Positions 1 through 64,000 of a DNA stretch of 64,000 nt are shown here, in pieces. Each line of letters starts with the position of its first letter. The first letter of the stretch is position 1. The translations under genes were made by a program, and so were the position numbers. The notes under the pieces are model-generated. The model searched no databases. It worked only from the letters and a program-made list of their open reading frames with translations, and was not told the DNA's origin. Location of the stretch: assembly GCA_018242665.1 (NCBI GenBank), contig JAFEBL010000002.1, positions 1 through 64,000 of the forward strand. The letters are read 5' to 3'. This stretch comes from Nitrospira sp. GTDB taxonomy: Bacteria; Nitrospirota; Nitrospiria; Nitrospirales; Nitrospiraceae.

Positions 1-46
1 CTCGATTTGCGGGGAGCTTACACTTCATGTTGGGATCGGCTGGCAT
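1..46 (-). CDS. Start of an unidentified gene, cut by the window edge
   Basis: A strong ribosome binding site (AAGGAGG on the minus strand, 54-60) overlaps the stop codon of cheR and is followed by ATG at 44-46. The open frame then reads MPADPNMKCKLPANR to the edge of the window. Fifteen residues are too few to identify a family. The position directly behind cheR and the tight coupling suggest a chemotaxis or signalling protein, but that is inference only. Confidence 0.5.
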   Translation of the reverse strand, partial: MPADPNMKCKLPANR

Positions 47-58
47 GCGGTATCCTCC

Positions 59-922
59 TTACTGTTTCTCGTGAATCACTGAACGGCCTGCGTGAATCGT
101 CTTGAACAAACCGGTGGTGTCGTGCAGGGTCTCCGAAAATCCGATCATCAGATAGCCCTTCGGGCGCAAGGCGTCCCGGAGGTCCGACACGATCTGGGCT
201 TTGGCTTTTTCATCGAAATAGATGAGGCAATTGCGGCAGAAGATGATGTCGATGCCACGGATGAGTTTGAGCCGCGGTCGGTCGTACAGGTTCACGTTCA
301 TGAACCGCACCATGTCCTTCACTTGCGGCACCAGCGTCTGTTCCTCTTTCTTGCCTGTGAAGTAGCGAGTCAGGAGCGCCGGCGGCACTTTGCGAAGGGA
401 GTGGGAACCGTAGGTCCCGCTCCGTGCCACGTTCAAGACGTTTTCGCTGATGTCCGTACCCAGAATGTCGATGGTCCATCCGTTCAGCGGCGGGTAATCT
501 TTGAGCAGGAGCGCCAGCGTATAGGGCTCGTCGCCGGTGGAACAGGCGGCGCTCCAAATACGAATCTGCTTCGTGGCGGCGTTGGTCTTCATCACTTCCG
601 GAATCATGACCTTCATGAAGCTCTCCAATTGAGCTTCATCCCTGAAGAAATAGGTTTCGTTGGTGGTGATAACGGTATAGAGCTCGGTGATTTCCCGGTC
701 GCGGTAGGCGTCGAATCGCAGAAAGTTCAGGTAGCTTTCGAAGGTCTGGCAGCGGCAGGCTTTTAATCGGGGCAGCAGCCGGCTCTCCAGTAGATAGGTC
801 TTATTGTCCTGAAAATAGATGCCGGTCTTTTCGTAGATCAGGTCCCGCAACTGCTTAAACGTGTCAGGAATCAATTTCGCTGTGGGCACGTCTGTTTTTC
901 TGACTGCATTGCCGTCCGCCAT
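59..922 (-). CDS. cheR: CheR-type chemotaxis protein methyltransferase
   Basis: S-adenosylmethionine-dependent methyltransferase that adds methyl groups to glutamates of chemoreceptors, setting adaptation. The protein (287 aa from this start) has the all-helical CheR N-domain, then a Rossmann methyltransferase domain with the SAM-loop sequence WSAACSTGDEPYTLAL near residue 125 and the late motif DIIFCRNCLIYFD. This is typical CheR length and order. I chose ATG at 922 (MADGNAV) because CACGAGG lies 7-8 bases upstream; an in-frame GTG at 940 has no ribosome binding site. It probably runs into the next gene at the left edge as one operon. No TPR extension is present, so it is a plain CheR. Family call is firm; which receptors it serves is unknown because none lie in the window. 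Confidence 0.9.
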   Translation of the reverse strand: MADGNAVRKTDVPTAKLIPDTFKQLRDLIYEKTGIYFQDNKTYLLESRLLPRLKACRCQTFESYLNFLRFDAYRDREITELYTVITTNETYFFRDEAQLESFMKVMIPEVMKTNAATKQIRIWSAACSTGDEPYTLALLLKDYPPLNGWTIDILGTDISENVLNVARSGTYGSHSLRKVPPALLTRYFTGKKEEQTLVPQVKDMVRFMNVNLYDRPRLKLIRGIDIIFCRNCLIYFDEKAKAQIVSDLRDALRPKGYLMIGFSETLHDTTGLFKTIHAGRSVIHEKQ

Positions 923-1026
923 CGTTGACCTCGTGTGCACCGTGCGCCATGAACCGCGGGTACCGTACCGGGACTCGGATTCGGCCTAATTCCCGCATGC
1001 TGGACCACCTGTCTCCGAAACGGAGA

Positions 1027-1257
1027 TCAGTTGCGCTGGGTCCGGCCGTGCATCCATTCGTGAATGTCGCGCCGCAGAAACCGCCAATGCTTTCCAATCT
1101 TGGAAGCCGGCAATTCTCCCAGGCGCGCGAGCTTATACACCGTGGATTTGGGCACGCGTAGAAAACGCGCCACTTCCGAGACGGTGAGAATCTCGCCTTC
1201 CGAAGGCGATACACTGTCGAGGCTGACTCTGGTTGTTGTCGCAGCAGCATCGTTCAT
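1027..1257 (-). CDS. Small excisionase/MerR-type helix-turn-helix protein
   Basis: A 76-residue protein whose second half is a classic HTH_17 (excisionase-family) winged helix-turn-helix: LTVSEVARFLRVPKSTVYKLAR, then a wing ending GKHWRFLRRDIHEWM. Such proteins bind DNA as small regulators or architectural factors. The first ~25 residues are Thr/Ser rich and probably disordered. Start is uncertain: ATG at 1257 gives MNDAAATTT but has no clear Shine-Dalgarno; a TTG at 1347 would add 30 residues of low-complexity sequence, also without one. It sits divergently next to a MinD-like ATPase, a pairing that suggests a shared role, but its target is not visible. Confidence 0.75.
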   Translation of the reverse strand: MNDAAATTTRVSLDSVSPSEGEILTVSEVARFLRVPKSTVYKLARLGELPASKIGKHWRFLRRDIHEWMHGRTQRN

Positions 1258-1452
1258 AACGGATATGGTATCGGTGTGCGCCGTCTCAAACTTTAGTTGC
1301 CGGTTTGTGTGCGATGGGGTTAAATAGGCTTCATAAGATGGAGCCAACGGAACCGGAACGCGCCGGACCGTGATTCCATTGCGCCAGGCGCGTGAGTTCG
1401 CTGACCGGCCGCCTGCGCGATACCCATAACCTACGGTGAGAGACGAATCCGG

Positions 1453-2400
1453 ATGGCCACGATTGTGTCGATCGCATCAGGCAAAGGTGGAGTCGGAAAA
1501 AGCATTATCGCCGCCAATCTGTCCATGTTGATGGCGAAACGGGGGAAGCGCGTGGTGCTTGCCGACCTGGACGTGGGCGGCGCCGATGCACATATTCTAT
1601 TCGGCATGTTGAACCCCCCTCGTACGTTGACTGATTTCATCGAGCGGCGCGTGGCACGGTTGGAAGAGGTGCTCCAACCGATCTCCGCGCATCCCTTTTT
1701 GCAATTGATCCCTGGGACCGGCGATACGCTGGCCACCGCCAATCTTCCCTATGCCAAGAAAAAGCGGTTGATTCGCCATTTCGCCCAACTCCAAGCCGAC
1801 GTCATCGTGATCGATATTGGCGCCGGCACCAGCTACCATGCGCTCGATTTTTTCCTCATGGCCGACCACTACGTGGCGGTTGCGACGCCGGATCCAACGT
1901 CCGTGCTCGACCTCTACCGCTTTATCAAGCTTGCGGCAATCCGCCGGGTGCTGTCGGCATTCCTGTCGCGCGACGCGGTGAGTGAAGCCCTTTCGGATCG
2001 TGATTTCTCAAGTATCGAGGAAGTGATTCAGGCGGTGACCGAGACGGATCCCAATGCGCGCGAGGTGGCCAGCCGAACTTTGCAAGGATTCCAGCCGCAT
2101 TTGATCGTCAATCGCGTGTCAGGCAAGTCGCGTGTCAACGTGTTGCACCTGAAGAAGCTCCTGCAGGAGTATGTTGGGGGCGATCTGATGACGCTGGGAG
2201 AGGTTCCCGATGATCCGGCCGTCACGCGCGCGGTCCGTAGTTTCCTGCCGGTCGTCGAATGCGAGCCCACGGCGCCCGCGTCCCTTGCGCTCACGCAGGC
2301 GGCTGATGCATTGCTGGCCGTGATGGCGAGCCATCTCACACATCCGGTCGAGCCCGATCCCGCGCCGGAACAGGCCGCGCCTTCGCCCATTCCTTCCTGA
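1453..2400 (+). CDS. MinD/ParA-family P-loop ATPase (second FlhG-like protein)
   Basis: A 315-residue MinD/ParA/FlhG-type ATPase. It has the deviant Walker A motif SGKGGVGKS (signature Lys11 and Lys16), then LADLDVGGADAHILFG (Walker A-prime region) and VIVIDIGAGTS (Walker B). Proteins of this class dimerise on ATP at membranes or polar hubs and position large assemblies such as flagella, chemosensory arrays or pili. It is distinct from the FlhG at 42919, and it carries an insert (roughly residues 165-205) containing RDFSSIEEVIQAV. It is the only plus-strand gene in the first 27 kb, divergent from the HTH gene and convergent (19-base gap) with a PilZ gene. Likely a positioning ATPase; the cargo is unknown. 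Confidence 0.85.
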   Translation: MATIVSIASGKGGVGKSIIAANLSMLMAKRGKRVVLADLDVGGADAHILFGMLNPPRTLTDFIERRVARLEEVLQPISAHPFLQLIPGTGDTLATANLPYAKKKRLIRHFAQLQADVIVIDIGAGTSYHALDFFLMADHYVAVATPDPTSVLDLYRFIKLAAIRRVLSAFLSRDAVSEALSDRDFSSIEEVIQAVTETDPNAREVASRTLQGFQPHLIVNRVSGKSRVNVLHLKKLLQEYVGGDLMTLGEVPDDPAVTRAVRSFLPVVECEPTAPASLALTQAADALLAVMASHLTHPVEPDPAPEQAAPSPIPS

Positions 2401-2419
2401 CGGAATTCCACTGCCGGTG

Positions 2420-3007
2420 TCAGTGTGCGGCTTTTCTCGCCCGTAGCCGTTCAGCTTGAACCTGAAGAATGTGTCGGATAATGAGTTCCTGCTCATCTCC
2501 CCCCAACTCCACAAACTGGGTAGCGAGATGAAACTCTGCGGGACGGGTGGCGAGCGGACTGACCCGGGTGATGCGCGCGCTGGTCTCGATCATGCTGAAC
2601 GGCGGCAGGATGAACTTGATCATCAATACGTCGTCCACCTCGAATTGGCGTGGAGTATCGAACCCTAATCCGCCTGCGCTGATGTCCACTTCGGTTAAGC
2701 GGGCGATCGCTACGCTTCCGGGGTGGCTTTTCACCAGCGATTTCAAAATGGTCTCCAGCATCCAATCGATTTTGGACACCCACGGCAGAAGCGGAGATCC
2801 GGCAAACGTCTCCCCTCCCCGAACCAGCAGGTCGAGCGTCGGTTTCGATACGGCCGTGGCAATGGTGTCTTCCGTCGCGGGCGGGAGGTAGGCGTTCATG
2901 GCATCTGCCGGCTCATCGAGGCGGCGATATTCGAGCAACAGACGATCGTCGATGCGCAGCCATTCACGGCGTTCTTCGTTGTTCAAGCTGGGGGGAGGGT
3001 TCTGCAT
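2420..3007 (-). CDS. PilZ-domain protein
   Basis: A 195-residue protein with a PilZ-like architecture. The c-di-GMP signature appears in two parts: RIDDR near residue 18 (RxxxR) and DISAGGLG near residue 110 (D/NxSxxG), followed by PilZ beta strands (VDDVLMIKFILPP). The two motifs are ~90 residues apart because a helical insert separates them, so this is an atypical PilZ with an inserted or appended segment. ATG at 3007 is preceded by GGAG nine bases upstream. It stands next to the filament genes, so a role in c-di-GMP control of motility or surface attachment is plausible but not shown. Confidence 0.75.
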   Translation of the reverse strand: MQNPPPSLNNEERREWLRIDDRLLLEYRRLDEPADAMNAYLPPATEDTIATAVSKPTLDLLVRGGETFAGSPLLPWVSKIDWMLETILKSLVKSHPGSVAIARLTEVDISAGGLGFDTPRQFEVDDVLMIKFILPPFSMIETSARITRVSPLATRPAEFHLATQFVELGGDEQELIIRHILQVQAERLRARKAAH

Positions 3008-3088
3008 CGAGGGCTCCAGTGAGGACGTTCGGGTAATGGACTGCCCCGACCGGTGATCATCGCGTCGTCGACTCGCGTCGTCACCGTC

Positions 3089-3433
3089 TTACGCTTCATG
3101 ATGGATCGATCCATGTTCCATGCCGCCTTGGCCTTGGCATTCGCGTAACCGGCGTAGATGCCGTCTGGTCTGCGCCGCCTCGGCAAGCTGGCTGGAGAGG
3201 CCGGCCTGCGCAACCAGAATCGCCGCGCGGACCTGGTCATCTGCCGCCAACAGTCGCTGTGCGATGACACGGTCCATTCGACAGCCTGCCAGTCGTTCCC
3301 CTCGCGCCTCATAGCAGGCATCCACGCGATCCCAATCGCCAGACTGAGCGGCATCTAGAGCTTGTTGGGTCAACAATTCGATGGTGCGGAGGTCGTCAGA
3401 AGGGGTGGCGGGATGGGAGTTAGGCACCGACAT
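3089..3433 (-). CDS. FliT-like export chaperone (tentative)
   Basis: A 114-residue, highly charged, predicted all-helical protein directly downstream of fliS and overlapping its stop codon by 14 bases. FliT, the chaperone of the filament cap FliD, typically has this size, helical nature and position (fliD-fliS-fliT). Residues such as TIELLTQQALDAAQSGDWDRV and the two further helices fit the family pattern, but no strong signature exists. I infer FliT mostly from synteny. An unrelated small helical protein of the same operon is the alternative. Confidence 0.55.
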   Translation of the reverse strand: MSVPNSHPATPSDDLRTIELLTQQALDAAQSGDWDRVDACYEARGERLAGCRMDRVIAQRLLAADDQVRAAILVAQAGLSSQLAEAAQTRRHLRRLRECQGQGGMEHGSIHHEA

Positions 3434-3812
3434 GAGTCACCGATTCCTGCCGGGCCACGACCTGCCATCCTTCTCGAAGGGTCGTCAAGCAACGGATAGG
3501 CCCATTCAGGTGTTTGCCGTTATGCCGAAGATTGGCTTGGATACACTGCTGCACCATGTAGTCGTACAGGCGATGCAATGACACGGCGATCTCCCCGCCT
3601 CGCTCAAAATCCAGGACGCTGGATAATTCCCCGACGATGGCCATGCTGCGGTCGAGGAATCGGGCCTTGTCCTTGTAGTTGTTGGTGAGAATGGATTCCC
3701 GGGCGAGCTCCATCGATTGAATCGCTGAATCGTAGAGCAGCACGATGAGTTGCACACGACTGGCTGTCATGACTTGAGTTTGTTGATAGGCGTTAGCTGC
3801 CGTAGCAATCAT
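3420..3812 (-). CDS. fliS: Flagellin export chaperone FliS
   Basis: FliS binds the C-terminus of flagellin, keeps it unfolded in the cytoplasm and delivers it to the export gate. The 130-residue protein shows the family's helical bundle and signature: AYQQTQVMTASRVQLIVLLYDSAIQSMELAR at the N-terminus, with a Tyr/Gln-rich first helix, and later LSSVLDFERGGEIAVSLHRLYDYM. Length is typical. AAGG lies just before the ATG. It follows fliD by 5-6 codons, so the two are co-transcribed. Confidence 0.95.
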   Translation of the reverse strand: MIATAANAYQQTQVMTASRVQLIVLLYDSAIQSMELARESILTNNYKDKARFLDRSMAIVGELSSVLDFERGGEIAVSLHRLYDYMVQQCIQANLRHNGKHLNGPIRCLTTLREGWQVVARQESVTHVGA

Positions 3813-3827
3813 GGTGACCTTATCTGG

Positions 3828-5222
3828 TTATTGTAACGCCTTAAGAGCGCTGGATTGGCTTTGGAGTTGTTGGAGTAAGGCATCGAGGGATGCAAACTGC
3901 TGTCGCAACCGATCCTCATATTGGGATGCGATATCTTCCTTGCGGCCGATTTCATCGGTGAGTTTGCTGATCTGGCTGGTGATGGAGGTCTTTCTCACCG
4001 TAAATGCGCCGGTATCGACGGCATCGAGGAAATCAACAGTCTTGACCACTCGGTCCGCAATGCCGCTGGAGGTCGTTTGCGTGACAAACAGGGCTTTGGT
4101 GGCGCTGTAGTTATTCGCCAATGCGGTGTCTAATTTGGCATCGTCTATCGTGACGGTCCCATCGCGTTCCGTTTTGAACCCGACCTCTCCCACGGTTGTA
4201 TACGTTGACAACCCACTGACCTGTCCGGAGAGCGAAGTGCGCAACTGGCTCAAGACGTTTTTCGCCGTACTTTCATTGAAGAAAATGCCGCCAGTCTTTG
4301 TCGAGATATCATAGGTCGTGCGCTCATTGACGAATTTCACAATATCATTATAGGCGGTTGCCAGCGCCTTGATGTTGGTTTTCACGCTGTCAGGGTCAGT
4401 GCTGATATTGACGGTGACCGGTTCCGGCGTAGGAGTGGTGACAGTCTTGGACTTCAACGTGAGCGTGACATCCGGAATGGCATCGCTGATCACATTGCTT
4501 TCCCGCTCGATAGAAATCGTCGTCTGGCCGGGATCGCCGATCACGACAATCGCGTTCTGACCAGCTTGGAGCGTACTGCTGCCTCCGGTCCCGCTGGTGT
4601 TGGTAAAGTCCAAACTTGTGGTATCTGTGACGACCGAGACGGTATTGGTGGCGCCGGAAGCGGTCGCGGTCAATGTGAGGCGATAGGCCGGGCTCGCGGT
4701 CGTTCCCGTGTTGATGACTGAGGCGGTCACGCCGGCACCGAGATCGTTGATGGCGGAACGGAGGTCATCGAGAGTGGCGCCGTCGGCGAGGGTGACGGTT
4801 TGATCACTCCCACTGCCGACCTTGAAGGTAAAGGTTCCCGTGCCGCCGGACACGATCGCGGTGGTTGTAGATGTCACCGCCTTCGCGGCTGTGTTCGTAA
4901 TCTGATTCGATTTTGCAAGCTGCGTGACTTGAATGGTGTAGCTGCCGGTGGCCGCGCCGGCCCCGGCTTGAGCGGTTAGTTTGGTGTCATCGCTGACAGT
5001 CGTGGTCGTGCGGTCGAAGCTGGTTGGCAGGCGAAGCGCATTGGCTGCGCTTTGGAGTGCGAGTAGCTTATCGCCCAGGGTCCCATAGTCGGTCAGTTTT
5101 TTCTGCAGGTCTGTCTTCTTCGCGTTCAACGCGTCGATCGGCGCGCGTTGGACTTTAGCCAGCTCAGTGACAACCTGGCCAAAGTCCACGCCATTGCCTA
5201 ACCCGCCGAAACTGATCGCCAT
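3828..5222 (-). CDS. fliD: Filament cap protein FliD (hook-associated protein 2)
   Basis: FliD forms the pentameric or hexameric cap under which flagellin subunits fold at the filament tip. The 464-residue protein starts with the FliD N-domain (FGGLGNGVDFGQVVTELAKVQRAPIDAL, containing the conserved GLxSGxD-like turn). The Thr/Ser/Gly-rich middle is D2/D3-like, and the C-terminus ends in the coiled coil RLRQQFASLDALLQQLQSQSSALKAL, as in the family. Length is normal. AAAGGG precedes the ATG. It lies between flaG and fliS, the usual order fliC-flaG-fliD-fliS. Confidence 0.95.
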   Translation of the reverse strand: MAISFGGLGNGVDFGQVVTELAKVQRAPIDALNAKKTDLQKKLTDYGTLGDKLLALQSAANALRLPTSFDRTTTTVSDDTKLTAQAGAGAATGSYTIQVTQLAKSNQITNTAAKAVTSTTTAIVSGGTGTFTFKVGSGSDQTVTLADGATLDDLRSAINDLGAGVTASVINTGTTASPAYRLTLTATASGATNTVSVVTDTTSLDFTNTSGTGGSSTLQAGQNAIVVIGDPGQTTISIERESNVISDAIPDVTLTLKSKTVTTPTPEPVTVNISTDPDSVKTNIKALATAYNDIVKFVNERTTYDISTKTGGIFFNESTAKNVLSQLRTSLSGQVSGLSTYTTVGEVGFKTERDGTVTIDDAKLDTALANNYSATKALFVTQTTSSGIADRVVKTVDFLDAVDTGAFTVRKTSITSQISKLTDEIGRKEDIASQYEDRLRQQFASLDALLQQLQSQSSALKALQ

Positions 5223-5248
5223 GACATCCCTTTCATGTCGCGAAGAAG

Positions 5249-5611
5249 CTACACCTTGTGGTGCAGGAGCAGCCCAGTGGGCGTCTCCAGCCTCTTCGCC
5301 AGATCAATGACTTCCTGTTGTGGAATCTGGCGGATGACGGTACCGGAATCTCCATCCATCACCTTGACCACCACCCGATCCAGATCCGGATCGACGCTAA
5401 ACTCCAGCCTGGAGTCTGCCTTCTTGAACACCTCACGCACACGTGTGAGGGCCTGTTCCAGATCTTTTCCCTTCGTCTCAGGAGTAGACGACGACTCAGG
5501 CTGGGGATCTTTCGCCTCGACCGTCTTGTCAGTCGAATGCTGAGGTCCGTGCTGCGTCGCCTGGATAGCGGCTGCGGAGAGGTCTTTATAATTCGAAACC
5601 TCTGGGAGCAT
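5249..5611 (-). CDS. flaG: FlaG family protein
   Basis: A 120-residue member of the FlaG family, which influences filament length in several polarly flagellated bacteria. The conserved C-terminal half is visible: RLEFSVDPDLDRVVVKVMDGDSGTVIRQIPQQEVIDLAKRL. The N-terminal half is a hydrophilic linker rich in Thr, Glu and Lys. A strong Shine-Dalgarno (TAGGAGGG) precedes the ATG. A stable hairpin lies between fliC and this gene (5636-5663), so flaG, fliD and fliS may be made at lower levels than flagellin from the same promoter. Confidence 0.9.
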   Translation of the reverse strand: MLPEVSNYKDLSAAAIQATQHGPQHSTDKTVEAKDPQPESSSTPETKGKDLEQALTRVREVFKKADSRLEFSVDPDLDRVVVKVMDGDSGTVIRQIPQQEVIDLAKRLETPTGLLLHHKV

Positions 5612-5635
5612 GTTACCCTCCTAGGATCAGTTCGG

Positions 5636-5663
5636 GGGTAGCCCTCCCTATGGAGAGCTACCC
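5636..5663 (-). terminator. Stem-loop between fliC and flaG
   Basis: Perfect 12-pair inverted repeat including one G-U pair: GGGTAGCTCTCC, loop ATAG, GGGAGGGCTACCC arms read on the minus strand. It begins 14 bases after the fliC stop codon. No T-run follows, so it is not a canonical intrinsic terminator; it may protect the fliC mRNA 3' end or act as a partial terminator lowering flaG-fliD-fliS expression. Confidence 0.6.
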
Positions 5664-5676
5664 GCCGCCTGAAGCC

Positions 5677-6504
5677 TTATCCTCTCAGCAGCGCTAATGC
5701 TTGCTGTGGCAGCGAATTGGCTTGCGCCAAGATCGCGATACCGGATTGGGTGAGGATCTGGTTCTTCGTGAACACAGATGTCTCTTGGGCAATGTCCGCA
5801 TCCCGGATTCGAGAATCCGCCGCTGTGAAGTTCTCAGCCGTGACCGTCAGATTCTGGATCGCGACTTCGAACCGGCTCTGGATCGAACCGTAATTCGCGC
5901 GGGCGGTTGCGACGGCGCTAATCGCGCTGTCGATTTTTGAAAGCATCGACTGTGCGGCCGCCGCCGTCGACACACTGGCGCCGGTCAAGCCGATCGCCGC
6001 TACGTCGAGGTCGTCCAAGGCCACATTCAACGAATTGCCTGATCCGCTCTTGAAGCCGATGAAGACTTCAAACGTGTTGCTGCTTCCACTGAGAAGCGGC
6101 TGACCGTTATATTCCGTCGTCGTCGCAATGCGATCGATTTCCGAACGCAACGCCGTGAATTCCTGGTCCAGATACGAACGCTCGGTCGTGCCCAGCGTTC
6201 CGCTGGCAGACTGGGTTGCCAACTCACGCATACGAGACAACAAGCTGCCGGTCGTCGCAGCCGCACCGTCTGCGACCTGGGTCAAGCTGATGCCGTCACC
6301 GGCGTTTCGATTGGCCTGATTGATGGAACGAATCTGGGCGCGCAATGTTTCGGACACGCCCAATCCGGCCGCGTCATCCGCCGCACGGGTGATTCGCAAG
6401 CCTGACGACAACCGCTCAACGGACTTCCCCAATTGAGCTTGGTTGATCGAAAGGTTCCGTTGAGCTGCCAGTGACGCGACGTTGGTATTGACTACTAATG
6501 CCAT
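5677..6504 (-). CDS. fliC: Flagellin
   Basis: The filament subunit. The 275-residue protein has a complete N-terminal D0/D1 domain (MALVVNTNVASLAAQRNL, ERLSSGLRITRAADDAAGL) and C-terminal D1/D0 (NYGSIQSRFEVAIQNL, ending QANSLPQQALALLRG). The variable D2/D3 domains are reduced to about 60 residues, giving a minimal flagellin. That surface stretch is Ser/Thr rich (SGSGNS, TGASVSTAAAAQS), which would suit O-glycosylation by the neighbouring sugar island (inference). Expression is predicted from a sigma-28 promoter at 6635-6661, with a ~120-base leader that carries a CsrA-like site and an AGGAGGA ribosome binding site. Confidence 0.97.
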   Translation of the reverse strand: MALVVNTNVASLAAQRNLSINQAQLGKSVERLSSGLRITRAADDAAGLGVSETLRAQIRSINQANRNAGDGISLTQVADGAAATTGSLLSRMRELATQSASGTLGTTERSYLDQEFTALRSEIDRIATTTEYNGQPLLSGSSNTFEVFIGFKSGSGNSLNVALDDLDVAAIGLTGASVSTAAAAQSMLSKIDSAISAVATARANYGSIQSRFEVAIQNLTVTAENFTAADSRIRDADIAQETSVFTKNQILTQSGIAILAQANSLPQQALALLRG

Positions 6505-6513
6505 GACGTACTT

Positions 6514-6606
6514 CCTCCTGAAGCTTCTGCACTACTCTGAGAATCGCCAGCGTCCATGCCGACGAGGTGGTAACCCGGTGTCGTGGAGATGTGGCCACAT
6601 CCCCGT
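6514..6606 (-). promoter_or_regulatory. Flagellin mRNA leader with a CsrA-like site and palindromic hairpin
   Basis: On the minus strand the leader contains ACGGGGATGT (6597-6606), one base off the CsrA consensus ACARGGATGT. It lies in the left arm of an inverted repeat centred on the perfect palindrome GATGTGGCCACATC. A second GGA cluster is the ribosome binding site AGGAGGA (6514-6520). CsrA bridging an upstream site and the Shine-Dalgarno is the known way CsrA represses flagellin translation in FliW bacteria; csrA and fliW lie at 31989-32705. The site is seen, the function is inferred. Confidence 0.5.
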
Positions 6607-6634
6607 TGGCCTTGTTACCTTGTTGCTGTGCCCC

Positions 6635-6661
6635 TTATCGGTAGTCGCGGCAGAAGACTTA
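6635..6661 (-). promoter_or_regulatory. Sigma-28 (FliA) promoter of fliC
   Basis: Read on the minus strand: TAAGTCTT, 11-base spacer, ACCGATAA. This matches the FliA consensus TAAAGTTT-N11-GCCGATAA at the key positions and spacing. The predicted start of transcription is near 6628, about 125 bases before the fliC ATG. FliA is encoded at 42139-42900. Confidence 0.8.
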
Positions 6662-6740
6662 AGTGCTTCAGGAATGTGTGGAAAATGCATCCAACAGCCT
6701 GTATTCTCGCCTGCAGTGTCCTATCTGATACCAATGAATA

Positions 6741-7283
6741 CTAAGCGGCAAGGGGGCTCCCGGTCAGCCTAGGCAACAATTCATATTCCAGGACATCCGC
6801 GACCCGAATCGGATCTGATCCCGTTCGCGCACCCAGCAATTCCTCAATCCATGGCAAGAGTGGCCCGGACGACAGGCCGGAGACTCCCTGGGTCTGACCC
6901 GCCTCCAACATCTCGGTGTAGTCGGCCAGCCGTCCGAGCCAGGCGTCGATACATTTCACCGGCGCGGTGCCGGACCGCAACGGCGCGAGCAAACTCTGTC
7001 CATCGTTACGTAGTTGAGCGGCGAATCGATCGATCGCCTGTTTGGCATCGGCGATAATCGCATGCAGTGACTGGGAACAAGCCACGACGGCGCCCGCCCC
7101 GTTCGCCTGTTGGGTCAGCAGAGCTTGATCGAGATCACGGTCGCTGATCGTCTTTCCTCCCACTGTCAACGACGTCACCATGCGATGCTGTTCATGCGCC
7201 TTGTCGCTAATGAACGCCAGCACATTCATCAGTGAGCTGTCGTCTGGCACCTGCCATTGTTGGCCATCGAGTGTCACGTGCAT
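6741..7283 (-). CDS. Uncharacterised 180-aa protein beside flagellin
   Basis: I do not recognise this family. The protein begins with a short beta-rich segment (MHVTLDGQQWQVPDDSSLMNVLAFI) that resembles a ubiquitin/ThiS-like beta-grasp start. A long helical part follows (SLHAIIADAKQAIDRFAAQLRNDGQSLLAPL), then a segment with LGRLADYTEMLEA. It has no signal peptide or membrane segment. A strong ribosome binding site (AAAGGAG) supports the start. It is the last gene of the glycan island and is separated from fliC by the fliC promoter region, so it could act in glycan transfer, flagellin handling or export; none is shown. Confidence 0.75.
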   Translation of the reverse strand: MHVTLDGQQWQVPDDSSLMNVLAFISDKAHEQHRMVTSLTVGGKTISDRDLDQALLTQQANGAGAVVACSQSLHAIIADAKQAIDRFAAQLRNDGQSLLAPLRSGTAPVKCIDAWLGRLADYTEMLEAGQTQGVSGLSSGPLLPWIEELLGARTGSDPIRVADVLEYELLPRLTGSPLAA

Positions 7284-7329
7284 GATGCGACTCCTTTGAA
7301 AAACATTCCTTTCAGATACTTGCCATCAA

Positions 7330-9006
7330 CTAGGCCGAACGCGCCATGGGAAGCGCCCGCGGCCCCTCGTGTGCCGGAGAATCTGCCGTCTCGGATAGCG
7401 AATGGAGATATGAGGCGACGGTCTGTAAGCGGGATTGCCACCGTTGATATGTCGCGACACGCGTGTGTGCCATGTCTGCGAGATCGTTGCCTTCATCGTT
7501 GTGGGTGTCCCGCACAAGCGCGACGGCGAGCGATGCGGCCGCGGGATTCTGCATGCTCAAGGCGACAACCTGCTGCCGTGCGTTCCCCTCACGCGCCTGC
7601 ACCTCCTTCAGGGCTCGCACAGGCAACGGACGCCGCTTGGTAAGGCGAGCGAGTTCTTCTGCGGTCGCGAGTAAGGTTGTTGCGAGCGGAGCAAGATGAT
7701 TTAGAATGCTGCGGGCCTCGGTGAAATCCGGCGGCAGAATCGTTGCGACAGGAATCTGACTGGGCCGTCCCGTGAATTCCTTAAACCAATATCGCCGCCA
7801 AAACCGGCCATACCAGCTGACGGTGGGATCTTCCTGACCGGCGACAAGCTCCGCACCGCCGAGCCCGTCCTCGTCTACGCGAGACCGGTAGATTCTCATC
7901 CCGCTGGTTGAGTGAGGAAAGGCCGCGCCGTCGAGCACATGCAGACACAGGGCGGCGATCTGATCCGGCTCAAGCCGATCCTTGCACGCGTGATGCAGAC
8001 ACACCTGATCGAAGCCGCAGGGCGCACAGGGGAATTCCGGCTGCACGATCCAGTGTCCCGGTCCATACGGGCCGGTTTCTCGAAAATCCACATGCCCGAC
8101 TGACAGATCGATGACCGGAGTTCCGACTCCCACGGCGAGGTGCATAGGGCCCGTGTCGTTCGTGAGGAGTGCGCGGCAATTCGCAAGAATTGCCGCAAGC
8201 TGTGGCAGCGTGGTGCGTCCGACGGCATCACAGAGCGGGCCGGTTCCCCCCGCCTCGCGATAGGTGGATTGAGCCAGACGAATGGCCGTTCGCTCTTCTT
8301 CGGTCCCGATGAACACATAGCCGATCCGGGTCTGACGGCTGAGCGCGGCCAGGGTCCTGCCGAAGAGTTCTGGCCGCCAGGCTTTCATGGGATCGCTCGC
8401 ACCGACTTGTACCGCCATCCAAGGGATGGCCTGGTCGGTCTGTGACGTGAGAAATTCCTTCCCCCACTGTGCGACATCGGGCGGAATGCTCAATGACAAG
8501 GGCGCGAATGGGCCGAGCCCGCTGCCACCTAGGGCGTAGATGTCCACCAAGTTGAACTGATTGAACCGTCGTTGTGTGTGTACGTCCGTCAGGTAGGCCA
8601 TCCAGGGATTGTGGAGCGTCACATCTCCCTGTTTCGGTGCGGCGATTCCACGAATGTCTTTTGCGCCGACGTACGAGGTCAATAAACCACTCCGTCGGTT
8701 GAAGGTCAGGTTCACGGCCCGATCGTATCCTGCGCCTACCAACGGGGCAGCCCAGCGCGTCATATCTCGGTAGAGGCTCACGACGTCCGTGGTTTGTGCC
8801 CGGCTCTCATCGACCAGCCGATGGAAGTCATAGCTGATGACATGCCGGAGATGCGGGAGCAATTTGGCGACTGGGGCAAATCGTTGATCCACGACGAGAT
8901 CGACCGCGGCACCAGGCCACTCGTGTTGCAACCGCTGGAGCAAGGTGCCCATTTGCACGAGATCGCCCATGCGGGTAATGTTGATGAGTAGGACCTGTTT
9001 GCTCAT
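7330..9006 (-). CDS. Glycosyltransferase family 9 (heptosyltransferase-like), with C-terminal extension
   Basis: GT9 enzymes transfer heptose or related sugars from nucleotide donors to lipid A core or protein acceptors. The 558-residue protein has the N-terminal start MSKQVLLINITRMGDLVQMGTLLQRL and the C-domain motif LLTNDTGPMHLAVGVGTPVIDLSVG, which match the family. Residues ~360-558 are an extra, mostly helical region absent from ordinary 340-360 residue GT9 proteins. It also has a four-Cys cluster (CAPCGFDQVCLHHAC) near residue 335. The start overlaps the stop of the upstream gene (ATGA). With HddA/HddC-like enzymes in the same operon, a heptose donor is plausible. Confidence 0.85.
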   Translation of the reverse strand: MSKQVLLINITRMGDLVQMGTLLQRLQHEWPGAAVDLVVDQRFAPVAKLLPHLRHVISYDFHRLVDESRAQTTDVVSLYRDMTRWAAPLVGAGYDRAVNLTFNRRSGLLTSYVGAKDIRGIAAPKQGDVTLHNPWMAYLTDVHTQRRFNQFNLVDIYALGGSGLGPFAPLSLSIPPDVAQWGKEFLTSQTDQAIPWMAVQVGASDPMKAWRPELFGRTLAALSRQTRIGYVFIGTEEERTAIRLAQSTYREAGGTGPLCDAVGRTTLPQLAAILANCRALLTNDTGPMHLAVGVGTPVIDLSVGHVDFRETGPYGPGHWIVQPEFPCAPCGFDQVCLHHACKDRLEPDQIAALCLHVLDGAAFPHSTSGMRIYRSRVDEDGLGGAELVAGQEDPTVSWYGRFWRRYWFKEFTGRPSQIPVATILPPDFTEARSILNHLAPLATTLLATAEELARLTKRRPLPVRALKEVQAREGNARQQVVALSMQNPAAASLAVALVRDTHNDEGNDLADMAHTRVATYQRWQSRLQTVASYLHSLSETADSPAHEGPRALPMARSA

Positions 9007-10820
9007 ATCAGGTCACGGGTTTCGCTACGATATTCATCCAGCATCAGGACCATGAGTTCCTCACGCGTGAGGGGCGCGGCCGTCCCTTTGCTCCTGATGT
9101 GCGCGGCCACGTCCTTCAGCTCGATCCGTTGCCCAGCGGGGCAGTCTTTGAGCAGCGCGTGCAGCGAGCGATCGTCGGCGCAACGGTTCAACAGAAATTC
9201 CTGTTGGCGCTCCCCTCGCAAGACTGCTCCGACCCGATCCGGCTGCGAGAGCCCGATCTGCCCCAGCAGATCCTGCATACGGTGCACATAGGTATGCGCC
9301 GCCAGCACCCGCTCTCGCGCGGCCAGCGTCATGGCTTGTCGGGCCGGCTGGTCTCCCAGCCAGTGCGTCACCAGTTTCGGCACCTCCTGAAACTCCCGGA
9401 ACGACACCATCTCCTGCTCCGTGAAAAACTCGCGCAAGCAAGATCGATCATCGACCAGTTGAAATGCCCCGCAGGCAGCCAGTTCAAAGGTACGAGGGTT
9501 CACGAAGTCACCCTGAGGATCCAGCCCTTCGCCACTTGTCGAGTGCAGATTGAGATTGATCGTCGTCGCGTTGAAGACCTTCATGCAAGTGTCAGTATCG
9601 ATCCTGGCTCCGTTCAACTGGATCACGGACCGCAGATCATCGGCTCCCTCCCATTCATTCCCCCACACCTTAAAGGACCAGGGGTGGCGCAGCAGCGCCG
9701 GGAAGAGTCGGCGTCGATTCGCATATCCGGCGCCCACGAAGGAAAGGTCTGCTCCAAACGTTCGGCGGTCCTCCTCCGAAAGCGTCATCGGCCGATGCAT
9801 GTCAGGGTCTGCGGCCATTGGGAGGTAGCTGACGTGCCTCGCACCGGCTTGTCGAAAGGCATTCAGGCAGGCTTCCTGCTGAATCACGAACCAGTATTCA
9901 TAGCCCGGTGCCATCTGTTGCCAATAGGTCAGATGGCGATAGTTCTCCACGAACCACATCGCGGTGAGAAATTTCTTCTTCCGCAGATGTTCCAACATCG
10001 GCAAGGTCAACGGAGCCTGGGCCAGCGAGAGGACGAGGTCCGGTGGTGATTCGGCTAACGAGGCAAGGCTCCATTGACTGAGAAGGTCCGCCATTCTGCC
10101 CTGCAGGATTTGGCGATTCCGCCCGTCCTTCAGCCTCCCCATCACTTCATAGCTGCCCGCATGAACACTGTGGTCGATCCACTGCACGGTATGACCCAAT
10201 GTTTCGAGTGCCCGTTTGACATAACGCGCGATGGGCAGAGACCCCCCGTAAATCGGGCCGACCAACGCGATCGTCAGTTGTCCGCCGGCCTGCCTGGCCA
10301 GGATACGGCGCAGCGCCTCCTCAAATGTTCGATGGAAATCCGCGTCTGGAGCGGCTGCAGGAGAATAGGACAGGCATCGAATGGGCCGGCCGCTCCTGCC
10401 CAATTGTGTAGCCATGTCGTCCGCCGTCCCGACGAGCCACTGAATCTGCGTACTCCAGGAGTCTAGTTTTCGTGCGGCCAGGGCATCGTGCAATTCATTG
10501 ATGTGGGGTACCAGCACGGCAAGCGCGATGTCCGGCGAGAGCGTCTTGCGCAGCGCCTCCACGTGATAGAGCAAGCCCACTCCCGCGACGACCACGGTCT
10601 CCCCAGCGCGGCAGGCAGCCGCATGCGTCTCTGCCCAGGTCTGTGCTTCACGTAGCGGGTCGTAGGCGCTGTGGATCCAGCGTCCGGCGCGTTTCGCGGA
10701 GGGCACGCCACTGCGAGCCGGTTCGATCGTCAACACCCCACCGGCAGCAGACTTGACTGTTGTTGTCAGGTCCTGATGGCCTGAGGCCAGGCGAGTGAGG
10801 TTGTCGTGAAGGATATTCAT
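9003..10820 (-). CDS. CgeB-like glycosyltransferase (GT-B fold)
   Basis: A 605-residue protein resembling the CgeB/DUF3880 group of GT-B glycosyltransferases. The N-domain has a Rossmann-like section ending LTIALVGPIYGGSLPIARYVKRALETLGHTVQWID, followed by the DUF3880-like part (PPDLVLSLAQAPL, TAMWFVENYRH). The C-domain has DLSFVGAGYANRRRLFPALL and the acceptor loop EGLDPQGDFVNPRTFELAACGAFQLVD, typical of this class. The start at 10820 (MNILHDNL) overlaps the stop of the upstream gene by ATGA, so the two are translationally coupled. Substrate unknown; within the flagellin-linked sugar island it probably extends the same glycan. Confidence 0.8.
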   Translation of the reverse strand: MNILHDNLTRLASGHQDLTTTVKSAAGGVLTIEPARSGVPSAKRAGRWIHSAYDPLREAQTWAETHAAACRAGETVVVAGVGLLYHVEALRKTLSPDIALAVLVPHINELHDALAARKLDSWSTQIQWLVGTADDMATQLGRSGRPIRCLSYSPAAAPDADFHRTFEEALRRILARQAGGQLTIALVGPIYGGSLPIARYVKRALETLGHTVQWIDHSVHAGSYEVMGRLKDGRNRQILQGRMADLLSQWSLASLAESPPDLVLSLAQAPLTLPMLEHLRKKKFLTAMWFVENYRHLTYWQQMAPGYEYWFVIQQEACLNAFRQAGARHVSYLPMAADPDMHRPMTLSEEDRRTFGADLSFVGAGYANRRRLFPALLRHPWSFKVWGNEWEGADDLRSVIQLNGARIDTDTCMKVFNATTINLNLHSTSGEGLDPQGDFVNPRTFELAACGAFQLVDDRSCLREFFTEQEMVSFREFQEVPKLVTHWLGDQPARQAMTLAARERVLAAHTYVHRMQDLLGQIGLSQPDRVGAVLRGERQQEFLLNRCADDRSLHALLKDCPAGQRIELKDVAAHIRSKGTAAPLTREELMVLMLDEYRSETRDLI

Positions 10821-12010
10821 GCCGCGATCGATTCGCAAAGGGCCGGTGCACACGCTCGCCAGATGTCGGCACGCGAGTGCTCGACTGTGTCATTCCCGCG
10901 ACCGTCGTCAAAATACGCTCCCCATCGATCCATCCGACTCCTCCACAGGGTCCAATCGGTCGCGTTGCGACCCTGGTCACCGCACATCAGCGCGATACTC
11001 TCCATGATCGGCCAGCGTTGAGGCGGCGCTTGCGTGGCATGCTGATAGACCCAATGTCCGTCGCCATAGGGACCAGTTTCATGCACCCGGGCACGTGAAA
11101 AATACCAACCCAGGGCTCGAGTGCCCACCAGCGTGCCAAGATGAAGCGGACCCGTATCAGCTCCGATGACCCAGTGGCAGTTGTGAAGCACACGCATCAA
11201 CTGGGAGATGTTCGTGCGACCGGTTGCATCCCATACGTGACCATGGAGTAACGGGGGAAGTGCATCGAAAATCGCCTGGGCAGTTTCACGTTCGGTGCCG
11301 CTCCCGATCAGCACGACCTGTCCATCTTGGGTCTGTGTCAAGAATTCGAGAATCCATCGGCTCCACACGGCCGGACTGACACAACGATCCGCCTCCCCTG
11401 CTCCGGTGGCCAATGCTACCCAGCGTCCCTGACGCTCACCGATCTCGGCGAGGTCTCCCGGCAGCTCGACAGCCGGGGGCACACACGACGGCGCGTGTCT
11501 GCGCGGCAGCACGCCGCACATGCCGCACCAGGCGTCAGCGAGATGCACTCGATTGGCACCCCGCTCCTTGGCGACGTGCCGGAGATGCTCGGCCCACGGC
11601 CGCATGCGTGTCTCGATGCGAGCTTGTTCCGGTTCCCGGGAGGCATGGCGTGAGAACAACTGCGTCATCAGATGGCTACGTTCATGCTGATTCAGCGGAT
11701 ACACCCGTTCGTACGTCGTGTCGCCAAGAGACATGAGATGGTGCTGCATGGCCTGCATGGTGGCGGTCGGATTCTCATGCCAACGAGTGGCCCAGCCCCG
11801 CCACTGTGCCCCGTCCCAGGGAATCACACGGCCGATATGACGCATGTGACTCAGGAGTCCCGTCAACGGTGCCGCACAGAGGATGTCCAGGGTTCGTTCC
11901 GGATAGGCTTCCCGCAACGCCTCGATGGCGGGAAGCGTTTGAACCAGATCACCCAGTCGAGCCAATTGAATCACCAGACTTCGCTGTTCCGGTGAGGGCT
12001 CATGCGGCAT
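10817..12010 (-). CDS. Glycosyltransferase family 9 protein
   Basis: A 397-residue GT9/heptosyltransferase-like protein. It opens with the family pattern SLVIQLARLGDLVQTLPAIEALREAYPERTLDILCA, and the nucleotide-sugar binding domain contains WVIGADTGPLHLGTLVGTRALGWYFSRARVHETGPYG. I place the start at 12010 (MPHEPSPEQ), overlapping the end of the upstream giant gene by 11 bases; a longer frame upstream lies inside that gene. It has an Arg/Trp-rich C-terminal tail. It is the second of two GT9 proteins in the operon, suggesting two heptose-like residues are added. Confidence 0.85.
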   Translation of the reverse strand: MPHEPSPEQRSLVIQLARLGDLVQTLPAIEALREAYPERTLDILCAAPLTGLLSHMRHIGRVIPWDGAQWRGWATRWHENPTATMQAMQHHLMSLGDTTYERVYPLNQHERSHLMTQLFSRHASREPEQARIETRMRPWAEHLRHVAKERGANRVHLADAWCGMCGVLPRRHAPSCVPPAVELPGDLAEIGERQGRWVALATGAGEADRCVSPAVWSRWILEFLTQTQDGQVVLIGSGTERETAQAIFDALPPLLHGHVWDATGRTNISQLMRVLHNCHWVIGADTGPLHLGTLVGTRALGWYFSRARVHETGPYGDGHWVYQHATQAPPQRWPIMESIALMCGDQGRNATDWTLWRSRMDRWGAYFDDGRGNDTVEHSRADIWRACAPALCESIAA

Positions 12011-15000
12011 GGTTCGGCACCAACGGGCGTTCGGCTTGGGCCAATTGTTTCGCCAACTCGGCCATGCCTTCGAAGTTCGGCGCCAGAGCCAACAGCCACT
12101 CATATTCCCGTTGCGCATCCGCCCGGCGTCCTGCTCTCAACAGTACTCCGGACAGAGCGAATCGCATAGCAATATTGCCCGGATTGCGGGCGACGAACGA
12201 CGAGAGCCGTGACGCGAGGGCGTCCCAGCGATGGAGCATCGTTCCGCATTTGAGCAGCCAGTGCATGCATTCTTCGTCATCCGGTTCCTGCGCGCAGAGT
12301 ACGGTAATTTCAGACCAGGCCGTCTCCAGCCGATTGCCGCCCAAGGCCGCCATGACCAGGCCTAGCATGGCCTTGCGCTGATTCGCGCCGGGCTGTTTCG
12401 CCCGTTCGAACGCCTGTTCCGCTTCTGCATAGGCAAGCCGTTGCATCGCGACGATCCCGCGCAACAGCCACCCTTCTCCGTGGGAGGGCTCGTGCTCGAG
12501 CAGTGCCGCCAGATGACGATCGGCGGCGTCGAATGCGCCGGTCTCCAACGCCTGCTTTGCTAACCCGATTCTGGCGTAGGGATCTTCCTCGATGGTCAGA
12601 ATGCGTTCCCAAAATGGAATAGCCAATGTTCGCTGGCCCACGCCAGCACAGAGCAAGCTAGCCCAACGAAGAATCCAGGGATCGGATGGCCACGCCTGAA
12701 CTCGCCGCAGGTAGCCTGCTACGGCATCGCTATCCTGGCGCAATGCCGCACGCTGGATATCCGCCAGCATCGTGCGTTGAGCAATGGTCTGGGGATCGGA
12801 CATGACTTCCAGCCTATAGCTCACCACGCCGTCCGTGATCTGCGTGTGGACCGCGTAGCCGTCTTCAAAGTGCAACAGATCTTCATCCGCCAGCCACCAG
12901 CAGGAGCCCCAGCGTTCCTGGAGCCGGCGACTGTTGTCCTGCTCGTAGGTCTTTCGTCCAGGAGTTTTGCTTTCGAGGTGATACAGCACGCTTTTCGGTT
13001 GATAGACGACCTTCCACTGCAGTTTTCTAATCTTTAGGCAGAGATCGACGTCCTCGAATCCGTTGCGATATCCTTCGTCGAATCCTTCAGCCTGCTCAAA
13101 CACCGTACGCCGGACCAGCATGCAGGCCGCGGTGACACATTGCAGTTCGCGCCGGCGTGACACGCAGGCCGCCTGGGCGTTGCCGCCTCGGTAAAGATGG
13201 TACGGCAGGAACCATTCTCTCGAAAATGCGACGCCGGCATGTTGAATGGTGCCGTCCTCGAAGAGAAGTTTGCTGCCGACAACGGCGACGTCTGCATGCG
13301 CGCGAATCTCTTCGACTAGGGCCGAGAGCCACCCCTTCAGTGGAACCGTGTCGTTATTGAGGAACACGAGATATTCGCCACGAGCAGCGCGTGCGCCCTG
13401 ATTGCAGGCCTTGGAGAATCCAAGGTTCTGCTCGTTTCGAATGACTTGGACATCGCCGCCCAGGTTTTGAAGGAATGTCTCCACTCCATCCGTCGAGCCG
13501 TTGTCGACCACCACGACTTCATAGCTCACGCCGTCCGTCACGTCGGCTAGCGCCTGCAAACATTGTCGCGTCAACGAGGCGTTGTTCCACACTGGGATGA
13601 TGATCGAGCAGTCATAGGTACGCGCGGCAGGTGCTTGGGTGGTGGTCGAAACCTTGAGTGTCAAGAGATTTTTCTTTTGGGCTTCCAGGACGCCCGGCAG
13701 ACGCTCGGCATAGGGACTGTATTTTCGATAAATAAGATCCATCGTCCGTCGAAAGGTGTCGCTCATACTGCTGCTCGTCGACGATCCATCGATACGCCAA
13801 GTAAACTCGGCCGTGGCCTTCTTAATATGATGAAAGGGATAGTGAAGCGCCATGCGAATCCAGAGATCCCAGTCTTCGTGAACAAAGAGGGATTCATCGA
13901 AATACCCCGCTTGGTCGAGGCAACTGCGCTCATGCATGACTGTCAGCACAGGAAGATAATTGCCAATCAACAGTTCTCGTGGATCAAAATCATGTGAATG
14001 CGGGAGGTCTCGTCCGGTGACCACGTAGTGCTCACCCTGCCGTTTTTCGTGGATTCTCCACGCGTCCGTATAGGCGATTTTGTGCTCACCGCGCTGCAAG
14101 ACTGCGAGCAAGGTCTCAAGATGATCCGGATAATACCGATCATCATCGTCGAGGTAGGCGATGTATGTACCTTTTGCGGCACGCAGCGCCGTATTGCGTG
14201 CCGCGGCCCGATCTCGATTGTCTGTATGTTGAATGGCCACGAGCTGTGCACCGGCATTGAAGCTATCGATGACGGAGGTGACATCCTGCCCGCCATCATT
14301 GACGACGACGATCTCGAAGTCCTGGCACGTCTGTGCGAACACACTCTGTATGGCGTCCCGCAGACGATCAGGGCGGTTATAGGTCGGAATGATCACGCTG
14401 ACGAGGGGGCGAACATCGAAGGGAATCGACGACACAGCTTGTCCCTGTTCATCCGGCGCTTGCCACGCCCAGACTTGATAAAAGGGAATGAGTGTTCGCT
14501 GGTGACACTCGGCAGAGGTGGGGGCAGGAAGAAATCTAAAGCTTGGCAACTCAATGCTGACGCGATCGTTGCCGAGACGAACGAACTGATTGTCGATGAA
14601 GAGACGCGTGAGGTCAGCTTCCGTCAACCAATCTTCAACCGGCTGATTCGGCGGCGCAAGTTTCTTCCACAGATCGAACACCTCCGCTCGCGGCGTTGTC
14701 ACAATGACATGCCCGCGAGGCTTCACCAAGCGGCGAATCATGGCGACGAATTGAGCCTGATCTGGTTGAGGCACATGCTCGATGACTTCCGAGCTGAGCA
14801 CGACATCAAAAGGAAGAAAATCGGCTTGTTGCAACAGCGTCTCCGCATGTCCGGCATGCAAGCGCACATGCGGATAGAGTGTTCGACCATGTGCCACCAC
14901 AGCGGCAACCGGCTCGATGCCTGTGCAATCACCATACGCTGATGCCAGATTCGCCAGCCACCCTCGACCGCAGCCAAGATCCAAGATTCGGAGGCGGGAG

Positions 15001-17390
15001 GTCTCACCTTTTCGAGCACGCAGTCGTACAATGTGTTCTAAGTACGCAGCAATCTTGACCCACCGAGCTGTCTCATCATTGTTCGGCTCAGGCGTCGACC
15101 ATTCGGGATTCTTGATGAACAATTCGGCATAATACGCGTCCTCACGAGCCTGCTCATCCATGTCGGTCTTTTCACTATGCATCAGCACTCCTTCGTGTTC
15201 TTTTCGTAGGGAACTCGAGACAGTCGTCTGTATCCTGGCGAGTTGCTGAAAGAGTTGCAGCGTGTTGTTCGCAGGATGGAGTGCACAGACTCGTGCCAGC
15301 TTCTCAGCGTGCTCCAAACTCAGTTGAGACAAACGTGTTCTCGCAGAACGCTGTACGTCCTCACTGAACACATCAGGATGATGCATGACCAAGTGAGCTC
15401 TCACGAGCTCCTGGTTGGCGTGCACTTGTGCGACCATGGTGCCGGGACGGTTGCGATACAGAAACAATGGTTTCGCCAGATGGTGAGAGCGGAAGCCCAT
15501 CTTGGCTGCGGCGAGCCAGAAGCTCCAATCCTCTGCACCAAGATACATAGCCGGGGAATATCCGCCGACCGCCTCCCATACCGCGCGCCGGTAGACAGAA
15601 CAATAATCATGCACATTGGCCTGAATCAGTCGCGCTAAGGTGGAGATATCCTTGCGATGAACATGGGATGACTCGCCGAAGTTCTGTTCGTCCACATAGA
15701 CCACCGCAATATCCGCATGCTGCTCAAGAATGGACACGGTCTCGTTCAGATAGTCGGGATGCAAGCAATCGTCGGCATCGAGCGGAAGCAGATAGACCCC
15801 TTGTGCGGCTCGGATTCCGGCATTCCTTGCATCCGCCAATCCTCCGTTCGTTTTACGAATGAGCCGAATGCGATGAGTGGGATAGGTGGCGATCAATTGA
15901 TCTGCGACCGCCGCCGTATCGTCAGGACTTCCATCGTCCACGATGATGCACTCCCAATCGCGATACGACTGAACGATGACACTGGTCACGGCCTCCGCCA
16001 AAAACTGCGCTTGCTGATAACAAGGAATGATAATCGACACCTTTGGAACAATTCGGGACCTCTCTCTGCCGGTCTCAGAATCCTGCCCCTCTGATCCGGG
16101 TTGTGTGGCCAACAGAAGAGATGCGTTCGGGCATCGCGCCTCGGTCGACAGAGTCGTCTTCACAGTCGGCTCGTTCGAAGAGGCTGCATCGAAGGCCGTG
16201 TTGAGTAGCAAGGTCGCGAACGTTGGTTCTATGTGGCTGGTCGTTTGCTCGCCATCAGAAAATGACGGGATCACGCCCGTGGCGATCCATGAGAGAATCT
16301 GCTGGATGCGCTTTTCGGCTGTATGATGGCGGAACATTTTTCGATTCGCGTTCCGGGCCAATTCATAGGCGTAGCCTTTGTCCCGGAGTACCGATGCGAC
16401 GTGCTGAGCCAACGTTCTCGGATCATCTTTAGGGAAGAATAAAATGTCTTTCCCCTCTTCGAATAACGCTCGATTACGAGGACGATTGGTGATATCCCAG
16501 GAAATAACCGGTCTTCCCGCCGCCATCGCCTCATACACGCGGCCGCCATATCCCTTTTGAAACCCTGGTAAATTGACGATGCACGCCCATTCCCTCAGGC
16601 TCTTCATCCATTGGGTAAATTCAGCCAATCGCACACGTTGCAGATCGGAGACATATTTCGGTAGCAGGGTCTCTATGGCATCAGGATGGCGCGCTAATAG
16701 CTCAGCCGCCCTCAACTGCAACTGATCAAAGAGCCGCTGAACCGCCGACGGCGAAGAGGTCGGTGAAACCAACACCCCTTTCAGACCTGGATGGTCGAGC
16801 CATGCTTGGCGATGGCCGTAGGGTGTACCGTGAAACGCCGCCACGTGATGCACTGGATGCTCGTCCGGAGGATCGATAAATCGTTCCGGTACAAATAAGG
16901 GACACCAGAATGCGGGTGTTGTCCCTTTCGCATTGATTGCTGTTGCATCGACCTCGTCAACCACCACCGCGTGAGTCATATACGCGAGTTGAGATTCGGT
17001 CACCATCGCCCGAGTGGCCGTGATCGGTGAAAAGCGCTGCTCTTCTTGAGTATACGAGAGCGATTCCATCACGAACCCCACACGAACCGGAGCCAGTGAC
17101 GCAATCCATTCAAGAAGCTGACGATCATATTCGTAATGGACTAACCACACCCAGACAAGGTCGAACTGCTTTCCCCGGCACAATCGCTCGGCGTGCTTCA
17201 GCCAGTTCGCGTCCCCTGGTGAAGACGACGGAAAGATAGCGGGAATCGTCAGACACTCGTACCCATTCGCTTGGAGTCCTTCCTGGATCGCAAAATTTGC
17301 CGAATACGTCCACGGCCGTGCCATGTTCCATGTCGCAAACTCCAGTTGAATGAGTAACGCCTGTGGTTTACCTTGTGTGCTCATGGACAT
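12000..17390 (-). CDS. Giant multi-domain glycosyltransferase/methyltransferase with TPR tail (1796 aa)
   Basis: One open frame carries six modules. Residues ~1-380: GT-B glycosyltransferase (GYGGRVYEAMAAGRPVISWD). ~448-690: GT2 domain (KVSIIIPCYQQAQFLAEAV, PLDADDCLHPDYL). ~750-960: class I SAM methyltransferase (LRILDLGCGRGWLANLAS near 797). ~993-1230: second GT2 (VSVIIPTYNRPDRLRDAIQS, YLDDDDRYYPDHL). ~1259-1510: third GT2 (CSIIIPVWNNASLTRQCL, FLNNDTVPLKGWL). ~1540-1790: TPR repeats. Each GT2 keeps its DxD-like acidic motif, so all may be active. Such fusions build and methylate a whole glycan on one scaffold; TPR tails often bind the acceptor, as in flagellin glycosyltransferases (family knowledge). 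AGGAG supports the start. Internal regions appear more AT-rich than the flagellar genes. Confidence 0.9.
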   Translation of the reverse strand: MSMSTQGKPQALLIQLEFATWNMARPWTYSANFAIQEGLQANGYECLTIPAIFPSSSPGDANWLKHAERLCRGKQFDLVWVWLVHYEYDRQLLEWIASLAPVRVGFVMESLSYTQEEQRFSPITATRAMVTESQLAYMTHAVVVDEVDATAINAKGTTPAFWCPLFVPERFIDPPDEHPVHHVAAFHGTPYGHRQAWLDHPGLKGVLVSPTSSPSAVQRLFDQLQLRAAELLARHPDAIETLLPKYVSDLQRVRLAEFTQWMKSLREWACIVNLPGFQKGYGGRVYEAMAAGRPVISWDITNRPRNRALFEEGKDILFFPKDDPRTLAQHVASVLRDKGYAYELARNANRKMFRHHTAEKRIQQILSWIATGVIPSFSDGEQTTSHIEPTFATLLLNTAFDAASSNEPTVKTTLSTEARCPNASLLLATQPGSEGQDSETGRERSRIVPKVSIIIPCYQQAQFLAEAVTSVIVQSYRDWECIIVDDGSPDDTAAVADQLIATYPTHRIRLIRKTNGGLADARNAGIRAAQGVYLLPLDADDCLHPDYLNETVSILEQHADIAVVYVDEQNFGESSHVHRKDISTLARLIQANVHDYCSVYRRAVWEAVGGYSPAMYLGAEDWSFWLAAAKMGFRSHHLAKPLFLYRNRPGTMVAQVHANQELVRAHLVMHHPDVFSEDVQRSARTRLSQLSLEHAEKLARVCALHPANNTLQLFQQLARIQTTVSSSLRKEHEGVLMHSEKTDMDEQAREDAYYAELFIKNPEWSTPEPNNDETARWVKIAAYLEHIVRLRARKGETSRLRILDLGCGRGWLANLASAYGDCTGIEPVAAVVAHGRTLYPHVRLHAGHAETLLQQADFLPFDVVLSSEVIEHVPQPDQAQFVAMIRRLVKPRGHVIVTTPRAEVFDLWKKLAPPNQPVEDWLTEADLTRLFIDNQFVRLGNDRVSIELPSFRFLPAPTSAECHQRTLIPFYQVWAWQAPDEQGQAVSSIPFDVRPLVSVIIPTYNRPDRLRDAIQSVFAQTCQDFEIVVVNDGGQDVTSVIDSFNAGAQLVAIQHTDNRDRAAARNTALRAAKGTYIAYLDDDDRYYPDHLETLLAVLQRGEHKIAYTDAWRIHEKRQGEHYVVTGRDLPHSHDFDPRELLIGNYLPVLTVMHERSCLDQAGYFDESLFVHEDWDLWIRMALHYPFHHIKKATAEFTWRIDGSSTSSSMSDTFRRTMDLIYRKYSPYAERLPGVLEAQKKNLLTLKVSTTTQAPAARTYDCSIIIPVWNNASLTRQCLQALADVTDGVSYEVVVVDNGSTDGVETFLQNLGGDVQVIRNEQNLGFSKACNQGARAARGEYLVFLNNDTVPLKGWLSALVEEIRAHADVAVVGSKLLFEDGTIQHAGVAFSREWFLPYHLYRGGNAQAACVSRRRELQCVTAACMLVRRTVFEQAEGFDEGYRNGFEDVDLCLKIRKLQWKVVYQPKSVLYHLESKTPGRKTYEQDNSRRLQERWGSCWWLADEDLLHFEDGYAVHTQITDGVVSYRLEVMSDPQTIAQRTMLADIQRAALRQDSDAVAGYLRRVQAWPSDPWILRWASLLCAGVGQRTLAIPFWERILTIEEDPYARIGLAKQALETGAFDAADRHLAALLEHEPSHGEGWLLRGIVAMQRLAYAEAEQAFERAKQPGANQRKAMLGLVMAALGGNRLETAWSEITVLCAQEPDDEECMHWLLKCGTMLHRWDALASRLSSFVARNPGNIAMRFALSGVLLRAGRRADAQREYEWLLALAPNFEGMAELAKQLAQAERPLVPNHAA

Positions 17391-17441
17391 GGTGACTCCT
17401 CTTCGCCTGCTCGGTCTCTTCTCACCCTATGGTCCTAGTCT

Positions 17442-19067
17442 CTAGCCATTGGGGTTCGCGGGATGGCCGAAATGTCCTGCCGGCGCGGCGCCCGCTCTCG
17501 AAGCGGAAGCGATGGTCAACAACGGAGCCGCGTTGCTCGAGCCGGCTGGAGCAACTCCAACTGGCTGGGGGCTCATGGCTGACTCCTGTATCTGGCCGAA
17601 GGCCCCGTCTCCTAAGCTGATCAATTGCTCTTGCGATGCCCGTCCAGCACCCCCGAAGAGCTTTTGAGAAAGCAGGCGTGCAAGACGCACCAACATGAGC
17701 GATCCTCCGATGACTCCGTGTTTTTGGAGCATGGGAATCCAGCGCCAGGGGGCGGAGTAGATGCTCACAAACCCTTCGTTCTGCAGTTCGATGAGGTCAC
17801 GAGGCGTCAGTTCTCCCACCGTGGTGACCGCGGAGCCATACCGCCGATATTCGGAAAAATCCTGAGTCATCAGCCGGACGCCTTTTTCGCCGTTGACCGC
17901 CAACTTGTGAAACTCGGTTCCGGGATACGGCACCGCGATGGCAAAATTCGCCTGTTTGACTTCCCTCGCATGCCGCAGGAATTTCAGCGTCGCCCGGACG
18001 GTCTCTCGGGTTTCTCCCGGCAATCCGATCATCACGGAGTTCATGGCCTCGACGCCATACCTGTTGCAGATCTCGTTCGCTTTCACGTAGTGCTCCAGCG
18101 GCACCTGTTTCTTCATCGTCTTTCGCATTTCGGGATCGACGGTTTCGAGTCCGAACGACAGACGAATCAGGCCGCTTTTCGCTAACCGAGCGATCACCTC
18201 TTCCTCGACGAGATTGGCCCTGGTGCTGCCTTCAAAGGTAATCTGCAATTTCTCCTGATCAATCAGGTCGCAAATCTCGAGAATGTGGTCTTTCCAGAGG
18301 GTCATCACATCGTCGACGATGTAGAAATGCCGGGTGCCGAACATCTCGACGACCTGCTTCATTTCATTCACGACCGAACGCGGCGAGCGCACACGCATCT
18401 CAGTCGTTTTCAGCGCGTCCGAGGCGCAGAAGATACATTTCCAGGGACAGCCCCGCATGGTTTGAATCGAGGTGAATGGGAGACGGCCGCGTAGCGTGCC
18501 CAGTTTATAGTGAGACATCGTCAATCGATGCCGCGCGGGAACCGGCAACGCGTCAAGATTGGTAATGTCGGCCGGCTGCCCTGTCGACACGAGTTCCCCG
18601 TTACGCCGAAAGAGGATCCCCGCAACCGTCGACGGGTCCTTGCCCTGTTCATAGGCGTCCAGGAATTGCGGCCATGATTCCTCTGCCTCCCCGATGAAGG
18701 CATAGTCGAAGCAAGCCAACAGCGCTGTTTCCTTCATGATGGTGATGTGAGGGCCACCCACGGCGATGGGAATGTCCGGAGCCAGACGTTTGATGCCTTC
18801 CGCGACGGTTTTACTCAAATGGAAAAACGGGCTCGTCGCGGTAAAGCCGATGAGATCCGGCTTCATGGCAACCGCCCGCTGCACCATCTCGTCCAATGGA
18901 ATCTGTTCGGATTCCCCGTCGAGAATAGTGACGTTGTGACCGTGACGTTCGGCAATTGCGGCCAGCAGCGCAAGGTTCAGCGGTGGCCAGGTCGAATTCC
19001 GGCGGGCGAAATGGCCGAACAGGCCATAGGCTCCGGTCCAGGTGGGATACAGTAAGAGCACGTTCAT
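17442..19067 (-). CDS. B12-binding radical SAM enzyme (first of two)
   Basis: A 541-residue protein with an N-terminal cobalamin-binding Rossmann domain (MNVLLLYPTWTGAYG; GGPHITIMKETALL) and a radical SAM TIM barrel whose cluster motif is CPWKCIFC near residue 212. C-terminal barrel motifs SFGLETVDPEMRKTMKK and SVMIGLPGETRETVRATLKF are also present. This class methylates unactivated carbons or rearranges carbon skeletons in sugars, lipids and natural products. The last ~60 residues are a Pro/Ala/Gly-rich tail. It lies 8 bases behind the second radical SAM gene and just before the giant glycosyltransferase, so a C-methylated or rearranged sugar is a reasonable guess. Confidence 0.88.
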   Translation of the reverse strand: MNVLLLYPTWTGAYGLFGHFARRNSTWPPLNLALLAAIAERHGHNVTILDGESEQIPLDEMVQRAVAMKPDLIGFTATSPFFHLSKTVAEGIKRLAPDIPIAVGGPHITIMKETALLACFDYAFIGEAEESWPQFLDAYEQGKDPSTVAGILFRRNGELVSTGQPADITNLDALPVPARHRLTMSHYKLGTLRGRLPFTSIQTMRGCPWKCIFCASDALKTTEMRVRSPRSVVNEMKQVVEMFGTRHFYIVDDVMTLWKDHILEICDLIDQEKLQITFEGSTRANLVEEEVIARLAKSGLIRLSFGLETVDPEMRKTMKKQVPLEHYVKANEICNRYGVEAMNSVMIGLPGETRETVRATLKFLRHAREVKQANFAIAVPYPGTEFHKLAVNGEKGVRLMTQDFSEYRRYGSAVTTVGELTPRDLIELQNEGFVSIYSAPWRWIPMLQKHGVIGGSLMLVRLARLLSQKLFGGAGRASQEQLISLGDGAFGQIQESAMSPQPVGVAPAGSSNAAPLLTIASASRAGAAPAGHFGHPANPNG

Positions 19068-19075
19068 ACATCACC

Positions 19076-20617
19076 TCATGAGAGGGTACGAGCTGCCTGC
19101 ATGGCGACAGCTGGAGGCTGGCGGACTAACTTCCGCGATGTCATTGCTTGGACGTGGCGCACCGTCTCTTCATCGAACCGTTTTCCCAACATGGCCCGAT
19201 AGGCCGGCCGATCGAAATAGGCCTGAAACGCGCTATCACGGAAGGCGAGCACCTCAGTGGCATGCAGGTGACGCGTGGGCAGCGGAAGAGAATCCACGGC
19301 ATGCTGGGAATAGGCGGTCCACGAATCGGGAAGAGGCCACCCTTCTTCGACGGCTCGCCGATAGAGCGCCGATCCGGGGTACGCCATGGTGCAGTAGAAG
19401 TTGGCGAACTCACAGTTCAGATCGATGGCCAAATCGAGTGTTGCCTGCATCGTGTCATGATCGTCTTCCGGCAACCCGAAAATGTAGTTGGCGATCACGT
19501 TGATGCCGGCTGCTCGAACCCGCTCGATGGTCCGCCCGATCTGATCCTGCTCGAATGTCTTGAGCACATCGTTGCGGACTTTGGCACTGCCTGATTCGAT
19601 TCCGAAGCAGAGCCACCGCACCCCCGCGCGGACAAGCAGCTCTTCCATGCCGTCTTTCACGGAGTCCACCCGTGCATAGGCCCAGATGTTCAGATCGTAC
19701 TGGCGCTCGATCAACAGCTGGCACAATTCCGTGACATGCCGCCGATTGAGCACAAACATTTCATCGGCAAACTTGATGTGGCGTACTCCATATTGCAGCA
19801 CGAGGCGATCGATGTCCGCTGCAATGGTCTTCGGCGACCAGAAGCGGTAGCTATTGACCTCAGCCCGATACCCTAACGCCGCTTCCCCGCTCTTAAACGG
19901 TGCTTGAATGCAACAATACGAGCAGTGATAGGGACAGCCCAATGTGGTGTAGAGCGACGCGTAGGGACTGCGCCGGTCAAGAAAGCCGAAACAATGCCAG
20001 TTGTGCGCGCGATATCGATCCATGGGAAGAAGATCCCAGGCCAGCCCCGGCATGTCCTCATCCAGCCGTTCGATGTTCGGTGCGGAACTGGATTGTTGGA
20101 TCGATCCGTCGCTCCAATAGTACAGGCCTCTCACGCGGCCCCAATCGGGCGAGGTTTCCTGTAAGGCCGCGACCAAGTCCGTGATGGTGTAGAGCCCTTC
20201 CCCGGCACAGACGAAATCCGCGGCCTCTTCGCGCAGCGTGCGTTCCGGCAGCGCCGCGACATGGCCGCCCAACAGCAGCACTTTGCTCGACAGGCCCTGC
20301 TCCTTGATGGATCGACAGATGGCTCCGGCCGACGGCATCACCTGCGTGGACGCGGAAGGATTGTGCCCGTAGACCAGTACGACGACGAGACGAGGAGCCT
20401 GCTCCTTCACCCGCGCCGCCACCTCCTCCGGAAGCAGGTCCTCGGCATTGGCATCCAGAATGTCCACGCTGATCCCTCGGCGGCGCAGAAACGTCGCGAT
20501 CAGTCCGCCCCACACAGGAGGTTCGATGGCGCTCAGGGTGCTCCCCAAGGCCTGGTAGATCTGGGTCCGGCTTCCGGGATTGACCAGAAGCACATCGAGT
20601 CTGGCCTGTGGCATCAT
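19076..20617 (-). CDS. B12-binding radical SAM enzyme (second of two)
   Basis: A 513-residue protein of the same architecture as its neighbour but clearly different in sequence. Its N-terminal B12-binding domain includes LDVLLVNPGSRTQIYQALGS, KVLLLGGHVAALPERTL and CAGEGLYTITDLVAAL. Its radical SAM barrel has the cluster motif CPYHCSYC near residue 228, then CFGIESGSAKVRNDVLKTF and ANYIFGLPEDDHDTM. AAGGAG precedes the ATG. The gene lies 9 bases from the transketolase half upstream and 8 bases from the next radical SAM gene, within one operon. Substrate unknown; the divergence of the pair suggests two successive or alternative modifications rather than a recent duplication. Confidence 0.88.
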   Translation of the reverse strand: MMPQARLDVLLVNPGSRTQIYQALGSTLSAIEPPVWGGLIATFLRRRGISVDILDANAEDLLPEEVAARVKEQAPRLVVVLVYGHNPSASTQVMPSAGAICRSIKEQGLSSKVLLLGGHVAALPERTLREEAADFVCAGEGLYTITDLVAALQETSPDWGRVRGLYYWSDGSIQQSSSAPNIERLDEDMPGLAWDLLPMDRYRAHNWHCFGFLDRRSPYASLYTTLGCPYHCSYCCIQAPFKSGEAALGYRAEVNSYRFWSPKTIAADIDRLVLQYGVRHIKFADEMFVLNRRHVTELCQLLIERQYDLNIWAYARVDSVKDGMEELLVRAGVRWLCFGIESGSAKVRNDVLKTFEQDQIGRTIERVRAAGINVIANYIFGLPEDDHDTMQATLDLAIDLNCEFANFYCTMAYPGSALYRRAVEEGWPLPDSWTAYSQHAVDSLPLPTRHLHATEVLAFRDSAFQAYFDRPAYRAMLGKRFDEETVRHVQAMTSRKLVRQPPAVAMQAARTLS

Positions 20618-20626
20618 GGCGGCTCC

Positions 20627-21643
20627 TTAGTACGCCGTTCCTTGCGGGGCGCGATGTGTCGTTGGCTGCGCGATCGGGGCAGCCTTGCCCGACCCCCCGC
20701 GCATCCATCCGGTAATACGCGACACCACCGCACCGACATCCAAACCATATTTTTCCCAAATCGTCTTGCGTCCACCGTAATCGAAGACAAACCGATCGTC
20801 CTGCCCGATCCTCATTGTCGGAATACGAAGATCTTCATCAATCATCCATTCGGCGACCAGGCTGCCCAGGCCGCCTGCCAGCAGGTGCTCTTCCAGCGTG
20901 ACCACACGCGCGACACCGCGCAGATGCGCCTTGAGCGCCTCGCCGTTGAGCGGTTTCAGCCGGAACACGTCGATCACGCCCACGTTCAACCCCGCGCTCT
21001 GATGCAGAAGATCCGCCGCGGTCAACGCCTCGTGGACCATCACTCCGGACGTGATGATGCACAGGTCGTTGCCTGATCGCAGTTGCGTCAGTCCTTTCGC
21101 GATATCGATGGTTCGCTCCGCATACACTTCCGGCAGGCCGGCGCGATCGAATCGGATATAGTGCGGCGATTGGTCGTGATGCACGAGCGCCGCCAATTGG
21201 CCCGCGCTCGTTCCATCCGCCATACTGTAGATCTTGAGGTTCGGCAGGGCGCGCATGATGGACACGTCTTCCACGGTGTGATGGCTCGGCCCCATGATGT
21301 CGTAGGCATAGCCGGCCCCCACGCCGATCAACACGATGGGGAGATTCATCGCGCAGACGTCCAACTTCACCTGTTCGTAGCAACGCAGGCTCACGAATGG
21401 GGCGATGGCATAGACGTAGACTTTCTTCCCCTCGAAGGCCATGCCGCAGGCCATGCCGATCAATTGCTGCTCCGCAATCCCGACGTTGAAGAACCGGTCG
21501 GGAAAATCGCGGGCGAATTGATCGAGCGTTGGGGCGCCGTTGTCTGCCGTGATAAAGACCGCCTGGGGGTCTTCCTGGAATAACTTGTACAATTCGTTGA
21601 AGAACTGATCTCTCATCCCGAGAATGAACTTGGTCGATCCCAT
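20627..21643 (-). CDS. Transketolase, C-terminal half (pyrimidine-binding and C domains)
   Basis: A 338-residue protein equal to the second half of a transketolase: the pyrimidine-binding domain (FFNVGIAEQQLIGMACGMAFEGKKVYVYAIAPFVSLRCYEQVK, with the catalytic-type Glu of GIAEQ) and the C-terminal domain (GLNVGVIDVFRLKPLNGEALKAHL). With the gene upstream it forms a split, two-subunit transketolase that binds thiamine diphosphate at the interface. Split transketolases occur in sugar-biosynthesis clusters, where they make or consume seven-carbon sugars or append two-carbon branches. The start MGSTKF has AGGAC upstream. Confidence 0.9.
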   Translation of the reverse strand: MGSTKFILGMRDQFFNELYKLFQEDPQAVFITADNGAPTLDQFARDFPDRFFNVGIAEQQLIGMACGMAFEGKKVYVYAIAPFVSLRCYEQVKLDVCAMNLPIVLIGVGAGYAYDIMGPSHHTVEDVSIMRALPNLKIYSMADGTSAGQLAALVHHDQSPHYIRFDRAGLPEVYAERTIDIAKGLTQLRSGNDLCIITSGVMVHEALTAADLLHQSAGLNVGVIDVFRLKPLNGEALKAHLRGVARVVTLEEHLLAGGLGSLVAEWMIDEDLRIPTMRIGQDDRFVFDYGGRKTIWEKYGLDVGAVVSRITGWMRGGSGKAAPIAQPTTHRAPQGTAY

Positions 21644-21713
21644 GAAGCTGTCCTTTCAGCAATCGACGGGGCCAGATGGCCTGGGCGTCGCTCGCACTCG
21701 AATGATCACAAGG

Positions 21714-22601
21714 TTACACGTGATTGATGTCGTGCCTGGTCAATTCGAGATCCGCGCCTTCCGGCACGCGGTAATGCCATAAGCGCTTGCCCTCCATGAG
21801 CGAGGCGCCGTGCCCCTTGCGGGTATTGGCGATGATCATCAGCGGCTTCTTGCGTTTCGTCGATCGCATATCTCCGAATGCCTCAAAGATGGCTGGGAAG
21901 GAGTGGCCGTCGATCTCGCGCGTCTCAAATCCAAACGCCTTGAACTTCTTATCGAGCGGATTGAGGCGCGGATTGTCGGAAGCCAGCCGTTGATCTGCCG
22001 GATCCGTCGGCCCGAGTACGCCCTGTCCATTACGATCGACGATGCAGATCAGATTGCGATAGCCGCGATGGCCGGCATAAATGGCGGCTTCCCAGTTGGA
22101 CCCTTCGAAGAGTTCCGCATCCCCGAGGAAACACACGATCAGGTGTTCGTCCCGATTCATCAACGCGGCTTCGGCCATGCCGGTAGCGATCGGAAGACCG
22201 TGGCCTAGCGAGCCGGTGATGACTTCGATTCCCGGAATGTTCCATTCGGCATGGACGCCCAGCAGATTCCCCACGCCGGCGAAGTTTTCCAATTCGGAAA
22301 GAGGAAAGTATCCCTGGTCCGCCAGGATCGGATACAGTCCGATTCCTCCCTGCCCCTTGCTGAGAATAAACCGGTCCCGCCCGTTCCATTTCGGGTTCCG
22401 CGCGTCGAAGCGCAACAGGCCTCCGTAGTACAAGGCCACCAGCAGTTCGGTTTGTGAAAAGGCCGTGCTGACATGGCCGCTATGTGCCTTCACTGCCATC
22501 TCCAGGACCGTCGAGCGCACCCATTGCGCCTTGCGCCGCAACCGTTCTTCCATGTCCAATGCGTTGTTGTGCGAATTGCCGGTGACGTGTGCCGTCTTCA
22601 T
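21714..22601 (-). CDS. Transketolase, N-terminal half (thiamine-diphosphate pyrophosphate domain)
   Basis: A 295-residue protein equal to the first half of transketolase: KAHSGHVSTAFSQTELLVALYYGGLL at the N-terminus. The thiamine-diphosphate/Mg signature is the Gly-Asp-Ala-Glu region (CFLGDAELFEGSNWEAAIYAGHRGYRNLICIVDRNGQG). A strong Shine-Dalgarno (TAAGGAGG) precedes the ATG. It is 70 bases from the gene for the other half. Its position behind a heptose-type nucleotidyltransferase and kinase suggests that it supplies sedoheptulose-7-phosphate or a related ketose to the island (inference). Confidence 0.9.
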   Translation of the reverse strand: MKTAHVTGNSHNNALDMEERLRRKAQWVRSTVLEMAVKAHSGHVSTAFSQTELLVALYYGGLLRFDARNPKWNGRDRFILSKGQGGIGLYPILADQGYFPLSELENFAGVGNLLGVHAEWNIPGIEVITGSLGHGLPIATGMAEAALMNRDEHLIVCFLGDAELFEGSNWEAAIYAGHRGYRNLICIVDRNGQGVLGPTDPADQRLASDNPRLNPLDKKFKAFGFETREIDGHSFPAIFEAFGDMRSTKRKKPLMIIANTRKGHGASLMEGKRLWHYRVPEGADLELTRHDINHV

Positions 22602-22623
22602 GCTTTTCCTCCTTAGATGAATG

Positions 22624-23346
22624 CTATCGTCGACATGCGCCCATGCTGTCCGTAAAAGCCGCCAGCCGTTCCGGGGTCCCGATATCGAATAGAGGGCTGG
22701 CGGTCACAAATCCATACAGTGACTCCGGGACCAACCGTGGAATGAATTCTCGCTCCAGCGACCAGGCTGTGGCCGCTGGAAACAGCGTACTCACCGTTCG
22801 CTCAAACACATAGATGCCCGCATTGAAGTAGCCCCGCGGACCACAGCCGGGCTTTTCCACCATCGACAGCACGCGGTCGTCTTGCCCCAAGACCACGTCT
22901 CCCGCGTCGGTCCGATTGTCGGGACTAGCGAGGACCATCGTTCCTTGCGCGCGTTTCATCAGATGAAATCGCAACAGTCGCACAGGGTCCACTTCGCAGA
23001 ATGAATCGCCGTTGACTACGAACACCCTCTGGCTGCGCGCTACCGCGAAGGCCTGTGCCATGGCTCCCCCGGTGCCAAGAAGAGAAGGATCCCGCACAAA
23101 CAGCGCCTGATAGGCCTCACCTTCCGATCGTACCCAGGTTTCTATGAGGTCGCCCATGTGTCCCGTGCAGAAAATGAAACGACGGGCGCCGTATCTGAGC
23201 CAGTGGTCGATCAGAAACGACAGAAACGGTCGGCCGTGAATGTCGGCCATGGGTTTCGGACGATCGGACACCACGGTCTTCAGCCTGGTGCCGAGGCCGC
23301 CGCACAGAATGATCACATCGCAGTCTGCCATCGAGCTCTGAGTCAT
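22624..23346 (-). CDS. Sugar-1-phosphate nucleotidyltransferase (HddC-like)
   Basis: A 240-residue GT-A-fold nucleotidyltransferase. The signature CDVIILCGGLGTRLKTVVSDRPKPMADIHGRPFLSFLID is the family's GGxGTRL...PKP motif, and FVVNGDSFCEVD supplies the metal-binding Asp. Together with the preceding GHMP kinase it matches the HddA-HddC pair, which phosphorylates D-glycero-D-manno-heptose 7-phosphate at C1 and then couples it to GMP. The start overlaps the kinase stop codon (4 bases). The exact nucleotide and sugar cannot be read from sequence; another hexose or heptose 1-phosphate is possible. Confidence 0.8.
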   Translation of the reverse strand: MTQSSMADCDVIILCGGLGTRLKTVVSDRPKPMADIHGRPFLSFLIDHWLRYGARRFIFCTGHMGDLIETWVRSEGEAYQALFVRDPSLLGTGGAMAQAFAVARSQRVFVVNGDSFCEVDPVRLLRFHLMKRAQGTMVLASPDNRTDAGDVVLGQDDRVLSMVEKPGCGPRGYFNAGIYVFERTVSTLFPAATAWSLEREFIPRLVPESLYGFVTASPLFDIGTPERLAAFTDSMGACRR

Positions 23347-24413
23347 GCGGCCTTTCCGAGGAGCGTCGCTTTGAGCTGAGCGGCAGTCTGCGCAGAACTC
23401 TGCGCCCAGACATCGTCCAACATCAGTGGATCTTCCTGATAGAACACGATTTGCGTGCCGTGCCCTTCGAACTTGAACGGCACCTGCAAGAGACCGGGGA
23501 GAGCCAGTCGGATACGTTCATGATCCTCAGGCTTGGCGAACAACAGCATGAACCCGCCCCCGCCTGCCCCGAGCAACTTGCCTCCGATTGCCCCAGCCTC
23601 TCGGGCTGCCGCATAGATCGCATCGATCGCCGGCGTGGTGATGCGCGAGGTCAACCGCCGTTTGAGCATCCAAGCCTCGTGCAGCATGGTCCCAAAGTCC
23701 GCAAGGTCACGATTCCCGGTCAGAATTGAGACGCCTTCATCAACCATCTGCAGCATGGTCGACAATTCGGCCTGTCGCTGTTTGGTGCGATCGATCTGTT
23801 CGCGGGCCACTTCTGAGGCGATTCGCGAGAACCCTGTGAAATACAGTTGCAGGTGGTTCTGGAAAGAGGCCAGGCGATCCGGGCGCATAATGATCGGGGT
23901 GTAGCCGATGTCTCCGTTGGGGAAAAAGGTCGCTTTGCAGAGCCCTCCGTGAGCCGCCAGGACTTGATCTTGGCAACCGACGGCTTCCCCGAGCACATCC
24001 TGCTCGACATGAATCGCGGCCTCGGCCAACTGGGCTTTGCTGGGCATGATGTGTTGCAAGGCATACAGGGTATGGAGCAGGCCGACGGTGAAGGAGGAGC
24101 TGGAGCCCAACCCGGTTCGCGCCGGTAAGTCCCCGTCGTGATGAATTTCCAGACCCTCATCGATATTGAGATACTTCAACACGCCGCGCACCGCGGGATG
24201 TTCGATCTCGTGGTTGTTGTTCACCAGTTCGATCCGGGAGTAGGCAATTCTGGTGCGATGTGCGAAGAATGGCGGCAGCTGGCGACAACTGATGTAGCAA
24301 TACTTATCGATGGTCGTGGCCAGTACCGCCCCGCCATGTTCGCGGAACCAGACGGGATAGTCGGTCCCGCCGCCGAAGAAGGAGATGCGAAACGGCGTTC
24401 GGCTGATGATCAT
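23343..24413 (-). CDS. GHMP-family sugar kinase (HddA-like, heptose-7-phosphate kinase type)
   Basis: A 356-residue GHMP kinase with the start MIISRTPFRISFFGGGTDYPVWF, highly typical of D-glycero-alpha-D-manno-heptose-7-phosphate kinases. The ATP-binding motif is LPARTGLGSSSSFTVGLLHTL (PxxxGLGSSS) near residue 97, and the C-terminal motif is GGKLLGAGGGGFMLLFA. It would make the heptose 1,7-bisphosphate precursor of GDP-heptose. Its neighbour HddC-like enzyme completes activation. GmhA- and GmhB-like steps are not in the window and would have to be encoded elsewhere. Confidence 0.85.
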   Translation of the reverse strand: MIISRTPFRISFFGGGTDYPVWFREHGGAVLATTIDKYCYISCRQLPPFFAHRTRIAYSRIELVNNNHEIEHPAVRGVLKYLNIDEGLEIHHDGDLPARTGLGSSSSFTVGLLHTLYALQHIMPSKAQLAEAAIHVEQDVLGEAVGCQDQVLAAHGGLCKATFFPNGDIGYTPIIMRPDRLASFQNHLQLYFTGFSRIASEVAREQIDRTKQRQAELSTMLQMVDEGVSILTGNRDLADFGTMLHEAWMLKRRLTSRITTPAIDAIYAAAREAGAIGGKLLGAGGGGFMLLFAKPEDHERIRLALPGLLQVPFKFEGHGTQIVFYQEDPLMLDDVWAQSSAQTAAQLKATLLGKAA

Positions 24414-24443
24414 CGTCGCCTCCCCTCTCCATGTGTGCCCGCG

Positions 24444-25391
24444 TCACACATTGGCGTACTGCCCTGCCTTGACGATGGTGTAACACTTGATCAGTTCACG
24501 GATGCCTCGCTCCAGCGACCATTCCGGCTTGAACCCGCTTTCCAGTAGACGCCGGTTCGAGACGATATAGTCGCGTTTGTCAGGATCTTCGCCGATCGGC
24601 GCCTCGAACGACACGAACTGCGGGAGCAAGCGTTGAATCTCGCGGCAGAGTTCGAGCTTGGAGAGGTTGGCATCATCCAGGCCCACGTTGTACGGGCGGT
24701 TCTTCATTGCCTCAAAGTGGTCGATCGTGTGGAGGAACGTCCGCACGACATCACGGATATGGATATAGTTCCGCTTGCAGTGCCCTTCAAACACGACCAC
24801 GGCGCGATCGTGCACGGCCCGCCAAACGAAATCGTTGACGAGCAAGTCCATGCGCATCCGGGGAGACACGCCGAACACCGTTGCCAACCGCAGCGTGATC
24901 GCGTTGCCGTGATCGAGCACCACCCGCTCTGCTTTGACCTTGGTTTCGCCGTACAGGCTGATCGGCCTGAGCGGCGATTCTTCCGTGCAGGGCACGCCCG
25001 GTTGACCGATGCCGTAGCCGCTGTTGGTCACAGGGAAAATGATCTGCTGCCGCGGAGATGACAGTTTGCAGAGCAGTTGCACGGCTTCGAAGTTCACGGT
25101 GTAGGCTCCGACCCGATCTCTGTCGCACAAGGGCGCTCCGACCAGGGCGGCGAGCGGAATGATGATATCGGCTTTGCGCAGCAGGTCTGTCAGCAGCCGT
25201 TCATCGCGGCAGTCGCCGCGCACCACCTGAAACTTCTCCTCGGCGCAACAATCCATCAGGCTGTTTTGCCGGTACATAAAATTGTCGAGGACCGTCACCG
25301 CATACCCGCGGTCGAGCAATCGTCTGGTCAGCACTGACCCCAGATATCCGGCGCCTCCGGTGATGAGGACATGTGTCGAGCCTGTCGTCAT
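24444..25391 (-). CDS. NAD-dependent sugar epimerase/dehydratase (extended SDR)
   Basis: A 315-residue extended short-chain dehydrogenase acting on nucleotide sugars. The NAD-binding motif GGAGYLG lies at residues 9-15 and the catalytic YGETK near residue 145 (TNSGYG and the Ser region precede it). The C-terminal substrate domain includes RNYIHIRDVVRTF and NVGLDDANLSKLELC. The start ATG at 25391 (MTTGSTHVLITGG) is chosen because the SDR fold begins at once; the longer frame adds 31 residues of non-homologous sequence. It probably oxidises, epimerises or dehydrates the activated sugar; which one is not decidable from sequence. Confidence 0.88.
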   Translation of the reverse strand: MTTGSTHVLITGGAGYLGSVLTRRLLDRGYAVTVLDNFMYRQNSLMDCCAEEKFQVVRGDCRDERLLTDLLRKADIIIPLAALVGAPLCDRDRVGAYTVNFEAVQLLCKLSSPRQQIIFPVTNSGYGIGQPGVPCTEESPLRPISLYGETKVKAERVVLDHGNAITLRLATVFGVSPRMRMDLLVNDFVWRAVHDRAVVVFEGHCKRNYIHIRDVVRTFLHTIDHFEAMKNRPYNVGLDDANLSKLELCREIQRLLPQFVSFEAPIGEDPDKRDYIVSNRRLLESGFKPEWSLERGIRELIKCYTIVKAGQYANV

Positions 25392-25443
25392 GGTTACACG
25401 CGCTCCTTCTGGCAGTGCCACTCGTGCTGGCCCATTCCTCTGT

Positions 25444-26637
25444 TCATGCGGCCTCCAAGACAATGCGAGAAATGTGCGCCACATCCTCCTCGGTCATCGA
25501 GGCGTGGTTGGGCAGAAAAAATCCGCAATGATGGACCCGGTCCGCCACGGGAAAACTAGCTTTCCCATAGCGATTCATCCAGAACGGATGCAGGCCAAGA
25601 TTGCCGGCTGAAAAGATGCGAGTCTCCACTCCCTCGGCCACCAGCGCGCGGACGATACGTTTTCGTTGCTCCGGGCTATCGGCCAGCAATCCGAACGAAA
25701 TACTCGCGACCTTGCTGCCTTGCGGCGGTCGCTGTGTGTAAAACCGCCCCCCCAACTGCCGCAGGTACTCATCATGGTTGAACTGTCGCCGTCCCGTCAT
25801 CCAATCCAACTTCCGCAGTTGTTCGATGCCGATGAACGCGTTGAGATCAGTCGAACGCAGGTTGAAGCCTGGCTCGTAAAACACGAAGGGCGAGTGAAAG
25901 TCGTCGATCTGATACTGTTCGACCAATTCCTCGTGGCGTGTGGCCGGCAGATCTTTGCTCCATCCATGGCTGCGTAGCATGAGCAGCAGGTCTGCAAATC
26001 GCCGGTCGCCGCACGACACCATGCCGCCTTCGATCGTGGACATTTGGTGGCCGAAGTAAAAGGAAAAGCTGGCCATGTCGCCGAACGTTCCGACCTTCTT
26101 GCCTTCGTATTCGGCGCCGATGGCCGCGCAGGCGTCCTCCAGGAGATAGAAGCCGTAACGATCCTTGAGCGCCTGCAGCTCTCGCATGCGATGTGGAACG
26201 CCCAGCACCTGCACCAGCAGAACGGTCTGCGCCTGGTGCCGTTTAAGCAGGTCTTCGAGATGGTTGAGATCGAGTCCGAACGTGTCGGGATCGGCCTCGC
26301 ACATATAGGGCGTAAAACCAAACTGTATGGCCGGTGCGATCGACGTCACCCACCCGACGCTGGGAACGATGACGTTCGTATTCCGCAATAGGCCAGAACG
26401 CAGCAAGGCGTAGTACATCAGGAGATTGGCCGACGAACCGGAATTGCAATCGACCGAATGCGGACGTCCGAGCCATTCAGACCACTGCTGCTCGAACTCG
26501 ACGGTGAGCGCCCCCTTCGTCAGGCGCGGATAGGTCTTGAGCCAGTCGATCAGCCGGTCGATGTCTTGGCGGTCGATCGTGTCCTGCGCGAGGCACCATC
26601 GCAGATTCAGCTTGGCGTTCTGGGCATGCAGCGTCAT
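25444..26637 (-). CDS. DegT/DnrJ-fold PLP enzyme with His replacing the catalytic Lys (ColD/RfbH-type 3-dehydratase)
   Basis: A 397-residue fold-type I PLP enzyme of the DegT/DnrJ/EryC1/StrS family. The phosphate-binding loop is CNSGSSAN (~64-71) and the pyridine-nitrogen Asp is in LEDAC (Asp168). Where sugar aminotransferases carry the Schiff-base Lys, this protein reads SFYFGHQMSTIEGG, with His197. The same Lys-to-His change defines ColD (GDP-4-keto-6-deoxymannose 3-dehydratase) and RfbH/DdhC, which remove the 3-hydroxyl instead of adding an amino group (established knowledge). I therefore predict a 3-deoxysugar-forming dehydratase. Start at 26637 has GAAGGGA upstream. First gene of the island operon. 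Confidence 0.82.
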   Translation of the reverse strand: MTLHAQNAKLNLRWCLAQDTIDRQDIDRLIDWLKTYPRLTKGALTVEFEQQWSEWLGRPHSVDCNSGSSANLLMYYALLRSGLLRNTNVIVPSVGWVTSIAPAIQFGFTPYMCEADPDTFGLDLNHLEDLLKRHQAQTVLLVQVLGVPHRMRELQALKDRYGFYLLEDACAAIGAEYEGKKVGTFGDMASFSFYFGHQMSTIEGGMVSCGDRRFADLLLMLRSHGWSKDLPATRHEELVEQYQIDDFHSPFVFYEPGFNLRSTDLNAFIGIEQLRKLDWMTGRRQFNHDEYLRQLGGRFYTQRPPQGSKVASISFGLLADSPEQRKRIVRALVAEGVETRIFSAGNLGLHPFWMNRYGKASFPVADRVHHCGFFLPNHASMTEEDVAHISRIVLEAA

Positions 26638-26832
26638 GGTGATCGTCCCTTCTGTGTCAATCGGGGCACGGCCTCGTCGCAGGACGAGAGGTGACATCCA
26701 GGGACTAATCAAGATGCATGCCACTTCGGATCTGTGGCGGCGTGAGGGAAAACGACATGAATTGAGGGTCTGGGGAAAGAGAATGCTGGAATGGCAGGCA
26801 AAAAATTCCCAGTCGGCGGCAACCGCTGCAGT
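26638..26832. other. Intergenic region before the glycan operon
   Basis: 195 bases between the YcgR-like gene and the first glycan gene, both leftward. On the minus strand TGGCATG-CATC-TTGAT (26708-26723) resembles a sigma-54 promoter but lacks the invariant -12 GC, so I do not call a promoter. I see no T-run terminator and no clear sigma-28 element. How the operon starts is not evident. Confidence 0.4.
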
Positions 26833-27546
26833 CTAGGCGGATTCGAGGGAATGTTTCTGAAGCACGAAGGATTCGAGGGCTTTTCTGACCGATCCGCCCC
26901 ACCCGCGATATTCGATGGTTTCCTTCCCGTCGAAACGGAATTCCAGCCCAAGGTGCGTGCCGTCAGCCTGCAGTGACACGTTTCGCACGATGGCCGTCAG
27001 ATTGTTGACGTGTCCGGTCCCGACAATTTCGAATTCCAATCGCAGAAGCATGCCGGGAAAAAACTCCTGTATCGGGCGCCGCAGGCGCACGGCACATCCG
27101 GACTGACTCAGATCCGTCAGCAGCCCACCGATGCGTGGCTGCTGGGCCGATGGTCCGCCGGTGGACCCGTCGACAACCTGGATCACCACCACAGGCTCCC
27201 GAGCCAACACCCGTCCATGTTTACGCAACGGGACGGCTTCCACCTGCGAAGGAAAGGTCAGAAGCAGGAAGGGAAACGGTTCCAGCCTGGCTTCCAGGAC
27301 ATCGGCGCGATACCCGATGATCGTTCCGTGATGGATGTAGCGGAGTAGACAGGTGGCGCCGGCGACACAGGCGATCGGTTGCCCGAAATGAAACGGCCAC
27401 TCACAGATGATCCAACTGCGCTGCTTCCAGCCGAGTACCGTGGAGCCATACTGCGCGCCGCTTTCTTCTCCCACGAGGCTGAGCTGCAGGGAGAGACCGA
27501 CTTCGAGAAATGACGCGGGATGACGATGCACGAGCAGGCCGCTCAT
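26833..27546 (-). CDS. YcgR-like flagellar brake protein (YcgR N-domain plus PilZ)
   Basis: A 237-residue two-domain protein. The N-terminal beta domain (LSLQLSLVGEESGAQYGSTVLGWKQRSWIICEWP) resembles the YcgR/PilZN fold that contacts the flagellar motor. The C-terminal PilZ domain carries both c-di-GMP signatures: RKHGR (RxxxR) and DLSQSG (D/NxSxxG), 35-40 residues apart as in canonical PilZ. YcgR proteins bind c-di-GMP and slow or brake the motor. I choose ATG 27546 (MSGLLVH) because GGAG lies nine bases upstream and the predicted sigma-28 transcript would start near 27590; the longer frame to 27591 would be nearly leaderless. The HD-GYP gene faces it across a shared promoter region. Confidence 0.82.
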   Translation of the reverse strand: MSGLLVHRHPASFLEVGLSLQLSLVGEESGAQYGSTVLGWKQRSWIICEWPFHFGQPIACVAGATCLLRYIHHGTIIGYRADVLEARLEPFPFLLLTFPSQVEAVPLRKHGRVLAREPVVVIQVVDGSTGGPSAQQPRIGGLLTDLSQSGCAVRLRRPIQEFFPGMLLRLEFEIVGTGHVNNLTAIVRNVSLQADGTHLGLEFRFDGKETIEYRGWGGSVRKALESFVLQKHSLESA

Positions 27547-27596
27547 CAGGATGTTCTCCATACAGGATGCGCCACGCAGACACACCCCCATCCTCC

Positions 27597-27623
27597 CTAT
27601 CGGTCTTGTGGTTCAAAATCTGA
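27597..27623 (-). promoter_or_regulatory. Possible sigma-28 promoter of the YcgR-like gene
   Basis: On the minus strand: TCAGATTT, 11-base spacer, ACCGATAG. The -10 keeps the CCGATA core of GCCGATAA; the -35 matches TAAAGTTT at five of eight positions. Spacing is exact. Expected start near 27590. ycgR is a FliA-dependent gene in enterobacteria, which supports the call. Confidence 0.45.
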
Positions 27624-27656
27624 AGCGCTGTGATCCCGGCTGCACATGCCGTCCAG

Positions 27657-27684
27657 TAAAGGACCTACCGGCATCAACCGATAT
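27657..27684 (+). promoter_or_regulatory. Possible sigma-28 promoter of the HD-GYP/hybrid kinase operon
   Basis: On the plus strand: TAAAGGAC, 12-base spacer, ACCGATAT. The TAAAG of the -35 and the CCGATA core of the -10 match FliA promoters; the spacer is one base longer than the enteric 11, the same spacing as the flgM element in this window. The predicted transcript would start near 27691, about 65 bases before the ATG at 27757. Confidence 0.5.
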
Positions 27685-27756
27685 GGATCGTACGCAACGT
27701 CACGCACCTCTTTCGACTCGGCGGCGGCTCCGGTACGGATTCGGTTCGACTCGCAT

Positions 27757-29019
27757 ATGGACTCGACGAAACGCATTCCCATCGATCAATTGACCGTCGG
27801 CATGTTTATCACCGGCCTGGATCAACCCTGGTATCGGACGCCGTTTCTGCTCCACAAATGGCTGGTGTCCAATCCCGATGATATCGTCCAGCTCAAACGC
27901 CACGGTATTCAAGTCGTGACCATCGATACGAAGCGTGGGGTGGATGTCGGGGCCACCCCGACGCCACCCCCGGCACCTGAGTCCCAGCCCATCCAGGCCG
28001 AGTCCGCTTCCGTCCCGGCAGCGGCTGCCGATCCCGTCCCTGCCGAAGCGCCGTCCCCCGCGGCGGCCGCTGCCAGCGTGTATCAGCAGGCCATGGACGC
28101 AGTGGAACGGGTCTTTGTCGATATTGAATCCGGGCAGCCACCAAAAATCGCGGCACTGAAACCGGTCGTGCGCGATCTGCTGAAGCAGATCACCGAACAG
28201 CCGGAAGCGATGATGATTCAATTCTGTCTGGATAAGATGCGCCGCTTTGATGGAACCCTCGCCAATCACGGCATGGATGTCTGCGTGCTGACGCTGATTC
28301 TGGCCGTGGAAAACGGCTGCACCGAACCGGAGATGGAAGCGCTCGGCTTGGGCGCGCTGCTCCATGATATCGGGTTCGTTCGCCTGCCGCGGAATCTCTA
28401 TCGAAAACCCTCGCCGCTGACGGAACCGGAACAAGTGCTGATGCGGCAACATCCCCAGTTGGCGGCCACCGTGTTGTCGCAAGCCGAACGAGTACCGGAA
28501 ACCGTGACGAGGATCATTGCAGAGCATCACGAATTTCAGGACGGAACCGGATTTCCCAAAGTGGCAAAGGCCGGCACCGTCTCTCCCCTCACCCAATTGA
28601 TGGCGTTGGCGGACACCTATGATGATCTCGTGACGACCAGATACGGTCGCGCGCCGCTGCTGCCCCATGATGCCATCCGCCAGCTCTTTGTTCTGGGGGC
28701 TAAGGGGCGATACGACAAGACCATCGTGGAGGTCGCCATCAAAGTGTTGGGCGTGTATCCACTGGGGAGTCTCATCAAGCTCAACACCAACGAATGCGCC
28801 GTGGTGATCGGCCTGAACCATGAAGACCGGTTGCGGCCGAAGATCCGCATCATCAAGGGTGAGGACGGAGAGCGTCGGCAGGATCCGGTGGATATCGACC
28901 TTCAGAATCAGCCGGCCGATCAGCCGACCCGCTCAATCCTTCGCGCGTTGGATCCCGACGCCGAACATCTCGACCTGCCGCAATACCTCGACCTTGTAGC
29001 CGGAGGAACCTCCCGATGA
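27757..29019 (+). CDS. HD-GYP cyclic-di-GMP phosphodiesterase with DUF3391 N-domain
   Basis: A 420-residue protein. N-terminal DUF3391 domain ([32 protein letters not shown]), then a Pro/Ala-rich linker (~68-105), then a complete HD-GYP domain: HGMDVC, LLHDIG (His203-Asp204), HH at 257-258 and the signature loop DGTGFP at 262-267. Phe266 stands where most enzymes have the Tyr of GYP; metal ligands look intact. HD-GYP enzymes hydrolyse c-di-GMP to pGpG or GMP. Start at 27757 (MDSTKRIP) is favoured because the DUF3391 core begins there and a sigma-28 element lies upstream; a longer frame starts at 27646. Overlaps the next gene by ATGA. Confidence 0.85.
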
Positions 29020-31856
29020 GCCGTGGGTCACACTCGTCGTTTCCTGAGGCGAACCACCCTGACGGACCTGACCTTCCGATCGAGGCGCTCTATCTCCTAT
29101 GGGACGCCGTGCCCCTGGGCGTGTGTTTGCTGACGGCCGACTCCCGCGTCGTGTTTGCAAACCGTGCTGCCGCTCGCCTGTTTCACCGCACACCGACAGA
29201 CTGTGTGCAGAAGACGTTGACCGATCTCCTCGGGCAAACGGTTGAGTTGAAGGCGTCGTTGCGGTCGTCGGGCGTCTGGAAGGTGCCGGAAGGAACAGGC
29301 GTCGACTTGCCGGGCGCGGCAGAAACCATCGACGCCGACGAGCCAGCCTTCGCGCTGATCGAATGGGAACAATTGCGACTCTCCGGTATCCAGGGCGTTG
29401 CCGCGCTGCTGACGCTGTGTGATGTCACTCGCGAATGCGAGTTGGAAACCGATCGTGATCGGCTGGCCACCGTCGCGGAGGAAAGCCCCTACCCCATTGT
29501 TGAAATCGACCGGAATGGCAACATTCTCTACGTGAACCCCGCCATGGTCGAAGTCCTCTGTCGATTCGGGTACGACCTTGGTGGCAAACCGGAGATTCTT
29601 CCGGACAATCTTCCCGCCCTGGTTGCCACCTGTTTGCTTGAGGGACGCACCATTCGCTCGCAGGAGGTCGTCCGCGGGGAAGCCTGTTACAGTTGGACGT
29701 TGTGCCCGGTTCCCAGCAACCAACTCGTGCGGGCCTATGGCATCGACCTCTCCGAAGTGCACGCGACCCATCGAGCCTTGAACGCCACGGCCGACCATCT
29801 ACGGGAGAGCAATCGCCAGTTGGACCAAGCGCTACAACAGGCGCAGGCTGCGGCACAGGCGAAGTCGGCGTTTTTGGCGATGATCACGCATGAGTTGCGC
29901 ACGCCGATGAACGGGGTCATCGGCATGGCCAGCCTTCTGCTCGACACCCCACTGACGGACGAGCAGCGATCGTTCACCCAGACGATCCAGCAATGCGGTG
30001 AGGCGCAACTGTCGCTCATCAATGACGTGTTGGAATGCAGCAAGATTGAAGCCGGCAAACTGGAACTCGAAAGTCTCGATTTTTCTCTGCGCACCACGGT
30101 GGAAGACGTCTTGTCACAATTCGCCGAGCGGGCCCAGCGCAAAGGACTGGAGATCACAGGCCTGGTGCATGCTTCCGTGCCGAATGCGCTCCGGGGAGAT
30201 CCGGGCCGGTTGCGGCAGGTGTTGACCAATTTCGTGGGCAACGCCGTGAAGTTCACCGAACAGGGTGAAGTCACGCTGCAGGCTTTCCTGGAACAAGAAA
30301 GTCCGGCCGGCGTGACGATTAAGTTCGAGGTCACCGATTCCGGCATCGGCATCAGTGAAGAAGTGCAAGGCAAACTTTTTCAGGCCTTCGCGCAGGCCGA
30401 TAGCTCCACCACGCGCAAGTACGGTGGAACAGGACTCGGTCTCGCGATTTCCAAGCAGTTGGTCGAATTGATGGGTGGCCAGGTTGGTGTGCGCAGTCGT
30501 CCGGGCGAGGGCGCGACCTTCTGGTGTACAGCCGTCTTTCAGAAACAGCCAGATTGTACCCCGGCCATTGTGCCGTCTGCTGATCTCACCGGTCGACGCG
30601 TCCTGATCGTTGATGACAATGAATCCAATCGAACGATCTTGCATCATCTCGTGTCTGGATGGGGCATGCAGGATAGTCAGGCTCGCAATGCGGCAGAGGC
30701 GATGGAGATGTTGACACGGGCGGCTGCGGAAGGAAAGCCATACGAGGCAGCAGTCCTGGACATGCTCATGCCAGGGAAAGACGGACTTCAACTTGCCCAA
30801 GATATGAAGGCGCATCCGCACGGCGCTGGTGTGCGTTTGGTCGTTCTCACCTCATTGATTCAACCGGGGCATGCGGAGCGGGCTCGCCGCGCCGGATTTG
30901 CTGCCTATCTGACGAAGCCGGTTCGCCATGATCAATTACAGGGCTGTCTTCGGGTCGTTTTCGGATTGCAACAGGGGCCAGGAGCCACCGGTAGCGGCCA
31001 GGGCGTGAGTCACACAGCCGCGCCGCCTCTGATCACCAGGCATACATTGGCAGAGCAATCCACGCGACCAAGAATTCTGGTGGCCGAAGACAACATGGTC
31101 AACCAGAAGCTGGCTGTCCGCATGCTGGATCGACTTGGCTATCAACCTGACGTCGTGTCCAATGGCCAGGAAGCAGTGACGGCGTTCGAACGGGGATCCT
31201 ATGCTGCGATCGTGATGGATTGTCAGATGCCCGTCGTGGACGGATACGAAGCCACCAGGCAGATCCGGCAGATGGAACAGCGACCGGATGTATCCCGGAA
31301 GCAAGCGCATATTCCCATCATTGCGTTGACCGCCAATGCTATGCCTGGCGACCGTGAGCGGTGCAAGGTCTCCGGCATGGACGACTATTTGACCAAACCG
31401 GTAAAAACCGACGATCTGGGGCTCATCCTGCAACGGTGGGCTCCCTTGGCAGCGGCTGCAGATGCTCCAGCACCTGTGCCGCGCCGGGAGACGAGCAAGA
31501 CCGATGCGCGCGTGTTTGACGCGTCCGCGATGTTAGCCAACATCGGTGGTGATACCGAACTATTCGACCAACTGATTAAGCTGTTTTTGGACCGGCATGA
31601 TCTATTGATGAAGGACATTGAAACGGCGATCGGCCAAACCGATGCGTCCGCGCTGGAACGGGCCGCTCACAGTCTCAAAGGAACCGCCGCCAATCTCTGC
31701 GCCCCAGAGGTGGTCTTGCTGGCAGGCCAGTTGGAAGCGACTGGCCGGCTGGGGACGCTGACCGAAGCCCCGTCCCTCCTCGTGCAGTTGGACCGCACGG
31801 TTCAGGAACTCGTGTCCGTCTTGTCACGCCAAGCGAGTCCTCCCCCCGCATCCTGA
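29016..31856 (+). CDS. BarA-type hybrid sensor histidine kinase (PAS-PAS-HisKA-HATPase-REC-REC-Hpt)
   Basis: A 946-residue soluble sensor with a full phosphorelay. Two PAS-like domains (~20-140 and ~145-265) are followed by a short coiled coil. The histidine kinase H-box is [21 protein letters not shown] (His292), with ATPase N-box GNAVKF and G-box [18 protein letters not shown]. First receiver: phospho-Asp582 ([12 protein letters not shown]). Second receiver: Asp735 ([12 protein letters not shown]). C-terminal Hpt has His885 ([12 protein letters not shown]). No transmembrane segment is visible, so it senses a cytoplasmic cue. It is translationally coupled to the HD-GYP enzyme, suggesting shared control. 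Relay output is unknown; its Hpt could phosphorylate a free receiver, including the one fused to FliH (speculation). Confidence 0.93.
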
Positions 31857-31988
31857 CGGGCTCGTGCCTTCCCTTCTATACGAACGTCCACCGGTGGTAC
31901 CGATGGCTGCCCTAGGCAAGCGGGAATGCCGGCCTGACGAATGATTGCGCGAGTGTCTGTCGGGGACTCGTCGTCCGATGAGGGGTGA

Positions 31989-32450
31989 CTATGCGGCCGT
32001 TGCAGGAGCCTGATTCTGTGCGGAGGGAGCAAACAGGGGAAACCGCGTCGGAAGATCCTCGGAGAGCACCAATTGTTTGCAGAGTCTCGTGCGATGGTTC
32101 ATGATCAACGGACCGCGCAGGTTGGCGGTCACGGCTGTGGGATCATCAGAGGGAATGGTCAGGATCGTGACGACGGAGAGCTCGTCGTCGTCGTCCTTGC
32201 TTTGAATTTCGATCAACGCATCCGTCGGAATGGTGATTTCATAGTCGGGCTTGAAGTAGCCCGGATCGAGGATGACAAAGGCAAGCTGCGGTTCCTCGAG
32301 GCATTGCAGCCATTTAAACGGCGCATCCGTATCATGGTCGAGCATGACATACTGAGTCCAATCCGGGAACCCCAGAATGCCGGAAGGAAACACCAGCAGC
32401 GTCTCGTCCTTGACCTCAAACGTCCCGAACCTGGTCGACTGACACTTCAT
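31989..32450 (-). CDS. fliW: FliW flagellar assembly factor
   Basis: FliW binds either flagellin or CsrA. Free FliW sequesters CsrA allosterically and so relieves repression of flagellin translation, coupling it to flagellin export. The 153-residue protein has the family pattern: KDETLLVFPSGILGFPDWTQYVMLDHD, FKWLQCLEEPQLAFVILDPGYFKPDYEI, VVTILTIPSDDPTAVTANLRGPLIMNHRTRLCKQLVL. Length is typical. It is the last gene of the flgM operon, just after csrA, the conserved order. The gap to the convergent hybrid kinase (31857-31988) holds only a CCACCGGTGG palindrome without a T-run. Confidence 0.95.
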   Translation of the reverse strand: MKCQSTRFGTFEVKDETLLVFPSGILGFPDWTQYVMLDHDTDAPFKWLQCLEEPQLAFVILDPGYFKPDYEITIPTDALIEIQSKDDDDELSVVTILTIPSDDPTAVTANLRGPLIMNHRTRLCKQLVLSEDLPTRFPLFAPSAQNQAPATAA

Positions 32451-32459
32451 AAATGGTTT

Positions 32460-32705
32460 TCAGCCTCCCCGGCGGCCCGTTTTATTGGACAATTGGCGGA
32501 AGGCTTCCAGAGGGATGACTCCGGGCCCCGCCGCAATGCGATTCTCGTCTTGGATCCTCGCATGCACTTCATCACGATGGACTTGCACATTGGGCGGTGC
32601 TTCGATTCCCAATCTGACCTGCCCGCCTTTGATGCCAAGCACCACAATGCGGACATCGGGACCGATGGTGACGCCCTCTCCCCGACGACGTGTTAAGACC
32701 AGCAT
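32460..32705 (-). CDS. csrA: Carbon storage regulator CsrA
   Basis: Homodimeric RNA-binding protein that recognises GGA in loops of mRNA leaders. The 81-residue sequence is canonical: MLVLTRRRGEGVTIGPDVRIVVLGIKGGQVRLGIEAPPNVQVHRDEV, with RLGIEAP and the Arg/His-Arg-Glu-Val stretch that contacts RNA, followed by a C-terminal helix extension as in FliW-regulated CsrA proteins. AAGGAAGG precedes the ATG. Probable target: fliC leader (6514-6606). Confidence 0.96.
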   Translation of the reverse strand: MLVLTRRRGEGVTIGPDVRIVVLGIKGGQVRLGIEAPPNVQVHRDEVHARIQDENRIAAGPGVIPLEAFRQLSNKTGRRGG

Positions 32706-32779
32706 ACAAGCCTTCCTTGGCGTGTGAATACGGGTACATTGGGTATATCGGTTGGGGTGAGAATGAACTTAAGTATTGA

Positions 32780-33670
32780 TTACGGCAGATAGTTGAGCAA
32801 CGAGGCGTTGAAAATTTTGCTGAATGTCTGGCTGGCGGCCTGCACCGCGACCTGCTGAAGACTCAATTGGCTGATTGCCGCGGCGAGATCGGCATCCTGG
32901 TTATCGGAAATGGCCTTGGAAATGGTCAACGTCGCCGTATCCAGCGCGTCGTGGGTGACTTGCAGCCGGTTGGCTAGCGCCCCGACTGTCCCCTGCGCAT
33001 CACTGATCTGCGCCGTCGCCAGATCAAGATTGCCGATTCCAGTTTGAATGCCTGGGCGATTGTTGCTTTCGAGCGCCGTGAGCAAATCCCGGAGCGAATC
33101 GAACATGTTCGTGGTGCCGCCGGTAAAAATGCTGCTTCCCGGAATCAGGATCTGCACGGTCTGATTTTTTCCCACCGCAATCGACTGGGTCTCCGTGTTG
33201 CCCTGATAGGTCACCGTGTCCCCGCTCGTGATGACGAAGGGACTGACATTGGTTTTTGTTCCGCCGAACACCGCCTGCCCGGCGACTTCCGTATTGCCGA
33301 GCTGCACTAACTGGCGCTGCAGTTGGCGCACCTCCTTCGCAATGCCTTGACGACCTTCGGCTGAGGTGGTGTCGCTGCTCGCTTGAATAGTCAACTCGCG
33401 AACTCGTGTAATGAGGGTTTGGACTTGCCCTAACGCCTGGTCGGCGGCATTCACCCGGGCCGTCCCGAAATCGATATTGCGATTCCATTGCGTCGTCTGG
33501 GAGAGCGCGGATTTGTCGAGGACGATCTGGCCATAGGAACTCGGATCATCTTCGGGGGTCGAGACGCGTTTTTGGCTGGAGACCTGCTCCTGCGAGGTCA
33601 GCATCTGTAACCGGGAACGTTGGAGATTGCCGAGCAGGGTGTTGTACATCTGTTGGTCGGCGACTCTCAT
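32780..33670 (-). CDS. flgL: Hook-filament junction protein FlgL (HAP3)
   Basis: FlgL sits between FlgK and the filament. The 296-residue protein shows flagellin-like ends: N-terminal RVADQQMYNTLLGNLQRSRLQMLTSQEQVSSQKRVSTPEDDPSSYGQIV and C-terminal LDTATLTISKAISDNQDADLAAAISQLSLQQVAVQAASQTFSKIFNASLLNYLP. The LQ-rich ends and the family-specific QVSSQKRVSTPEDDP are diagnostic. Normal length. It is 30 bases downstream of flgK. Confidence 0.95.
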   Translation of the reverse strand: MRVADQQMYNTLLGNLQRSRLQMLTSQEQVSSQKRVSTPEDDPSSYGQIVLDKSALSQTTQWNRNIDFGTARVNAADQALGQVQTLITRVRELTIQASSDTTSAEGRQGIAKEVRQLQRQLVQLGNTEVAGQAVFGGTKTNVSPFVITSGDTVTYQGNTETQSIAVGKNQTVQILIPGSSIFTGGTTNMFDSLRDLLTALESNNRPGIQTGIGNLDLATAQISDAQGTVGALANRLQVTHDALDTATLTISKAISDNQDADLAAAISQLSLQQVAVQAASQTFSKIFNASLLNYLP

Positions 33671-33700
33671 ACTACCTGCTCCGGGTGAAGTGAAAGACGG

Positions 33701-35095
33701 TTACTGTTTCAAGGACAAGATGGTCTGCAACATTTCGTCGCTGGTGGTGATCAGCTTCGAGGCGGCTTGAAACGCCCGCTGATACTTCAACATATTGATG
33801 AGCTCTTCATCCATGGACACACCGGAGATTTCCGCTCGATGTGCCAGCAACTGATCGTTTAAAATTTCTTGTCCCTGTAAATCACGCGTCGCCCCCTGGA
33901 GAGTCGCTCCGAAGCTGCCGGCCATCGCGCTGTAGTAGCTTTGAAAGGTCGTGTTGCCCAACCCGGCCACCGAGGCCGTCTGTAGATTCGCCAGGGCAAG
34001 GGCATTGACGTTGTTGCCAGGCAAGCCGGTGGCGGTCGAGGAGGCGGCGATTTTCTGCCGATCCGTCAACGCCATACTAATCGTACCGGCGGTCGTCCCA
34101 GAGGCTGTGAAAAAGTCCTGGTTCGTGGACCCGTCCAATCCGTAACCCAATTTATGCTGGGTATTTACTTGCGAGACGAGTTGCGCCGTGAGCGTGTCGA
34201 GAGACGTTTGCAGGCCCGTGGCTGTAGTATCTCGCGCATCAATCAAACCTTTGAGACTGCCGCCCTTGATCGACGAGGTGATATCCGTGTTGGGCCCGGT
34301 CCCGCCGTCATACCGCACGTCGAGTAGTCCGCCGTTGGTCGCGTCGGGAACGCCCGTGAGTTTGAAAGCCGTGTGGTCCGTGACCAGGACCTGCCCGACC
34401 CCGACAAACACGGTGACTTGCCCGGTTCCATCCTCGATCGAAGAAATATCAACCAGTCCGGCGAGGTCATTCAGGAACCGGCCGCGTTGGTCTCGCAGGT
34501 CATTCGCCTGCTGCCCACCCACTTCGGTCAACTTAATCTGGGCGTTCAGGTCGGCGATCTTGCTGGCCAGCCCATTGATGTCGTTGATGCTGCTTCCGAT
34601 TTGTCCGTCGAGGGAGATCCGTTGCGTCGACAGCTGCGATGAGGCTTGGTTCAACTGTTTCGTCAACCCGTCAGCTTTGGTCAGGAGCACCGTGCGCGCC
34701 GTCAGGTCGGCGGGATTGGTCGCCACATCCTGCCAGGCCTTGAAGAATTCGTTGAGCCCCGCCGCGATGCCCTGATCGTTCGCATCATTGAACAAAATTT
34801 GTATTTGCGAAAGGGCCTTCTGTGAGGCGCCGAATTGCCCGATCCGTTCATTGGAGCTCTGGAGTTGCTGTTCAACAAAGCTGTCGACGGAACGGCGGAT
34901 TTCCGAGACCTGGACGCCGGTCCCGATCTGGCCGGGGCGTCCATTTTCCGGAAGGGTCTCGGTGAGGATCGCTTCCTGGCGCGAATAGCCGGGGGTGCTG
35001 ACATTGGCGATGTTCTGGCCGGTGACGGACATGGCGCGCTGGAAACTCGCCAGGGCGTTGGAGCCGACACCGAATAATCCGTTCAGTCCTGACAT
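33701..35095 (-). CDS. flgK: Hook-filament junction protein FlgK (HAP1)
   Basis: FlgK joins the hook to FlgL and the filament. The start at 35095 (MSGLNGLFGVGSNALASFQRAMSVTGQNIANVSTPGYSRQEAIL) gives a 464-residue protein with the typical rod/hook N-domain; the longer frame to 35224 adds 43 non-homologous residues. The central part is Thr/Ser/Gly rich. The C-terminus keeps SGVSMDEELINMLKYQRAFQAASKLITTSDEMLQTILSL, the coiled-coil domain shared with FlgE and FlgG. TAGGAGGAC precedes the ATG. Neighbours flgN and flgL fix its identity. Confidence 0.96.
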   Translation of the reverse strand: MSGLNGLFGVGSNALASFQRAMSVTGQNIANVSTPGYSRQEAILTETLPENGRPGQIGTGVQVSEIRRSVDSFVEQQLQSSNERIGQFGASQKALSQIQILFNDANDQGIAAGLNEFFKAWQDVATNPADLTARTVLLTKADGLTKQLNQASSQLSTQRISLDGQIGSSINDINGLASKIADLNAQIKLTEVGGQQANDLRDQRGRFLNDLAGLVDISSIEDGTGQVTVFVGVGQVLVTDHTAFKLTGVPDATNGGLLDVRYDGGTGPNTDITSSIKGGSLKGLIDARDTTATGLQTSLDTLTAQLVSQVNTQHKLGYGLDGSTNQDFFTASGTTAGTISMALTDRQKIAASSTATGLPGNNVNALALANLQTASVAGLGNTTFQSYYSAMAGSFGATLQGATRDLQGQEILNDQLLAHRAEISGVSMDEELINMLKYQRAFQAASKLITTSDEMLQTILSLKQ

Positions 35096-35105
35096 AGGAG
35101 GACTC

Positions 35106-35555
35106 TTATCCTTTGGCTCTGACCAGGCCGGCACCTGCCGCAACCGCGGTACCGGAAGACGAATAGAGTGCGGCTGACTCCGGAGACCGTTGCCAGCATT
35201 TGAGCGTCCCGTGCAAGAATTCAAGCGACTGGCCGATGAGTGTCGCGTTGAATCGGTTCAATCGATCGGTCTCCCCGATTGCCGCAACCAACTCCTGCTC
35301 CCGTCGGCTTCTGTCGGAATTGGCTGGATAACTCCCCGTCGAAGCCGGTCGCGTGCGTCGTTCCTGCTCCAAATCTCGAATCTCGTCCAGTAGTTGAGTT
35401 TTGCGCATGGTGACGGACGTGAACTGACCGAACGACAGGCAGCGAATCGCCTCCTGCTCTTCTCGCAATAGGGATTGGAACGCGAAGACTCGCTCGAGCA
35501 TGCGCTGGATCAGCGCATCAGATTCGGTAGGAATGGTTTGTGACACGGTCGACAC
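35106..35555 (-). CDS. flgN: FlgN-type export chaperone
   Basis: FlgN binds the C-terminal ends of FlgK and FlgL and delivers them to the export gate. The 149-residue predicted helical protein has the FlgN-like stretch LERVFAFQSLLREEQEAIRCLSFGQFTSVTMRKTQLLDEIRDLEQERR, then helices around GETDRLNRFNATLIGQSLEFLHGTL. I choose the GTG at 35555 because GAGGAGGAG lies six bases upstream; the frame extends further to 35600 without support. The order flgM-flgN-flgK-flgL is classic. Confidence 0.85.
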   Translation of the reverse strand: MSTVSQTIPTESDALIQRMLERVFAFQSLLREEQEAIRCLSFGQFTSVTMRKTQLLDEIRDLEQERRTRPASTGSYPANSDRSRREQELVAAIGETDRLNRFNATLIGQSLEFLHGTLKCWQRSPESAALYSSSGTAVAAGAGLVRAKG

Positions 35556-35631
35556 CTTGTCTCCTCCTCGACGAATTGATTCCGGCCTATGAGGATGCAC
35601 GAACGAAGGGTCGGACCGTCGGTGTAGACGG

Positions 35632-35937
35632 TTACAGCACCGCGTCCGTCAACACGTGACGGATCATGGCATCCGCAACCTTTTTGCCGTCGACGTTGTA
35701 GGTGCCCCCTTCGACTGACTGCTGAATCTTGCCGACTCTGGCATCACGTTCCGTATCCGGCTGTTCAGCCGCGGCCCGGAGACGCTGGAGTTCTTTGGCA
35801 CGTTCGGAAATCTGGACGCGATCGTGCGACTGCGTCTGCTGAGATTCGGCCTTCTTATTACGTGTCCGCTCTGTGTCCTGAGCGCCCAACAGAATTTTTG
35901 CGAGATCCGCCGTCCGGCCGTTGTTTGAGATCTCCAT
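35632..35937 (-). CDS. flgM: Anti-sigma-28 factor FlgM
   Basis: FlgM binds FliA and blocks it until the hook is complete, then is exported through it. The 101-residue protein has an N-terminal linker, EISNNGRTADLAKILLG, a Gln/Arg-rich charged middle and the C-terminal FliA-binding region: ARVGKIQQSVEGGTYNVDGKKVADAMIRHVL, which matches the family signature (KI..G.Y.vd...vA..mi). A sigma-28 promoter lies upstream (35993-36020), giving feedback control by FliA itself. Confidence 0.93.
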   Translation of the reverse strand: MEISNNGRTADLAKILLGAQDTERTRNKKAESQQTQSHDRVQISERAKELQRLRAAAEQPDTERDARVGKIQQSVEGGTYNVDGKKVADAMIRHVLTDAVL

Positions 35938-35992
35938 CTGCTTCTCCTCCCTTGCCAGGGTGTTCCGATAGGCTTTTCCCTAGTCGAGTCCT

Positions 35993-36020
35993 CTATCGGC
36001 AAGGACGGTTGGGAACTTTA
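35993..36020 (-). promoter_or_regulatory. Sigma-28 promoter of flgM-flgN-flgK-flgL-csrA-fliW
   Basis: On the minus strand: TAAAGTTC, 12-base spacer, GCCGATAG. Seven of eight -35 bases and seven of eight -10 bases match the FliA consensus TAAAGTTT and GCCGATAA; the spacer is one base longer than the enteric 11. Expected start near 35986, ~50 bases before the flgM ATG. This internal promoter lets the downstream genes respond to FliA while also being read from the flgF promoter. Confidence 0.75.
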
Positions 36021-36035
36021 GGACCAGCAGACAAA

Positions 36036-36365
36036 TTATTTGTTCTTTTGCACGTAAGCGTCCACAAAGGCTGTAATGCCGATGCCTCCAGCCTGGGTGG
36101 CCAGTTTGGCAATCTCCTGGTCATAAAAGGAGTACCAGACCTGCTCCCCCTTTCGGTCGAACAGACCTTTCGGAACCGTTTCCCTCATGTTTTTAATGAG
36201 ATGAGAGATGAAGTAGGCTTCGAATTCCTGCCCGGCCCTGTGCAACTCCGAGGCGGACTTCTGCGGCAGTTGCTCGGGCTTTCCGGTGCGCTCCAACCCG
36301 ACCGGTTGTGTGGCCGACATTTGCGCCAGATCCATCTGTCCTGCTAAAAAATCGCGTATCTCCAT
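36036..36365 (-). CDS. flgJ: Rod-binding protein FlgJ (N-terminal domain only)
   Basis: FlgJ scaffolds rod assembly. The 109-residue protein (start MEIRDFLAGQM at 36365) has the rod-binding domain: SELHRAGQEFEAYFISHLIKNMRETVPKGLFDRKGEQVWYSFYDQEIAKLATQAGGIGITAFVDAYV. It lacks the C-terminal muramidase of enteric FlgJ, so a separate peptidoglycan hydrolase is needed to open the cell wall; none is in the window. It follows flgI and precedes flgM. Confidence 0.92.
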   Translation of the reverse strand: MEIRDFLAGQMDLAQMSATQPVGLERTGKPEQLPQKSASELHRAGQEFEAYFISHLIKNMRETVPKGLFDRKGEQVWYSFYDQEIAKLATQAGGIGITAFVDAYVQKNK

Positions 36366-36384
36366 AGGGTTCTCGTCGCCTTTC

Positions 36385-37695
36385 TTATACAATCTCAAGG
36401 TTCGCTTGAAGGGCTCCGGCGGCACGCAGGGCCGACAGGATCGCGACTAAATCTCGTGGTGTCACGCCAACGGCATTGAGCGCCCGAACCACTTCTCCGA
36501 GCGTGACCGTTTGATCCACCACGATCAGCCGAGACTGTTCCTCAGCCACGTCAGTCTGCACGTCGGGCGTCACGGTGGTCTGGCCTTGAGTCGAGCCAAT
36601 CAGCGGAGCCGGGGGCTGCGACACGTTGAGGGTATTCTTCACGGAGATGGTGAGGTTGCCGTGTGAAATGGCACAGGTGGAAAGCCGGACATGTTCACCG
36701 AGCACCACCGTGCCGGTGCGCTCGTTGACCACGACCTTGGCGGCCACGTCGACACTGACATCCAGACCTTCCATGGTCGCGATGTACTCCACCACCCGCC
36801 CGTGAAACGCGGACGGGAGCGTGGTCTTGACCATCCCGGCGTTGACCGGCACGGCCGTGCCCTTTCCGAATGTTCCGTCGATCGCTTCTGCCGTCCGAAT
36901 CGCGGTGGTGAAGTCGGGATGCCGAAGCAGCACCGACACGGTGTCCCAGGTATCGATATCCACGACAACTTCTTTTTCCACGATGGCACCGGCGGGAACG
37001 ACGCCTGCGGCCTGATGATTCTTCGTGACGGTCGCCCCGCCGGCTCCGCCCGTTCCGCCCAGGAAGCCGCCAATGGAGACCGGGCCTTGAGCCACGGCAA
37101 AGACCTGCTGATTCGGCGCTTTCAACGGCGTCGAGAGCAAGGTACCGCCCTGGAGACTTTTTGCGTTTGCCATTGAGGACACCACGGCATCCAGCGTCAT
37201 GCCGGGCTTCACGAACGGCGGCAGTTTGGCCGTGACCATGACGGAGGCAATGTTGCGTGTGAGCAATTGAATCGGGTCGATCACCAGGTTAATGCCCATC
37301 TTGTTCAACATGGACATCATGGCCTGAATGGTGAACTGTCCACCGATGACCTGATCGCCGGTGCGATCCAGACCGACTACTAAGCCGTATCCGATCAATT
37401 GGTTTTCCCGTACGCCTTCGATGGTGGCCACATCCTTGACGCGCACGGCATGGGCCATCGAGACGCTGAACAACGACAGCGTGAGAAACGCAAGCATGCC
37501 GACAGCGGTCCGGCGAAACCAGGGGTGCACTGGCGGCCGTGGCGCGGCGGCAGGCGCGGCTTTCGGTTGAGGAGGTATCCAGGCGCGCGTCAGTTGCTCC
37601 GGATCCACCGCCGGCGTTCGCAACACCCCGCTGGACATCATGAGACGAAAACATTGCATGATCATCGCCCGTTGCTGTTTGCGTGGCATCGACAT
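36385..37695 (-). CDS. flgI: Flagellar P-ring protein FlgI
   Basis: FlgI forms the periplasmic P ring around the rod. From residue ~80 on the sequence is canonical: HAVRVKDVATIEGVRENQLIGYGLVVGLDRTGDQV, TIQAMMSMLNKMGINL, and C-terminal VTLGEVVRALNAVGVTPRDLVAILSALRAAGALQANLEIV. The signal peptide (VGMLAFLTLSLFSVSMAHA) is preceded by an unusual ~60-residue N-terminal region, MSMPRKQQRAMIMQCF, a Pro/Ala-rich stretch and FRR, which would have to be an extended signal peptide. A good ribosome site (CAGGAGCC) fits the long form; a later start is the alternative. Operon neighbours flgH and flgJ. Confidence 0.94.
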   Translation of the reverse strand: MSMPRKQQRAMIMQCFRLMMSSGVLRTPAVDPEQLTRAWIPPQPKAAPAAAPRPPVHPWFRRTAVGMLAFLTLSLFSVSMAHAVRVKDVATIEGVRENQLIGYGLVVGLDRTGDQVIGGQFTIQAMMSMLNKMGINLVIDPIQLLTRNIASVMVTAKLPPFVKPGMTLDAVVSSMANAKSLQGGTLLSTPLKAPNQQVFAVAQGPVSIGGFLGGTGGAGGATVTKNHQAAGVVPAGAIVEKEVVVDIDTWDTVSVLLRHPDFTTAIRTAEAIDGTFGKGTAVPVNAGMVKTTLPSAFHGRVVEYIATMEGLDVSVDVAAKVVVNERTGTVVLGEHVRLSTCAISHGNLTISVKNTLNVSQPPAPLIGSTQGQTTVTPDVQTDVAEEQSRLIVVDQTVTLGEVVRALNAVGVTPRDLVAILSALRAAGALQANLEIV

Positions 37696-37738
37696 GATGG
37701 CTCCTGTCTCGCTCCTCGTGTAGGTCTCGAACCTGCGC

Positions 37739-38428
37739 TCAGAATGGATAGACCCAGTCCAGCACTCTCACGAACCAGCCCGGCCGTTGGACGTCGTCCA
37801 CAACCCCCAGCCCGCTGTATTCGATTTTGGCATCGGCGATCGCGCTGGATTGCACGGTATTCTTCGTATTCACATCCACTCGGCGGACGATGCCGCCGAT
37901 CGTCATGATCTGTCGTTCGGAGTTCACCGTGACTTCGCGCCGCCCTTCGATGCGCAAATCACCGTTCGGCAGCACCTCGGTCACGGTGGCCGAAATGGTT
38001 CCGGTCAAGGTGTCTTCTCGATTGGTCGCACCTTTTCCGCCGAATTTATTTTTTGCGCTGGCATCGATACCGAACCCACGCTTCGCCTCCCCGCCCAACC
38101 GGATTCCCGGCAGCCCGAGATAGCCCATGCCGGTCCCGCCGAATCCATTAGAAATCGTGGAGTCCTTTTCTGCGCTCGTGTCGGCGCTCTTGGACCCCTT
38201 GTGCTTTTCGGAAATCAGAATCGTGATGATGTCGCCAGCCCGCATGGCTCGAAGATCTTCGTACAGGTAGGCCCGGCCGTTTTCTTCCTGCCAGAGTGAT
38301 CCCGTGGTTTTCGGCGGCGGCAGTTTCGCCACGTCCGTCTTCGCCGGTTTGGCGGCCGGTGAGGTGGAACAACCGGTGACCAGGCAGAGCGTCAGACCGA
38401 CGAACAGGATTCCAAATCCGCGTGACAT
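37739..38428 (-). CDS. flgH: Flagellar L-ring lipoprotein FlgH
   Basis: FlgH forms the outer-membrane L ring. I place the start at 38428 (MSRGFGILFVGLTLCLVTGC), giving a 229-residue lipoprotein with a lipobox ending in Cys20; longer in-frame starts add 76 unrelated residues overlapping flgA. Family motifs follow: LRAMRAGDIITILISEKHKGSKSADTSAEKDSTISNGFG, DTLTGTISATVTEVLPNGDLRIEGRREVTVNSERQIMTIGGIVRRVDVN, NTVQSSAIADAKIEYSGLGVVDDVQRPGWFVRVLDWVYPF. Its presence shows a diderm envelope. It lies between flgA and flgI. Confidence 0.95.
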   Translation of the reverse strand: MSRGFGILFVGLTLCLVTGCSTSPAAKPAKTDVAKLPPPKTTGSLWQEENGRAYLYEDLRAMRAGDIITILISEKHKGSKSADTSAEKDSTISNGFGGTGMGYLGLPGIRLGGEAKRGFGIDASAKNKFGGKGATNREDTLTGTISATVTEVLPNGDLRIEGRREVTVNSERQIMTIGGIVRRVDVNTKNTVQSSAIADAKIEYSGLGVVDDVQRPGWFVRVLDWVYPF

Positions 38429-38438
38429 GGAGAACAAC

Positions 38439-39236
38439 TTAGAAGCTGACACGTACCACCCCCGGAGCGACAACGGTCGCCCGCAAATCTTTTCCAGAAT
38501 CGACATTCGAGACGGTGATCGTTTGGCCCAACTCCCCGTGCGACTTGGTGACGCCGACCGTTTGAATGGAAAGCCCGCCCTGCCGCGCTTCAATCGTGAC
38601 CCGATCGCCTTTATGCACGGCGAAGGGACGTCGGACCGCCGCCAATCGAATCGCATTCTGCGGCGGCAACGGCCGGATAGCGGCTTTCCCGATGACGTCG
38701 GCGGGATTCGTCACAAACGATTGTTTTAGATCGAACAGCACAATTCGCTCAGTGGCGACATCTTCGGCTGAAATTTCTTCGTCGGCCTTGATGGCGCGGA
38801 CCGGCATCACCACATCGACCAAGGCCGCCACATCGGCGGTGGCCTCGATTGTCTTGATGAAGCGGCCGTTGACAGCCAGATGAATCTGAAACACACGGCG
38901 CCCAAGCGGTTCGTCGGTTCGGCCGCCGCTGACCTGCAAGTCGATGGTTCCTGAGGGCACCGTCACCGGCTGTTGCGGCTCGCCGAGCGTCACCTGGCAA
39001 TCGGCGGCGCGCCCGGCAAGTTCCCGCTTCACGAAGTCGTGGATGACGCCACGAATCTGTTCGGGATAGATCAGCCGCTTGCCGCGTGCCTGCGGCAGAC
39101 CCTGCGCACTGTGCGCAAGTGCCTCGTGCACGCGGAACAACGGCCGGATCGGAGTGTGCTCTCCCGCCAAGGCTGGCGGCACGGCGCTCGCGACCAGGCT
39201 GAGTATCACCACACTGATGAGGCCGACTCGATTCAC
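38439..39236 (-). CDS. flgA: P-ring assembly chaperone FlgA
   Basis: FlgA is the periplasmic chaperone needed to assemble FlgI. The start GTG at 39236 (read MNRVGLISVVILSLVASAVPPALA) gives a clean signal peptide cut after Ala, with AAGGGTG seven bases upstream; the GTG at 39245 has no spacing for a ribosome site. The mature 240-residue part ends in the SAF/FlgA domain (DVVMPVRAIKADEEISAEDVATERIVLFDLKQSFVTNPADVIGKAAIRPLPPQNAIRLAAVRRPFAVHKGDRVTIEARQGGLSIQTVG). The position between flgG and flgH is characteristic. Confidence 0.92.
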   Translation of the reverse strand: MNRVGLISVVILSLVASAVPPALAGEHTPIRPLFRVHEALAHSAQGLPQARGKRLIYPEQIRGVIHDFVKRELAGRAADCQVTLGEPQQPVTVPSGTIDLQVSGGRTDEPLGRRVFQIHLAVNGRFIKTIEATADVAALVDVVMPVRAIKADEEISAEDVATERIVLFDLKQSFVTNPADVIGKAAIRPLPPQNAIRLAAVRRPFAVHKGDRVTIEARQGGLSIQTVGVTKSHGELGQTITVSNVDSGKDLRATVVAPGVVRVSF

Positions 39237-39268
39237 GGGTGTCACCCTTCGTTAGACTACCGCGCCGA

Positions 39269-40060
39269 TTACCGGCGCAGGTTGTTGGCGATCTGCATCA
39301 TTTCGTCCGATGCCTGGATCGTCTTGGAGTTGATCTCATAACTCCGTTGGGCGATGATCATGTTGACCATTTCTTCCGCCAGATTGACATTCGAACTTTC
39401 CAAAAACCCCTGCTGCAATGTGCCGAAGCCGGTGGAAAATCCACCCGTCCCCTGCTGCGCCGGGCCTGAAGCAAAGCTATCCAGGAACAGGTTGCCGCCC
39501 ATCGCCACCAGACCGGAAGGATTGTCAAACCGTACCAATTGGATCTGGCCGACCTGCGAAGCCTGGGTCACGCCGGGCAGCAGCACGGAGACGGTCCCGT
39601 CCTGGCCGATGTCGATCTTCAAGGCGCCGGACGGAATCGTGATGACGGGTGTGAGCTGGTCGCCGTCGCCGGTCACCAGGTTGCCCACGTTGTCGCGCTT
39701 GAACGATCCGTTGCGGGTATACATGATCGTGCCGTCCGGCCTGGCGACTTGGAAGAAGCCGGCTCCGTCGATGGCCAGATCGAGATCGTTGCTGGTTTGG
39801 CGCATGTTGCCCTGCATCCATTCCTTGGCAACCGTGATGGGGCGAACACCTCCGCCGACCTGCACGCCGACGGGAAATACGCCGACGTTCGACGCATTGG
39901 TACCGGGCAACCGCTGGATCTGATACAGCAGGTCGCCGAATTCGGCCCGGCTGCGCTTGAACGCGTTCGTGTTCACGTTCGCAAGGTTGTTGGCGATGGT
40001 ATCGACGTTCAGTTGTTGAGCCGTCATGCCCGTCGCCGCTGTCCACATTGCGCGAATCAT
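39269..40060 (-). CDS. flgG: Distal rod protein FlgG
   Basis: FlgG is the distal rod subunit. The 263-residue protein has the rod/hook N-domain MIRAMWTAATGMTAQQLNVDTIANNLANVNTNAFKRSRAEFGDLLYQ and the C-domain LQQGFLESSNVNLAEEMVNMIIAQRSYEINSKTIQASDEMMQIANNLRR. The GMxAQQ and the N-terminal RAMWTAATGM signature separate it from FlgF. AGGAG precedes the ATG. It lies 10 bases after flgF. Confidence 0.97.
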   Translation of the reverse strand: MIRAMWTAATGMTAQQLNVDTIANNLANVNTNAFKRSRAEFGDLLYQIQRLPGTNASNVGVFPVGVQVGGGVRPITVAKEWMQGNMRQTSNDLDLAIDGAGFFQVARPDGTIMYTRNGSFKRDNVGNLVTGDGDQLTPVITIPSGALKIDIGQDGTVSVLLPGVTQASQVGQIQLVRFDNPSGLVAMGGNLFLDSFASGPAQQGTGGFSTGFGTLQQGFLESSNVNLAEEMVNMIIAQRSYEINSKTIQASDEMMQIANNLRR

Positions 40061-40070
40061 AGCACTCCTC

Positions 40071-40838
40071 CTATTGCACCCGGCCCAGGTCCTGAATGGC
40101 CGTGTCCGTCATGTGATCCAATGTTTGAATCACCTTCTGGGCCGATTCGTAACTCCGCATGCCCTGAATCATCTTCACCATTTCGGTCAGTGAATTCACG
40201 TTCGATTCTTCGATGTGCCCCGGTTGGAGCCGTGGCTTGACCGAAGCGGTCGGCTTGCCTCCGGTAAACAGACCTTCTGTGTATTTCTGCGGCATGTCGG
40301 ATTCCGGAAACTCGACCACCTTGAGGGTGCCGATCGTGTTGCCGTCGACCTGAATCATGCCTTCCGTATTGATCTGGATATTCCCCGGCGGAACCTTGAT
40401 CTCGCCTTTGGTGCCCATGACCGGATGTCCAAGGTTCGTCACCAAGCGGCGCTGACCATCGAGGGAGAAAATGCCGTTTCGCGTGTAGGCCGGACCGTCA
40501 GGGGTTTTGACTTCAAAAAAACCGTCGGTCTGGATGGCCACATCGAGCGGGTTGCCGGTGATGCGAATGCGACCCGGTTCAAACGTGGTGCGCACGGCAT
40601 GCGCTTCTGCAAACACGCGTTCGGTCGGCCCCGGGGGACGCGTGGAGATCGTCGAGATCAGGCCGTTCGTGGCCCCGACGACTCCAGCCTTTCCGGCGCG
40701 GGCAAACAATCCACGAAACCCCTGCTGATCCTGCTTGAAGCCGGCCGTATTGACGTTCGCCAAATTGTTGGCGAAGACCTGCAACTGTTTCTCTTGCGCG
40801 ACTGCGCCGGAAAGAATGGGATAGATGGCTCGATTCAT
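40071..40838 (-). CDS. flgF: Proximal rod protein FlgF
   Basis: FlgF is a proximal rod subunit. From the chosen start (40838, MNRAIYPILSGAVAQEKQLQVFANNLANVNTAGFKQDQQGF) the protein is 255 residues. The C-terminus is GHIEESNVNSLTEMVKMIQGMRSYESAQKVIQTLDHMTDTAIQDLG. The longer frame to 40892 would put 18 unrelated residues in front and would overlap the promoter region. A sigma-54 type promoter (40881-40896) lies ~45 bases upstream, making flgF first in its operon. Confidence 0.94.
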   Translation of the reverse strand: MNRAIYPILSGAVAQEKQLQVFANNLANVNTAGFKQDQQGFRGLFARAGKAGVVGATNGLISTISTRPPGPTERVFAEAHAVRTTFEPGRIRITGNPLDVAIQTDGFFEVKTPDGPAYTRNGIFSLDGQRRLVTNLGHPVMGTKGEIKVPPGNIQINTEGMIQVDGNTIGTLKVVEFPESDMPQKYTEGLFTGGKPTASVKPRLQPGHIEESNVNSLTEMVKMIQGMRSYESAQKVIQTLDHMTDTAIQDLGRVQ

Positions 40839-41109
40839 GTGTTGTGCGTCCTGCCTTCCTGTTGCTCCACCGGGAGAGATAGCAATGCACATGCCATTGC
40901 CATTCAGCGAGGTTCACAACCGGCGCGCAACGGGGATCTCACAAAAATATGAAGGATTGTCGATAGATGCACGCAGTGGACGGCTGATGGGTAAAACGGA
41001 GAGATGCGCGGCGCCCGGCGGGGCCCGTCAAGAATGCGAGGAGGATGGAAGTCTTTGCCTGCGACTAGGAAAGTCCTGCCTAGAGGGAGAGAAGAGCAGG
41101 TTCGCCACG
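40839..41109. other. Intergenic region between the degenerate GGDEF gene and flgF
   Basis: 271 bases. It contains the sigma-54 element at 40881-40896 and otherwise only G/A-rich sequence with no open frame that resembles a gene. I see no T-run terminator. It is long enough for enhancer-type binding sites for a sigma-54 activator, but no clear repeat is recognisable. Confidence 0.5.
40881..40896 (-). promoter_or_regulatory. Sigma-54 promoter of the flgF-flgG-flgA-flgH-flgI-flgJ operon
   Basis: On the minus strand TGGCATG-TGCA-TTGCT, which matches the consensus TGGCACG-N4-TTGCW in all but one base and has the exact GG-N10-GC spacing. Transcription would begin near 40870. Distance to the ATG of flgF is about 30 bases. 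The window also encodes the C-terminus of a candidate sigma-54 activator at 63766. Confidence 0.75.
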
Positions 41110-41979
41110 CTAGGCGGCGATGGTTGATGCGGAGTCGTGAACTATTCCCGCGCCAGCGATCGCGTCGACCCTGCCACCCGTGGCCTGCGCGCGTTCGAGT
41201 GCCCGCACGGCTGCGTCGATCAACGCCTGAGCGTCGGCGCCATCGCTGCCGGACAGGCTGATACCGATCCGGCAACTGAGGAAGAGTTCATGTTCATCGA
41301 GTGTGATCGGATGCGCAATCGTCTGTTGCATCTTCTTCGCAAGCGCCAGGACTTCCTCCGCCTGGGTCACCTGCTCGAGCAAGACGGCAAATCGTGTTTC
41401 TGTCAACCGGGCCACCACATCGGTGGTTCTCAGCGCGCTTTTCACGCGCGCGGCCTGTACCCGATACATGAGGTTTCGATTGAGCATCGCGTAGGCATTG
41501 GTTTCCGGTGTGAAGTGCGCAAGCTCGATCACCAGAATGGCTGCCTGACGTCCCCCCTGCTCCGCTCTGGCCAACGCCTGCTTCAGGAGAGAGAGAAATA
41601 GGCGATGCATCGGCAGCCCCGTCACCGCATCATACGTATGCGCGGGGCTCGCGTACGACAAGGACATCGACGCATCACGACCGGAATCAGCCGATGAGCG
41701 GCGCGCGGGCCAGGTGGCGACCCCGAAAATCACCAGCGACAGGACCATGCCCGCCATGACCATCATGGGATAGGCGGTCAGCGCCGACACCGTAAGCAAT
41801 CCGACCGAGGCGGTCCAATACAACCCGCCCGCCATGAACATGACATAGGCCATCACGCCAAGTCTGGCGGCATCAGTGGAGTGCGACCCGCGAGGGTCTT
41901 CGGCCTCGTCGGCCCTGTGGGCGGACGCTGATCCGTGACGATGGCCGCCGTCCGGTGAAAGAGGTGCGAGCAGGCTCAT
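41110..41979 (-). CDS. Membrane protein with a degenerate GGDEF domain
   Basis: A 289-residue protein downstream of fliA. After a polar start (~1-40) there are two hydrophobic segments (~42-65 and ~67-90; AYVMFMAGGLYWTASVGLLTV and MMVMAGMVLSLVIFGVATW). The C-terminal ~165 residues have the GGDEF fold: DAVTGLPMHRLFLSLLKQAL (the diguanylate-cyclase N-terminal D..TGL motif). The active-site GG(D/E)EF loop is replaced by LTETRF near residue 195 and no RxxD inhibitory site is evident. It is predicted to be catalytically dead and perhaps a c-di-GMP- or protein-binding regulator. Start at 41979 is a guess between two nearby starts. Confidence 0.78.
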   Translation of the reverse strand: MSLLAPLSPDGGHRHGSASAHRADEAEDPRGSHSTDAARLGVMAYVMFMAGGLYWTASVGLLTVSALTAYPMMVMAGMVLSLVIFGVATWPARRSSADSGRDASMSLSYASPAHTYDAVTGLPMHRLFLSLLKQALARAEQGGRQAAILVIELAHFTPETNAYAMLNRNLMYRVQAARVKSALRTTDVVARLTETRFAVLLEQVTQAEEVLALAKKMQQTIAHPITLDEHELFLSCRIGISLSGSDGADAQALIDAAVRALERAQATGGRVDAIAGAGIVHDSASTIAA

Positions 41980-42138
41980 AGGCGCAAACACATCGCAGTG
42001 GTGAATGACAGACCGCAGGGTCTAGACCGTATCGGAGGAGTAGTGGGGAAACTGTAGGACGAATGGTCGGCACGTGGTGCGCCGGACCGAGCCGGCAAGA
42101 ACGGAGATCAACGGAGGCGAAGACCTAGGGGGCTCCTC

Positions 42139-42900
42139 TCACACATCGACCGGTTCAAGCCTGGCCTTGAGATGGAGGATGGCTTTTGAATGGATCTGGC
42201 AGACTCGTGATTCCGTCACCTTGAGCGCCTGCCCGATCTCTTTCATCGTCAGTTCCTCGAAGTAATAGAGCGACAACACCAACCGCTCTTTCTCAGGTAA
42301 ATCTTGGATGGCGGTTTCAAGCACGTGGCGGGCCCGCTCGCTCACCAGCATGGAGAGCGGGTCCGGCTGGTTGGAGTCGGTCAACATGCTGATAATCTTG
42401 TGGCCATCCGCATCCTGGACGCCCAGGTCGTCGAGACTGATGACGACGGCGCCGCGGGAGCGGGTCAGGAACTCGTCCAATTCTTCCTGCGACATCTTGA
42501 GCTCGTTGCCGACTTCCTGATCTGTCGGCGGACGGCCAAGGCGATGGAGCAGTTCGGAATAGGTCTTCTGCAGCAGCGTGATGCGTTCATGAACCGAGCG
42601 TGGAATCCAATCCATGGATCGGATTTCGTCCAGCATGGCGCCCCGGATGCGAAATTCCGCATAGGTTTTGAATTTCGCCTCGCGAGTCGGATCGTATTTA
42701 TCCATCGCATCCATCAAGCCCATGATGCCGACGGACATCAAGTCTTCCGCGTCCATGTAGGCCGGCAGGCGGAACGCGAGCCGGTGGGCCATGGCTTTGA
42801 CGACGTGGGTAAATTCCTGAATCACCCGTTCACGGTCCGCCTCCTGGATCACTCGACGCGGCGCGTTTACGGCTGGAAGGGGTTTTCGAGCCTGTGTCAT
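42139..42900 (-). CDS. fliA: RNA polymerase sigma-28 factor FliA
   Basis: FliA directs RNA polymerase to late flagellar promoters. The 253-residue protein has the regions of a flagellar group-3 sigma factor: region 2 with DAEDLMSVGIMGLMDAMDKYDPTREAKFKTYAEFRIRGAMLDEIRSMDWIPRSV, region 3 around GRPPTDQEVGNELKMSQEELDEFL, and region 4 with ALQDLPEKERLVLSLYYFEELTMKEIGQALKVTESRVCQIHSKAILHLKARL. It lies 18 bases behind flhG, in the fliL-to-fliA operon, i.e. under the predicted sigma-54 promoter, which orders it before fliC and flgM. Confidence 0.96.
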   Translation of the reverse strand: MTQARKPLPAVNAPRRVIQEADRERVIQEFTHVVKAMAHRLAFRLPAYMDAEDLMSVGIMGLMDAMDKYDPTREAKFKTYAEFRIRGAMLDEIRSMDWIPRSVHERITLLQKTYSELLHRLGRPPTDQEVGNELKMSQEELDEFLTRSRGAVVISLDDLGVQDADGHKIISMLTDSNQPDPLSMLVSERARHVLETAIQDLPEKERLVLSLYYFEELTMKEIGQALKVTESRVCQIHSKAILHLKARLEPVDV

Positions 42901-42918
42901 GCGCGATAATCCTTTCGC

Positions 42919-43785
42919 TCAGTGCGACCGCAACAGTTGTTGCCACAAGAACTGGACGGTTCCCTTGGGGAGAGCCGGCGGCGTCAATTGCGCCACGGCT
43001 TCCGTCAATTCCCGAAAGGCGCGGCTGGCCGGCGCGTGGGGGAACAGGTCGATGACGGCCCGTTGCTGTGTCACTGCCATCGGGACATAGTCGTCCTGGG
43101 GAATCGCTCCCAAGTAGTCCAAGGAAATGTGGAGAAACCGGCTCACCGCCACCTCCAGCTTCCGGTAGATGCGAGCCGCGTCGCGTGGGGACTTCACCAT
43201 GTTCACCAGCACATGGAAGCGGCGTTCGCGGTATTGGCGCAACAACACTTTCATCAACGCATAGGCATCGGTGAGGGACGTCGGTTCGGGAGAGACAACC
43301 ACCACGATAGATTGCGCTGCCGCCGCGAAATAGGTGACGGTGGAAGAAATCCCCGCGCCGGTGTCGATCAAGAGGACGTCCATTGTCGAGGCCAGTCGCT
43401 CCAATTCTTCTTGTAGAATGAGCTGCTGCGCTTCGGTCAGGACCGTCAACTGCGAAATGCCGGTACTCGCAGGCAGCACAGTGATGCCGTGCGGCCCGGT
43501 CAGTGCGATGTCTTCCAGCCGGCAGGTCTTGGCGAGCACATGTTCCAGCGTGAATTTCGGCGTCAGCCCGAGCAGGATATCGACGTTGCCCAATCCGAGA
43601 TCCGCATCGAGCACCAGGACTTTTTTGCCGGTCTGCGCCAGGGCGATCGCGGTGTTCGCCACCACGTTGCTTTTTCCCACCCCGCCTTTGCCGCTGGTGA
43701 CGGTGATCACCTGTGTGCGGGAAGGCCCACTCCCGCTGTCACAGGCTCTCAGTTGCGGATCCAAAATTCCTGGTTGCATCGCCAT
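42919..43785 (-). CDS. flhG: Flagellar number regulator FlhG (MinD-like ATPase)
   Basis: FlhG limits flagellar number and antagonises FlhF. The 288-residue protein (start MAMQPGILDP at 43785, with GGGGAGAG upstream) has the deviant Walker A TSGKGGVGKS (Lys33, Lys38), VLVLDADLGLGNVDILLGL, and VLLIDTGAGISSTVTYFAAAA. The ORF extends 100 residues upstream into flhF in another sense, which I ignore. Downstream C-terminal region RFLHISLDYLGAIPQDDYVPMAV is typical. Follows flhF with a short gap, canonical order flhA-flhF-flhG-fliA. Confidence 0.95.
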   Translation of the reverse strand: MAMQPGILDPQLRACDSGSGPSRTQVITVTSGKGGVGKSNVVANTAIALAQTGKKVLVLDADLGLGNVDILLGLTPKFTLEHVLAKTCRLEDIALTGPHGITVLPASTGISQLTVLTEAQQLILQEELERLASTMDVLLIDTGAGISSTVTYFAAAAQSIVVVVSPEPTSLTDAYALMKVLLRQYRERRFHVLVNMVKSPRDAARIYRKLEVAVSRFLHISLDYLGAIPQDDYVPMAVTQQRAVIDLFPHAPASRAFRELTEAVAQLTPPALPKGTVQFLWQQLLRSH

Positions 43786-43813
43786 CGTCTCTCCCCTTTT
43801 GTTCAACGACTGC

Positions 43814-45103
43814 CTATCGCGAATACGTCGTATTCCCCGGCGCCACGGTCGAGGTGGTCTGCGACTCCCATGCAGCCTTGATGCCACTGCCAGGCGTCCG
43901 TACCTGCCCGCCCAACAGCAGATCCCCCAACCGGTTAACCTGCGCCGGTACCAGGTCATCAGGCACCCGCTGCCCGGTTCCCCAATACGACAAGGGAATG
44001 CCCGTGCGGTGCGTCGTCTCGAAGATCCCGCCGTACCCGGTGGTCTCGTCCAGCTTGGTGAACAGTAGCCGCAGCGACGGGACATCGACGCATTGACTGG
44101 TACTGACGACGAGGTCGGGCACTCGCGTGCCGGCAGCCAGCACCAAATGGACTTCCATGGGAAGCCCGCGATTGAGCAATCCCCTCCAGCGTTGTGCGGC
44201 GATCGGTTCGTACGGATTGAAGCCGGCCGTATCGATCAGGATCAGTTCCGCCTCTCGCGCCCGTTCAATCGCCGCCTGGGCCTCCTCGCAGGACGCTGCG
44301 ACAGACAACTCCACGCCCAGGACCTCCGCATAGAGCCGTAGGTGTTCCACCGCGGCCGGCCGGTAGGTGTCCATCGTAATTAGAGCCACGCTGCGCTGTT
44401 CGACGATGCCGTAGTGTGTCGCCAATTTGGCGATGGTTGACGTTTTCCCGACACCGCTGGGACCGACGAATAACGCGATCTTCTGTTCCCCCGCCGTCCG
44501 CAACAGCGGCCCTGCCGTGGTGACACGATCGAGCAACACCGTGCGTAACAGCTGTAGCGAAGACGGTCGTTGGGACGCTCCCTGTTCGACCAGCGTCTCC
44601 CGCAGCTCGCGCAGGCAGGCTTCGGCCGTCGCATGTTCGACACCTTGGGCGAGCAAATCTTCATAGACCCGTTGAAATGACTGAAATGCCGTGCCCTGGC
44701 CCTTCGACGAGGTGACCGCTGCCGCAGCGTGGGCAGGAGTACGAACCGGGCGTGAAGGCGTCAGGAGTGGATGATTGGTGAACGCCGGCTTCTCCGGCTT
44801 CGGTTCCATCGCTCCCTGAAGGGCTCGATGGAAGCGTGAGTCCTCCGTCAGCATCGACGGCGACGGAATTTTGGCGGATGGGGCCTCGTCAGTGTCAGCA
44901 AGAATCGGCGCGGCGTCCGGGATAGCGGCGTCATCCTCAATCGCCGCCATGACTTCCAGGACCGATCCGCCCAGCAAACCGAACCCGTTATCCCAGGACC
45001 TGATGCGTTTGGTGGACAAAATGACGGCATCCGGCCCGAGCGTCTCCTTGATGGAACGAATGGCCTCATGCATTGATGCGACGTGAAAAGTCCGTACCTT
45101 CAT
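43814..45103 (-). CDS. flhF: SRP-type GTPase FlhF
   Basis: FlhF is a signal-recognition-particle-like GTPase that places the flagellum at a pole. The 429-residue protein has the FlhF N-terminal B-domain (MKVRTFHVASMHEAIRSIKETLGPDAVILSTKRI), a flexible Pro/Ala-rich middle, helical N-domain, and a GTPase G-domain with GPSGVGKTSTIAKLATHYG (residue ~212), ITMDTYRPAAVEHLRLYAEVLGVEL, LILIDTAGFN and LLFTKLDETTGYG. It ends TTSTVAPGNTTYSR. Its start overlaps the flhA stop by four bases, so they are coupled. Confidence 0.96.
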   Translation of the reverse strand: MKVRTFHVASMHEAIRSIKETLGPDAVILSTKRIRSWDNGFGLLGGSVLEVMAAIEDDAAIPDAAPILADTDEAPSAKIPSPSMLTEDSRFHRALQGAMEPKPEKPAFTNHPLLTPSRPVRTPAHAAAAVTSSKGQGTAFQSFQRVYEDLLAQGVEHATAEACLRELRETLVEQGASQRPSSLQLLRTVLLDRVTTAGPLLRTAGEQKIALFVGPSGVGKTSTIAKLATHYGIVEQRSVALITMDTYRPAAVEHLRLYAEVLGVELSVAASCEEAQAAIERAREAELILIDTAGFNPYEPIAAQRWRGLLNRGLPMEVHLVLAAGTRVPDLVVSTSQCVDVPSLRLLFTKLDETTGYGGIFETTHRTGIPLSYWGTGQRVPDDLVPAQVNRLGDLLLGGQVRTPGSGIKAAWESQTTSTVAPGNTTYSR

Positions 45104-47208
45104 GCCAAGCTCCTGCTGTCACTGACTTCGAGGTCGAGCCGGACGGTCTCCACTGCTTGCAATCGCGTCACGCTGTCCACCTCGTTCAATCCCAGTATCG
45201 GGACTGAGTGCAAAATGCGGTCCGTCAGTTTACGGAGATGTCTACGTAGCGAAGGCGAGCAGAGAATGACCGGTTGATGTCCCCGTCCGACCATTCGTTC
45301 CGCTGCCTGCTTCAATGCAGCGAGCAGTTTCTGTGCCACCAGTGGATCGGGCGCCCATTGGCTGCCCTGGCCGGCCGCATTGGCCTGATCAGCCAGTGTT
45401 CGATCCAACCGCGGATCGAGTCCGATAATCGGCAACGACCCGTCCGGTGCAAGGTATTGCTTCGTGATCGTGCGACCAAGTGCCTGTCGCACCACTTCCG
45501 TGAGAATGTCCGGATCTTTAGTCGTAGCCGCGTGATCGGCAATCGTTTCGAGAATGGTCCGTAAGTCACGAATGGGCACGCTTTCGCGCAGCAGATGCGA
45601 CAGCACGCGGACTAAACTTCCCAGGGGAATCAGGTTGGGAATGACTTCCTCTACCAACTTGGGGTGATTTTTTCCTAGTTGATCGAGCAGACCCTGCACT
45701 TCCTGCCGCCCCAGTAGTTCATGCGCATGCCGTTTGATGAGTTCGGACAGATGCGTCGCAATGGCCGAGCCGGGATCGACCACGGTGTACCCCGCCATTT
45801 GCGCCTGTTCCCGCTGCTGTTCCGGCACCCACAGCGCCGGCAGCCCGAAGGCCGGTTCCTTGGTCGGCAATCCATGGATGATGCCCCGTTGTGCGGTGCC
45901 AGGATCGATGGCCAGCACATGGGCCGGCATGACTTCGGACTTGGCCAATTCGACACCCTTGAGGAGCGCCGCATATTCATTCGGCCGCAGTTGCAAATTG
46001 TCTCGAATATGAATCGGTGGAAGTACAAACCCCATCTGCTCTGCGAATTGCCGCCGCAATCCTTTGATGCGATCGAGCAGCGCTCCCCCCTGCCCGCCGT
46101 CGACAAGACCGATCAATCCGTAGCCGACTTGCACTTCCATGAGATCCAACGGCACGACCTGTGTGGCGGCTTCTTCGGCCTTGGCTTGTGGAGAGGCTTG
46201 TTCGGGCAATGCCGCGGCGACTTTCTGCTGCTCATTGATTTGAAACGCCATCCAACCGGTCAGGCTGCCGAGCGCCAGAAACGCCACATGCGGCAAACCC
46301 GGCACCAGTCCCATGGCCAGCAGGATGCCGGATGCGGTACCGATGGCCTTCGGCGAAATGAGCACCTGCCGGGTGACTTCGAATCCGAGGTTCACCTCCG
46401 ACGCCGCGCGCGTGATGACGATACCGGCGGCTGTGGACACAATGAGCGCCGGCACCTGGGCCACAAGGCCTTCGCCGACCGTCAGCAACGTGTAGGTTTG
46501 CGCGGCGGTGGACAGGGTCATGCCCTGTTGCAACACGCCGATCGTCAAGCCGCCGAGGATGTTTACCAGCGTGATGACGACTGCCGCGACGGCGTCGCCC
46601 CGCACGAACTTGCTTGAACCGTCCATCGCTCCGTAGAAGTCCGCTTCCTGCGCGATTTCCTTCCGGCGCTGGCGGGCCTCCTTGTCGTTGATCAGGCCGG
46701 CGTTCAAGTCCGCATCAATGGCCATTTGTTTGCCGGGCATGGCATCCAAGGTGAACCGCGCGGCGACTTCCGCGACGCGGCCGGCACCCTTGGTGATGAC
46801 GACAAAGTTGATGATGACGAGGATGGTGAAGACGACCAAGCCGACCGTGTAGTTGCCTCCAACGACGAAATTGCCGAAGGCCCGGATGACTTCACCCGCC
46901 GCCGCCGCCCCTTCATTTCCATGCAGGAGGATCAGCCTGGTGGACGCGATATTGAGCGCCAGCCGAAGCAGCGTCACCATCAACAAAATCGAGGGGAACA
47001 CAGAGAATTCCAGCGGGCGCCGCACCTGCATGCCGACCAGCAGAATGATGATCGACAGCGTGATGTTGAAGCTCAACAGCAGGTCCAGGAAGAACCGCGG
47101 GAGCGGGACGAGCATGACCATCAAAATGCCGACCACGCCCACGGACATGAGAATGTCCGGGTGTTTGACCAAGGAGGTGCTGGGGATTGAGGAATTCTCG
47201 ACGGCCAT
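45100..47208 (-). CDS. flhA: Flagellar export gate protein FlhA
   Basis: FlhA is the large export-gate channel. From MAVENSS (47208, with GTAGGAG upstream) the protein is 702 residues with eight predicted membrane segments up to ~310 (VGVVGILMVMLVPLPRFFLDLLLSFNITLSIIILLVGM at the start) and the FHIPEP region: NFVVGGNYTVGLVVFTILVIINFVVITKGAGRVAEVAARFTLDAMPGKQMAIDADLNAGLI. The large cytoplasmic ring-forming domain contains YTVVDPGSAIATHLSELIKRHAHELLGRQEVQGLLDQL. Length normal. It sits between flhB and flhF. Confidence 0.97.
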   Translation of the reverse strand: MAVENSSIPSTSLVKHPDILMSVGVVGILMVMLVPLPRFFLDLLLSFNITLSIIILLVGMQVRRPLEFSVFPSILLMVTLLRLALNIASTRLILLHGNEGAAAAGEVIRAFGNFVVGGNYTVGLVVFTILVIINFVVITKGAGRVAEVAARFTLDAMPGKQMAIDADLNAGLINDKEARQRRKEIAQEADFYGAMDGSSKFVRGDAVAAVVITLVNILGGLTIGVLQQGMTLSTAAQTYTLLTVGEGLVAQVPALIVSTAAGIVITRAASEVNLGFEVTRQVLISPKAIGTASGILLAMGLVPGLPHVAFLALGSLTGWMAFQINEQQKVAAALPEQASPQAKAEEAATQVVPLDLMEVQVGYGLIGLVDGGQGGALLDRIKGLRRQFAEQMGFVLPPIHIRDNLQLRPNEYAALLKGVELAKSEVMPAHVLAIDPGTAQRGIIHGLPTKEPAFGLPALWVPEQQREQAQMAGYTVVDPGSAIATHLSELIKRHAHELLGRQEVQGLLDQLGKNHPKLVEEVIPNLIPLGSLVRVLSHLLRESVPIRDLRTILETIADHAATTKDPDILTEVVRQALGRTITKQYLAPDGSLPIIGLDPRLDRTLADQANAAGQGSQWAPDPLVAQKLLAALKQAAERMVGRGHQPVILCSPSLRRHLRKLTDRILHSVPILGLNEVDSVTRLQAVETVRLDLEVSDSRSLA

Positions 47209-47229
47209 CGCTACTCCTACGACACGCAA

Positions 47230-48312
47230 CTATGTGGGCGGCAATTTTCCGCGGACGCGGTACACGAAGGCCAGGATCTCCGCGACCGCGCGGTACAGGT
47301 CTTCAGGCACTTCGCGCCCTACTTCGACCAGCTTGTACAGGGTTCTCGCGACCAGTTTGTTTTCCACAATCATGATGCCGTGTTGCCGCCCGATCTCGCG
47401 GATCTTTTCGGCAACGAATCCCGCACCCTTGGCGATCACGACCGGTGCACCCATGGCCTTCGCGTCGTATTTCAGGGCGACCGCGAGGTGCGTCGGGTTC
47501 GTAATGATGACATCGGCCTTGGGCACGGCCGCCATCATGCGCTTACGCGACATTTCACGCTGGGTGCTGCGAATCTTCGACTTGACCCCAGGGTCTCCTT
47601 CCGCCGCGCGACTTTCTTCCTTGATCTCGTCCCGCGACATCCGCAGATCCCGCTCCCATTGAAACCGCTGATAGCCGTAATCGGCGGCGCCGAGCACCAG
47701 CTCGGCCCCGCCCATCGTCAAGGCGGCCTTGAGGGTCGCCCACCCGACGGTCGGCAGCAACGTTTCCATGCCGAACTGGGTCAGGGAAATGAACTCCATC
47801 ATGTCCTGTTTGATGGCGAGGTAGCCCACCCCGCCGATGGCGAAGATTTTGAGCCACGACTTGATCAGTTCGGTGACGGAACGGAGCGAAATGAGGCGTT
47901 TGAATCCTGCCATCGGGCTGATCCGCGACCAGTCCAGACTGAATCCGTCTTTTTTCCAGAGGAAGCCCGTTTGCATGAGGTTGGCGCCCACGCCGACCAC
48001 GGCGATGCCGCCCACGACCGGCCCCAGCATCACAAACACGTCCAAGCCAATCTGCCGGAGAATCACATGCAGATGGTCGAGGCTCAGTGCCTGGTGGGTG
48101 GCCTCTTCCATCGAACGAGAAAGCCAGCTCTGCAAGCTGGTGCGCAAACCGTTCAGAATCGCCGGCGTCATCCAGTACAGCGCACCGAAGCTTCCCAAGA
48201 GCGAGACCGCCATGACGGCATCGCGGCTGAGCGCGATCTGCCCCCTCGATCTCGCCTCGGATTTGCGCTTCGGTGTCGCCTGTTCTGTACGATTTTGCGC
48301 GCTATCAGCCAT
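47230..48312 (-). CDS. flhB: Flagellar export switch protein FlhB
   Basis: FlhB changes export specificity from hook to filament by self-cleavage. The 360-residue protein has N-terminal charged TPKRKSEARSRGQIALSRD, four membrane segments (YWMTPAILNGL, VMLGPVVGGIAVVGVGANLMQ, and two later) and the cytoplasmic domain DVIITNPTHLAVALKYDAKAMGAPVVIAKGAGFVAEKIREI with the autocleavage motif NPTH at 272-275. It ends in a short conserved tail. Start overlaps the fliR stop by 8 bases. Confidence 0.96.
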   Translation of the reverse strand: MADSAQNRTEQATPKRKSEARSRGQIALSRDAVMAVSLLGSFGALYWMTPAILNGLRTSLQSWLSRSMEEATHQALSLDHLHVILRQIGLDVFVMLGPVVGGIAVVGVGANLMQTGFLWKKDGFSLDWSRISPMAGFKRLISLRSVTELIKSWLKIFAIGGVGYLAIKQDMMEFISLTQFGMETLLPTVGWATLKAALTMGGAELVLGAADYGYQRFQWERDLRMSRDEIKEESRAAEGDPGVKSKIRSTQREMSRKRMMAAVPKADVIITNPTHLAVALKYDAKAMGAPVVIAKGAGFVAEKIREIGRQHGIMIVENKLVARTLYKLVEVGREVPEDLYRAVAEILAFVYRVRGKLPPT

Positions 48313-49093
48313 GGCCCAATGCCTTCAGTAATCCGAGAATGGTTTCCACCAGCATCTCGAATTCCTTTTCGAATAGCGACAGCGTGAAGGGCAAGGCGAG
48401 GCTCATCGCCAGCAGCCCAGCCCCGATCGTGATCGGAAAACTCTGCACAAACACGTTCATCTGCGGCACGGCGCGACCCATGACGGCCAGCACCGTATTG
48501 ACGATGACCAGCGTGGCAAACACGGGGGCCGCCATTTTGAGGGCCACGCGCAACATGTTCTGCGCGAGCTGGATGATGTCCATCGCAATGCCTTCTGAGA
48601 GCTTGGCGCCGAACGGCGGAACGAATTCGTAACTCATGCCGATGGCATGGACGACCAACAGGTGCGCGTTGAGGGAAAGGAACACGAGCGATCCCAACGT
48701 GAGCTGGAACTGCGCGATGATCGGCGCATTCTGATGGCTCATCGGGTCAATCATCTGAATGGCGCTGAACCCCATCTGGGTGCCGATCATGTCTCCGGCC
48801 ACCTGAAATCCGGAGAACAACAGCCGCACGGCGAGTCCGATCGTCAACCCGATTAGGAATTCACTGCCGACCCCCACCACCGCGACCATGGGATCTGCGG
48901 GCAGGCTCGGCAACTGAATGATGGGAGCGAGCACCAGCCCCAGCATGGTAACGAGCCCGGCTTTGACCGGCATCGGAATTGTTCTGGTGTTGAGAATCGG
49001 GAAGACACTGACGATGCCGGCAATCCGGACCAGGAGAATGGAAAAGGCCTGAAACTGTGGGAGTGCCAGGTGCAGGGTGTGTGCGGCGTTCAT
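48305..49093 (-). CDS. fliR: Flagellar export gate protein FliR
   Basis: FliR is a hydrophobic export-gate subunit. The 262-residue protein, from MNAAHTLHLALPQFQAFSILLVRIAGIVSVFPILNTRTIPMPVKAGLVTMLG (49093), has about six membrane segments and the FliR motifs VGVGSEFLIGLTIGLAVRLLFSGFQVAGDMIGTQMGFSAIQMIDP. The longer frame to 49330 runs antiparallel to fliQ sequence and is not used. Positions of fliQ and flhB on either side confirm it. Confidence 0.95.
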   Translation of the reverse strand: MNAAHTLHLALPQFQAFSILLVRIAGIVSVFPILNTRTIPMPVKAGLVTMLGLVLAPIIQLPSLPADPMVAVVGVGSEFLIGLTIGLAVRLLFSGFQVAGDMIGTQMGFSAIQMIDPMSHQNAPIIAQFQLTLGSLVFLSLNAHLLVVHAIGMSYEFVPPFGAKLSEGIAMDIIQLAQNMLRVALKMAAPVFATLVIVNTVLAVMGRAVPQMNVFVQSFPITIGAGLLAMSLALPFTLSLFEKEFEMLVETILGLLKALGHG

Positions 49094-49107
49094 GCGATGG
49101 TGCTGTC

Positions 49108-49380
49108 TCAGTGAATCAACGACGGAATGCTGGTGATGATGTGGGTCATAAACGTAATGAGCACACCCATCATCCATGGAAGGAACAGGAGCGTCGCGGC
49201 GAACACGGCCAGGACCTTCGGCACGAAGGTCAAGGTGGCTTCGTTGATCTGAGTCATGGCCTGAAACGTACTGACGATCAAGCCCACCACGAGGCTGAGT
49301 CCCAGCACCGGGGCTGAGACGAGCATGCACGTCTCGATCGCCTGACGCCCGATTTCCGTCACGGTTTCAATTGTCATCAT
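49108..49380 (-). CDS. fliQ: Flagellar export gate protein FliQ
   Basis: A 90-residue protein with two membrane segments (LVSAPVLGLSLVVGLIVSTFQAMTQINEATLTFVPKVLAVFAATLLFLPWMMGVLITF), matching FliQ, which lines the export channel together with FliP and FliR. The conserved QAMTQINEATLTFVPK loop is diagnostic. It lies between fliP and fliR. Confidence 0.97.
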   Translation of the reverse strand: MMTIETVTEIGRQAIETCMLVSAPVLGLSLVVGLIVSTFQAMTQINEATLTFVPKVLAVFAATLLFLPWMMGVLITFMTHIITSIPSLIH

Positions 49381-49388
49381 GATGAGTC

Positions 49389-50186
49389 CTATTGAAAGCT
49401 TCTAACCATGGAACCGACGACGAGATACCAGCCGTCGGCGAGCACAAAGAGAATCAGTTTAAACGGCAGCGAAATCATGACCGGCGGCAGGAGCATCATA
49501 CCCATCGACATCAGCACGCTCGCGACGACCATATCGACGATCAGAAAGGGGATGTAGAGGAGGAATCCGATTTGAAATGAAATCCGTAGCTCACTGAGCA
49601 CGAAGGCGGGAATGATGACGTGCGTCGGCACCTGTTCCACCTGTGATGGTTTCGGCGAATGCGATAGTTCGAGAAAGAGTTCCAGGTCCTTGTCGCGCAT
49701 TTGTTTCAGCATGAATGCGCGTATCGGCTGAATCCCCCGGTTCCAGGCCTCGTCGTACCCGATTTGTTCCGCGAACAACGGCTGGAGCGCATCCTTGTAG
49801 ACGGTCTGGCCGACCGGAGCCATGACGAACATGGTTAAGAACAACGCCAGACTGACCAAGACTTGATTCGGAGGAACTTGCTGGGTGCCCATCGCCTGCC
49901 GGAGGAAGGACAGCACAATCACCATGCGCGTGAACGACGTCACCATGATGAACAGCGCCGGCGCCAGCGACAGGACGGTGAGGAGGGCGAGGATTTGCAG
50001 CACCACGGCCGTTTGCTTGGTGCCGCCGCCGCCAAGATCGAGTGTCAGGGTCGGGCCCTCGGCCTGAGCGGATGAAACGGCCACCAGGCAAATTAGAAAC
50101 ACCAAGAAGAAGGCGACCGCCTTCCAGGTCACGGTGCCGGGTCGTACATGACAGGTGCGGCCGGGGATGAACTTAGTGGCTCGCAC
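49389..50186 (-). CDS. fliP: Flagellar export gate protein FliP
   Basis: FliP forms the core export pore. The 265-residue protein has a signal-like N-terminal segment (TWKAVAFFLVFLICLVAVSSAQA) and four later membrane segments, with canonical FVMAPVGQTVYKDALQPLF and FIMVTSFTRMVIVLSFLRQAMGTQQVPPNQVLVSLALFLTMFVMAP. The GTG start at 50186 has AGGAGGGATCCC immediately upstream and overlaps the end of fliO by 14 bases. It lies next to fliQ. Confidence 0.96.
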   Translation of the reverse strand: MRATKFIPGRTCHVRPGTVTWKAVAFFLVFLICLVAVSSAQAEGPTLTLDLGGGGTKQTAVVLQILALLTVLSLAPALFIMVTSFTRMVIVLSFLRQAMGTQQVPPNQVLVSLALFLTMFVMAPVGQTVYKDALQPLFAEQIGYDEAWNRGIQPIRAFMLKQMRDKDLELFLELSHSPKPSQVEQVPTHVIIPAFVLSELRISFQIGFLLYIPFLIVDMVVASVLMSMGMMLLPPVMISLPFKLILFVLADGWYLVVGSMVRSFQ

Positions 50187-50538
50187 GGGATCCCTCCTGA
50201 CCGCCGGCCTGGTCGCCGTGTACGGCGCCCGTGAACGAGGGCGTGGCGTGGGCCATCAACCGGTTCACCTGCTCGGGATCAGTCACTTTTCCGAGCGGCA
50301 CCAGATCGGTCGGCGTGGTGCCAAGGATGAAGACCTCTCCTGCCACTGCCACCACCATCACATGCTTCCGAGATCCCAGGGGGCCGCTTCCCAAGATGCG
50401 CACCAACGGCGTGTCGCCCACGACGGGAAAAAATCGTCGGCCGACCGTCGATCTGGCGACGGCCAGGAGCCCGAGAATGAGCGCCAGCACGATTCCGAGC
50501 GCCGAGACCATGCGCACGATGCTTTCCCACATGTCCAT
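50173..50538 (-). CDS. fliO: Flagellar export chaperone FliO
   Basis: FliO is a single-pass membrane protein that helps build the FliP ring. The 121-residue protein has one membrane segment (SALGIVLALILGLLAVARSTVGRRF) followed by a small cytoplasmic domain with PVVGDTPLVRILGSGPLGSRKHVMVVAVAGEVFILGTTPTDLVPLGKV, typical of FliO. It lies between fliN and fliP and overlaps fliP. Confidence 0.92.
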   Translation of the reverse strand: MDMWESIVRMVSALGIVLALILGLLAVARSTVGRRFFPVVGDTPLVRILGSGPLGSRKHVMVVAVAGEVFILGTTPTDLVPLGKVTDPEQVNRLMAHATPSFTGAVHGDQAGGQEGSRASH

Positions 50539-50591
50539 GCGACCGTTGTTCTCCCTGCCGTGAGCGTAAGGACAGACCGGGGGCCGGCGGT

Positions 50592-50957
50592 TCAGCCCAA
50601 TTGTTGAATGCGTTGATTCGGGCTCACGACATCCGTCAGACGAATGCCGAACTTTTCGTTGACGACCACCACTTCACCGCGCGCCACGAGCTTGTTGTTG
50701 ACGAGCACTTCCATCGGTTCACCGGCGAGTTTGCTCAGCTCGATGACCGAGCCCTGCCCGAGCTGGAGCAATTCGCGGATCAGCATCCTGGTCGAGCCGA
50801 TCTGCACGGTGACCTGGAGCGGGATGTCCAGGACGAATTCAATATTCTTGTTGGCCGGTACCGCGCCGTGATTGTCCACCGGAGGGAAGGCCGTCGGTTG
50901 AGGGCTGGCTTCGCCGTTGGAGGAATCCGTCTGTGCCGTGGTGTCACCGTTGCCCAT
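50592..50957 (-). CDS. fliN: Flagellar motor switch protein FliN
   Basis: FliN forms the base of the C ring and binds export cargo via FliH. The 121-residue protein has a polar N-terminal part and a complete SpoA domain: IEFVLDIPLQVTVQIGSTRMLIRELLQLGQGSVIELSKLAGEPMEVLVNNKLVARGEVVVVNEKFGIRLTDVVSPNQRI. AAAGGAG precedes the ATG. FliY-type CheC insert is absent. It lies between fliM and fliO. Confidence 0.97.
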   Translation of the reverse strand: MGNGDTTAQTDSSNGEASPQPTAFPPVDNHGAVPANKNIEFVLDIPLQVTVQIGSTRMLIRELLQLGQGSVIELSKLAGEPMEVLVNNKLVARGEVVVVNEKFGIRLTDVVSPNQRIQQLG

Positions 50958-50986
50958 GCAATAATCTCCTTTAGCGCCGTGACGCC

Positions 50987-51958
50987 CTACCCCAACACCT
51001 TGGTGACCCGGCAGGCGTGATTGCCTTTGAAGACCCCGGGTTGCCCGTGAAACTTTGGATCGCCCTCGACCAGACAGAGCATCGGATCGCCGGGATGTTG
51101 ATCGAGCATCAACACATCGCCGGGGCCGAAGTTCATCAGATCCTGCACGCTGATCCGTGCGGTGCCGAGTTGCACCGCGACGGCCACATCACATTCCTGC
51201 AACGAGTCCTTGAACCGGCTGCCCCAGCTGCTGTCCTGCTCCACGTTGTCGGCAAACAGGCCCGAGTACAGCTTTTCTTTGATCGGCTCCAGCATCGAGT
51301 ACGGATAGGCGATAAACATTTCGCGGGTGATGTCGCCGAGATGCACCTGCAGCGTCACAACGACAACGATTTCTGACGTCGTGACCACCATGGCGAACTG
51401 CGGGTTGCTTTCCGACCGCAAGTAACCGATCTTGACCGGCATCACCACTTGCCAGGCCTTTTCCAAATCGACAAGGGACTGCTGGACGAGCTTCTTGATC
51501 AGACGGAGCTGAATAGGCGTGAACTCGCGTCCTTCCGGCTTCACGTGCGTCTGGACCTTGCCACCGAAGAAGAAGTCCACGATCAGGTACACGAGCATCG
51601 CGTCCATGATGAAGAGCCCGTTCCCGCGCAACGGCTCCATCGCAAACAGGTTGAACGACGAGGGCACCGGCACCTTCTGAATGAAATCGCCGAACTTGAT
51701 GATCTGGGTCCCCATCACGCTGAATTCGATCTTTTCCCGCAGGAGACTTGTCCAGGAGATGGATTGTTGCCGCGTGAAGCGGTCGTTGATCATTTCCATC
51801 GTGGGCATGCGCCCGCGAATGATCCGCTCCTGGCTGGTGAGGCTGTAGGTTTTGACGCCGCCCGGATCTTCCTCCTCTTTTGGAGCCGTTTCGACCTCGC
51901 CGGACATGACGCCGCCCATCAAGGCGTCAATTTCTTCCTGGGAGAGTATCTTGTCCAT
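50987..51958 (-). CDS. fliM: Flagellar motor switch protein FliM
   Basis: FliM carries the CheY-phosphate binding site of the switch. The 323-residue protein opens with MDKILSQEEIDALMGGVMSGE, the EIDAL motif for CheY binding, then a CheC-like middle domain and a C-terminal SpoA domain (CDVAVAVQLGTARISVQDLMNFGPGDVLMLDQHPGDPMLCLVEGDPKFHGQPGVFKGNHACRV). Length is normal. A clear EIDAL motif means switching through CheY is retained here. Confidence 0.97.
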   Translation of the reverse strand: MDKILSQEEIDALMGGVMSGEVETAPKEEEDPGGVKTYSLTSQERIIRGRMPTMEMINDRFTRQQSISWTSLLREKIEFSVMGTQIIKFGDFIQKVPVPSSFNLFAMEPLRGNGLFIMDAMLVYLIVDFFFGGKVQTHVKPEGREFTPIQLRLIKKLVQQSLVDLEKAWQVVMPVKIGYLRSESNPQFAMVVTTSEIVVVVTLQVHLGDITREMFIAYPYSMLEPIKEKLYSGLFADNVEQDSSWGSRFKDSLQECDVAVAVQLGTARISVQDLMNFGPGDVLMLDQHPGDPMLCLVEGDPKFHGQPGVFKGNHACRVTKVLG

Positions 51959-51983
51959 AAGATCCTCGGCGCGGGCCGTTCAG

Positions 51984-52523
51984 CTACTGGATGACGAATT
52001 CCGTGAAGTAGGTCGATTTGACCGATTTTTTCGGCAGCAGGCCGTTGATGCGCTCCGTGATATCCTCCCGTAGCTTGTGTTTTCCTTGGGGGGAACGGGC
52101 CGTCGCCGAATCCAGACTGGTCAGGAGAACGAGGATGGCATCGCGAATCTGTGGCGTGCGGGCCTTGATCTGCTCGACCGTATTAGAATTGTCCGTTTCC
52201 ACTTTGAGCGTCACCTTGAGGTAGCGGATTTCTGGTGAATCCGCGAGATTCACGATGAAGGGGTCCAGGTCGGCAATGACGCTGGCATCTGCCGCCGCGC
52301 CATGTTCCCCGCCCTTCTCTTCCGGTGCCCCATGCCCTGCCGTCTTGTCCCCCGCGCCTTCGGCCTGTGGCTTTTCTGCGCTTGACCCGCCCATCATCTT
52401 GAACATCGCGAACGCGCCACCCAACGCCAGGACAAGGACTCCGGCGACGATGATGATCACCATCTTCATGGGCATACCTGCCGGTGCCGCTGCGGGCGCC
52501 TTTTCTTCTGCTGCATCTGACAT
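51984..52523 (-). CDS. fliL: Flagellar basal body protein FliL
   Basis: FliL is a single-pass inner-membrane protein that supports stator units. The 179-residue protein has an Ala-rich start, one membrane segment (MVIIIVAGVLVLALGGAFAMF), a Gly/Glu-rich linker and the periplasmic FliL domain (IADLDPFIVNLADSPEIRYLKVTLKVETDN, QIRDAILVLLTSLDSATARSPQGKHKLREDITERINGLL, VKSTYFTEFVIQ). AGGAGGTCC precedes the ATG. First gene of its operon, directly behind a sigma-54 element. Confidence 0.95.
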   Translation of the reverse strand: MSDAAEEKAPAAAPAGMPMKMVIIIVAGVLVLALGGAFAMFKMMGGSSAEKPQAEGAGDKTAGHGAPEEKGGEHGAAADASVIADLDPFIVNLADSPEIRYLKVTLKVETDNSNTVEQIKARTPQIRDAILVLLTSLDSATARSPQGKHKLREDITERINGLLPKKSVKSTYFTEFVIQ

Positions 52524-52565
52524 ACGGACCTCCTGCGGACAGTGATTGCCGGTGCAGGTCAGTTG

Positions 52566-52581
52566 TGCAATGCATATGCCA
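52566..52581 (-). promoter_or_regulatory. Sigma-54 promoter of the fliL-to-fliA operon
   Basis: On the minus strand TGGCATA-TGCA-TTGCA. The -24 TGG, the -12 TTGCA and the GG-N10-GC spacing agree with the consensus TGGCACG-N4-TTGCW. Transcription would begin near 52555, about 32 bases before the fliL ATG. Confidence 0.75.
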
Positions 52582-52814
52582 CGCGCCGGACGCGATCATC
52601 CGTCGGGAGTGCCTAGTCCGCGCGGAAGATCACGTGATAAGACAATGAGTTGAGTCCCGACGCTGCTGCGGAACTCGGGCGTTGAACGAAGGCCCCGCGC
52701 GCTTGTCACGCGGGTGACAGCGTGGTGAGGAGCATCGACAGTTTGTTGACGAGGGTGTGAAACGGAGAGAATCGACGCGAGCCGTGTCTCTAGGCAGAAA
52801 TTGCCGGGACGGGA

Positions 52815-52845
52815 TCCGGCGCGGCCGATGGGCGGCCGCGCCGGA
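52815..52845 (-). terminator. Strong GC-rich hairpin after flgE
   Basis: Perfect 13-pair inverted repeat: TCCGGCGCGGCCG and CGGCCGCGCCGGA with a 5-base loop (CCCAT on the minus strand), beginning 12 bases after the flgE stop codon. No clear T-run follows, so it may terminate with Rho help or only stabilise the upstream mRNA. It separates the fliK-flgD-flgE unit from fliL. Confidence 0.7.
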
Positions 52846-52856
52846 CCTCTCACCGG

Positions 52857-54080
52857 TTAGCGTTTCAGGTTCACGAGTTCCTGCAACATTTCATCGCTGG
52901 TCGTGATCGCCCGAGAATTGGCTTGAAACGCCCGTTGCGTGATGATCATGTCGACGAACTCTTTGCCGAGGTCCACGTTGGACTGTTCCACGGTTCCCGA
53001 GAGGACCCGGCCGAGGCCGTTGATCGTCGGCGCTCCGGCCAATGCGGCGCCGGACTGGACGGTCTCCAGGAAGTGATTGTCTCCGACATTCGCCAATCCA
53101 TCGGGATTGGTAAAGCGGCTCAAGACCACTTGCGCCAGGGCGCGGGTTTGTCCGTTTGTAAACTGCGCCATCACCTTGCCGTCCTTATCGACGCTGATGC
53201 GATCGAGTGTGCCGGAGGAATAGCCGTTTTGAGTCTGGCTTTGCACGCCGGAGGCGGCTCCGAATTGCGTGAGCGACGCCAGATTCACCGAGATGCTCTG
53301 TGGCGTCGTGGCGCCATTCGTCAGCGCGGCAGTGATGGTCTGTGTCCCGCCTGCCGTGAGGGCACCGCTCGCATTAAACGTCATATTGGTTTGCGCAGTG
53401 GCCGCGCCACCATCGATTTGGGAATAGACGCCCCAAGCATTTGCGGCGGTTTTCCGGAAATATAACTGCATCTGGTGTGTATTGCCGAGGGAATCATAAA
53501 AGGTCATCCCCGTGGAGAAATTATACGACGTGGTGTCGGTGGTGGCGAATGCCGCCGTTGGCGCGGTGCCATTTGCGTCTAGGTTTCCGAGGATGGTGGC
53601 GGTGGTGGTGGACTGCGGTGGGACGGCACTCGACGTCAACGTGATTCCGCCGATCGTGCTGGTGATATTGCCTATTGAATCGGCCTGGTATCCCTGCAAG
53701 AGTGCGCCGCTCGCATCGACCACCTGTCCTAAATTGTCGACCTTGAATTGCCCGTCTCTTGTATAAAACTTCGCGCCGGAAGCATTTCGCACCTGGTAAA
53801 AGCCGTTTCCGTCGATCGCTAGATCGAAGGTATTGCCGGTGGTGGTCATCGACCCCTGCGAAAAATTTCTCTGTACGTCGTTCATGTATACGCCGAGCCC
53901 GATCTGACTGCCTCCGGCGCCGCCTCCCATGCTGGACGAAATCAAATCCGAAAAGGTGGCCCGGCTCGATTTAAATCCCGCCGTCCCCACGTTGGCGATG
54001 TTATTGCCGATGACACCCATGGCGTTCCCGTATGAACTCAATCCGGTCACCGCGGTGAACATCGATGTCAAAATGCCCAT
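52857..54080 (-). CDS. flgE: Flagellar hook protein FlgE
   Basis: FlgE builds the hook. The 407-residue protein has the rod/hook N-domain MGILTSMFTAVTGLSSYGNAMGVIGNNIANVGTAGFKSSRATFSDLI and the C-domain GTVEQSNVDLGKEFVDMIITQRAFQANSRAITTSDEMLQELVNLKR. The central domain is Thr/Gly rich (STTTATILGNLDANGTAP). Length and both conserved ends are normal. ACAAGGAGGAC precedes the ATG. It follows flgD and ends at a strong hairpin. Confidence 0.96.
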   Translation of the reverse strand: MGILTSMFTAVTGLSSYGNAMGVIGNNIANVGTAGFKSSRATFSDLISSSMGGGAGGSQIGLGVYMNDVQRNFSQGSMTTTGNTFDLAIDGNGFYQVRNASGAKFYTRDGQFKVDNLGQVVDASGALLQGYQADSIGNITSTIGGITLTSSAVPPQSTTTATILGNLDANGTAPTAAFATTDTTSYNFSTGMTFYDSLGNTHQMQLYFRKTAANAWGVYSQIDGGAATAQTNMTFNASGALTAGGTQTITAALTNGATTPQSISVNLASLTQFGAASGVQSQTQNGYSSGTLDRISVDKDGKVMAQFTNGQTRALAQVVLSRFTNPDGLANVGDNHFLETVQSGAALAGAPTINGLGRVLSGTVEQSNVDLGKEFVDMIITQRAFQANSRAITTSDEMLQELVNLKR

Positions 54081-54150
54081 GTCTTCGTCCTCCTTGTTGC
54101 CGTGACGTCGCGCAACCGCCCGACGTCGTTACAAATCTGTGCGTACCCGG

Positions 54151-54447
54151 CTAGGCTGCCGCGGTTTTCTCGGTCTGGGTGGTCGTGGCGGCGGTGCCTT
54201 GAGCCGCCTCCTGAAGCGCTACACTCTTCTCCATCAATGTCACCATCTTGGACATTTGTTCTAACTGAGAGAACTGCGCCGTTTGTGCGATGAATGCGTC
54301 GTTCTCCAATGGTTTCAGAGGGTCTTGATTTTGAAGCTGCGTCATGAGCAACTTGAGAAAATCATCCTGTCCGAGCGTTTTCGATCCAGTAGTCGGAGTG
54401 GATGAATCCGTCGTCGGCGCCTGCGTAATCACTTTGCTGATATCCAT
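54151..54447 (-). CDS. flgD: Hook-capping protein FlgD (short form)
   Basis: FlgD caps the growing hook. The 98-residue protein has the conserved N-terminal element [50 protein letters not shown]. Then it ends in a Thr/Ala-rich tail. The C-terminal FLN/Tudor-like domains of typical FlgD (~220 residues) are absent. No frameshift remnant is visible in the 70 bases before flgE, so this seems a naturally short form, not a broken gene. Confidence 0.88.
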
Positions 54448-54461
54448 AAAGTCCTCCCACG

Positions 54462-56033
54462 TTACGCAAAAAAACTCACACGTTCATTGGATCCGGCCGT
54501 TCGCTCCCCCCTCGCCCCGCGTTCCTCCTCTCGCGACGCAGTCTGGGACAGCGTCGGATTCGAAGGACGCCCTTGCTGTTGCGGCTGTTGTTGGAACATC
54601 CACGCGTTGTCTCCCCGCCCTTGCTGCTGATCCACCGTCACCCGCAACATGCCCATCTCCAGTCCGGTCGTGCGCAGGGAAGATTCAAGTGATTGCCCCT
54701 GTTGCAGCAGCCCCTGGCCCAATTCACCATGCTCCGTCCTGATGTGGGCATGCACTGTCTGATCGTTCATCATGATCCGGACACGTAAAGGCCCCATGTC
54801 CAACGGATCGAGGTCCAGGGTCACACTCTGGGTGAACGGCGTGGTCCCGTGAAATTCTCCCGGTCGTTCGGCCTCCAATGCACGTGAGAGGGCCGGCGAT
54901 GCCCCGCCGTCGTGGCCGCCTGCGGCGCCCTCGTTCACAGAAGTCGTCGCTGCGCCAAGGCCGTTCATGCGATCCAGAAACAGTGTCCGGTTGTTGCCAT
55001 CGCCGGCGGGAAGGATGTTCGCGGGCGAGCGATTCGGTTCGCCGGAGGAATCCGAAAATTGTCCGGAGTCCCGTGCAAGGTGTTGCCCTGCGGCGTCGGC
55101 GCCCTGCGCGCCACTCATGACTTGTCGCTGCGAAAGGGCATCGATCACCGTGGATCGATCGGCATTGTCCAATGCGATCGGTTGTGCAATTGGCATTTCA
55201 CGTTTCATCATCGTCATCGCGGCCACGGCAGACGTCACCTTGTCCGGATCGGTCTTCTCATTGGCGGCAGGTTCTGCGGCCTGTGTCGTTTGCATATCCG
55301 GTGCAACAGGCGGGTTGACGTCTGAGGCGGCAACCGCAGACTCGGACGGCACGGTGTCGGCTTTGGGGTGTTCGACGTGTTGCTGCTCTCCAGTCGGAAC
55401 AGTGGTCGTTGCGGAGACGGGAACAGCAACCGACTGCGCGCCTGTCGGCATTGGTGTGCTCGTCGTCGAAGCAGCCGTCGCGCTGATGGCCATCCCCGCG
55501 TCGCCGGCGCTCGCCTTGGTTGTGCTCGTCTCCTGAGTCGCGGACTCACCGGGCTCGGTGTTGGTCTCCCCCTGAGTCGGCATAGGAGCAACGACGGCCG
55601 GAGCATTCATGGCGATCACCATGGCATCCTGCACCGGCGTGGAGTCATCCTTGGCATGGTTGTTGGGCTCCTGTCGGTCGTCGGCTGACTCTTCCTGCGC
55701 CTGCTCGTCCTTAGAGCCTCCTGTCGCCTGCTGTGTCGTCGTGTGCTGATCCTGCGGCGCCGCATCCCTGGACCGTTCAGGTCGTGGTGTCGTCGATTCC
55801 TGTGGGACGTGACGCGGAGAACGCGGCTGAACGGCGACCTTGAATTCCGTGTGCTTTGATGGCGACTCGTTTCTGGAAGCCGTCTGACGCGCTTCTGCCT
55901 TACCCAGCATGGATTCAAACTCATGCGATGGGCTCGAGGGTCTGGCGATCTGCTGACGATCACGAGCCTCGAGAATGGAAGATGGAGCTGAAGCCGGAAC
56001 TCCTCCGAAGAGCGGTTGTATGTCCGTTGCCAT
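54462..56033 (-). CDS. fliK: Hook-length control protein FliK
   Basis: FliK is a secreted ruler that senses hook length and signals FlhB to switch substrate. The 523-residue protein is long, with a low-complexity Thr/Ser/Gln/Glu-rich middle and a conserved C-terminal Flg_hook domain near 395-465: [68 protein letters not shown]. It ends in a Gln-rich stretch. First gene of the fliK-flgD-flgE unit, after a sigma-54 element. Confidence 0.9.
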
Positions 56034-56080
56034 AACCAGTCCTGTTGAGATGAAGTCTGTGCGTTGTCATGGGGCAGTAT

Positions 56081-56096
56081 TACAAAGGCCGTGCCA
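56081..56096 (-). promoter_or_regulatory. Sigma-54-like promoter of fliK-flgD-flgE
   Basis: On the minus strand TGGCACG-GCCT-TTGTA. The -24 block is a perfect match to the consensus and the spacing is right; the -12 block has T instead of the usual C (GT for GC). Transcription would begin near 56070, 37 bases before the ATG. The -12 change makes this less certain than the flgB, flgF and fliL sites. Confidence 0.55.
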
Positions 56097-56234
56097 TGAC
56101 CAAATTCGCGAGAATTCGCCTCTGGTGAGGAGATTTGCGTTACACGGATGAACTGGATGGTGAGGATGCGGAAGTTTCTGCAGGACGGCTCGGCAAAAGT
56201 TGCCGAAAGAGACTTACGAGGTCGTTGGATACAA

Positions 56235-56915
56235 CTATGGGGTCGTCAACAGCTGTTCAGTCAGGCGGGCGGCGCGCTCAGGCTTCACTTCGGCGAGAAT
56301 GGCACCGGCGGATTTTCCTTTCAACAGTCGCAAGACCTCCAGCGCTTTGCGCTCGGGCATACGTTCGAGACGGGCTGCGGCCTCTTCAGGGGGCATCGTT
56401 TCATAGATCTTCGCGAGTTGCACCTGGTTCAAATTCGTGGCCGGTGCCGTCTTCGCCGACGGCTTGGCCTTGTCCGGTTCATTGCCTGCTTTGGCCTGCG
56501 CGGCCTGCCGCCGTTTTTTCTCGGCTTCAACCGCCTGCTCGTGGCGGCTGACGATTTGTTCCAACTCGGCCTTGAGTTCCAACACATGCGTCTCTGATCC
56601 GCGAAGGGTCGCTTCGCGCTTGTCCAACATTCGCTTCCGCTGTTCCAGCAACTCAAACATTTCCCGAGGGGCGCTCAGCGCCGGACCTTGGACCTCTTTC
56701 TTCGCGTCGGTCTTTCCGGAATCACTGTTTACTGCGTCCGATTTCGAGTCCTCGGCTTTTGGTTTATCCGTGTGTCCTGCCGCGGTCTGTGCCGCAGGGG
56801 CCGGTTTCGCCTCCTCTGCCGGCGCCGAGTTCAACGTCGCCGCCACCAACAGCAGCGTGGCCGTTGAGATGCGAACGGACACCACAATTGCTCTTGTTCC
56901 ATCGATCGCCCTCAT
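56235..56915 (-). CDS. MotE-like protein with signal segment, coiled coil and MgtE-N/FliG-like C-domain
   Basis: A 226-residue protein starting MRAIDGTRAIVVSVRISTATLLLVAATLNSAPA, an N-terminal hydrophobic segment (signal anchor or signal peptide). A Lys/Ala-rich linker follows, then a long coiled coil (EMFELLEQRKRMLDKREATLRGSETHVLELKAELEQIVSRHEQ). The C-terminal helical domain LAKIYETMPPEEAAARLERMPERKALEVLRLLKGKSAGAILAEVKPERAARLTEQLL resembles the MgtE-N/MotE fold that is also related to FliG. In Gram-negative bacteria MotE-type proteins act as periplasmic chaperones for motor parts. The start overlaps the fliJ stop by ATGA. Exact role uncertain. Confidence 0.75.
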   Translation of the reverse strand: MRAIDGTRAIVVSVRISTATLLLVAATLNSAPAEEAKPAPAAQTAAGHTDKPKAEDSKSDAVNSDSGKTDAKKEVQGPALSAPREMFELLEQRKRMLDKREATLRGSETHVLELKAELEQIVSRHEQAVEAEKKRRQAAQAKAGNEPDKAKPSAKTAPATNLNQVQLAKIYETMPPEEAAARLERMPERKALEVLRLLKGKSAGAILAEVKPERAARLTEQLLTTP

Positions 56916-57352
56916 GCCCGCTCCCCCTTTTGCAGTGGGCTTCGCCGCCACGCGCGTTCATCCAGCAACTGCTGATCCTGCCGTTCGCGGCGGCGTCGCA
57001 CCTCCTCGGCCGCACGCGCGTCGAGCAAGTCCAACTTTTTGCGGTACTGCATGGCCTCAAGGAGCTCGCCCCGTTTTTGCTCCATGTGCGTTTGTTGGGT
57101 GGCGAGGGTTTGTTCCAAACGTTTTTGCGCCGCAAGCGCCTGCTCCATGGCGTCGAGATGTCCGGACACCTGGTCGACGGTACCGCCTTCCGTCACACGC
57201 GCAAGGTAGCGATCGGCGTCTGATCTGGCGAGGGTTTCCAGGTGAGTCATTCGATCCACCGTCTGCTGGAGCGCGCGGCCGAATTCCGCCAACTCCAACT
57301 TCGCAACCTCTTCCAACTGTATGGCATAGAGACGAAGCACCGTCAGGTTCAT
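56912..57352 (-). CDS. fliJ: Flagellar export chaperone/stalk FliJ
   Basis: FliJ is an antiparallel coiled coil that links the FliI hexamer to FlhA, similar to the gamma stalk of ATP synthase. The 146-residue protein is almost all charged heptad helices: LRLYAIQLEEVAKLELAEFGRALQQTVDRMTHLETL, MEQALAAQKRLEQTLATQQTHMEQKRGELLEAMQYRKKLDLLDARAAEEVRRRRERQDQQLLDERAWRR, typical for FliJ. The start overlaps the fliI stop (ATGA). Downstream of fliI as usual. Confidence 0.9.
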   Translation of the reverse strand: MNLTVLRLYAIQLEEVAKLELAEFGRALQQTVDRMTHLETLARSDADRYLARVTEGGTVDQVSGHLDAMEQALAAQKRLEQTLATQQTHMEQKRGELLEAMQYRKKLDLLDARAAEEVRRRRERQDQQLLDERAWRRSPLQKGERA

Positions 57353-58662
57353 TGAATGGCCCCTGCCAGGCTCAGCAATTCATCGATCGATTGCGACAGA
57401 CCGAATGCCTGCTTGGTTTCTTGCCGCAGGAACGCCGTGATCCCGTCATGCGCCGACACCGCCTTGTCGAGTTCTTTACTGGTCCCGGGTTTGTACGCGC
57501 CCAACGTGATCAAGTCTTCCGACCGCCGATACAACGCCGTCCGTTCAAGGACCAGTCTGGCCGCGGCATAGTGAGCCGGCGTGACGATGTCACGCATCAC
57601 CCGGCTGGTACTCTGTAAAATGTCGATCGCCGGGAAATGGTTGCGGGCCGCCAATTCTCGCGACAGCACGATATGCCCATCGAGAATCGAGCGGACGGCA
57701 TCGGCCACCGGATCGTTGAGATCATCGCCATCAACGAGTACCGTGTAGAGGCCCGTGATGCTGCCCCCGCTTTGCGCCGGCCCCACGCGTTCCAGCAATT
57801 TCGGCAGCACGGCGAAGACGGAAGGCGTGTACCCTTTGGTCGTGGGAGGCTCTCCAATAGCCAAGCCCACTTCTCGCTGGCTATAGGCCAATCGCGAGAG
57901 CGAGTCCATCATCAGGAGCACATGTTTGCCGCAGTCACGAAAATATTCAGCGATGGCGGTGGCGACCAGGGCCCCTCGAATACGCACCAGCGGCGGTTGA
58001 TCCGACGTGGCCACGACGACAATGGAACGCGCCCGGGCTTCCGGAGTCAGATCGCGCTCGAGGAATTCCTTCACTTCACGTCCGCGTTCGCCGATCAGCG
58101 CGATGACCCGCACATCGGCCTGCGTGTAGCGGCTGATCATGCCCAACAACACGCTTTTCCCGACTCCCGAGCCGGCAAACACCCCGATCTTTTGTCCCTG
58201 CCCGCAGGTCAACAGCGCATTGATGGCCCTGATGCCCAGATCCACCGGTTGGGTGATGCGGGCGCGGTGCAACGGATTCAACGGCACGGCGTATAAGGGA
58301 ACCCGCACATCACTCCGGACCGGCGGTTGGCCGTCCAGCGGGTGCCCGAGGCCGTCGAAGATCCGCCCTAACATGTGCGGACCGACCGGGACAGAGGCAA
58401 CATGGCCCTTCATGACGACACGGCTGCCGGGACCGATGCCCTGCATTTCTCCAAGCGGCATCAACAATACACGGTCTTCGCGAAAGCCCACGACCTCGGC
58501 CATGACGGCTCCGTGGCCGCCTTCTCTGGTGATCTCGCAGATTTCTCCCACAGAGGTAAAGGGCCCCGAGGCTTCTATGACAATGCCGACCGCCTGCGCC
58601 ACCCGGCCCGTCACCGACAGCGGTTCGATATGTTCCAATCGTTCGCTAAGCTTCACCGGCAT
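57349..58662 (-). CDS. fliI: Flagellar export ATPase FliI
   Basis: FliI is the F1-like ATPase that unfolds cargo at the export gate. The 437-residue protein has the Walker A GSGVGKS at 164-170 (GVFAGSGVGKSVLLGMI), IALIGERGREVKEFLERDL, the Walker B stretch HVLLMMDSLSRLAYSQREVGLAIGEPPTTKGYTPSVFAVLPKLLERVG and the C-terminal helical cap. Length is typical. It overlaps the FliH-fusion gene upstream by 17 bases and fliJ downstream by 4, so the three are tightly coupled. Confidence 0.97.
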   Translation of the reverse strand: MPVKLSERLEHIEPLSVTGRVAQAVGIVIEASGPFTSVGEICEITREGGHGAVMAEVVGFREDRVLLMPLGEMQGIGPGSRVVMKGHVASVPVGPHMLGRIFDGLGHPLDGQPPVRSDVRVPLYAVPLNPLHRARITQPVDLGIRAINALLTCGQGQKIGVFAGSGVGKSVLLGMISRYTQADVRVIALIGERGREVKEFLERDLTPEARARSIVVVATSDQPPLVRIRGALVATAIAEYFRDCGKHVLLMMDSLSRLAYSQREVGLAIGEPPTTKGYTPSVFAVLPKLLERVGPAQSGGSITGLYTVLVDGDDLNDPVADAVRSILDGHIVLSRELAARNHFPAIDILQSTSRVMRDIVTPAHYAAARLVLERTALYRRSEDLITLGAYKPGTSKELDKAVSAHDGITAFLRQETKQAFGLSQSIDELLSLAGAIQ

Positions 58663-59695
58663 CCCGTCCCCTTAAGGCCTCCCCCAAGCGCAACAGTTGC
58701 GTATCCAATGTCGCATCAATCAACAGGCTTTGAGCCTGAACCAGGCATCCGCCTGGACTGATGGAAGGATCCGTCTCGAATTTCAAGGTCAGCAAGCCGT
58801 GAGGCGTTTGGCTCAAGCCGGCGCGGGCCGACTCCAATGCCGGCACGTCCGACGGATGGATGCGAACACGGACCAGGCCGCTTTCGTGGAGATGCCCCAA
58901 TGCCCCCTTCACCTGGGTCACAATGAGGTCACGCTTCTCCGTGACGATGTCACGGAGTACCTTTTGGGCAATCATGAAGGACAGAGAGGCGACCTCTTCC
59001 TCGACCGTCTCATGCAGACACTGCCACACCTCTTCAAACCTGGCGGCCAGTGAGGCCACCAGCGCCTGCTCTCGCTGCCGTGCCGCGGCCACACGCTCGG
59101 TAGCCCGCTTGTCCCCTTCCGCCAATCCTCGTTCATATTCGCTATGGTCATCGACTCCAAACGGGCGATTCCCGCGACTGAAATCCGCCAGCGGAATCGT
59201 GCGCAATTGGATGTTGCCGGAACGAATCAACGTGCGGGTGAGAACCGTGTTCTCCTGCCTGAGGCGGTAGAGCTCGAGCAGCCGCGAGACTGTCACCCTG
59301 ACCAGTTCAGCTTGGAACGGTTTCGTCAGAAAGTCTGCGGCTCCCGACTTCATCGCTCGCACGGCCAGCTCGATATTGCCGTGGCCTGTCATCACGATCC
59401 CCATGAGGCGGTTATCGACATCCAGTGCTTGCTGCAAGAAGGCGATGCCGTCGGCGCCGCCCAGTTGGACATCGACGATCACCACCGCCACGGTGCGGGT
59501 GCGGACGTGGATCATCGCCTCTTCGACGGAGCCGGCTGTGAGGATCGGATGGCCGGTGATCTGTAGCATCTCCGCGAGCAACAGGCAGATCGACGGTTCA
59601 TCGTCAATGATCAGCACCGCTCGAGGCGACAGTTCTTTGTCCGAATCCACCGGGGAGGCCACCGGCGTCCCCGAGCCTACGGCCGCGCCGCCCAT
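58646..59695 (-). CDS. Receiver domain fused to FliH (export ATPase regulator)
   Basis: A 349-residue fusion. Residues ~26-130 are a complete CheY-type receiver: acidic pair Asp31-Asp32 (VLIIDDEPS), phospho-acceptor Asp75 (VVIVDVQLGGADG), Thr103 (GIVMTGHG) and Lys125 (FLTKPF), all expected residues present. Residues ~185-345 are FliH: a charged coiled coil (SEYERGLAEGDKRATERVAAARQREQ), VEEEVASLSFMIAQKVLRDIV, ESGLVRVRIHPSDVPAL, and the family end DPSISPGGCLVQAQSLLIDATLDTQLLRLGEAL. The position between fliG and fliI is exactly that of fliH; no other fliH is seen. FliH ties FliI to FliN and the C ring and inhibits its ATPase. Fused here, phosphorylation could regulate export (inference). Confidence 0.93.
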   Translation of the reverse strand: MGGAAVGSGTPVASPVDSDKELSPRAVLIIDDEPSICLLLAEMLQITGHPILTAGSVEEAMIHVRTRTVAVVIVDVQLGGADGIAFLQQALDVDNRLMGIVMTGHGNIELAVRAMKSGAADFLTKPFQAELVRVTVSRLLELYRLRQENTVLTRTLIRSGNIQLRTIPLADFSRGNRPFGVDDHSEYERGLAEGDKRATERVAAARQREQALVASLAARFEEVWQCLHETVEEEVASLSFMIAQKVLRDIVTEKRDLIVTQVKGALGHLHESGLVRVRIHPSDVPALESARAGLSQTPHGLLTLKFETDPSISPGGCLVQAQSLLIDATLDTQLLRLGEALRGRDAGEA

Positions 59696-60691
59696 TTAGA
59701 GCATCTCCTCGCTTCCTCCGCCGCCGATCACGATGCGGCCCTCTTCCTCGAGCTTGCGGCAGACCTTGAGAATGTTCTGTTGAGACTTTTCGACGTCGGA
59801 GACCTTGACCGGCCCGCGCGTTTCCATGTCTTCCTTGAGCATTTCCGCCGCTCGGCTTGACATATTTTTGAGGAACTTCTCCTTGATCTCCGGCGTCGCC
59901 CCGCGCAAGGCGATCGGCAGATCTTCTTTGCTGATTTCTTTCATCAACTCCTGCATGGCCCGTGAATCCAACCCCACCAGATCGTCGAAGACAAACATCA
60001 ACGCCCGGATACTGTCCGCCAAGGCCTGATCCTTCTCGGTAATTTTCGCCATGATGGCGCCTTCGGTGTTCTTGTCCACGCGCGTGAGAATATCGGCCAT
60101 CAACTCCGCGCCGCCCACCGACATGCTGGACATGCCCATCGACGCCGACAGAATTTCCTGCAGGCTGTCGCTGAGTTCGGCCAGCACCTCCGGCTGGACT
60201 TCCTGCATCGTCGCGAGGCGCAGGGAGACATCCGCGTGCAGATGTGTCGGCAACATGGACAGCACGGCGCTGGCTTGTTCCGCCTCCATTTGCGCGAGAC
60301 AGACGGCGATCGTCTGCGGGTGCTCGATTTTCAGGATCTGGGCCACCGTGCGAGAGTCGACCCATTTCAGGGCATCGATGCCGGGATAGGTCTTCGTGTT
60401 CAGCGATTCGATCATGCGGGCGGCCTTCTCGGGGCCCAGCGCCTTTTTCAGAATCGCTTCCATGAATTCCCGGCTTTCAAATTGGACTTCGCCGCTGGCG
60501 CTGGCCTGTTCGAATTCCGCGATGACGCTGTCTTCTTCCTGCTTGGTGATATTCGCCGTCTCCTTCATGAACAGCCCGAGTTTGCGAATATCCTTCGGGT
60601 CGAGCGTTTTCATGACTTGGGCAGCAGCCTCTTCTCCGATTGCGCGAAGGAGAATGGCGGCTTTTTGGGCGCCCGAGAGGTCTTTGTTCAT
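59696..60691 (-). CDS. fliG: Flagellar motor switch protein FliG
   Basis: FliG is the switch rotor that meets the stators. The 331-residue protein has FliG N and middle domains (LSGAQKAAILLRAIGEEAAAQVMKTLDPKDIRKLGLFMKE; DALKWVDSRTVAQILKIEHPQTIAVCLAQMEAEQASAVLSMLP) and a C-terminal torque helix with FVFDDLVGLDSRAMQELMKEISKEDLPIALRGATPEIKEKFLKNMSSRAAEMLKEDMETRGPVKVSDVEKSQQNILKVCRKLEEEG, the charged torque residues included. Immediately downstream is the FliH fusion (adjacent stop and start). Confidence 0.97.
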   Translation of the reverse strand: MNKDLSGAQKAAILLRAIGEEAAAQVMKTLDPKDIRKLGLFMKETANITKQEEDSVIAEFEQASASGEVQFESREFMEAILKKALGPEKAARMIESLNTKTYPGIDALKWVDSRTVAQILKIEHPQTIAVCLAQMEAEQASAVLSMLPTHLHADVSLRLATMQEVQPEVLAELSDSLQEILSASMGMSSMSVGGAELMADILTRVDKNTEGAIMAKITEKDQALADSIRALMFVFDDLVGLDSRAMQELMKEISKEDLPIALRGATPEIKEKFLKNMSSRAAEMLKEDMETRGPVKVSDVEKSQQNILKVCRKLEEEGRIVIGGGGSEEML

Positions 60692-60702
60692 GGACTGGTC
60701 CG

Positions 60703-62265
60703 TTACGCGTTACTCTTGAGCCACTGTTTGACGACCACGGCGGTGTTGGCGGGATTGTTCTTGGCCATGTCCAGAATTTGAGACGGTTGTTTTCCGCTGA
60801 TGGCCGCTTCGACCTGACCGACCGAGGCCGGAAGCGCCGGCGTGTCACTCTCGGCGGGAGCCGGGGCCGAGGCCACCAACATCGCCATCAACGGCCGAAC
60901 GACCATGAAGAGAATCAAGAAGAACAGGACGCCGCCCACGGCATAGCGGATATACGGCATCCAGGCTTTCGTCGAATCCGCCACCGCTTCCACACCTGCT
61001 CCGCTCGGCTCCTCGACACCGAGACCAAACTGCACGTTCACGACTTCGACCTGATCCTGGCGCTCCGTGGAATACCCCATGGCCTTCTTGACGATCTCTT
61101 CGATCCGCTTCATTTCCTCTTCCGAGCGCGGCACATACTTCTTCGGCTGCTGTTCCGCGCCCGCCTCCCCGGCCTTCCCGCCGCCTTCATAGAGTCCGTC
61201 TACCAAGACGGCGACCGACAGCTTCTTGATCGTGCCGGTGGGTTCCACGATGCGGGAGACCGTGCGGCTGATTTCGTAGTTCACAGTCTCGTTCTTTGTT
61301 TGATTGCTGTTGGAGCTGGTTTGGCCGGCTTCCGCCTCCGTGCCCCCTGGCACGTTCGATTCCACACCTGGTACGCCGCCGGACGCGCCGTTCACGCCGT
61401 TGGATTTTTCCTGGCCTCGTTGTTCGCTGCGGACCACCTGCCCGTTCGGATCGTAGCGTTCTTCGGTGGTCTCGACTTTACGGAAATCGAGGACGCTCGA
61501 GACGCGGACCACGGCTTTGTTGACGCCGACGATCCGCTCCAACATGGTCTGGATACGGGTTTCGATGTCCTTTTCCAGCGTGCGTTGAAATTCCATTTGA
61601 GTGCCGGACAGACCGGCGGATTCGTCAGTCGAGCTGTTCGACAACAGATTGCCGTGTCCATCCACCACCGTGACATCACGGGCCTGCAGCCCTTCGACGC
61701 TGCTGGACACCAGATGGACGATGCCCTGGATCTGGGCTTTCGAAAGCGACTGGTTGGCGCGCAATGACACGACGACGGAGGCCCGTGCCCGATCCTGCTC
61801 TGTGGCGAAAAGCCGGCGTTCCGGAATGGCCAGATGCACCCGAGCCCGTTCGACCTCAGGCATTTGCGTGATCGTCCTGGCCAATTCCCCCTGCAAGGCC
61901 CGTCGATAATTTAGTTTCTGCACGAAATCCGACATGCCCATGGTGGTGCGATCGAAAATCTCATAGCCGACTCCGCCGCCATGCGGGAGGCCCTGTCCGG
62001 CCATTTCGAGCCTCAGGTCGTGTACTTGCGCATTGGGCACCAGGATGGTGGTCCCGCCGTTGGTGGTCTCATAGGGCACCTTCGCGTCTTTCAGCTTATC
62101 GATAATGCCTGAGGCATCATCGACCGCCAAATTGGCAAACAGCACCTGCATGTCCGGCTGCTGGGTCCACAACGTCACCGCCACTAGTCCGGCGATGGAG
62201 CCGGCGAGGGCGAGCAGGATGATGAGGCGCTGATTGATCGTGAAGTGGGCGAATTTTGAGAACAT
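60703..62265 (-). CDS. fliF: Flagellar MS-ring protein FliF
   Basis: FliF forms the inner-membrane MS ring. The 520-residue protein has an N-terminal membrane segment (RLIILLALAGSIAGLVAVTLW), periplasmic ring-building domains (QVLFANLAVDDASGIIDKLKDAKVPYETTNGGTTILVPNAQVHDLRLEMAGQGLPHGGGVGYEIFD, KLNYRRALQGELARTITQMPEVERARVHLAIPERRLF), a second segment near 450 and a C-terminal FliG-binding tail ending KNNPANTAVVVKQWLKSNA. Length is typical. AAAGGAT precedes the ATG. Confidence 0.96.
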   Translation of the reverse strand: MFSKFAHFTINQRLIILLALAGSIAGLVAVTLWTQQPDMQVLFANLAVDDASGIIDKLKDAKVPYETTNGGTTILVPNAQVHDLRLEMAGQGLPHGGGVGYEIFDRTTMGMSDFVQKLNYRRALQGELARTITQMPEVERARVHLAIPERRLFATEQDRARASVVVSLRANQSLSKAQIQGIVHLVSSSVEGLQARDVTVVDGHGNLLSNSSTDESAGLSGTQMEFQRTLEKDIETRIQTMLERIVGVNKAVVRVSSVLDFRKVETTEERYDPNGQVVRSEQRGQEKSNGVNGASGGVPGVESNVPGGTEAEAGQTSSNSNQTKNETVNYEISRTVSRIVEPTGTIKKLSVAVLVDGLYEGGGKAGEAGAEQQPKKYVPRSEEEMKRIEEIVKKAMGYSTERQDQVEVVNVQFGLGVEEPSGAGVEAVADSTKAWMPYIRYAVGGVLFFLILFMVVRPLMAMLVASAPAPAESDTPALPASVGQVEAAISGKQPSQILDMAKNNPANTAVVVKQWLKSNA

Positions 62266-62373
62266 ACGCGACGGGATCCTTTATGCGTCCAATTCGAGGG
62301 TGACTGCCGATGGCCCCTCGATGTCCTGAGTCAGCCACGCCGGCAGCACGGCATCCAGGGATGATGCCGCCCG

Positions 62374-62676
62374 CTAAATCTGCATGCGCTGGATTTCTTC
62401 GTACGCCGTCACCAGCTTGTTCCGCACCTGCATCATGAGCTGAAATGACGCGTCGGCCTGTTGCAGGGCCACCATTGCCTGGTGAATGTTGGTGCTCTGA
62501 CCGGTCACGAGCGCATCGACGGCCTGGCTCGCTCCCGTTTGCGCATCGTTGATATGCCCGATGGCCTCTTGCAACGAATCGACGAAATTCGCGCCCCCGG
62601 CTTGCCCGGACTCCTTGATTTCCGGAATCTCGATCGGATGCGGCTGATTTGCCCCGACGATCCGCAAGTCAGTCAT
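62374..62676 (-). CDS. fliE: Hook-basal body protein FliE
   Basis: FliE links the MS ring to the proximal rod. From MTDLRIVGANQPHPIEI (62676) the protein is 100 residues, with the conserved C-terminal motif AMVALQQADASFQLMMQVRNKLVTAYEEIQRMQI. The frame to 62709 adds 11 residues overlapping flgC. Neighbours flgC and fliF fit the classic order flgB-flgC-fliE-fliF. Confidence 0.95.
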   Translation of the reverse strand: MTDLRIVGANQPHPIEIPEIKESGQAGGANFVDSLQEAIGHINDAQTGASQAVDALVTGQSTNIHQAMVALQQADASFQLMMQVRNKLVTAYEEIQRMQI

Positions 62677-62678
62677 GA

Positions 62679-63128
62679 TTATCTCCCGATCTCCAACGCC
62701 CGGCTCCACATGGTACGGGACGCATTGACCGCCTGGACATTGGCTTCATACGCGCGCGATGCACCGATCATGTTCACCATCTCCTCCATGACATTCACGT
62801 TGGGCATGGTGACGAACCCTTTTTTGTCGGCATCGGGATGGCGCGGATCGTAGACCTTCTGGCCCGGCTTCTGATCTTCGATGACTCGAGTCACCTTCAC
62901 GCCGTCGAGGGCATGTTTCCCCGCCCCCGTTGAGACCTGCGTGAAGGCGCGTTGGAACGCGGAGGACACTGGCGCGGCCTGAAAAACAACATCCCGACGC
63001 TTATAGGGGCCGCCGGTACTCGTTTTTGTGGATTGCGCATTGGCCAGGTTGCTGGCAATGACATTCATGCGATGGCGATGCGCATCAAGCGCCGACACCG
63101 AAACCGCGAGGCTATCTGTTAAGTCCAT
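62679..63128 (-). CDS. flgC: Proximal rod protein FlgC
   Basis: FlgC is a proximal rod subunit. The 149-residue protein has the rod N-domain LAVSVSALDAHRHRMNVIASNLANAQSTKTSTGGPYKRRDVVFQ and the C-domain VMEEMVNMIGASRAYEANVQAVNASRTMWSRALEIGR, with the family-specific PYKRRDVVF and YDPRHPDADKKGFV. GGAGAAAAGAGG precedes the ATG. It lies 60 bases behind flgB. Confidence 0.96.
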   Translation of the reverse strand: MDLTDSLAVSVSALDAHRHRMNVIASNLANAQSTKTSTGGPYKRRDVVFQAAPVSSAFQRAFTQVSTGAGKHALDGVKVTRVIEDQKPGQKVYDPRHPDADKKGFVTMPNVNVMEEMVNMIGASRAYEANVQAVNASRTMWSRALEIGR

Positions 63129-63187
63129 GTCGTACCTCTTTTCTCCTTCAGTTCATGCTGGGACGTGGCGTTGACAGACGAGTGGCA

Positions 63188-63595
63188 CTATCGCCCTTCA
63201 CGGATCGCACTGAGCAACTGACGGTAGCGCATGCTGATGATCGTCGCGGCCGTGTTGTAATGCTTGGCGTTGTCGGACATCTTGGCCATTTCCAGCTCGA
63301 TGTTGACCGAGTTGGCATCGAGCGGCAGATCACCGGCCGGTACCTCTTCGAGCCGCCCCGTCACGCGTTGAAACCCATTGCCCTTGGGGCCGATGTGATG
63401 CTGGTGCGTGGACACCAGGGTGATGGGCAACTTGCCCTGCTGCGCGTTCGCTAGCGCCTGCCCGAAATTCAAATCTGTGGCGCGATACTTGGGCGTTTCT
63501 TCGTTGGCGATATTGGCGGCAATCACCTGCTGGCGTGCGCCACGCAAGTCCAACGACCGTTCCAGCAGCTGCATGGTTCGATCAAAGATGGTCAT
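63188..63595 (-). CDS. flgB: Proximal rod protein FlgB
   Basis: FlgB is a proximal rod subunit. The 135-residue protein starts MTIFDRTMQLLERSLDLRGARQQVIAANIANEETPKYRATDLNFGQALANAQ and ends NSVNIELEMAKMSDNAKHYNTAATIISMRYRQLLSAIREG, both canonical. GAGGAG precedes the ATG. First gene of the long run, behind a sigma-54 element. Confidence 0.96.
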   Translation of the reverse strand: MTIFDRTMQLLERSLDLRGARQQVIAANIANEETPKYRATDLNFGQALANAQQGKLPITLVSTHQHHIGPKGNGFQRVTGRLEEVPAGDLPLDANSVNIELEMAKMSDNAKHYNTAATIISMRYRQLLSAIREGR

Positions 63596-63630
63596 GGTCT
63601 GCTCTCCTCAGAAAATTCTGCCCACCAATG

Positions 63631-63646
63631 TGCAATCTATGTACCC
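63631..63646 (-). promoter_or_regulatory. Sigma-54 promoter of the flgB operon
   Basis: On the minus strand GGGTACA-TAGA-TTGCA, with the invariant GG-N10-GC spacing and a perfect -12 TTGCA; the -24 block matches TGGCACG at four of seven. Start of transcription near 63620, about 25 bases before the flgB ATG. The partial regulator immediately upstream is of the class that activates sigma-54. Confidence 0.65.
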
Positions 63647-63765
63647 CGTCACACTCGTAGGAAAACGGCTGTGTCCGCGCGCTCGGCTGCAGAGGCTCTG
63701 ATTCTGATAGTCGGCAAAAATGGCGACTGTGGGAAAAAATTTCCCGGTACTGAGGGGGCAATCCC

Positions 63766-64000
63766 TTAGGACTTTTCCGTCTCGACCTGGTCTCCTCTGT
63801 CCCGATATTCCCGCAATTTATTTCGTAACGTGCGGATACTGATGCCCAATTCTTTCGCCGCGTGTGTGCGGTTGTCTTTTACCCGCGCCAGGGTCTTGAA
63901 GATCAGATCCCGCTCCATCTCCCAGAGTGAGCCGTGCGCCGAGGGCGCGACCAGGGATTCGATCGTGTCCACTTCCCGCACGGGAACCATCCCGTCGCCC
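63766..64000 (-). CDS. C-terminal end of a sigma-54-dependent (NtrC/FlrC-like) response regulator, cut by the window edge
   Basis: The last ~78 residues of a longer protein; the frame continues off the right edge. Residues SLWEMERDLIFKTLARVKDNRTHAAKELGISIRTLRNKLREY form a Fis-type helix-turn-helix, the DNA-binding domain found at the end of NtrC/AtoC/FlrC enhancer-binding proteins. Upstream in the flagellar locus, and with four sigma-54-like promoters nearby, it is best read as a FlrC/FlgR-type master activator; AAA+ and receiver domains would be outside the window. Ends TAA at 63766. Confidence 0.85.
   Translation of the reverse strand, partial: GDGMVPVREVDTIESLVAPSAHGSLWEMERDLIFKTLARVKDNRTHAAKELGISIRTLRNKLREYRDRGDQVETEKS

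Follow-up and report, generated by a model that had tools for sequence, protein, structure and literature searches.

We propose that a giant modular glycosyltransferase of Nitrospira, a genus of nitrite-oxidising bacteria, is part of an assembly line that glycosylates flagellin in the cytoplasm, with its TPR region docking flagellin and its front modules being exchanged. We consider this proposal quite likely to be correct. The gene lies in a 64,000-nucleotide stretch of contig JAFEBL010000002.1 (assembly GCA_018242665.1, positions 1 to 64,000), which we call the window (Table 1).

The giant is encoded by a single intact reading frame without internal stops, and its ATG start is preceded by GAGGAG. 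The domain order is GT-B, GT2, methyltransferase, GT2, GT2, and TPR, with every module above the Pfam gathering scores. A sequence-only reading of this DNA had reported six modules with intact motifs in one open frame, which is borne out by the reading frame, the Pfam matches, and the positions of the motifs. GT2 (PF00535) matches three stretches, each with an acidic donor motif and an ED motif, and all of these are intact: PLDADD (residues 536-541) and GAEDWSFW (618-625) in GT2a; LDDDDRY (1080-1086) and VHEDWDLW (1170-1177) in GT2b; and LNNDT (1344-1348) and GFEDVDLC (1444-1451) in GT2c. The same reading had described all three acidic motifs as DxD-like, but in GT2c the motif is NND, which is not a strict DxD. 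The methyltransferase (PF13489/PF08241, residues ~789-936) has an intact ILDLGCGRGW (802-811), and DLGCGRG (804-810) within it is motif I (E/DxGxGxG) of class I SAM methyltransferases.

The GT-B module has a GT4-type fold: its AlphaFold model has a pLDDT of mostly 75-94, and its Foldseek matches are GT4 enzymes such as PglA and PimA. PF13524 matches its C-terminal half (residues 282-366). However, only the second glutamate of the EX7E motif of GT4 enzymes is kept (K279/E287). The fold of GT2b is close to 6p61 (WrtF) in a structure comparison. The AlphaFold models of the GT2 modules are poor (pLDDT <60 over much of them, from shallow alignments of 13-16 sequences). The TPR solenoid extends over residues ~1533-1790 in the model (pLDDT ~90; Z 18.4 against the TPR of OGT), so it is longer than the Pfam match (TPR_19 or PF14559, ~1595-1643).

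The giant is neither a chance frame nor an assembly artefact. It has orthologues that are 82-86% identical, including one on the closed chromosome of Ca. Nitrospira defluvii, which is the nearest named genome (82%). In the comparison with the orthologue from L004, dN is 0.078 and dS is 0.45, so the giant is under purifying selection.

Table 1. Features of the giant glycosyltransferase and its surroundings (positions in the window)
Feature	Position	Strand	Evidence
Giant modular glycosyltransferase, GTB-GT2a-MT-GT2b-GT2c-TPR, 1796 aa	12000..17390	-	ORF, Pfam, module HMMs
GT-B module, aa 1-385, GT4-like fold, PF13524 C-terminal half	16236..17390	-	Pfam, module HMMs, AlphaFold, Foldseek
GT2a module, aa 446-740	15171..16055	-	Pfam, module HMMs
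Methyltransferase (MT) module, aa 746-982	14445..15155	-	Pfam, module HMMs
GT2b module, aa 995-1246	13653..14408	-	Pfam, module HMMs, fold comparison
GT2b/GT2c linker, aa 1240-1258	13617..13673	-	max-chi-square breakpoint of similarity
GT2c module, aa 1256-1545, constant	12756..13625	-	module HMMs
TPR module, aa 1551-1796, alpha-solenoid, most constant part of the giant	12003..12740	-	module HMMs, model
GT9 (heptosyltransferase-like) gene; probably starts at 12007 and overlaps the stop of the giant	10817..12007	-	annotation, synteny
CgeB-like GT (DUF3880 + PF13524), 616 aa	9003..10853	-	annotation, synteny
Second GT9 (heptosyltransferase-like), 558 aa	7330..9006	-	annotation, synteny
Conserved 180-aa protein (u180), no known family, between GTs and flagellin	6741..7283	-	synteny
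Flagellin, 275 aa, proposed acceptor	5677..6504	-	annotation
B12/radical SAM enzyme, part of the block replaced between G023 and G019	17442..19067	-	annotation, alignment
Sugar cassette (genes listed in the text)	19076..26724	-	annotation

On the 3' side of the giant, its strand also carries a GT9 gene, the CgeB-like gene, the second GT9 gene, and u180, which are separated by short gaps or overlap slightly. Beyond u180 are flagellin, a FlaG-like frame, and then fliD. As far as the compared stretches reach, the order giant-GT9-CgeB-GT9-u180-flagellin-fliD is kept on one strand with few gaps, both among further Nitrospira and among further genera of the family, and partly at the level of the order. 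The syntenic loci thus contain three more glycosyltransferase genes (two GT9 and one CgeB-like), so we view the giant as part of a set, and the earlier suggestion that a single polypeptide could build, cap, and transfer the glycan lacks support in that form. u180 has no match in Pfam or NCBIfam; it may be a chaperone for flagellin or, like GlfM of Maf-2, a factor in glycosylation.

Upstream of the giant are two B12/radical SAM enzymes in total, the second of which belongs to the sugar cassette. The cassette also includes a split transketolase (C, N), an HddC-like nucleotidyltransferase, an HddA-like GHMP kinase, an epimerase/dehydratase, and a DegT aminotransferase. The gaps within it are -41 to 70 bp, which suggests that it is one operon. 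The cassette varies among relatives. In L003 (L003:3555-8272), an aminotransferase-like frame and an acetolactate-synthase-like TPP enzyme occupy the site of the window's split transketolase (N and C parts, 20627-22601), and a B12/radical SAM enzyme accompanies either version. Two rSAM541-like matches (86% and 73%) lie upstream of the giant in L175, which is of class D (see below).

The presence of the giant tracks the type of flagellin. Within the family (f1), 77 of 85 flagellated genomes have a giant (GT2c-TPR) and 8 have Maf (PF01973); none has both and none has neither (P = 2e-11, Fisher's test on the 85 genomes, which is a guide only, as genomes were counted and not independent events). 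Two of the 77 (G354 and G369) have the giant only as fragments at contig edges. Flagellin was not detected in two further genomes with the giant: the G003 contig stops short of flagellin, and the G156 match is itself truncated. PF01973 is absent from 29 genomes of the genus, and neither PF01973 nor PF20157 is among the giant's Pfam matches. Flagellin alongside the giant is 274-275 amino acids long in 58 of 61 complete frames, versus 618-643 amino acids in the 8 genomes that lack the giant, where the Maf genes adjoin flagellin. Two Maf proteins were annotated, a Maf-TPR and an MT-Maf-TPR, both with a C-terminal TPR; they lie beside the long flagellin in sister Nitrospiraceae (L220:5453-8095 and L224:3444-7001). 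As the giant and Maf-TPR are found at the same place, two unrelated types of transferase, each with a C-terminal TPR, occur at flagellin. Between the TPR regions of the giant and Maf, we found no clear homology beyond the repeat itself (best E = 0.002 with filters off, and short local matches). L220 also contains a PseB-like Polysacc_synt_2 gene and a separate Epimerase_2 gene. FliD-like frames in L220-L227 are much larger (~770-780 amino acids in most) where flagellin is long, and the cap and the type of filament seem to switch together.

The island might instead act on lipopolysaccharide or another envelope glycan and merely be parked among flagellar genes. The GT9 neighbours do match models of LPS heptosyltransferases, though below the cut-off, and the sugar cassette resembles genes for O-antigen sugars. 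But the giant lies beside flagellin and carries a TPR, its presence follows the type of flagellin and excludes Maf, and it is absent from large and near-complete genomes of non-flagellated relatives such as G029, G101, G208, and G230. Also, we saw no Wzx, Wzy, or ligase among the genes of the locus that we examined. We therefore consider a role in LPS to be improbable. The giant combines a TPR and glycosyltransferases in one protein and its gene is associated with flagellin, as expected for a TPR-type flagellin O-glycosyltransferase. That the system is linked to flagellin, with the C-terminal TPR docking it, had been suggested from the sequence alone, and this is supported by the synteny, by the absence of Maf wherever the giant occurs in flagellated members of the family, by how constant the TPR is, and by the precedents of FlmG and Maf-1. 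TPRs in general bind many partners, which counts against docking. A search of the open-licence literature found no paper on flagellin glycosylation in Nitrospira.

To compare architectures, HMMs of the window's modules were run on 69 related proteins, with one genome sampled per species. GT2c-TPR is at the C-terminus in 66 of the 69. (G050, G060, and G271 retain the TPR part but are missing GT2c.) The front varies: it contains GT2, a GT4-like block, Methyltransf_24, an FkbM methyltransferase, or nothing, and there are at least 12 architectures. One front is MT-GT2b alone (1040 amino acids), and another is GTB-MT-GT2b. Class C lacks an insert. In class A, which includes the window, GT2a is inserted between GTB and MT (4 genomes); in class D, a GT4-like block is in this position (16); and class B has an N-terminal Methyltransf_24 (12). 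Further fronts have an FkbM methyltransferase or other GT2 modules, and L181 has GT4, GT2, and GT4 domains ahead of the TPR. GT2a is confined to the 4 genomes of class A and to L169 and L170 from another genus (62-63% identity). MT is directly before GT2b in all 45 cases that have MT and is never found without GT2b, while in four cases GT2b has no MT in its frame. In the fragmented MAG L120, a 1390-amino-acid frame (L120:1038-5207) has a B12/radical SAM-like start and ends in GT2c-TPR, so it is possibly a radical SAM-GT fusion. We did not find a complete homologue with the TPR outside of Nitrospirota in a pattern-based scan, which was not exhaustive.

The giant is replaced by different alleles between species. 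G023 and G019 are 97.1% identical in rpoB but have different alleles of the giant. Their flanks are ~90% identical on both sides, while a block that starts ahead of the radical SAM gene and ends midway through GT9_433 either cannot be aligned or is just 62-74% identical. On the rpoB tree, classes A-D change 8 times over 20 genomes, and a single clade for class A is rejected (P = 9e-48). In contrast, class A forms one clade on the trees of GTB and MT (support 100/99-100). On the trees of the giant's modules, the number of class changes is 4 for GTB, 4 for MT, and 5 each for GT2b, GT2c, and TPR. For the neighbours it is 9 for rSAM513, GT9_433, CgeB, and flagellin, 8 for GT9_558 and u180, and 6 for fliD. 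(NTPt and GHMP have 5 each, on just 11 and 10 rows respectively.) In all of the comparisons that we made, similarity to different relatives switches within the GT2b/GT2c linker (residues 1240-1258; max-chi-square). Class D also groups together on the trees of GT2c and TPR, which means that exchange involved the back end as well, at least in part. The G+C content is 0.555-0.577 across the giant (12001-18000) versus ~0.59-0.61 over much of the remaining window, which is consistent with exchange.

The best reading of these sequence comparisons, we suggest, is that front modules were exchanged horizontally between species. The case for recombination rests on the comparison with rpoB and on the identity of the flanks. 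We set aside the topologies of single-module trees as proof, as the splits A+D/B+C and D/rest are compatible. This compatibility implies that the pattern on the four-class trees is partly due to branch length, which would fit with front modules that diverged in place through rapid evolution or gene conversion. Divergence in place would not account for whole modules being present or absent, for GTB and MT uniting a class that rpoB rejects, for the sharp boundaries between the sister species G023 and G019, or for the breakpoint in the linker, and we consider it very improbable. We also considered, and dropped, the idea that the window's GT2c derives from the L020 line: tree tests on GT2c alone did not group it with L020/L122 to the exclusion of L003/L004 (AU test, P = 0.30).

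In our proposal, the system would work as follows. The constant C-terminal TPR would dock flagellin in the cytoplasm before export, by analogy with FlmG and Maf-1. GT2c and the three conserved separate glycosyltransferases (two GT9 and one CgeB-like) would build the protein-proximal part of an O-linked glycan. MT and GT2b, together with the front modules that vary (GT-B and GT2a in the window), would add and methylate outer, species-specific sugars, which would be made by the upstream cassette. Because MT travels with GT2b in 45 of 45 cases, MT probably methylates the sugar that is added by GT2b or a neighbouring sugar. An earlier proposal that an intermediate is methylated was deduced from the order of the domains, but order along the chain is not order in time, and all that our comparisons establish is the pairing of MT with GT2b. 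Exchange of the giant likely alters the surface of the flagellum, as the length of flagellin hardly varies, and gene exchange is likely the route by which species change this surface.

Another view is that the modules are independent enzymes, fused only for co-expression and stoichiometry, without any assembly-line channelling. Modules can be absent, replaced, or on separate frames: L180 has a GT2b-GT2c-TPR frame of 847 amino acids, with GTB and MT matches in separate frames upstream. On the other hand, 66 of the 69 proteins keep the fusion to one shared TPR back end, which suggests that tethering to the acceptor matters. We give the independent-enzyme view appreciable weight but doubt it. Within the assembly line, the order of modules from the TPR outwards might even mirror the order of sugars from flagellin outwards, as a glycan-synthase code. 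We think that this is unlikely. If it were true, then the flagellar oligosaccharide of a species could be read from its front modules and altered by exchanging them, much as with modular polyketide and peptide synthases.

Surface glycans usually vary by the swapping of entire gene clusters. In Nitrospira, a single gene holds most of the variation: one end is fixed and would dock the acceptor, the front is exchangeable, and the neighbouring flagellin is short and near-constant. This suggests that each Nitrospira species builds its own sugar coat on a nearly constant flagellar protein, which may bear on how phages and predators recognise nitrifiers. The architectures provide a natural set in which to ask what specifies glycans that have no template, and the family offers a natural switch between two flagellin-glycosylation systems (the giant with a short flagellin, or Maf with a long one).

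Several known systems share some of these features. Like the giant, multi-module GT polymerases such as K4 chondroitin synthase (2z86) and other GT2 chains (L021 and L022) have two or more GT2 domains per chain; among the loci that we examined from other phyla, none had a TPR of the giant's type. Pseudomonas has VioT/OrfN and Fgt1, with VioM; VioT is a large glycosyltransferase for the flagellin glycan (1173 amino acids), and in P. syringae a separate VioM methylates the terminal sugar (PMC3927599). VioT/VioM and the giant both combine a large glycosyltransferase with a methyltransferase, but VioM is a separate gene, and the accessible part of that source does not mention a TPR. Clostridium sporogenes has predicted flagellin glycosyltransferases with GT2 and TPR beside its flagellin genes (PMC13317340), as in our locus; the accessible part of that source describes only GT2 plus TPR and reports neither a line of several modules nor their exchange. 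The C-terminal TPR of Maf-1 gives specificity for flagellin as the acceptor (Unay et al. 2024, as cited in PMC13317340). The giant's TPR is also C-terminal, and Maf lies beside flagellin at the same position in sister Nitrospiraceae. Maf-1 differs in having an unrelated catalytic domain (PF01973) and in transferring NulO; and within the family, Maf and the giant exclude each other. Finally, FlmG from Caulobacter crescentus is a flagellin O-glycosyltransferase of 596 amino acids with TPR and GT-B that transfers pseudaminic acid, and its TPR is known experimentally to bind flagellin (PMC7591256). Unlike in that pseudaminic acid system, we saw no NulO genes in the giant's locus. The giant does not belong to the FlmG family proper, in which the TPR is N-terminal and a lone GT-B makes up the C-terminal part: the giant's order is reversed, with four glycosyltransferases and a methyltransferase ahead of a C-terminal TPR. 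Nevertheless, both have TPR and glycosyltransferase in one soluble protein, both are linked to flagellin, and both are found in a genome without Maf.

Follow-up and report, generated by a model that had tools for sequence, protein, structure and literature searches.

CheY, a free single-domain receiver, controls flagellar rotation. Receivers of the NtrC type are known to dimerise, and phosphorylation of NtrC/DctD-type receivers alters both their pairing and the helix that runs on from the receiver. In Salmonella, a dimer of FliH forms a peripheral stalk that binds the export ATPase FliI and suppresses its activity, while the extreme N-terminus of FliH binds FliN and FlhA; in other bacteria FliH is found at the C ring (PMC9114704). 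The FlrBC, FleSR, and FlgSR two-component systems of polar flagellates need the MS ring, rotor, and export core, and the means by which FlrB and FleS sense these structures is an open question (PMC7064773).

We analyzed a 64,000-nucleotide stretch of Nitrospira DNA (hereafter the window) that encodes a receiver domain fused to FliH. An earlier note on this DNA placed the fusion in a single unbroken frame at 58646-59695. That frame stands (ATG start, 349 codons) but its strand has to be corrected to minus; the plus strand of the same stretch, read straight, is interrupted by stops. The gene and its parts are:

58646..59695, minus strand: REC-FliH fusion gene, 349 aa (open frame, Pfam domains, kept family-wide)
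59300..59617, minus strand: receiver domain, residues 27-132 (Pfam; NtrX, NtrC1, and DctD are the best structural and sequence matches)
59222..59311, minus strand: alpha5 and NtrC-type signalling/linker helix, residues 129-158 (AlphaFold2 helix; match to DctD 1qkk)
59180..59236, minus strand: retained FliH N-terminal motif TLIRSG...PLADF, residues 154-172 (alignment of fused and lone FliH)
58649..59140, minus strand: FliH stalk helix and C-terminal FliI-binding domain, residues 186-349 (Pfam, 5b0o, model)

Pfam assigns residues 27-132 to Response_reg (75.6 bits against a cut-off of 30.2) and residues 211-336 to FliH (PF02108; 67.7 bits against a curated cut-off of 24.1), and the fusion matches Salmonella FliH 5b0o with an E value of 8.5e-5. 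The receiver carries the full site set – Asp31, Asp32, the phospho-acceptor Asp75, Thr103, and Lys125 – at the residue numbers given in the earlier note, as confirmed by the translation and a genus alignment. Pfam found no AAA+ sigma-54 interaction domain or DNA-binding domain; FliH stands in their place. An AlphaFold2 model (pLDDT 79, pTM 0.41) lays the protein out as receiver (26-124), helix (129-158), a flexible stretch, stalk (186-253), and C-terminal domain. The post-receiver helix, LLELYRLRQENTVL, is similar to the NtrC-type linker and in the model geometry ends exactly at the FliH anchor motif ahead of the stalk. Within this motif R158, G160, and F172 are nearly invariant in the family alignment, and TLIRSG aligns with the KVIKS-like start motif of ordinary FliH. 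An ERGLAEG stretch, a stalk start of the GxxxG type, is also conserved. Since TLIRSG...PLADF coincides with the start motif of lone FliH, the whole of FliH was kept, with receiver and linker added in front. By analogy with ordinary FliH, the fusion is predicted to bind FliI and FliN/FlhA and to inhibit the ATPase.

Open frames, Pfam, and gene order confirm that the gene occupies the fliH position between fliG and fliI: its ATG directly follows the fliG stop, and its final codons overlap the fliI start. A search of the whole 4.06-Mb assembly (99.9% complete) for a second FliH found none, fused or stand-alone. Genome G018, whose assembly is 84% complete and perhaps a mixed MAG, has a REC-fliH on each of contigs C47 and C33, with 94% and 80% identity to the one in the window. 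The genes around the fusion that bear on its role are:

57349..58662, minus strand: fliI, export ATPase (Pfam, NCBIfam; overlaps the REC-fliH end)
56912..57352, minus strand: fliJ (Pfam FliJ)
59696..60691, minus strand: fliG, rotor protein, immediately upstream (Pfam FliG N, M, and C domains)
60703..62265, minus strand: fliF, MS ring (named from position and sequence; order conserved in 10 further genomes)
50592..50957, minus strand: fliN, C-ring protein and docking site of FliH in other bacteria (Pfam FliMN_C)
63766..64000, minus strand: tail of the sigma-54 response regulator P0003 (whole gene C2:63766-65184)
C2:65181-66857, just beyond the window: PAS kinase P0004
C2:66464-68650, outside the window, upstream: TPR gene
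C2:68820-70304, outside the window: second sigma-54 regulator P0002, closest relative of the FliH receiver

Going upstream, the order is fliI, REC-fliH, fliG, fliF, fliE, flgC, flgB, P0003, P0004, the TPR gene, and P0002, which places P0002 ~10 kb upstream of REC-fliH in the same flagellar cluster. A regulator-TPR-kinase-regulator-flgBC-fliEFG-fliH-fliI order is kept in 10/10 further genomes, whether or not they carry the fusion, except that no TPR gene was detected in the only one of the ten from outside the family. Also encoded in the window are FlhA, FlhB, FliP, an FlhF-type GTPase, an FlhG-type ATPase, FliN, and a FliA-kind sigma-70-family factor.

Several further genes lie nearby. An MgtE_N-like protein with weak similarity to the FliG middle domain follows fliJ (56235-56951, minus strand), and where the flagellar cluster ends, the sigma factor gene is followed directly by one for a GGDEF protein (41110-41991, minus strand). 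Between P0002 and the next regulator sit two small ORFs (L040:10813-11178 and 11226-11567, plus strand; C2:70813-71178 and 71226-71567) that resemble PilZ by eye, a possible c-di-GMP input near the flagellar regulators. Beyond them, L040:11564-15254 (C2:71564-75254) holds a further sigma-54 regulator, whose best match is the GlrR model, and a HAMP kinase, with a small gene between.

The earlier note called the receiver CheY-like, a description that its matches do not support: the receiver, which a linker helix follows, is of the NtrC/DctD type, and its matches to CheY are far weaker. By sequence, the receivers of DctD, NtrX, and NtrC1 are the closest solved structures. The best PDB match is the DctD receiver-linker, with the alignment to 1qkk running through the linker to residue 156, and Foldseek on the model agrees with these sequence matches. 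Among the receivers of its own genome, the fusion matches C2:69834-70223 best (107.6 bits; next 69.8), and this receiver belongs to P0002. In a receiver tree of 79 rows the fusion receivers form one clade (100/98) and, together with the P0002 orthologues of the family, a joint clade (99/98); with long branches removed, support for the joint clade is 100/99 and it appears in 200/200 bootstrap trees. AU tests (p 0.24 and 0.15) do not separate nesting of the fusion receivers among the P0002 orthologues from a sister relationship to them. The closest relative of the fusion receiver is, with full support, the receiver of the cluster regulator P0002.

The fusion was read directly in 60 genomes and is of the same design throughout. 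All fusions in our samples belong to Nitrospiraceae. Every genome but one in a same-genus sample has a match, nearly all with frames of exactly 349 aa. Lone FliH, ~203-206 aa long, occurs in four Nitrospiraceae genomes of three genera (G117, G251, G187, and G035) and is the rule elsewhere in the order, class, and phylum, in the families that were sampled. Among the matches listed in a PF02108 search, FliH was present in 163 of 296 genomes of Nitrospirota (the window's family included), 163 of 249 of Pseudomonadota, 42 of 119 of Acidobacteriota, and 7 of 95 of Methylomirabilota, and most FliH frames in these phylum samples are too short to hold a receiver. Reading one by one 45 long or longish frames from Pseudomonadota, Acidobacteriota, and Methylomirabilota (the 384-aa frame G415, at a contig start, was left out) turned up no receiver, and the fusion was not seen in the samples of these three phyla among the matches listed. 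The long Nitrospirota cases G270 and G087 likewise have no receiver. The apparent 424-434-aa FliHs of G187 and G251 were rejected as candidates, being lone FliH plus out-of-frame read-through of fliG.

In a concatenated tree of six neighbouring proteins the lone-FliH genera fall outside all fusion genera (support 88/92), which makes a single gain inside the family the simplest history; a tree of P0002 alone does not resolve this point. Tree, alignment, and distribution show that a complete FliH gained, at its front, a copy of the receiver and linker helix from the cluster's own sigma-54 regulator, in an ancestor shared by most Nitrospiraceae.

P0004 has PAS, HisKA, and HATPase domains with no membrane segment evident from its sequence, and lies between two sigma-54 regulators in the conserved cluster. 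As phosphodonor the earlier note suggested a hybrid kinase/Hpt at 29016 or an outside kinase. The hybrid kinase is real but lies 27 kb away, adjoining an HD-domain gene, whereas P0004 sits in the same conserved cluster as the fusion and is the better candidate donor. Kinase-contact positions agree in part only, and lend no more than partial support: Glu at DD+11 is common to the fusion, P0002, and P0003, while DD+12 is Leu/Met versus Thr. Around the hybrid kinase, 27646-31856 encodes a DUF3391-HD protein and then a PAS/HisKA/HATPase kinase with two receivers and Hpt, on the plus strand, opposite to the flagellar genes.

We tentatively interpret REC-FliH as a response regulator with the FliH stalk as its output, coupling the export ATPase to the cluster's two-component system; we give this reading somewhat less than an even chance. 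That the export ATPase complex receives a two-component input is plausible in view of the receiver's descent from a flagellar regulator of this kind. We infer that Asp75 would be phosphorylated by the cluster's soluble PAS kinase or by another kinase of the same specificity. Phosphorylation would then change receiver pairing and the following helix, as in NtrC/DctD-type receivers, altering how the FliH2-FliI complex docks at the C ring and FlhA, and hence export. Export would in this way keep pace with the transcriptional programme that this kinase runs. The origin of the receiver in a neighbouring flagellar regulator suggests that a single sensor kinase could address both flagellar genes and the export machine. 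Counting against this reading, the mechanical coupling may be loose, since residues 159-185, between linker helix and stalk, are flexible and poorly predicted (AlphaFold2, pTM 0.41), the kinase-contact positions agree only in part, and no kinase lies directly beside P0002. Direct gating of export through phosphorylation of Asp75, as the earlier note proposed, is one possibility; judged by sequence, docking or sensing roles would fit almost as well. It is possible, though less likely than not, that the two-component system is connected directly to the secretion machine, with one kinase and sister receivers controlling both sigma-54 transcription and the export-ATPase stalk, and shared phosphoryl flow coordinating expression and export in either direction.

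In the main rival reading signals would instead flow in reverse, which we consider unlikely though not by a wide measure. The FliH receiver would dock or drain the cluster kinase at the export apparatus, the kinase would sense basal-body assembly, and sigma-54 transcription would follow, making FliH a phosphate sink or kinase tether, not a gated output. Such a scheme fits both the ancestry of the receiver in a flagellar-cluster regulator and the single conserved kinase of the cluster. Lone-FliH relatives, however, retain this kinase and these regulators, which can therefore work without the fusion.

It is rather improbable that phosphorylation is irrelevant or vestigial and that the receiver works as a module for constitutive dimerisation or for docking to the C ring, FlhA, or partner regulators. 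NtrC-type receivers dimerise, and Asp32 is variable in the family (G, H, or A in some lineages), both of which fit such a module. So does the action of FliH as a dimer (PMC9114704). Against it, Asp75 and Lys125 are invariant across the 59 fusions compared family-wide, with Asp31 and Thr103 at least 90% conserved, and purifying selection on the receiver is as strong as on the FliH part. Median dN/dS comes to 0.087 in both the receiver and the linker helix and to 0.095 in FliH; over the first 24 residues it is 0.396. Within the genus, Asp31, Asp32, Asp75, Thr103, and Lys125 are all invariant in 27/27 members, whose mean pairwise identity is 0.79 in the receiver and 0.81 in FliH. Site conservation and dN/dS together indicate that the receiver is translated and under selection.

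FliH is found at the C ring in other bacteria (PMC9114704), which would suit a chemotaxis link in which chemotaxis kinases phosphorylate a CheY-like receiver and FliM or FliN is bound; this is highly improbable given the far weaker CheY matches, the NtrC/DctD type of the receiver with its linker helix, and its grouping with that of a sigma-54 regulator. An artefact or chance event (frameshift, chimera, or neutral fusion) is already refuted by the presence of the fusion in 60 genomes, the single clade of its receivers, purifying selection, and conserved neighbours, and the mis-reading of active-site residues through a frameshift that the earlier note had raised is excluded by 27 aligned genus members that are all in frame (26 of 349 aa, one of 347 aa), an invariant site, and a receiver dN/dS of ~0.087 versus ~0.095 for FliH.

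We found no earlier description of REC-FliH in the papers searched, a scope that leaves out subscription papers and domain-architecture databases; the latter may list receiver + FliH without comment. Papers on FliH with a receiver, response regulator, or phosphorylation do not describe the fusion, and the term 'response regulator' is absent from a FliH survey (PMC2674601). FliH and NtrC-type receivers were each known already, and their combination is new as far as searched. Read as a response regulator, REC-FliH would have an output domain for which no description was found in these papers. It is possibly a case of phosphorylation-controlled type III export in an ecologically important nitrifier lineage, and its natural covalent link between a receiver and the export-ATPase stalk makes the assembly-sensing question testable by single-residue alleles (Asp75).

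Like CheY, the fusion would place a receiver near the flagellar C ring, although CheY is not kin of this receiver. Compared with FliH (PF02108; 5b0o), it has the same stalk helix, C-terminal FliI-binding domain, N-terminal motif, place between fliG and fliI, and single copy in the genome, but ordinary FliH begins at the KVIKS-like motif and the fusion has ~150 residues of receiver and signalling helix in front. With DctD, NtrC1, and NtrX (1qkk, 1zy2, 4d6y) it shares the receiver fold, active-site set, and LRxEN-type linker helix; its output is FliH, not an AAA+ sigma-54 ATPase and DNA-binding domain. The cluster resembles FlrBC, FleSR, and FlgSR in having a soluble PAS kinase and sigma-54 regulators, with P0004 similar in layout to the soluble PAS kinases FleS and FlrB (PMC7064773), and the organism also has the FlhF-type GTPase and FlhG-type ATPase of the polar-flagellate set. 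Those systems act on transcription, whereas here the export-ATPase stalk bears a third receiver, related to that of one regulator.
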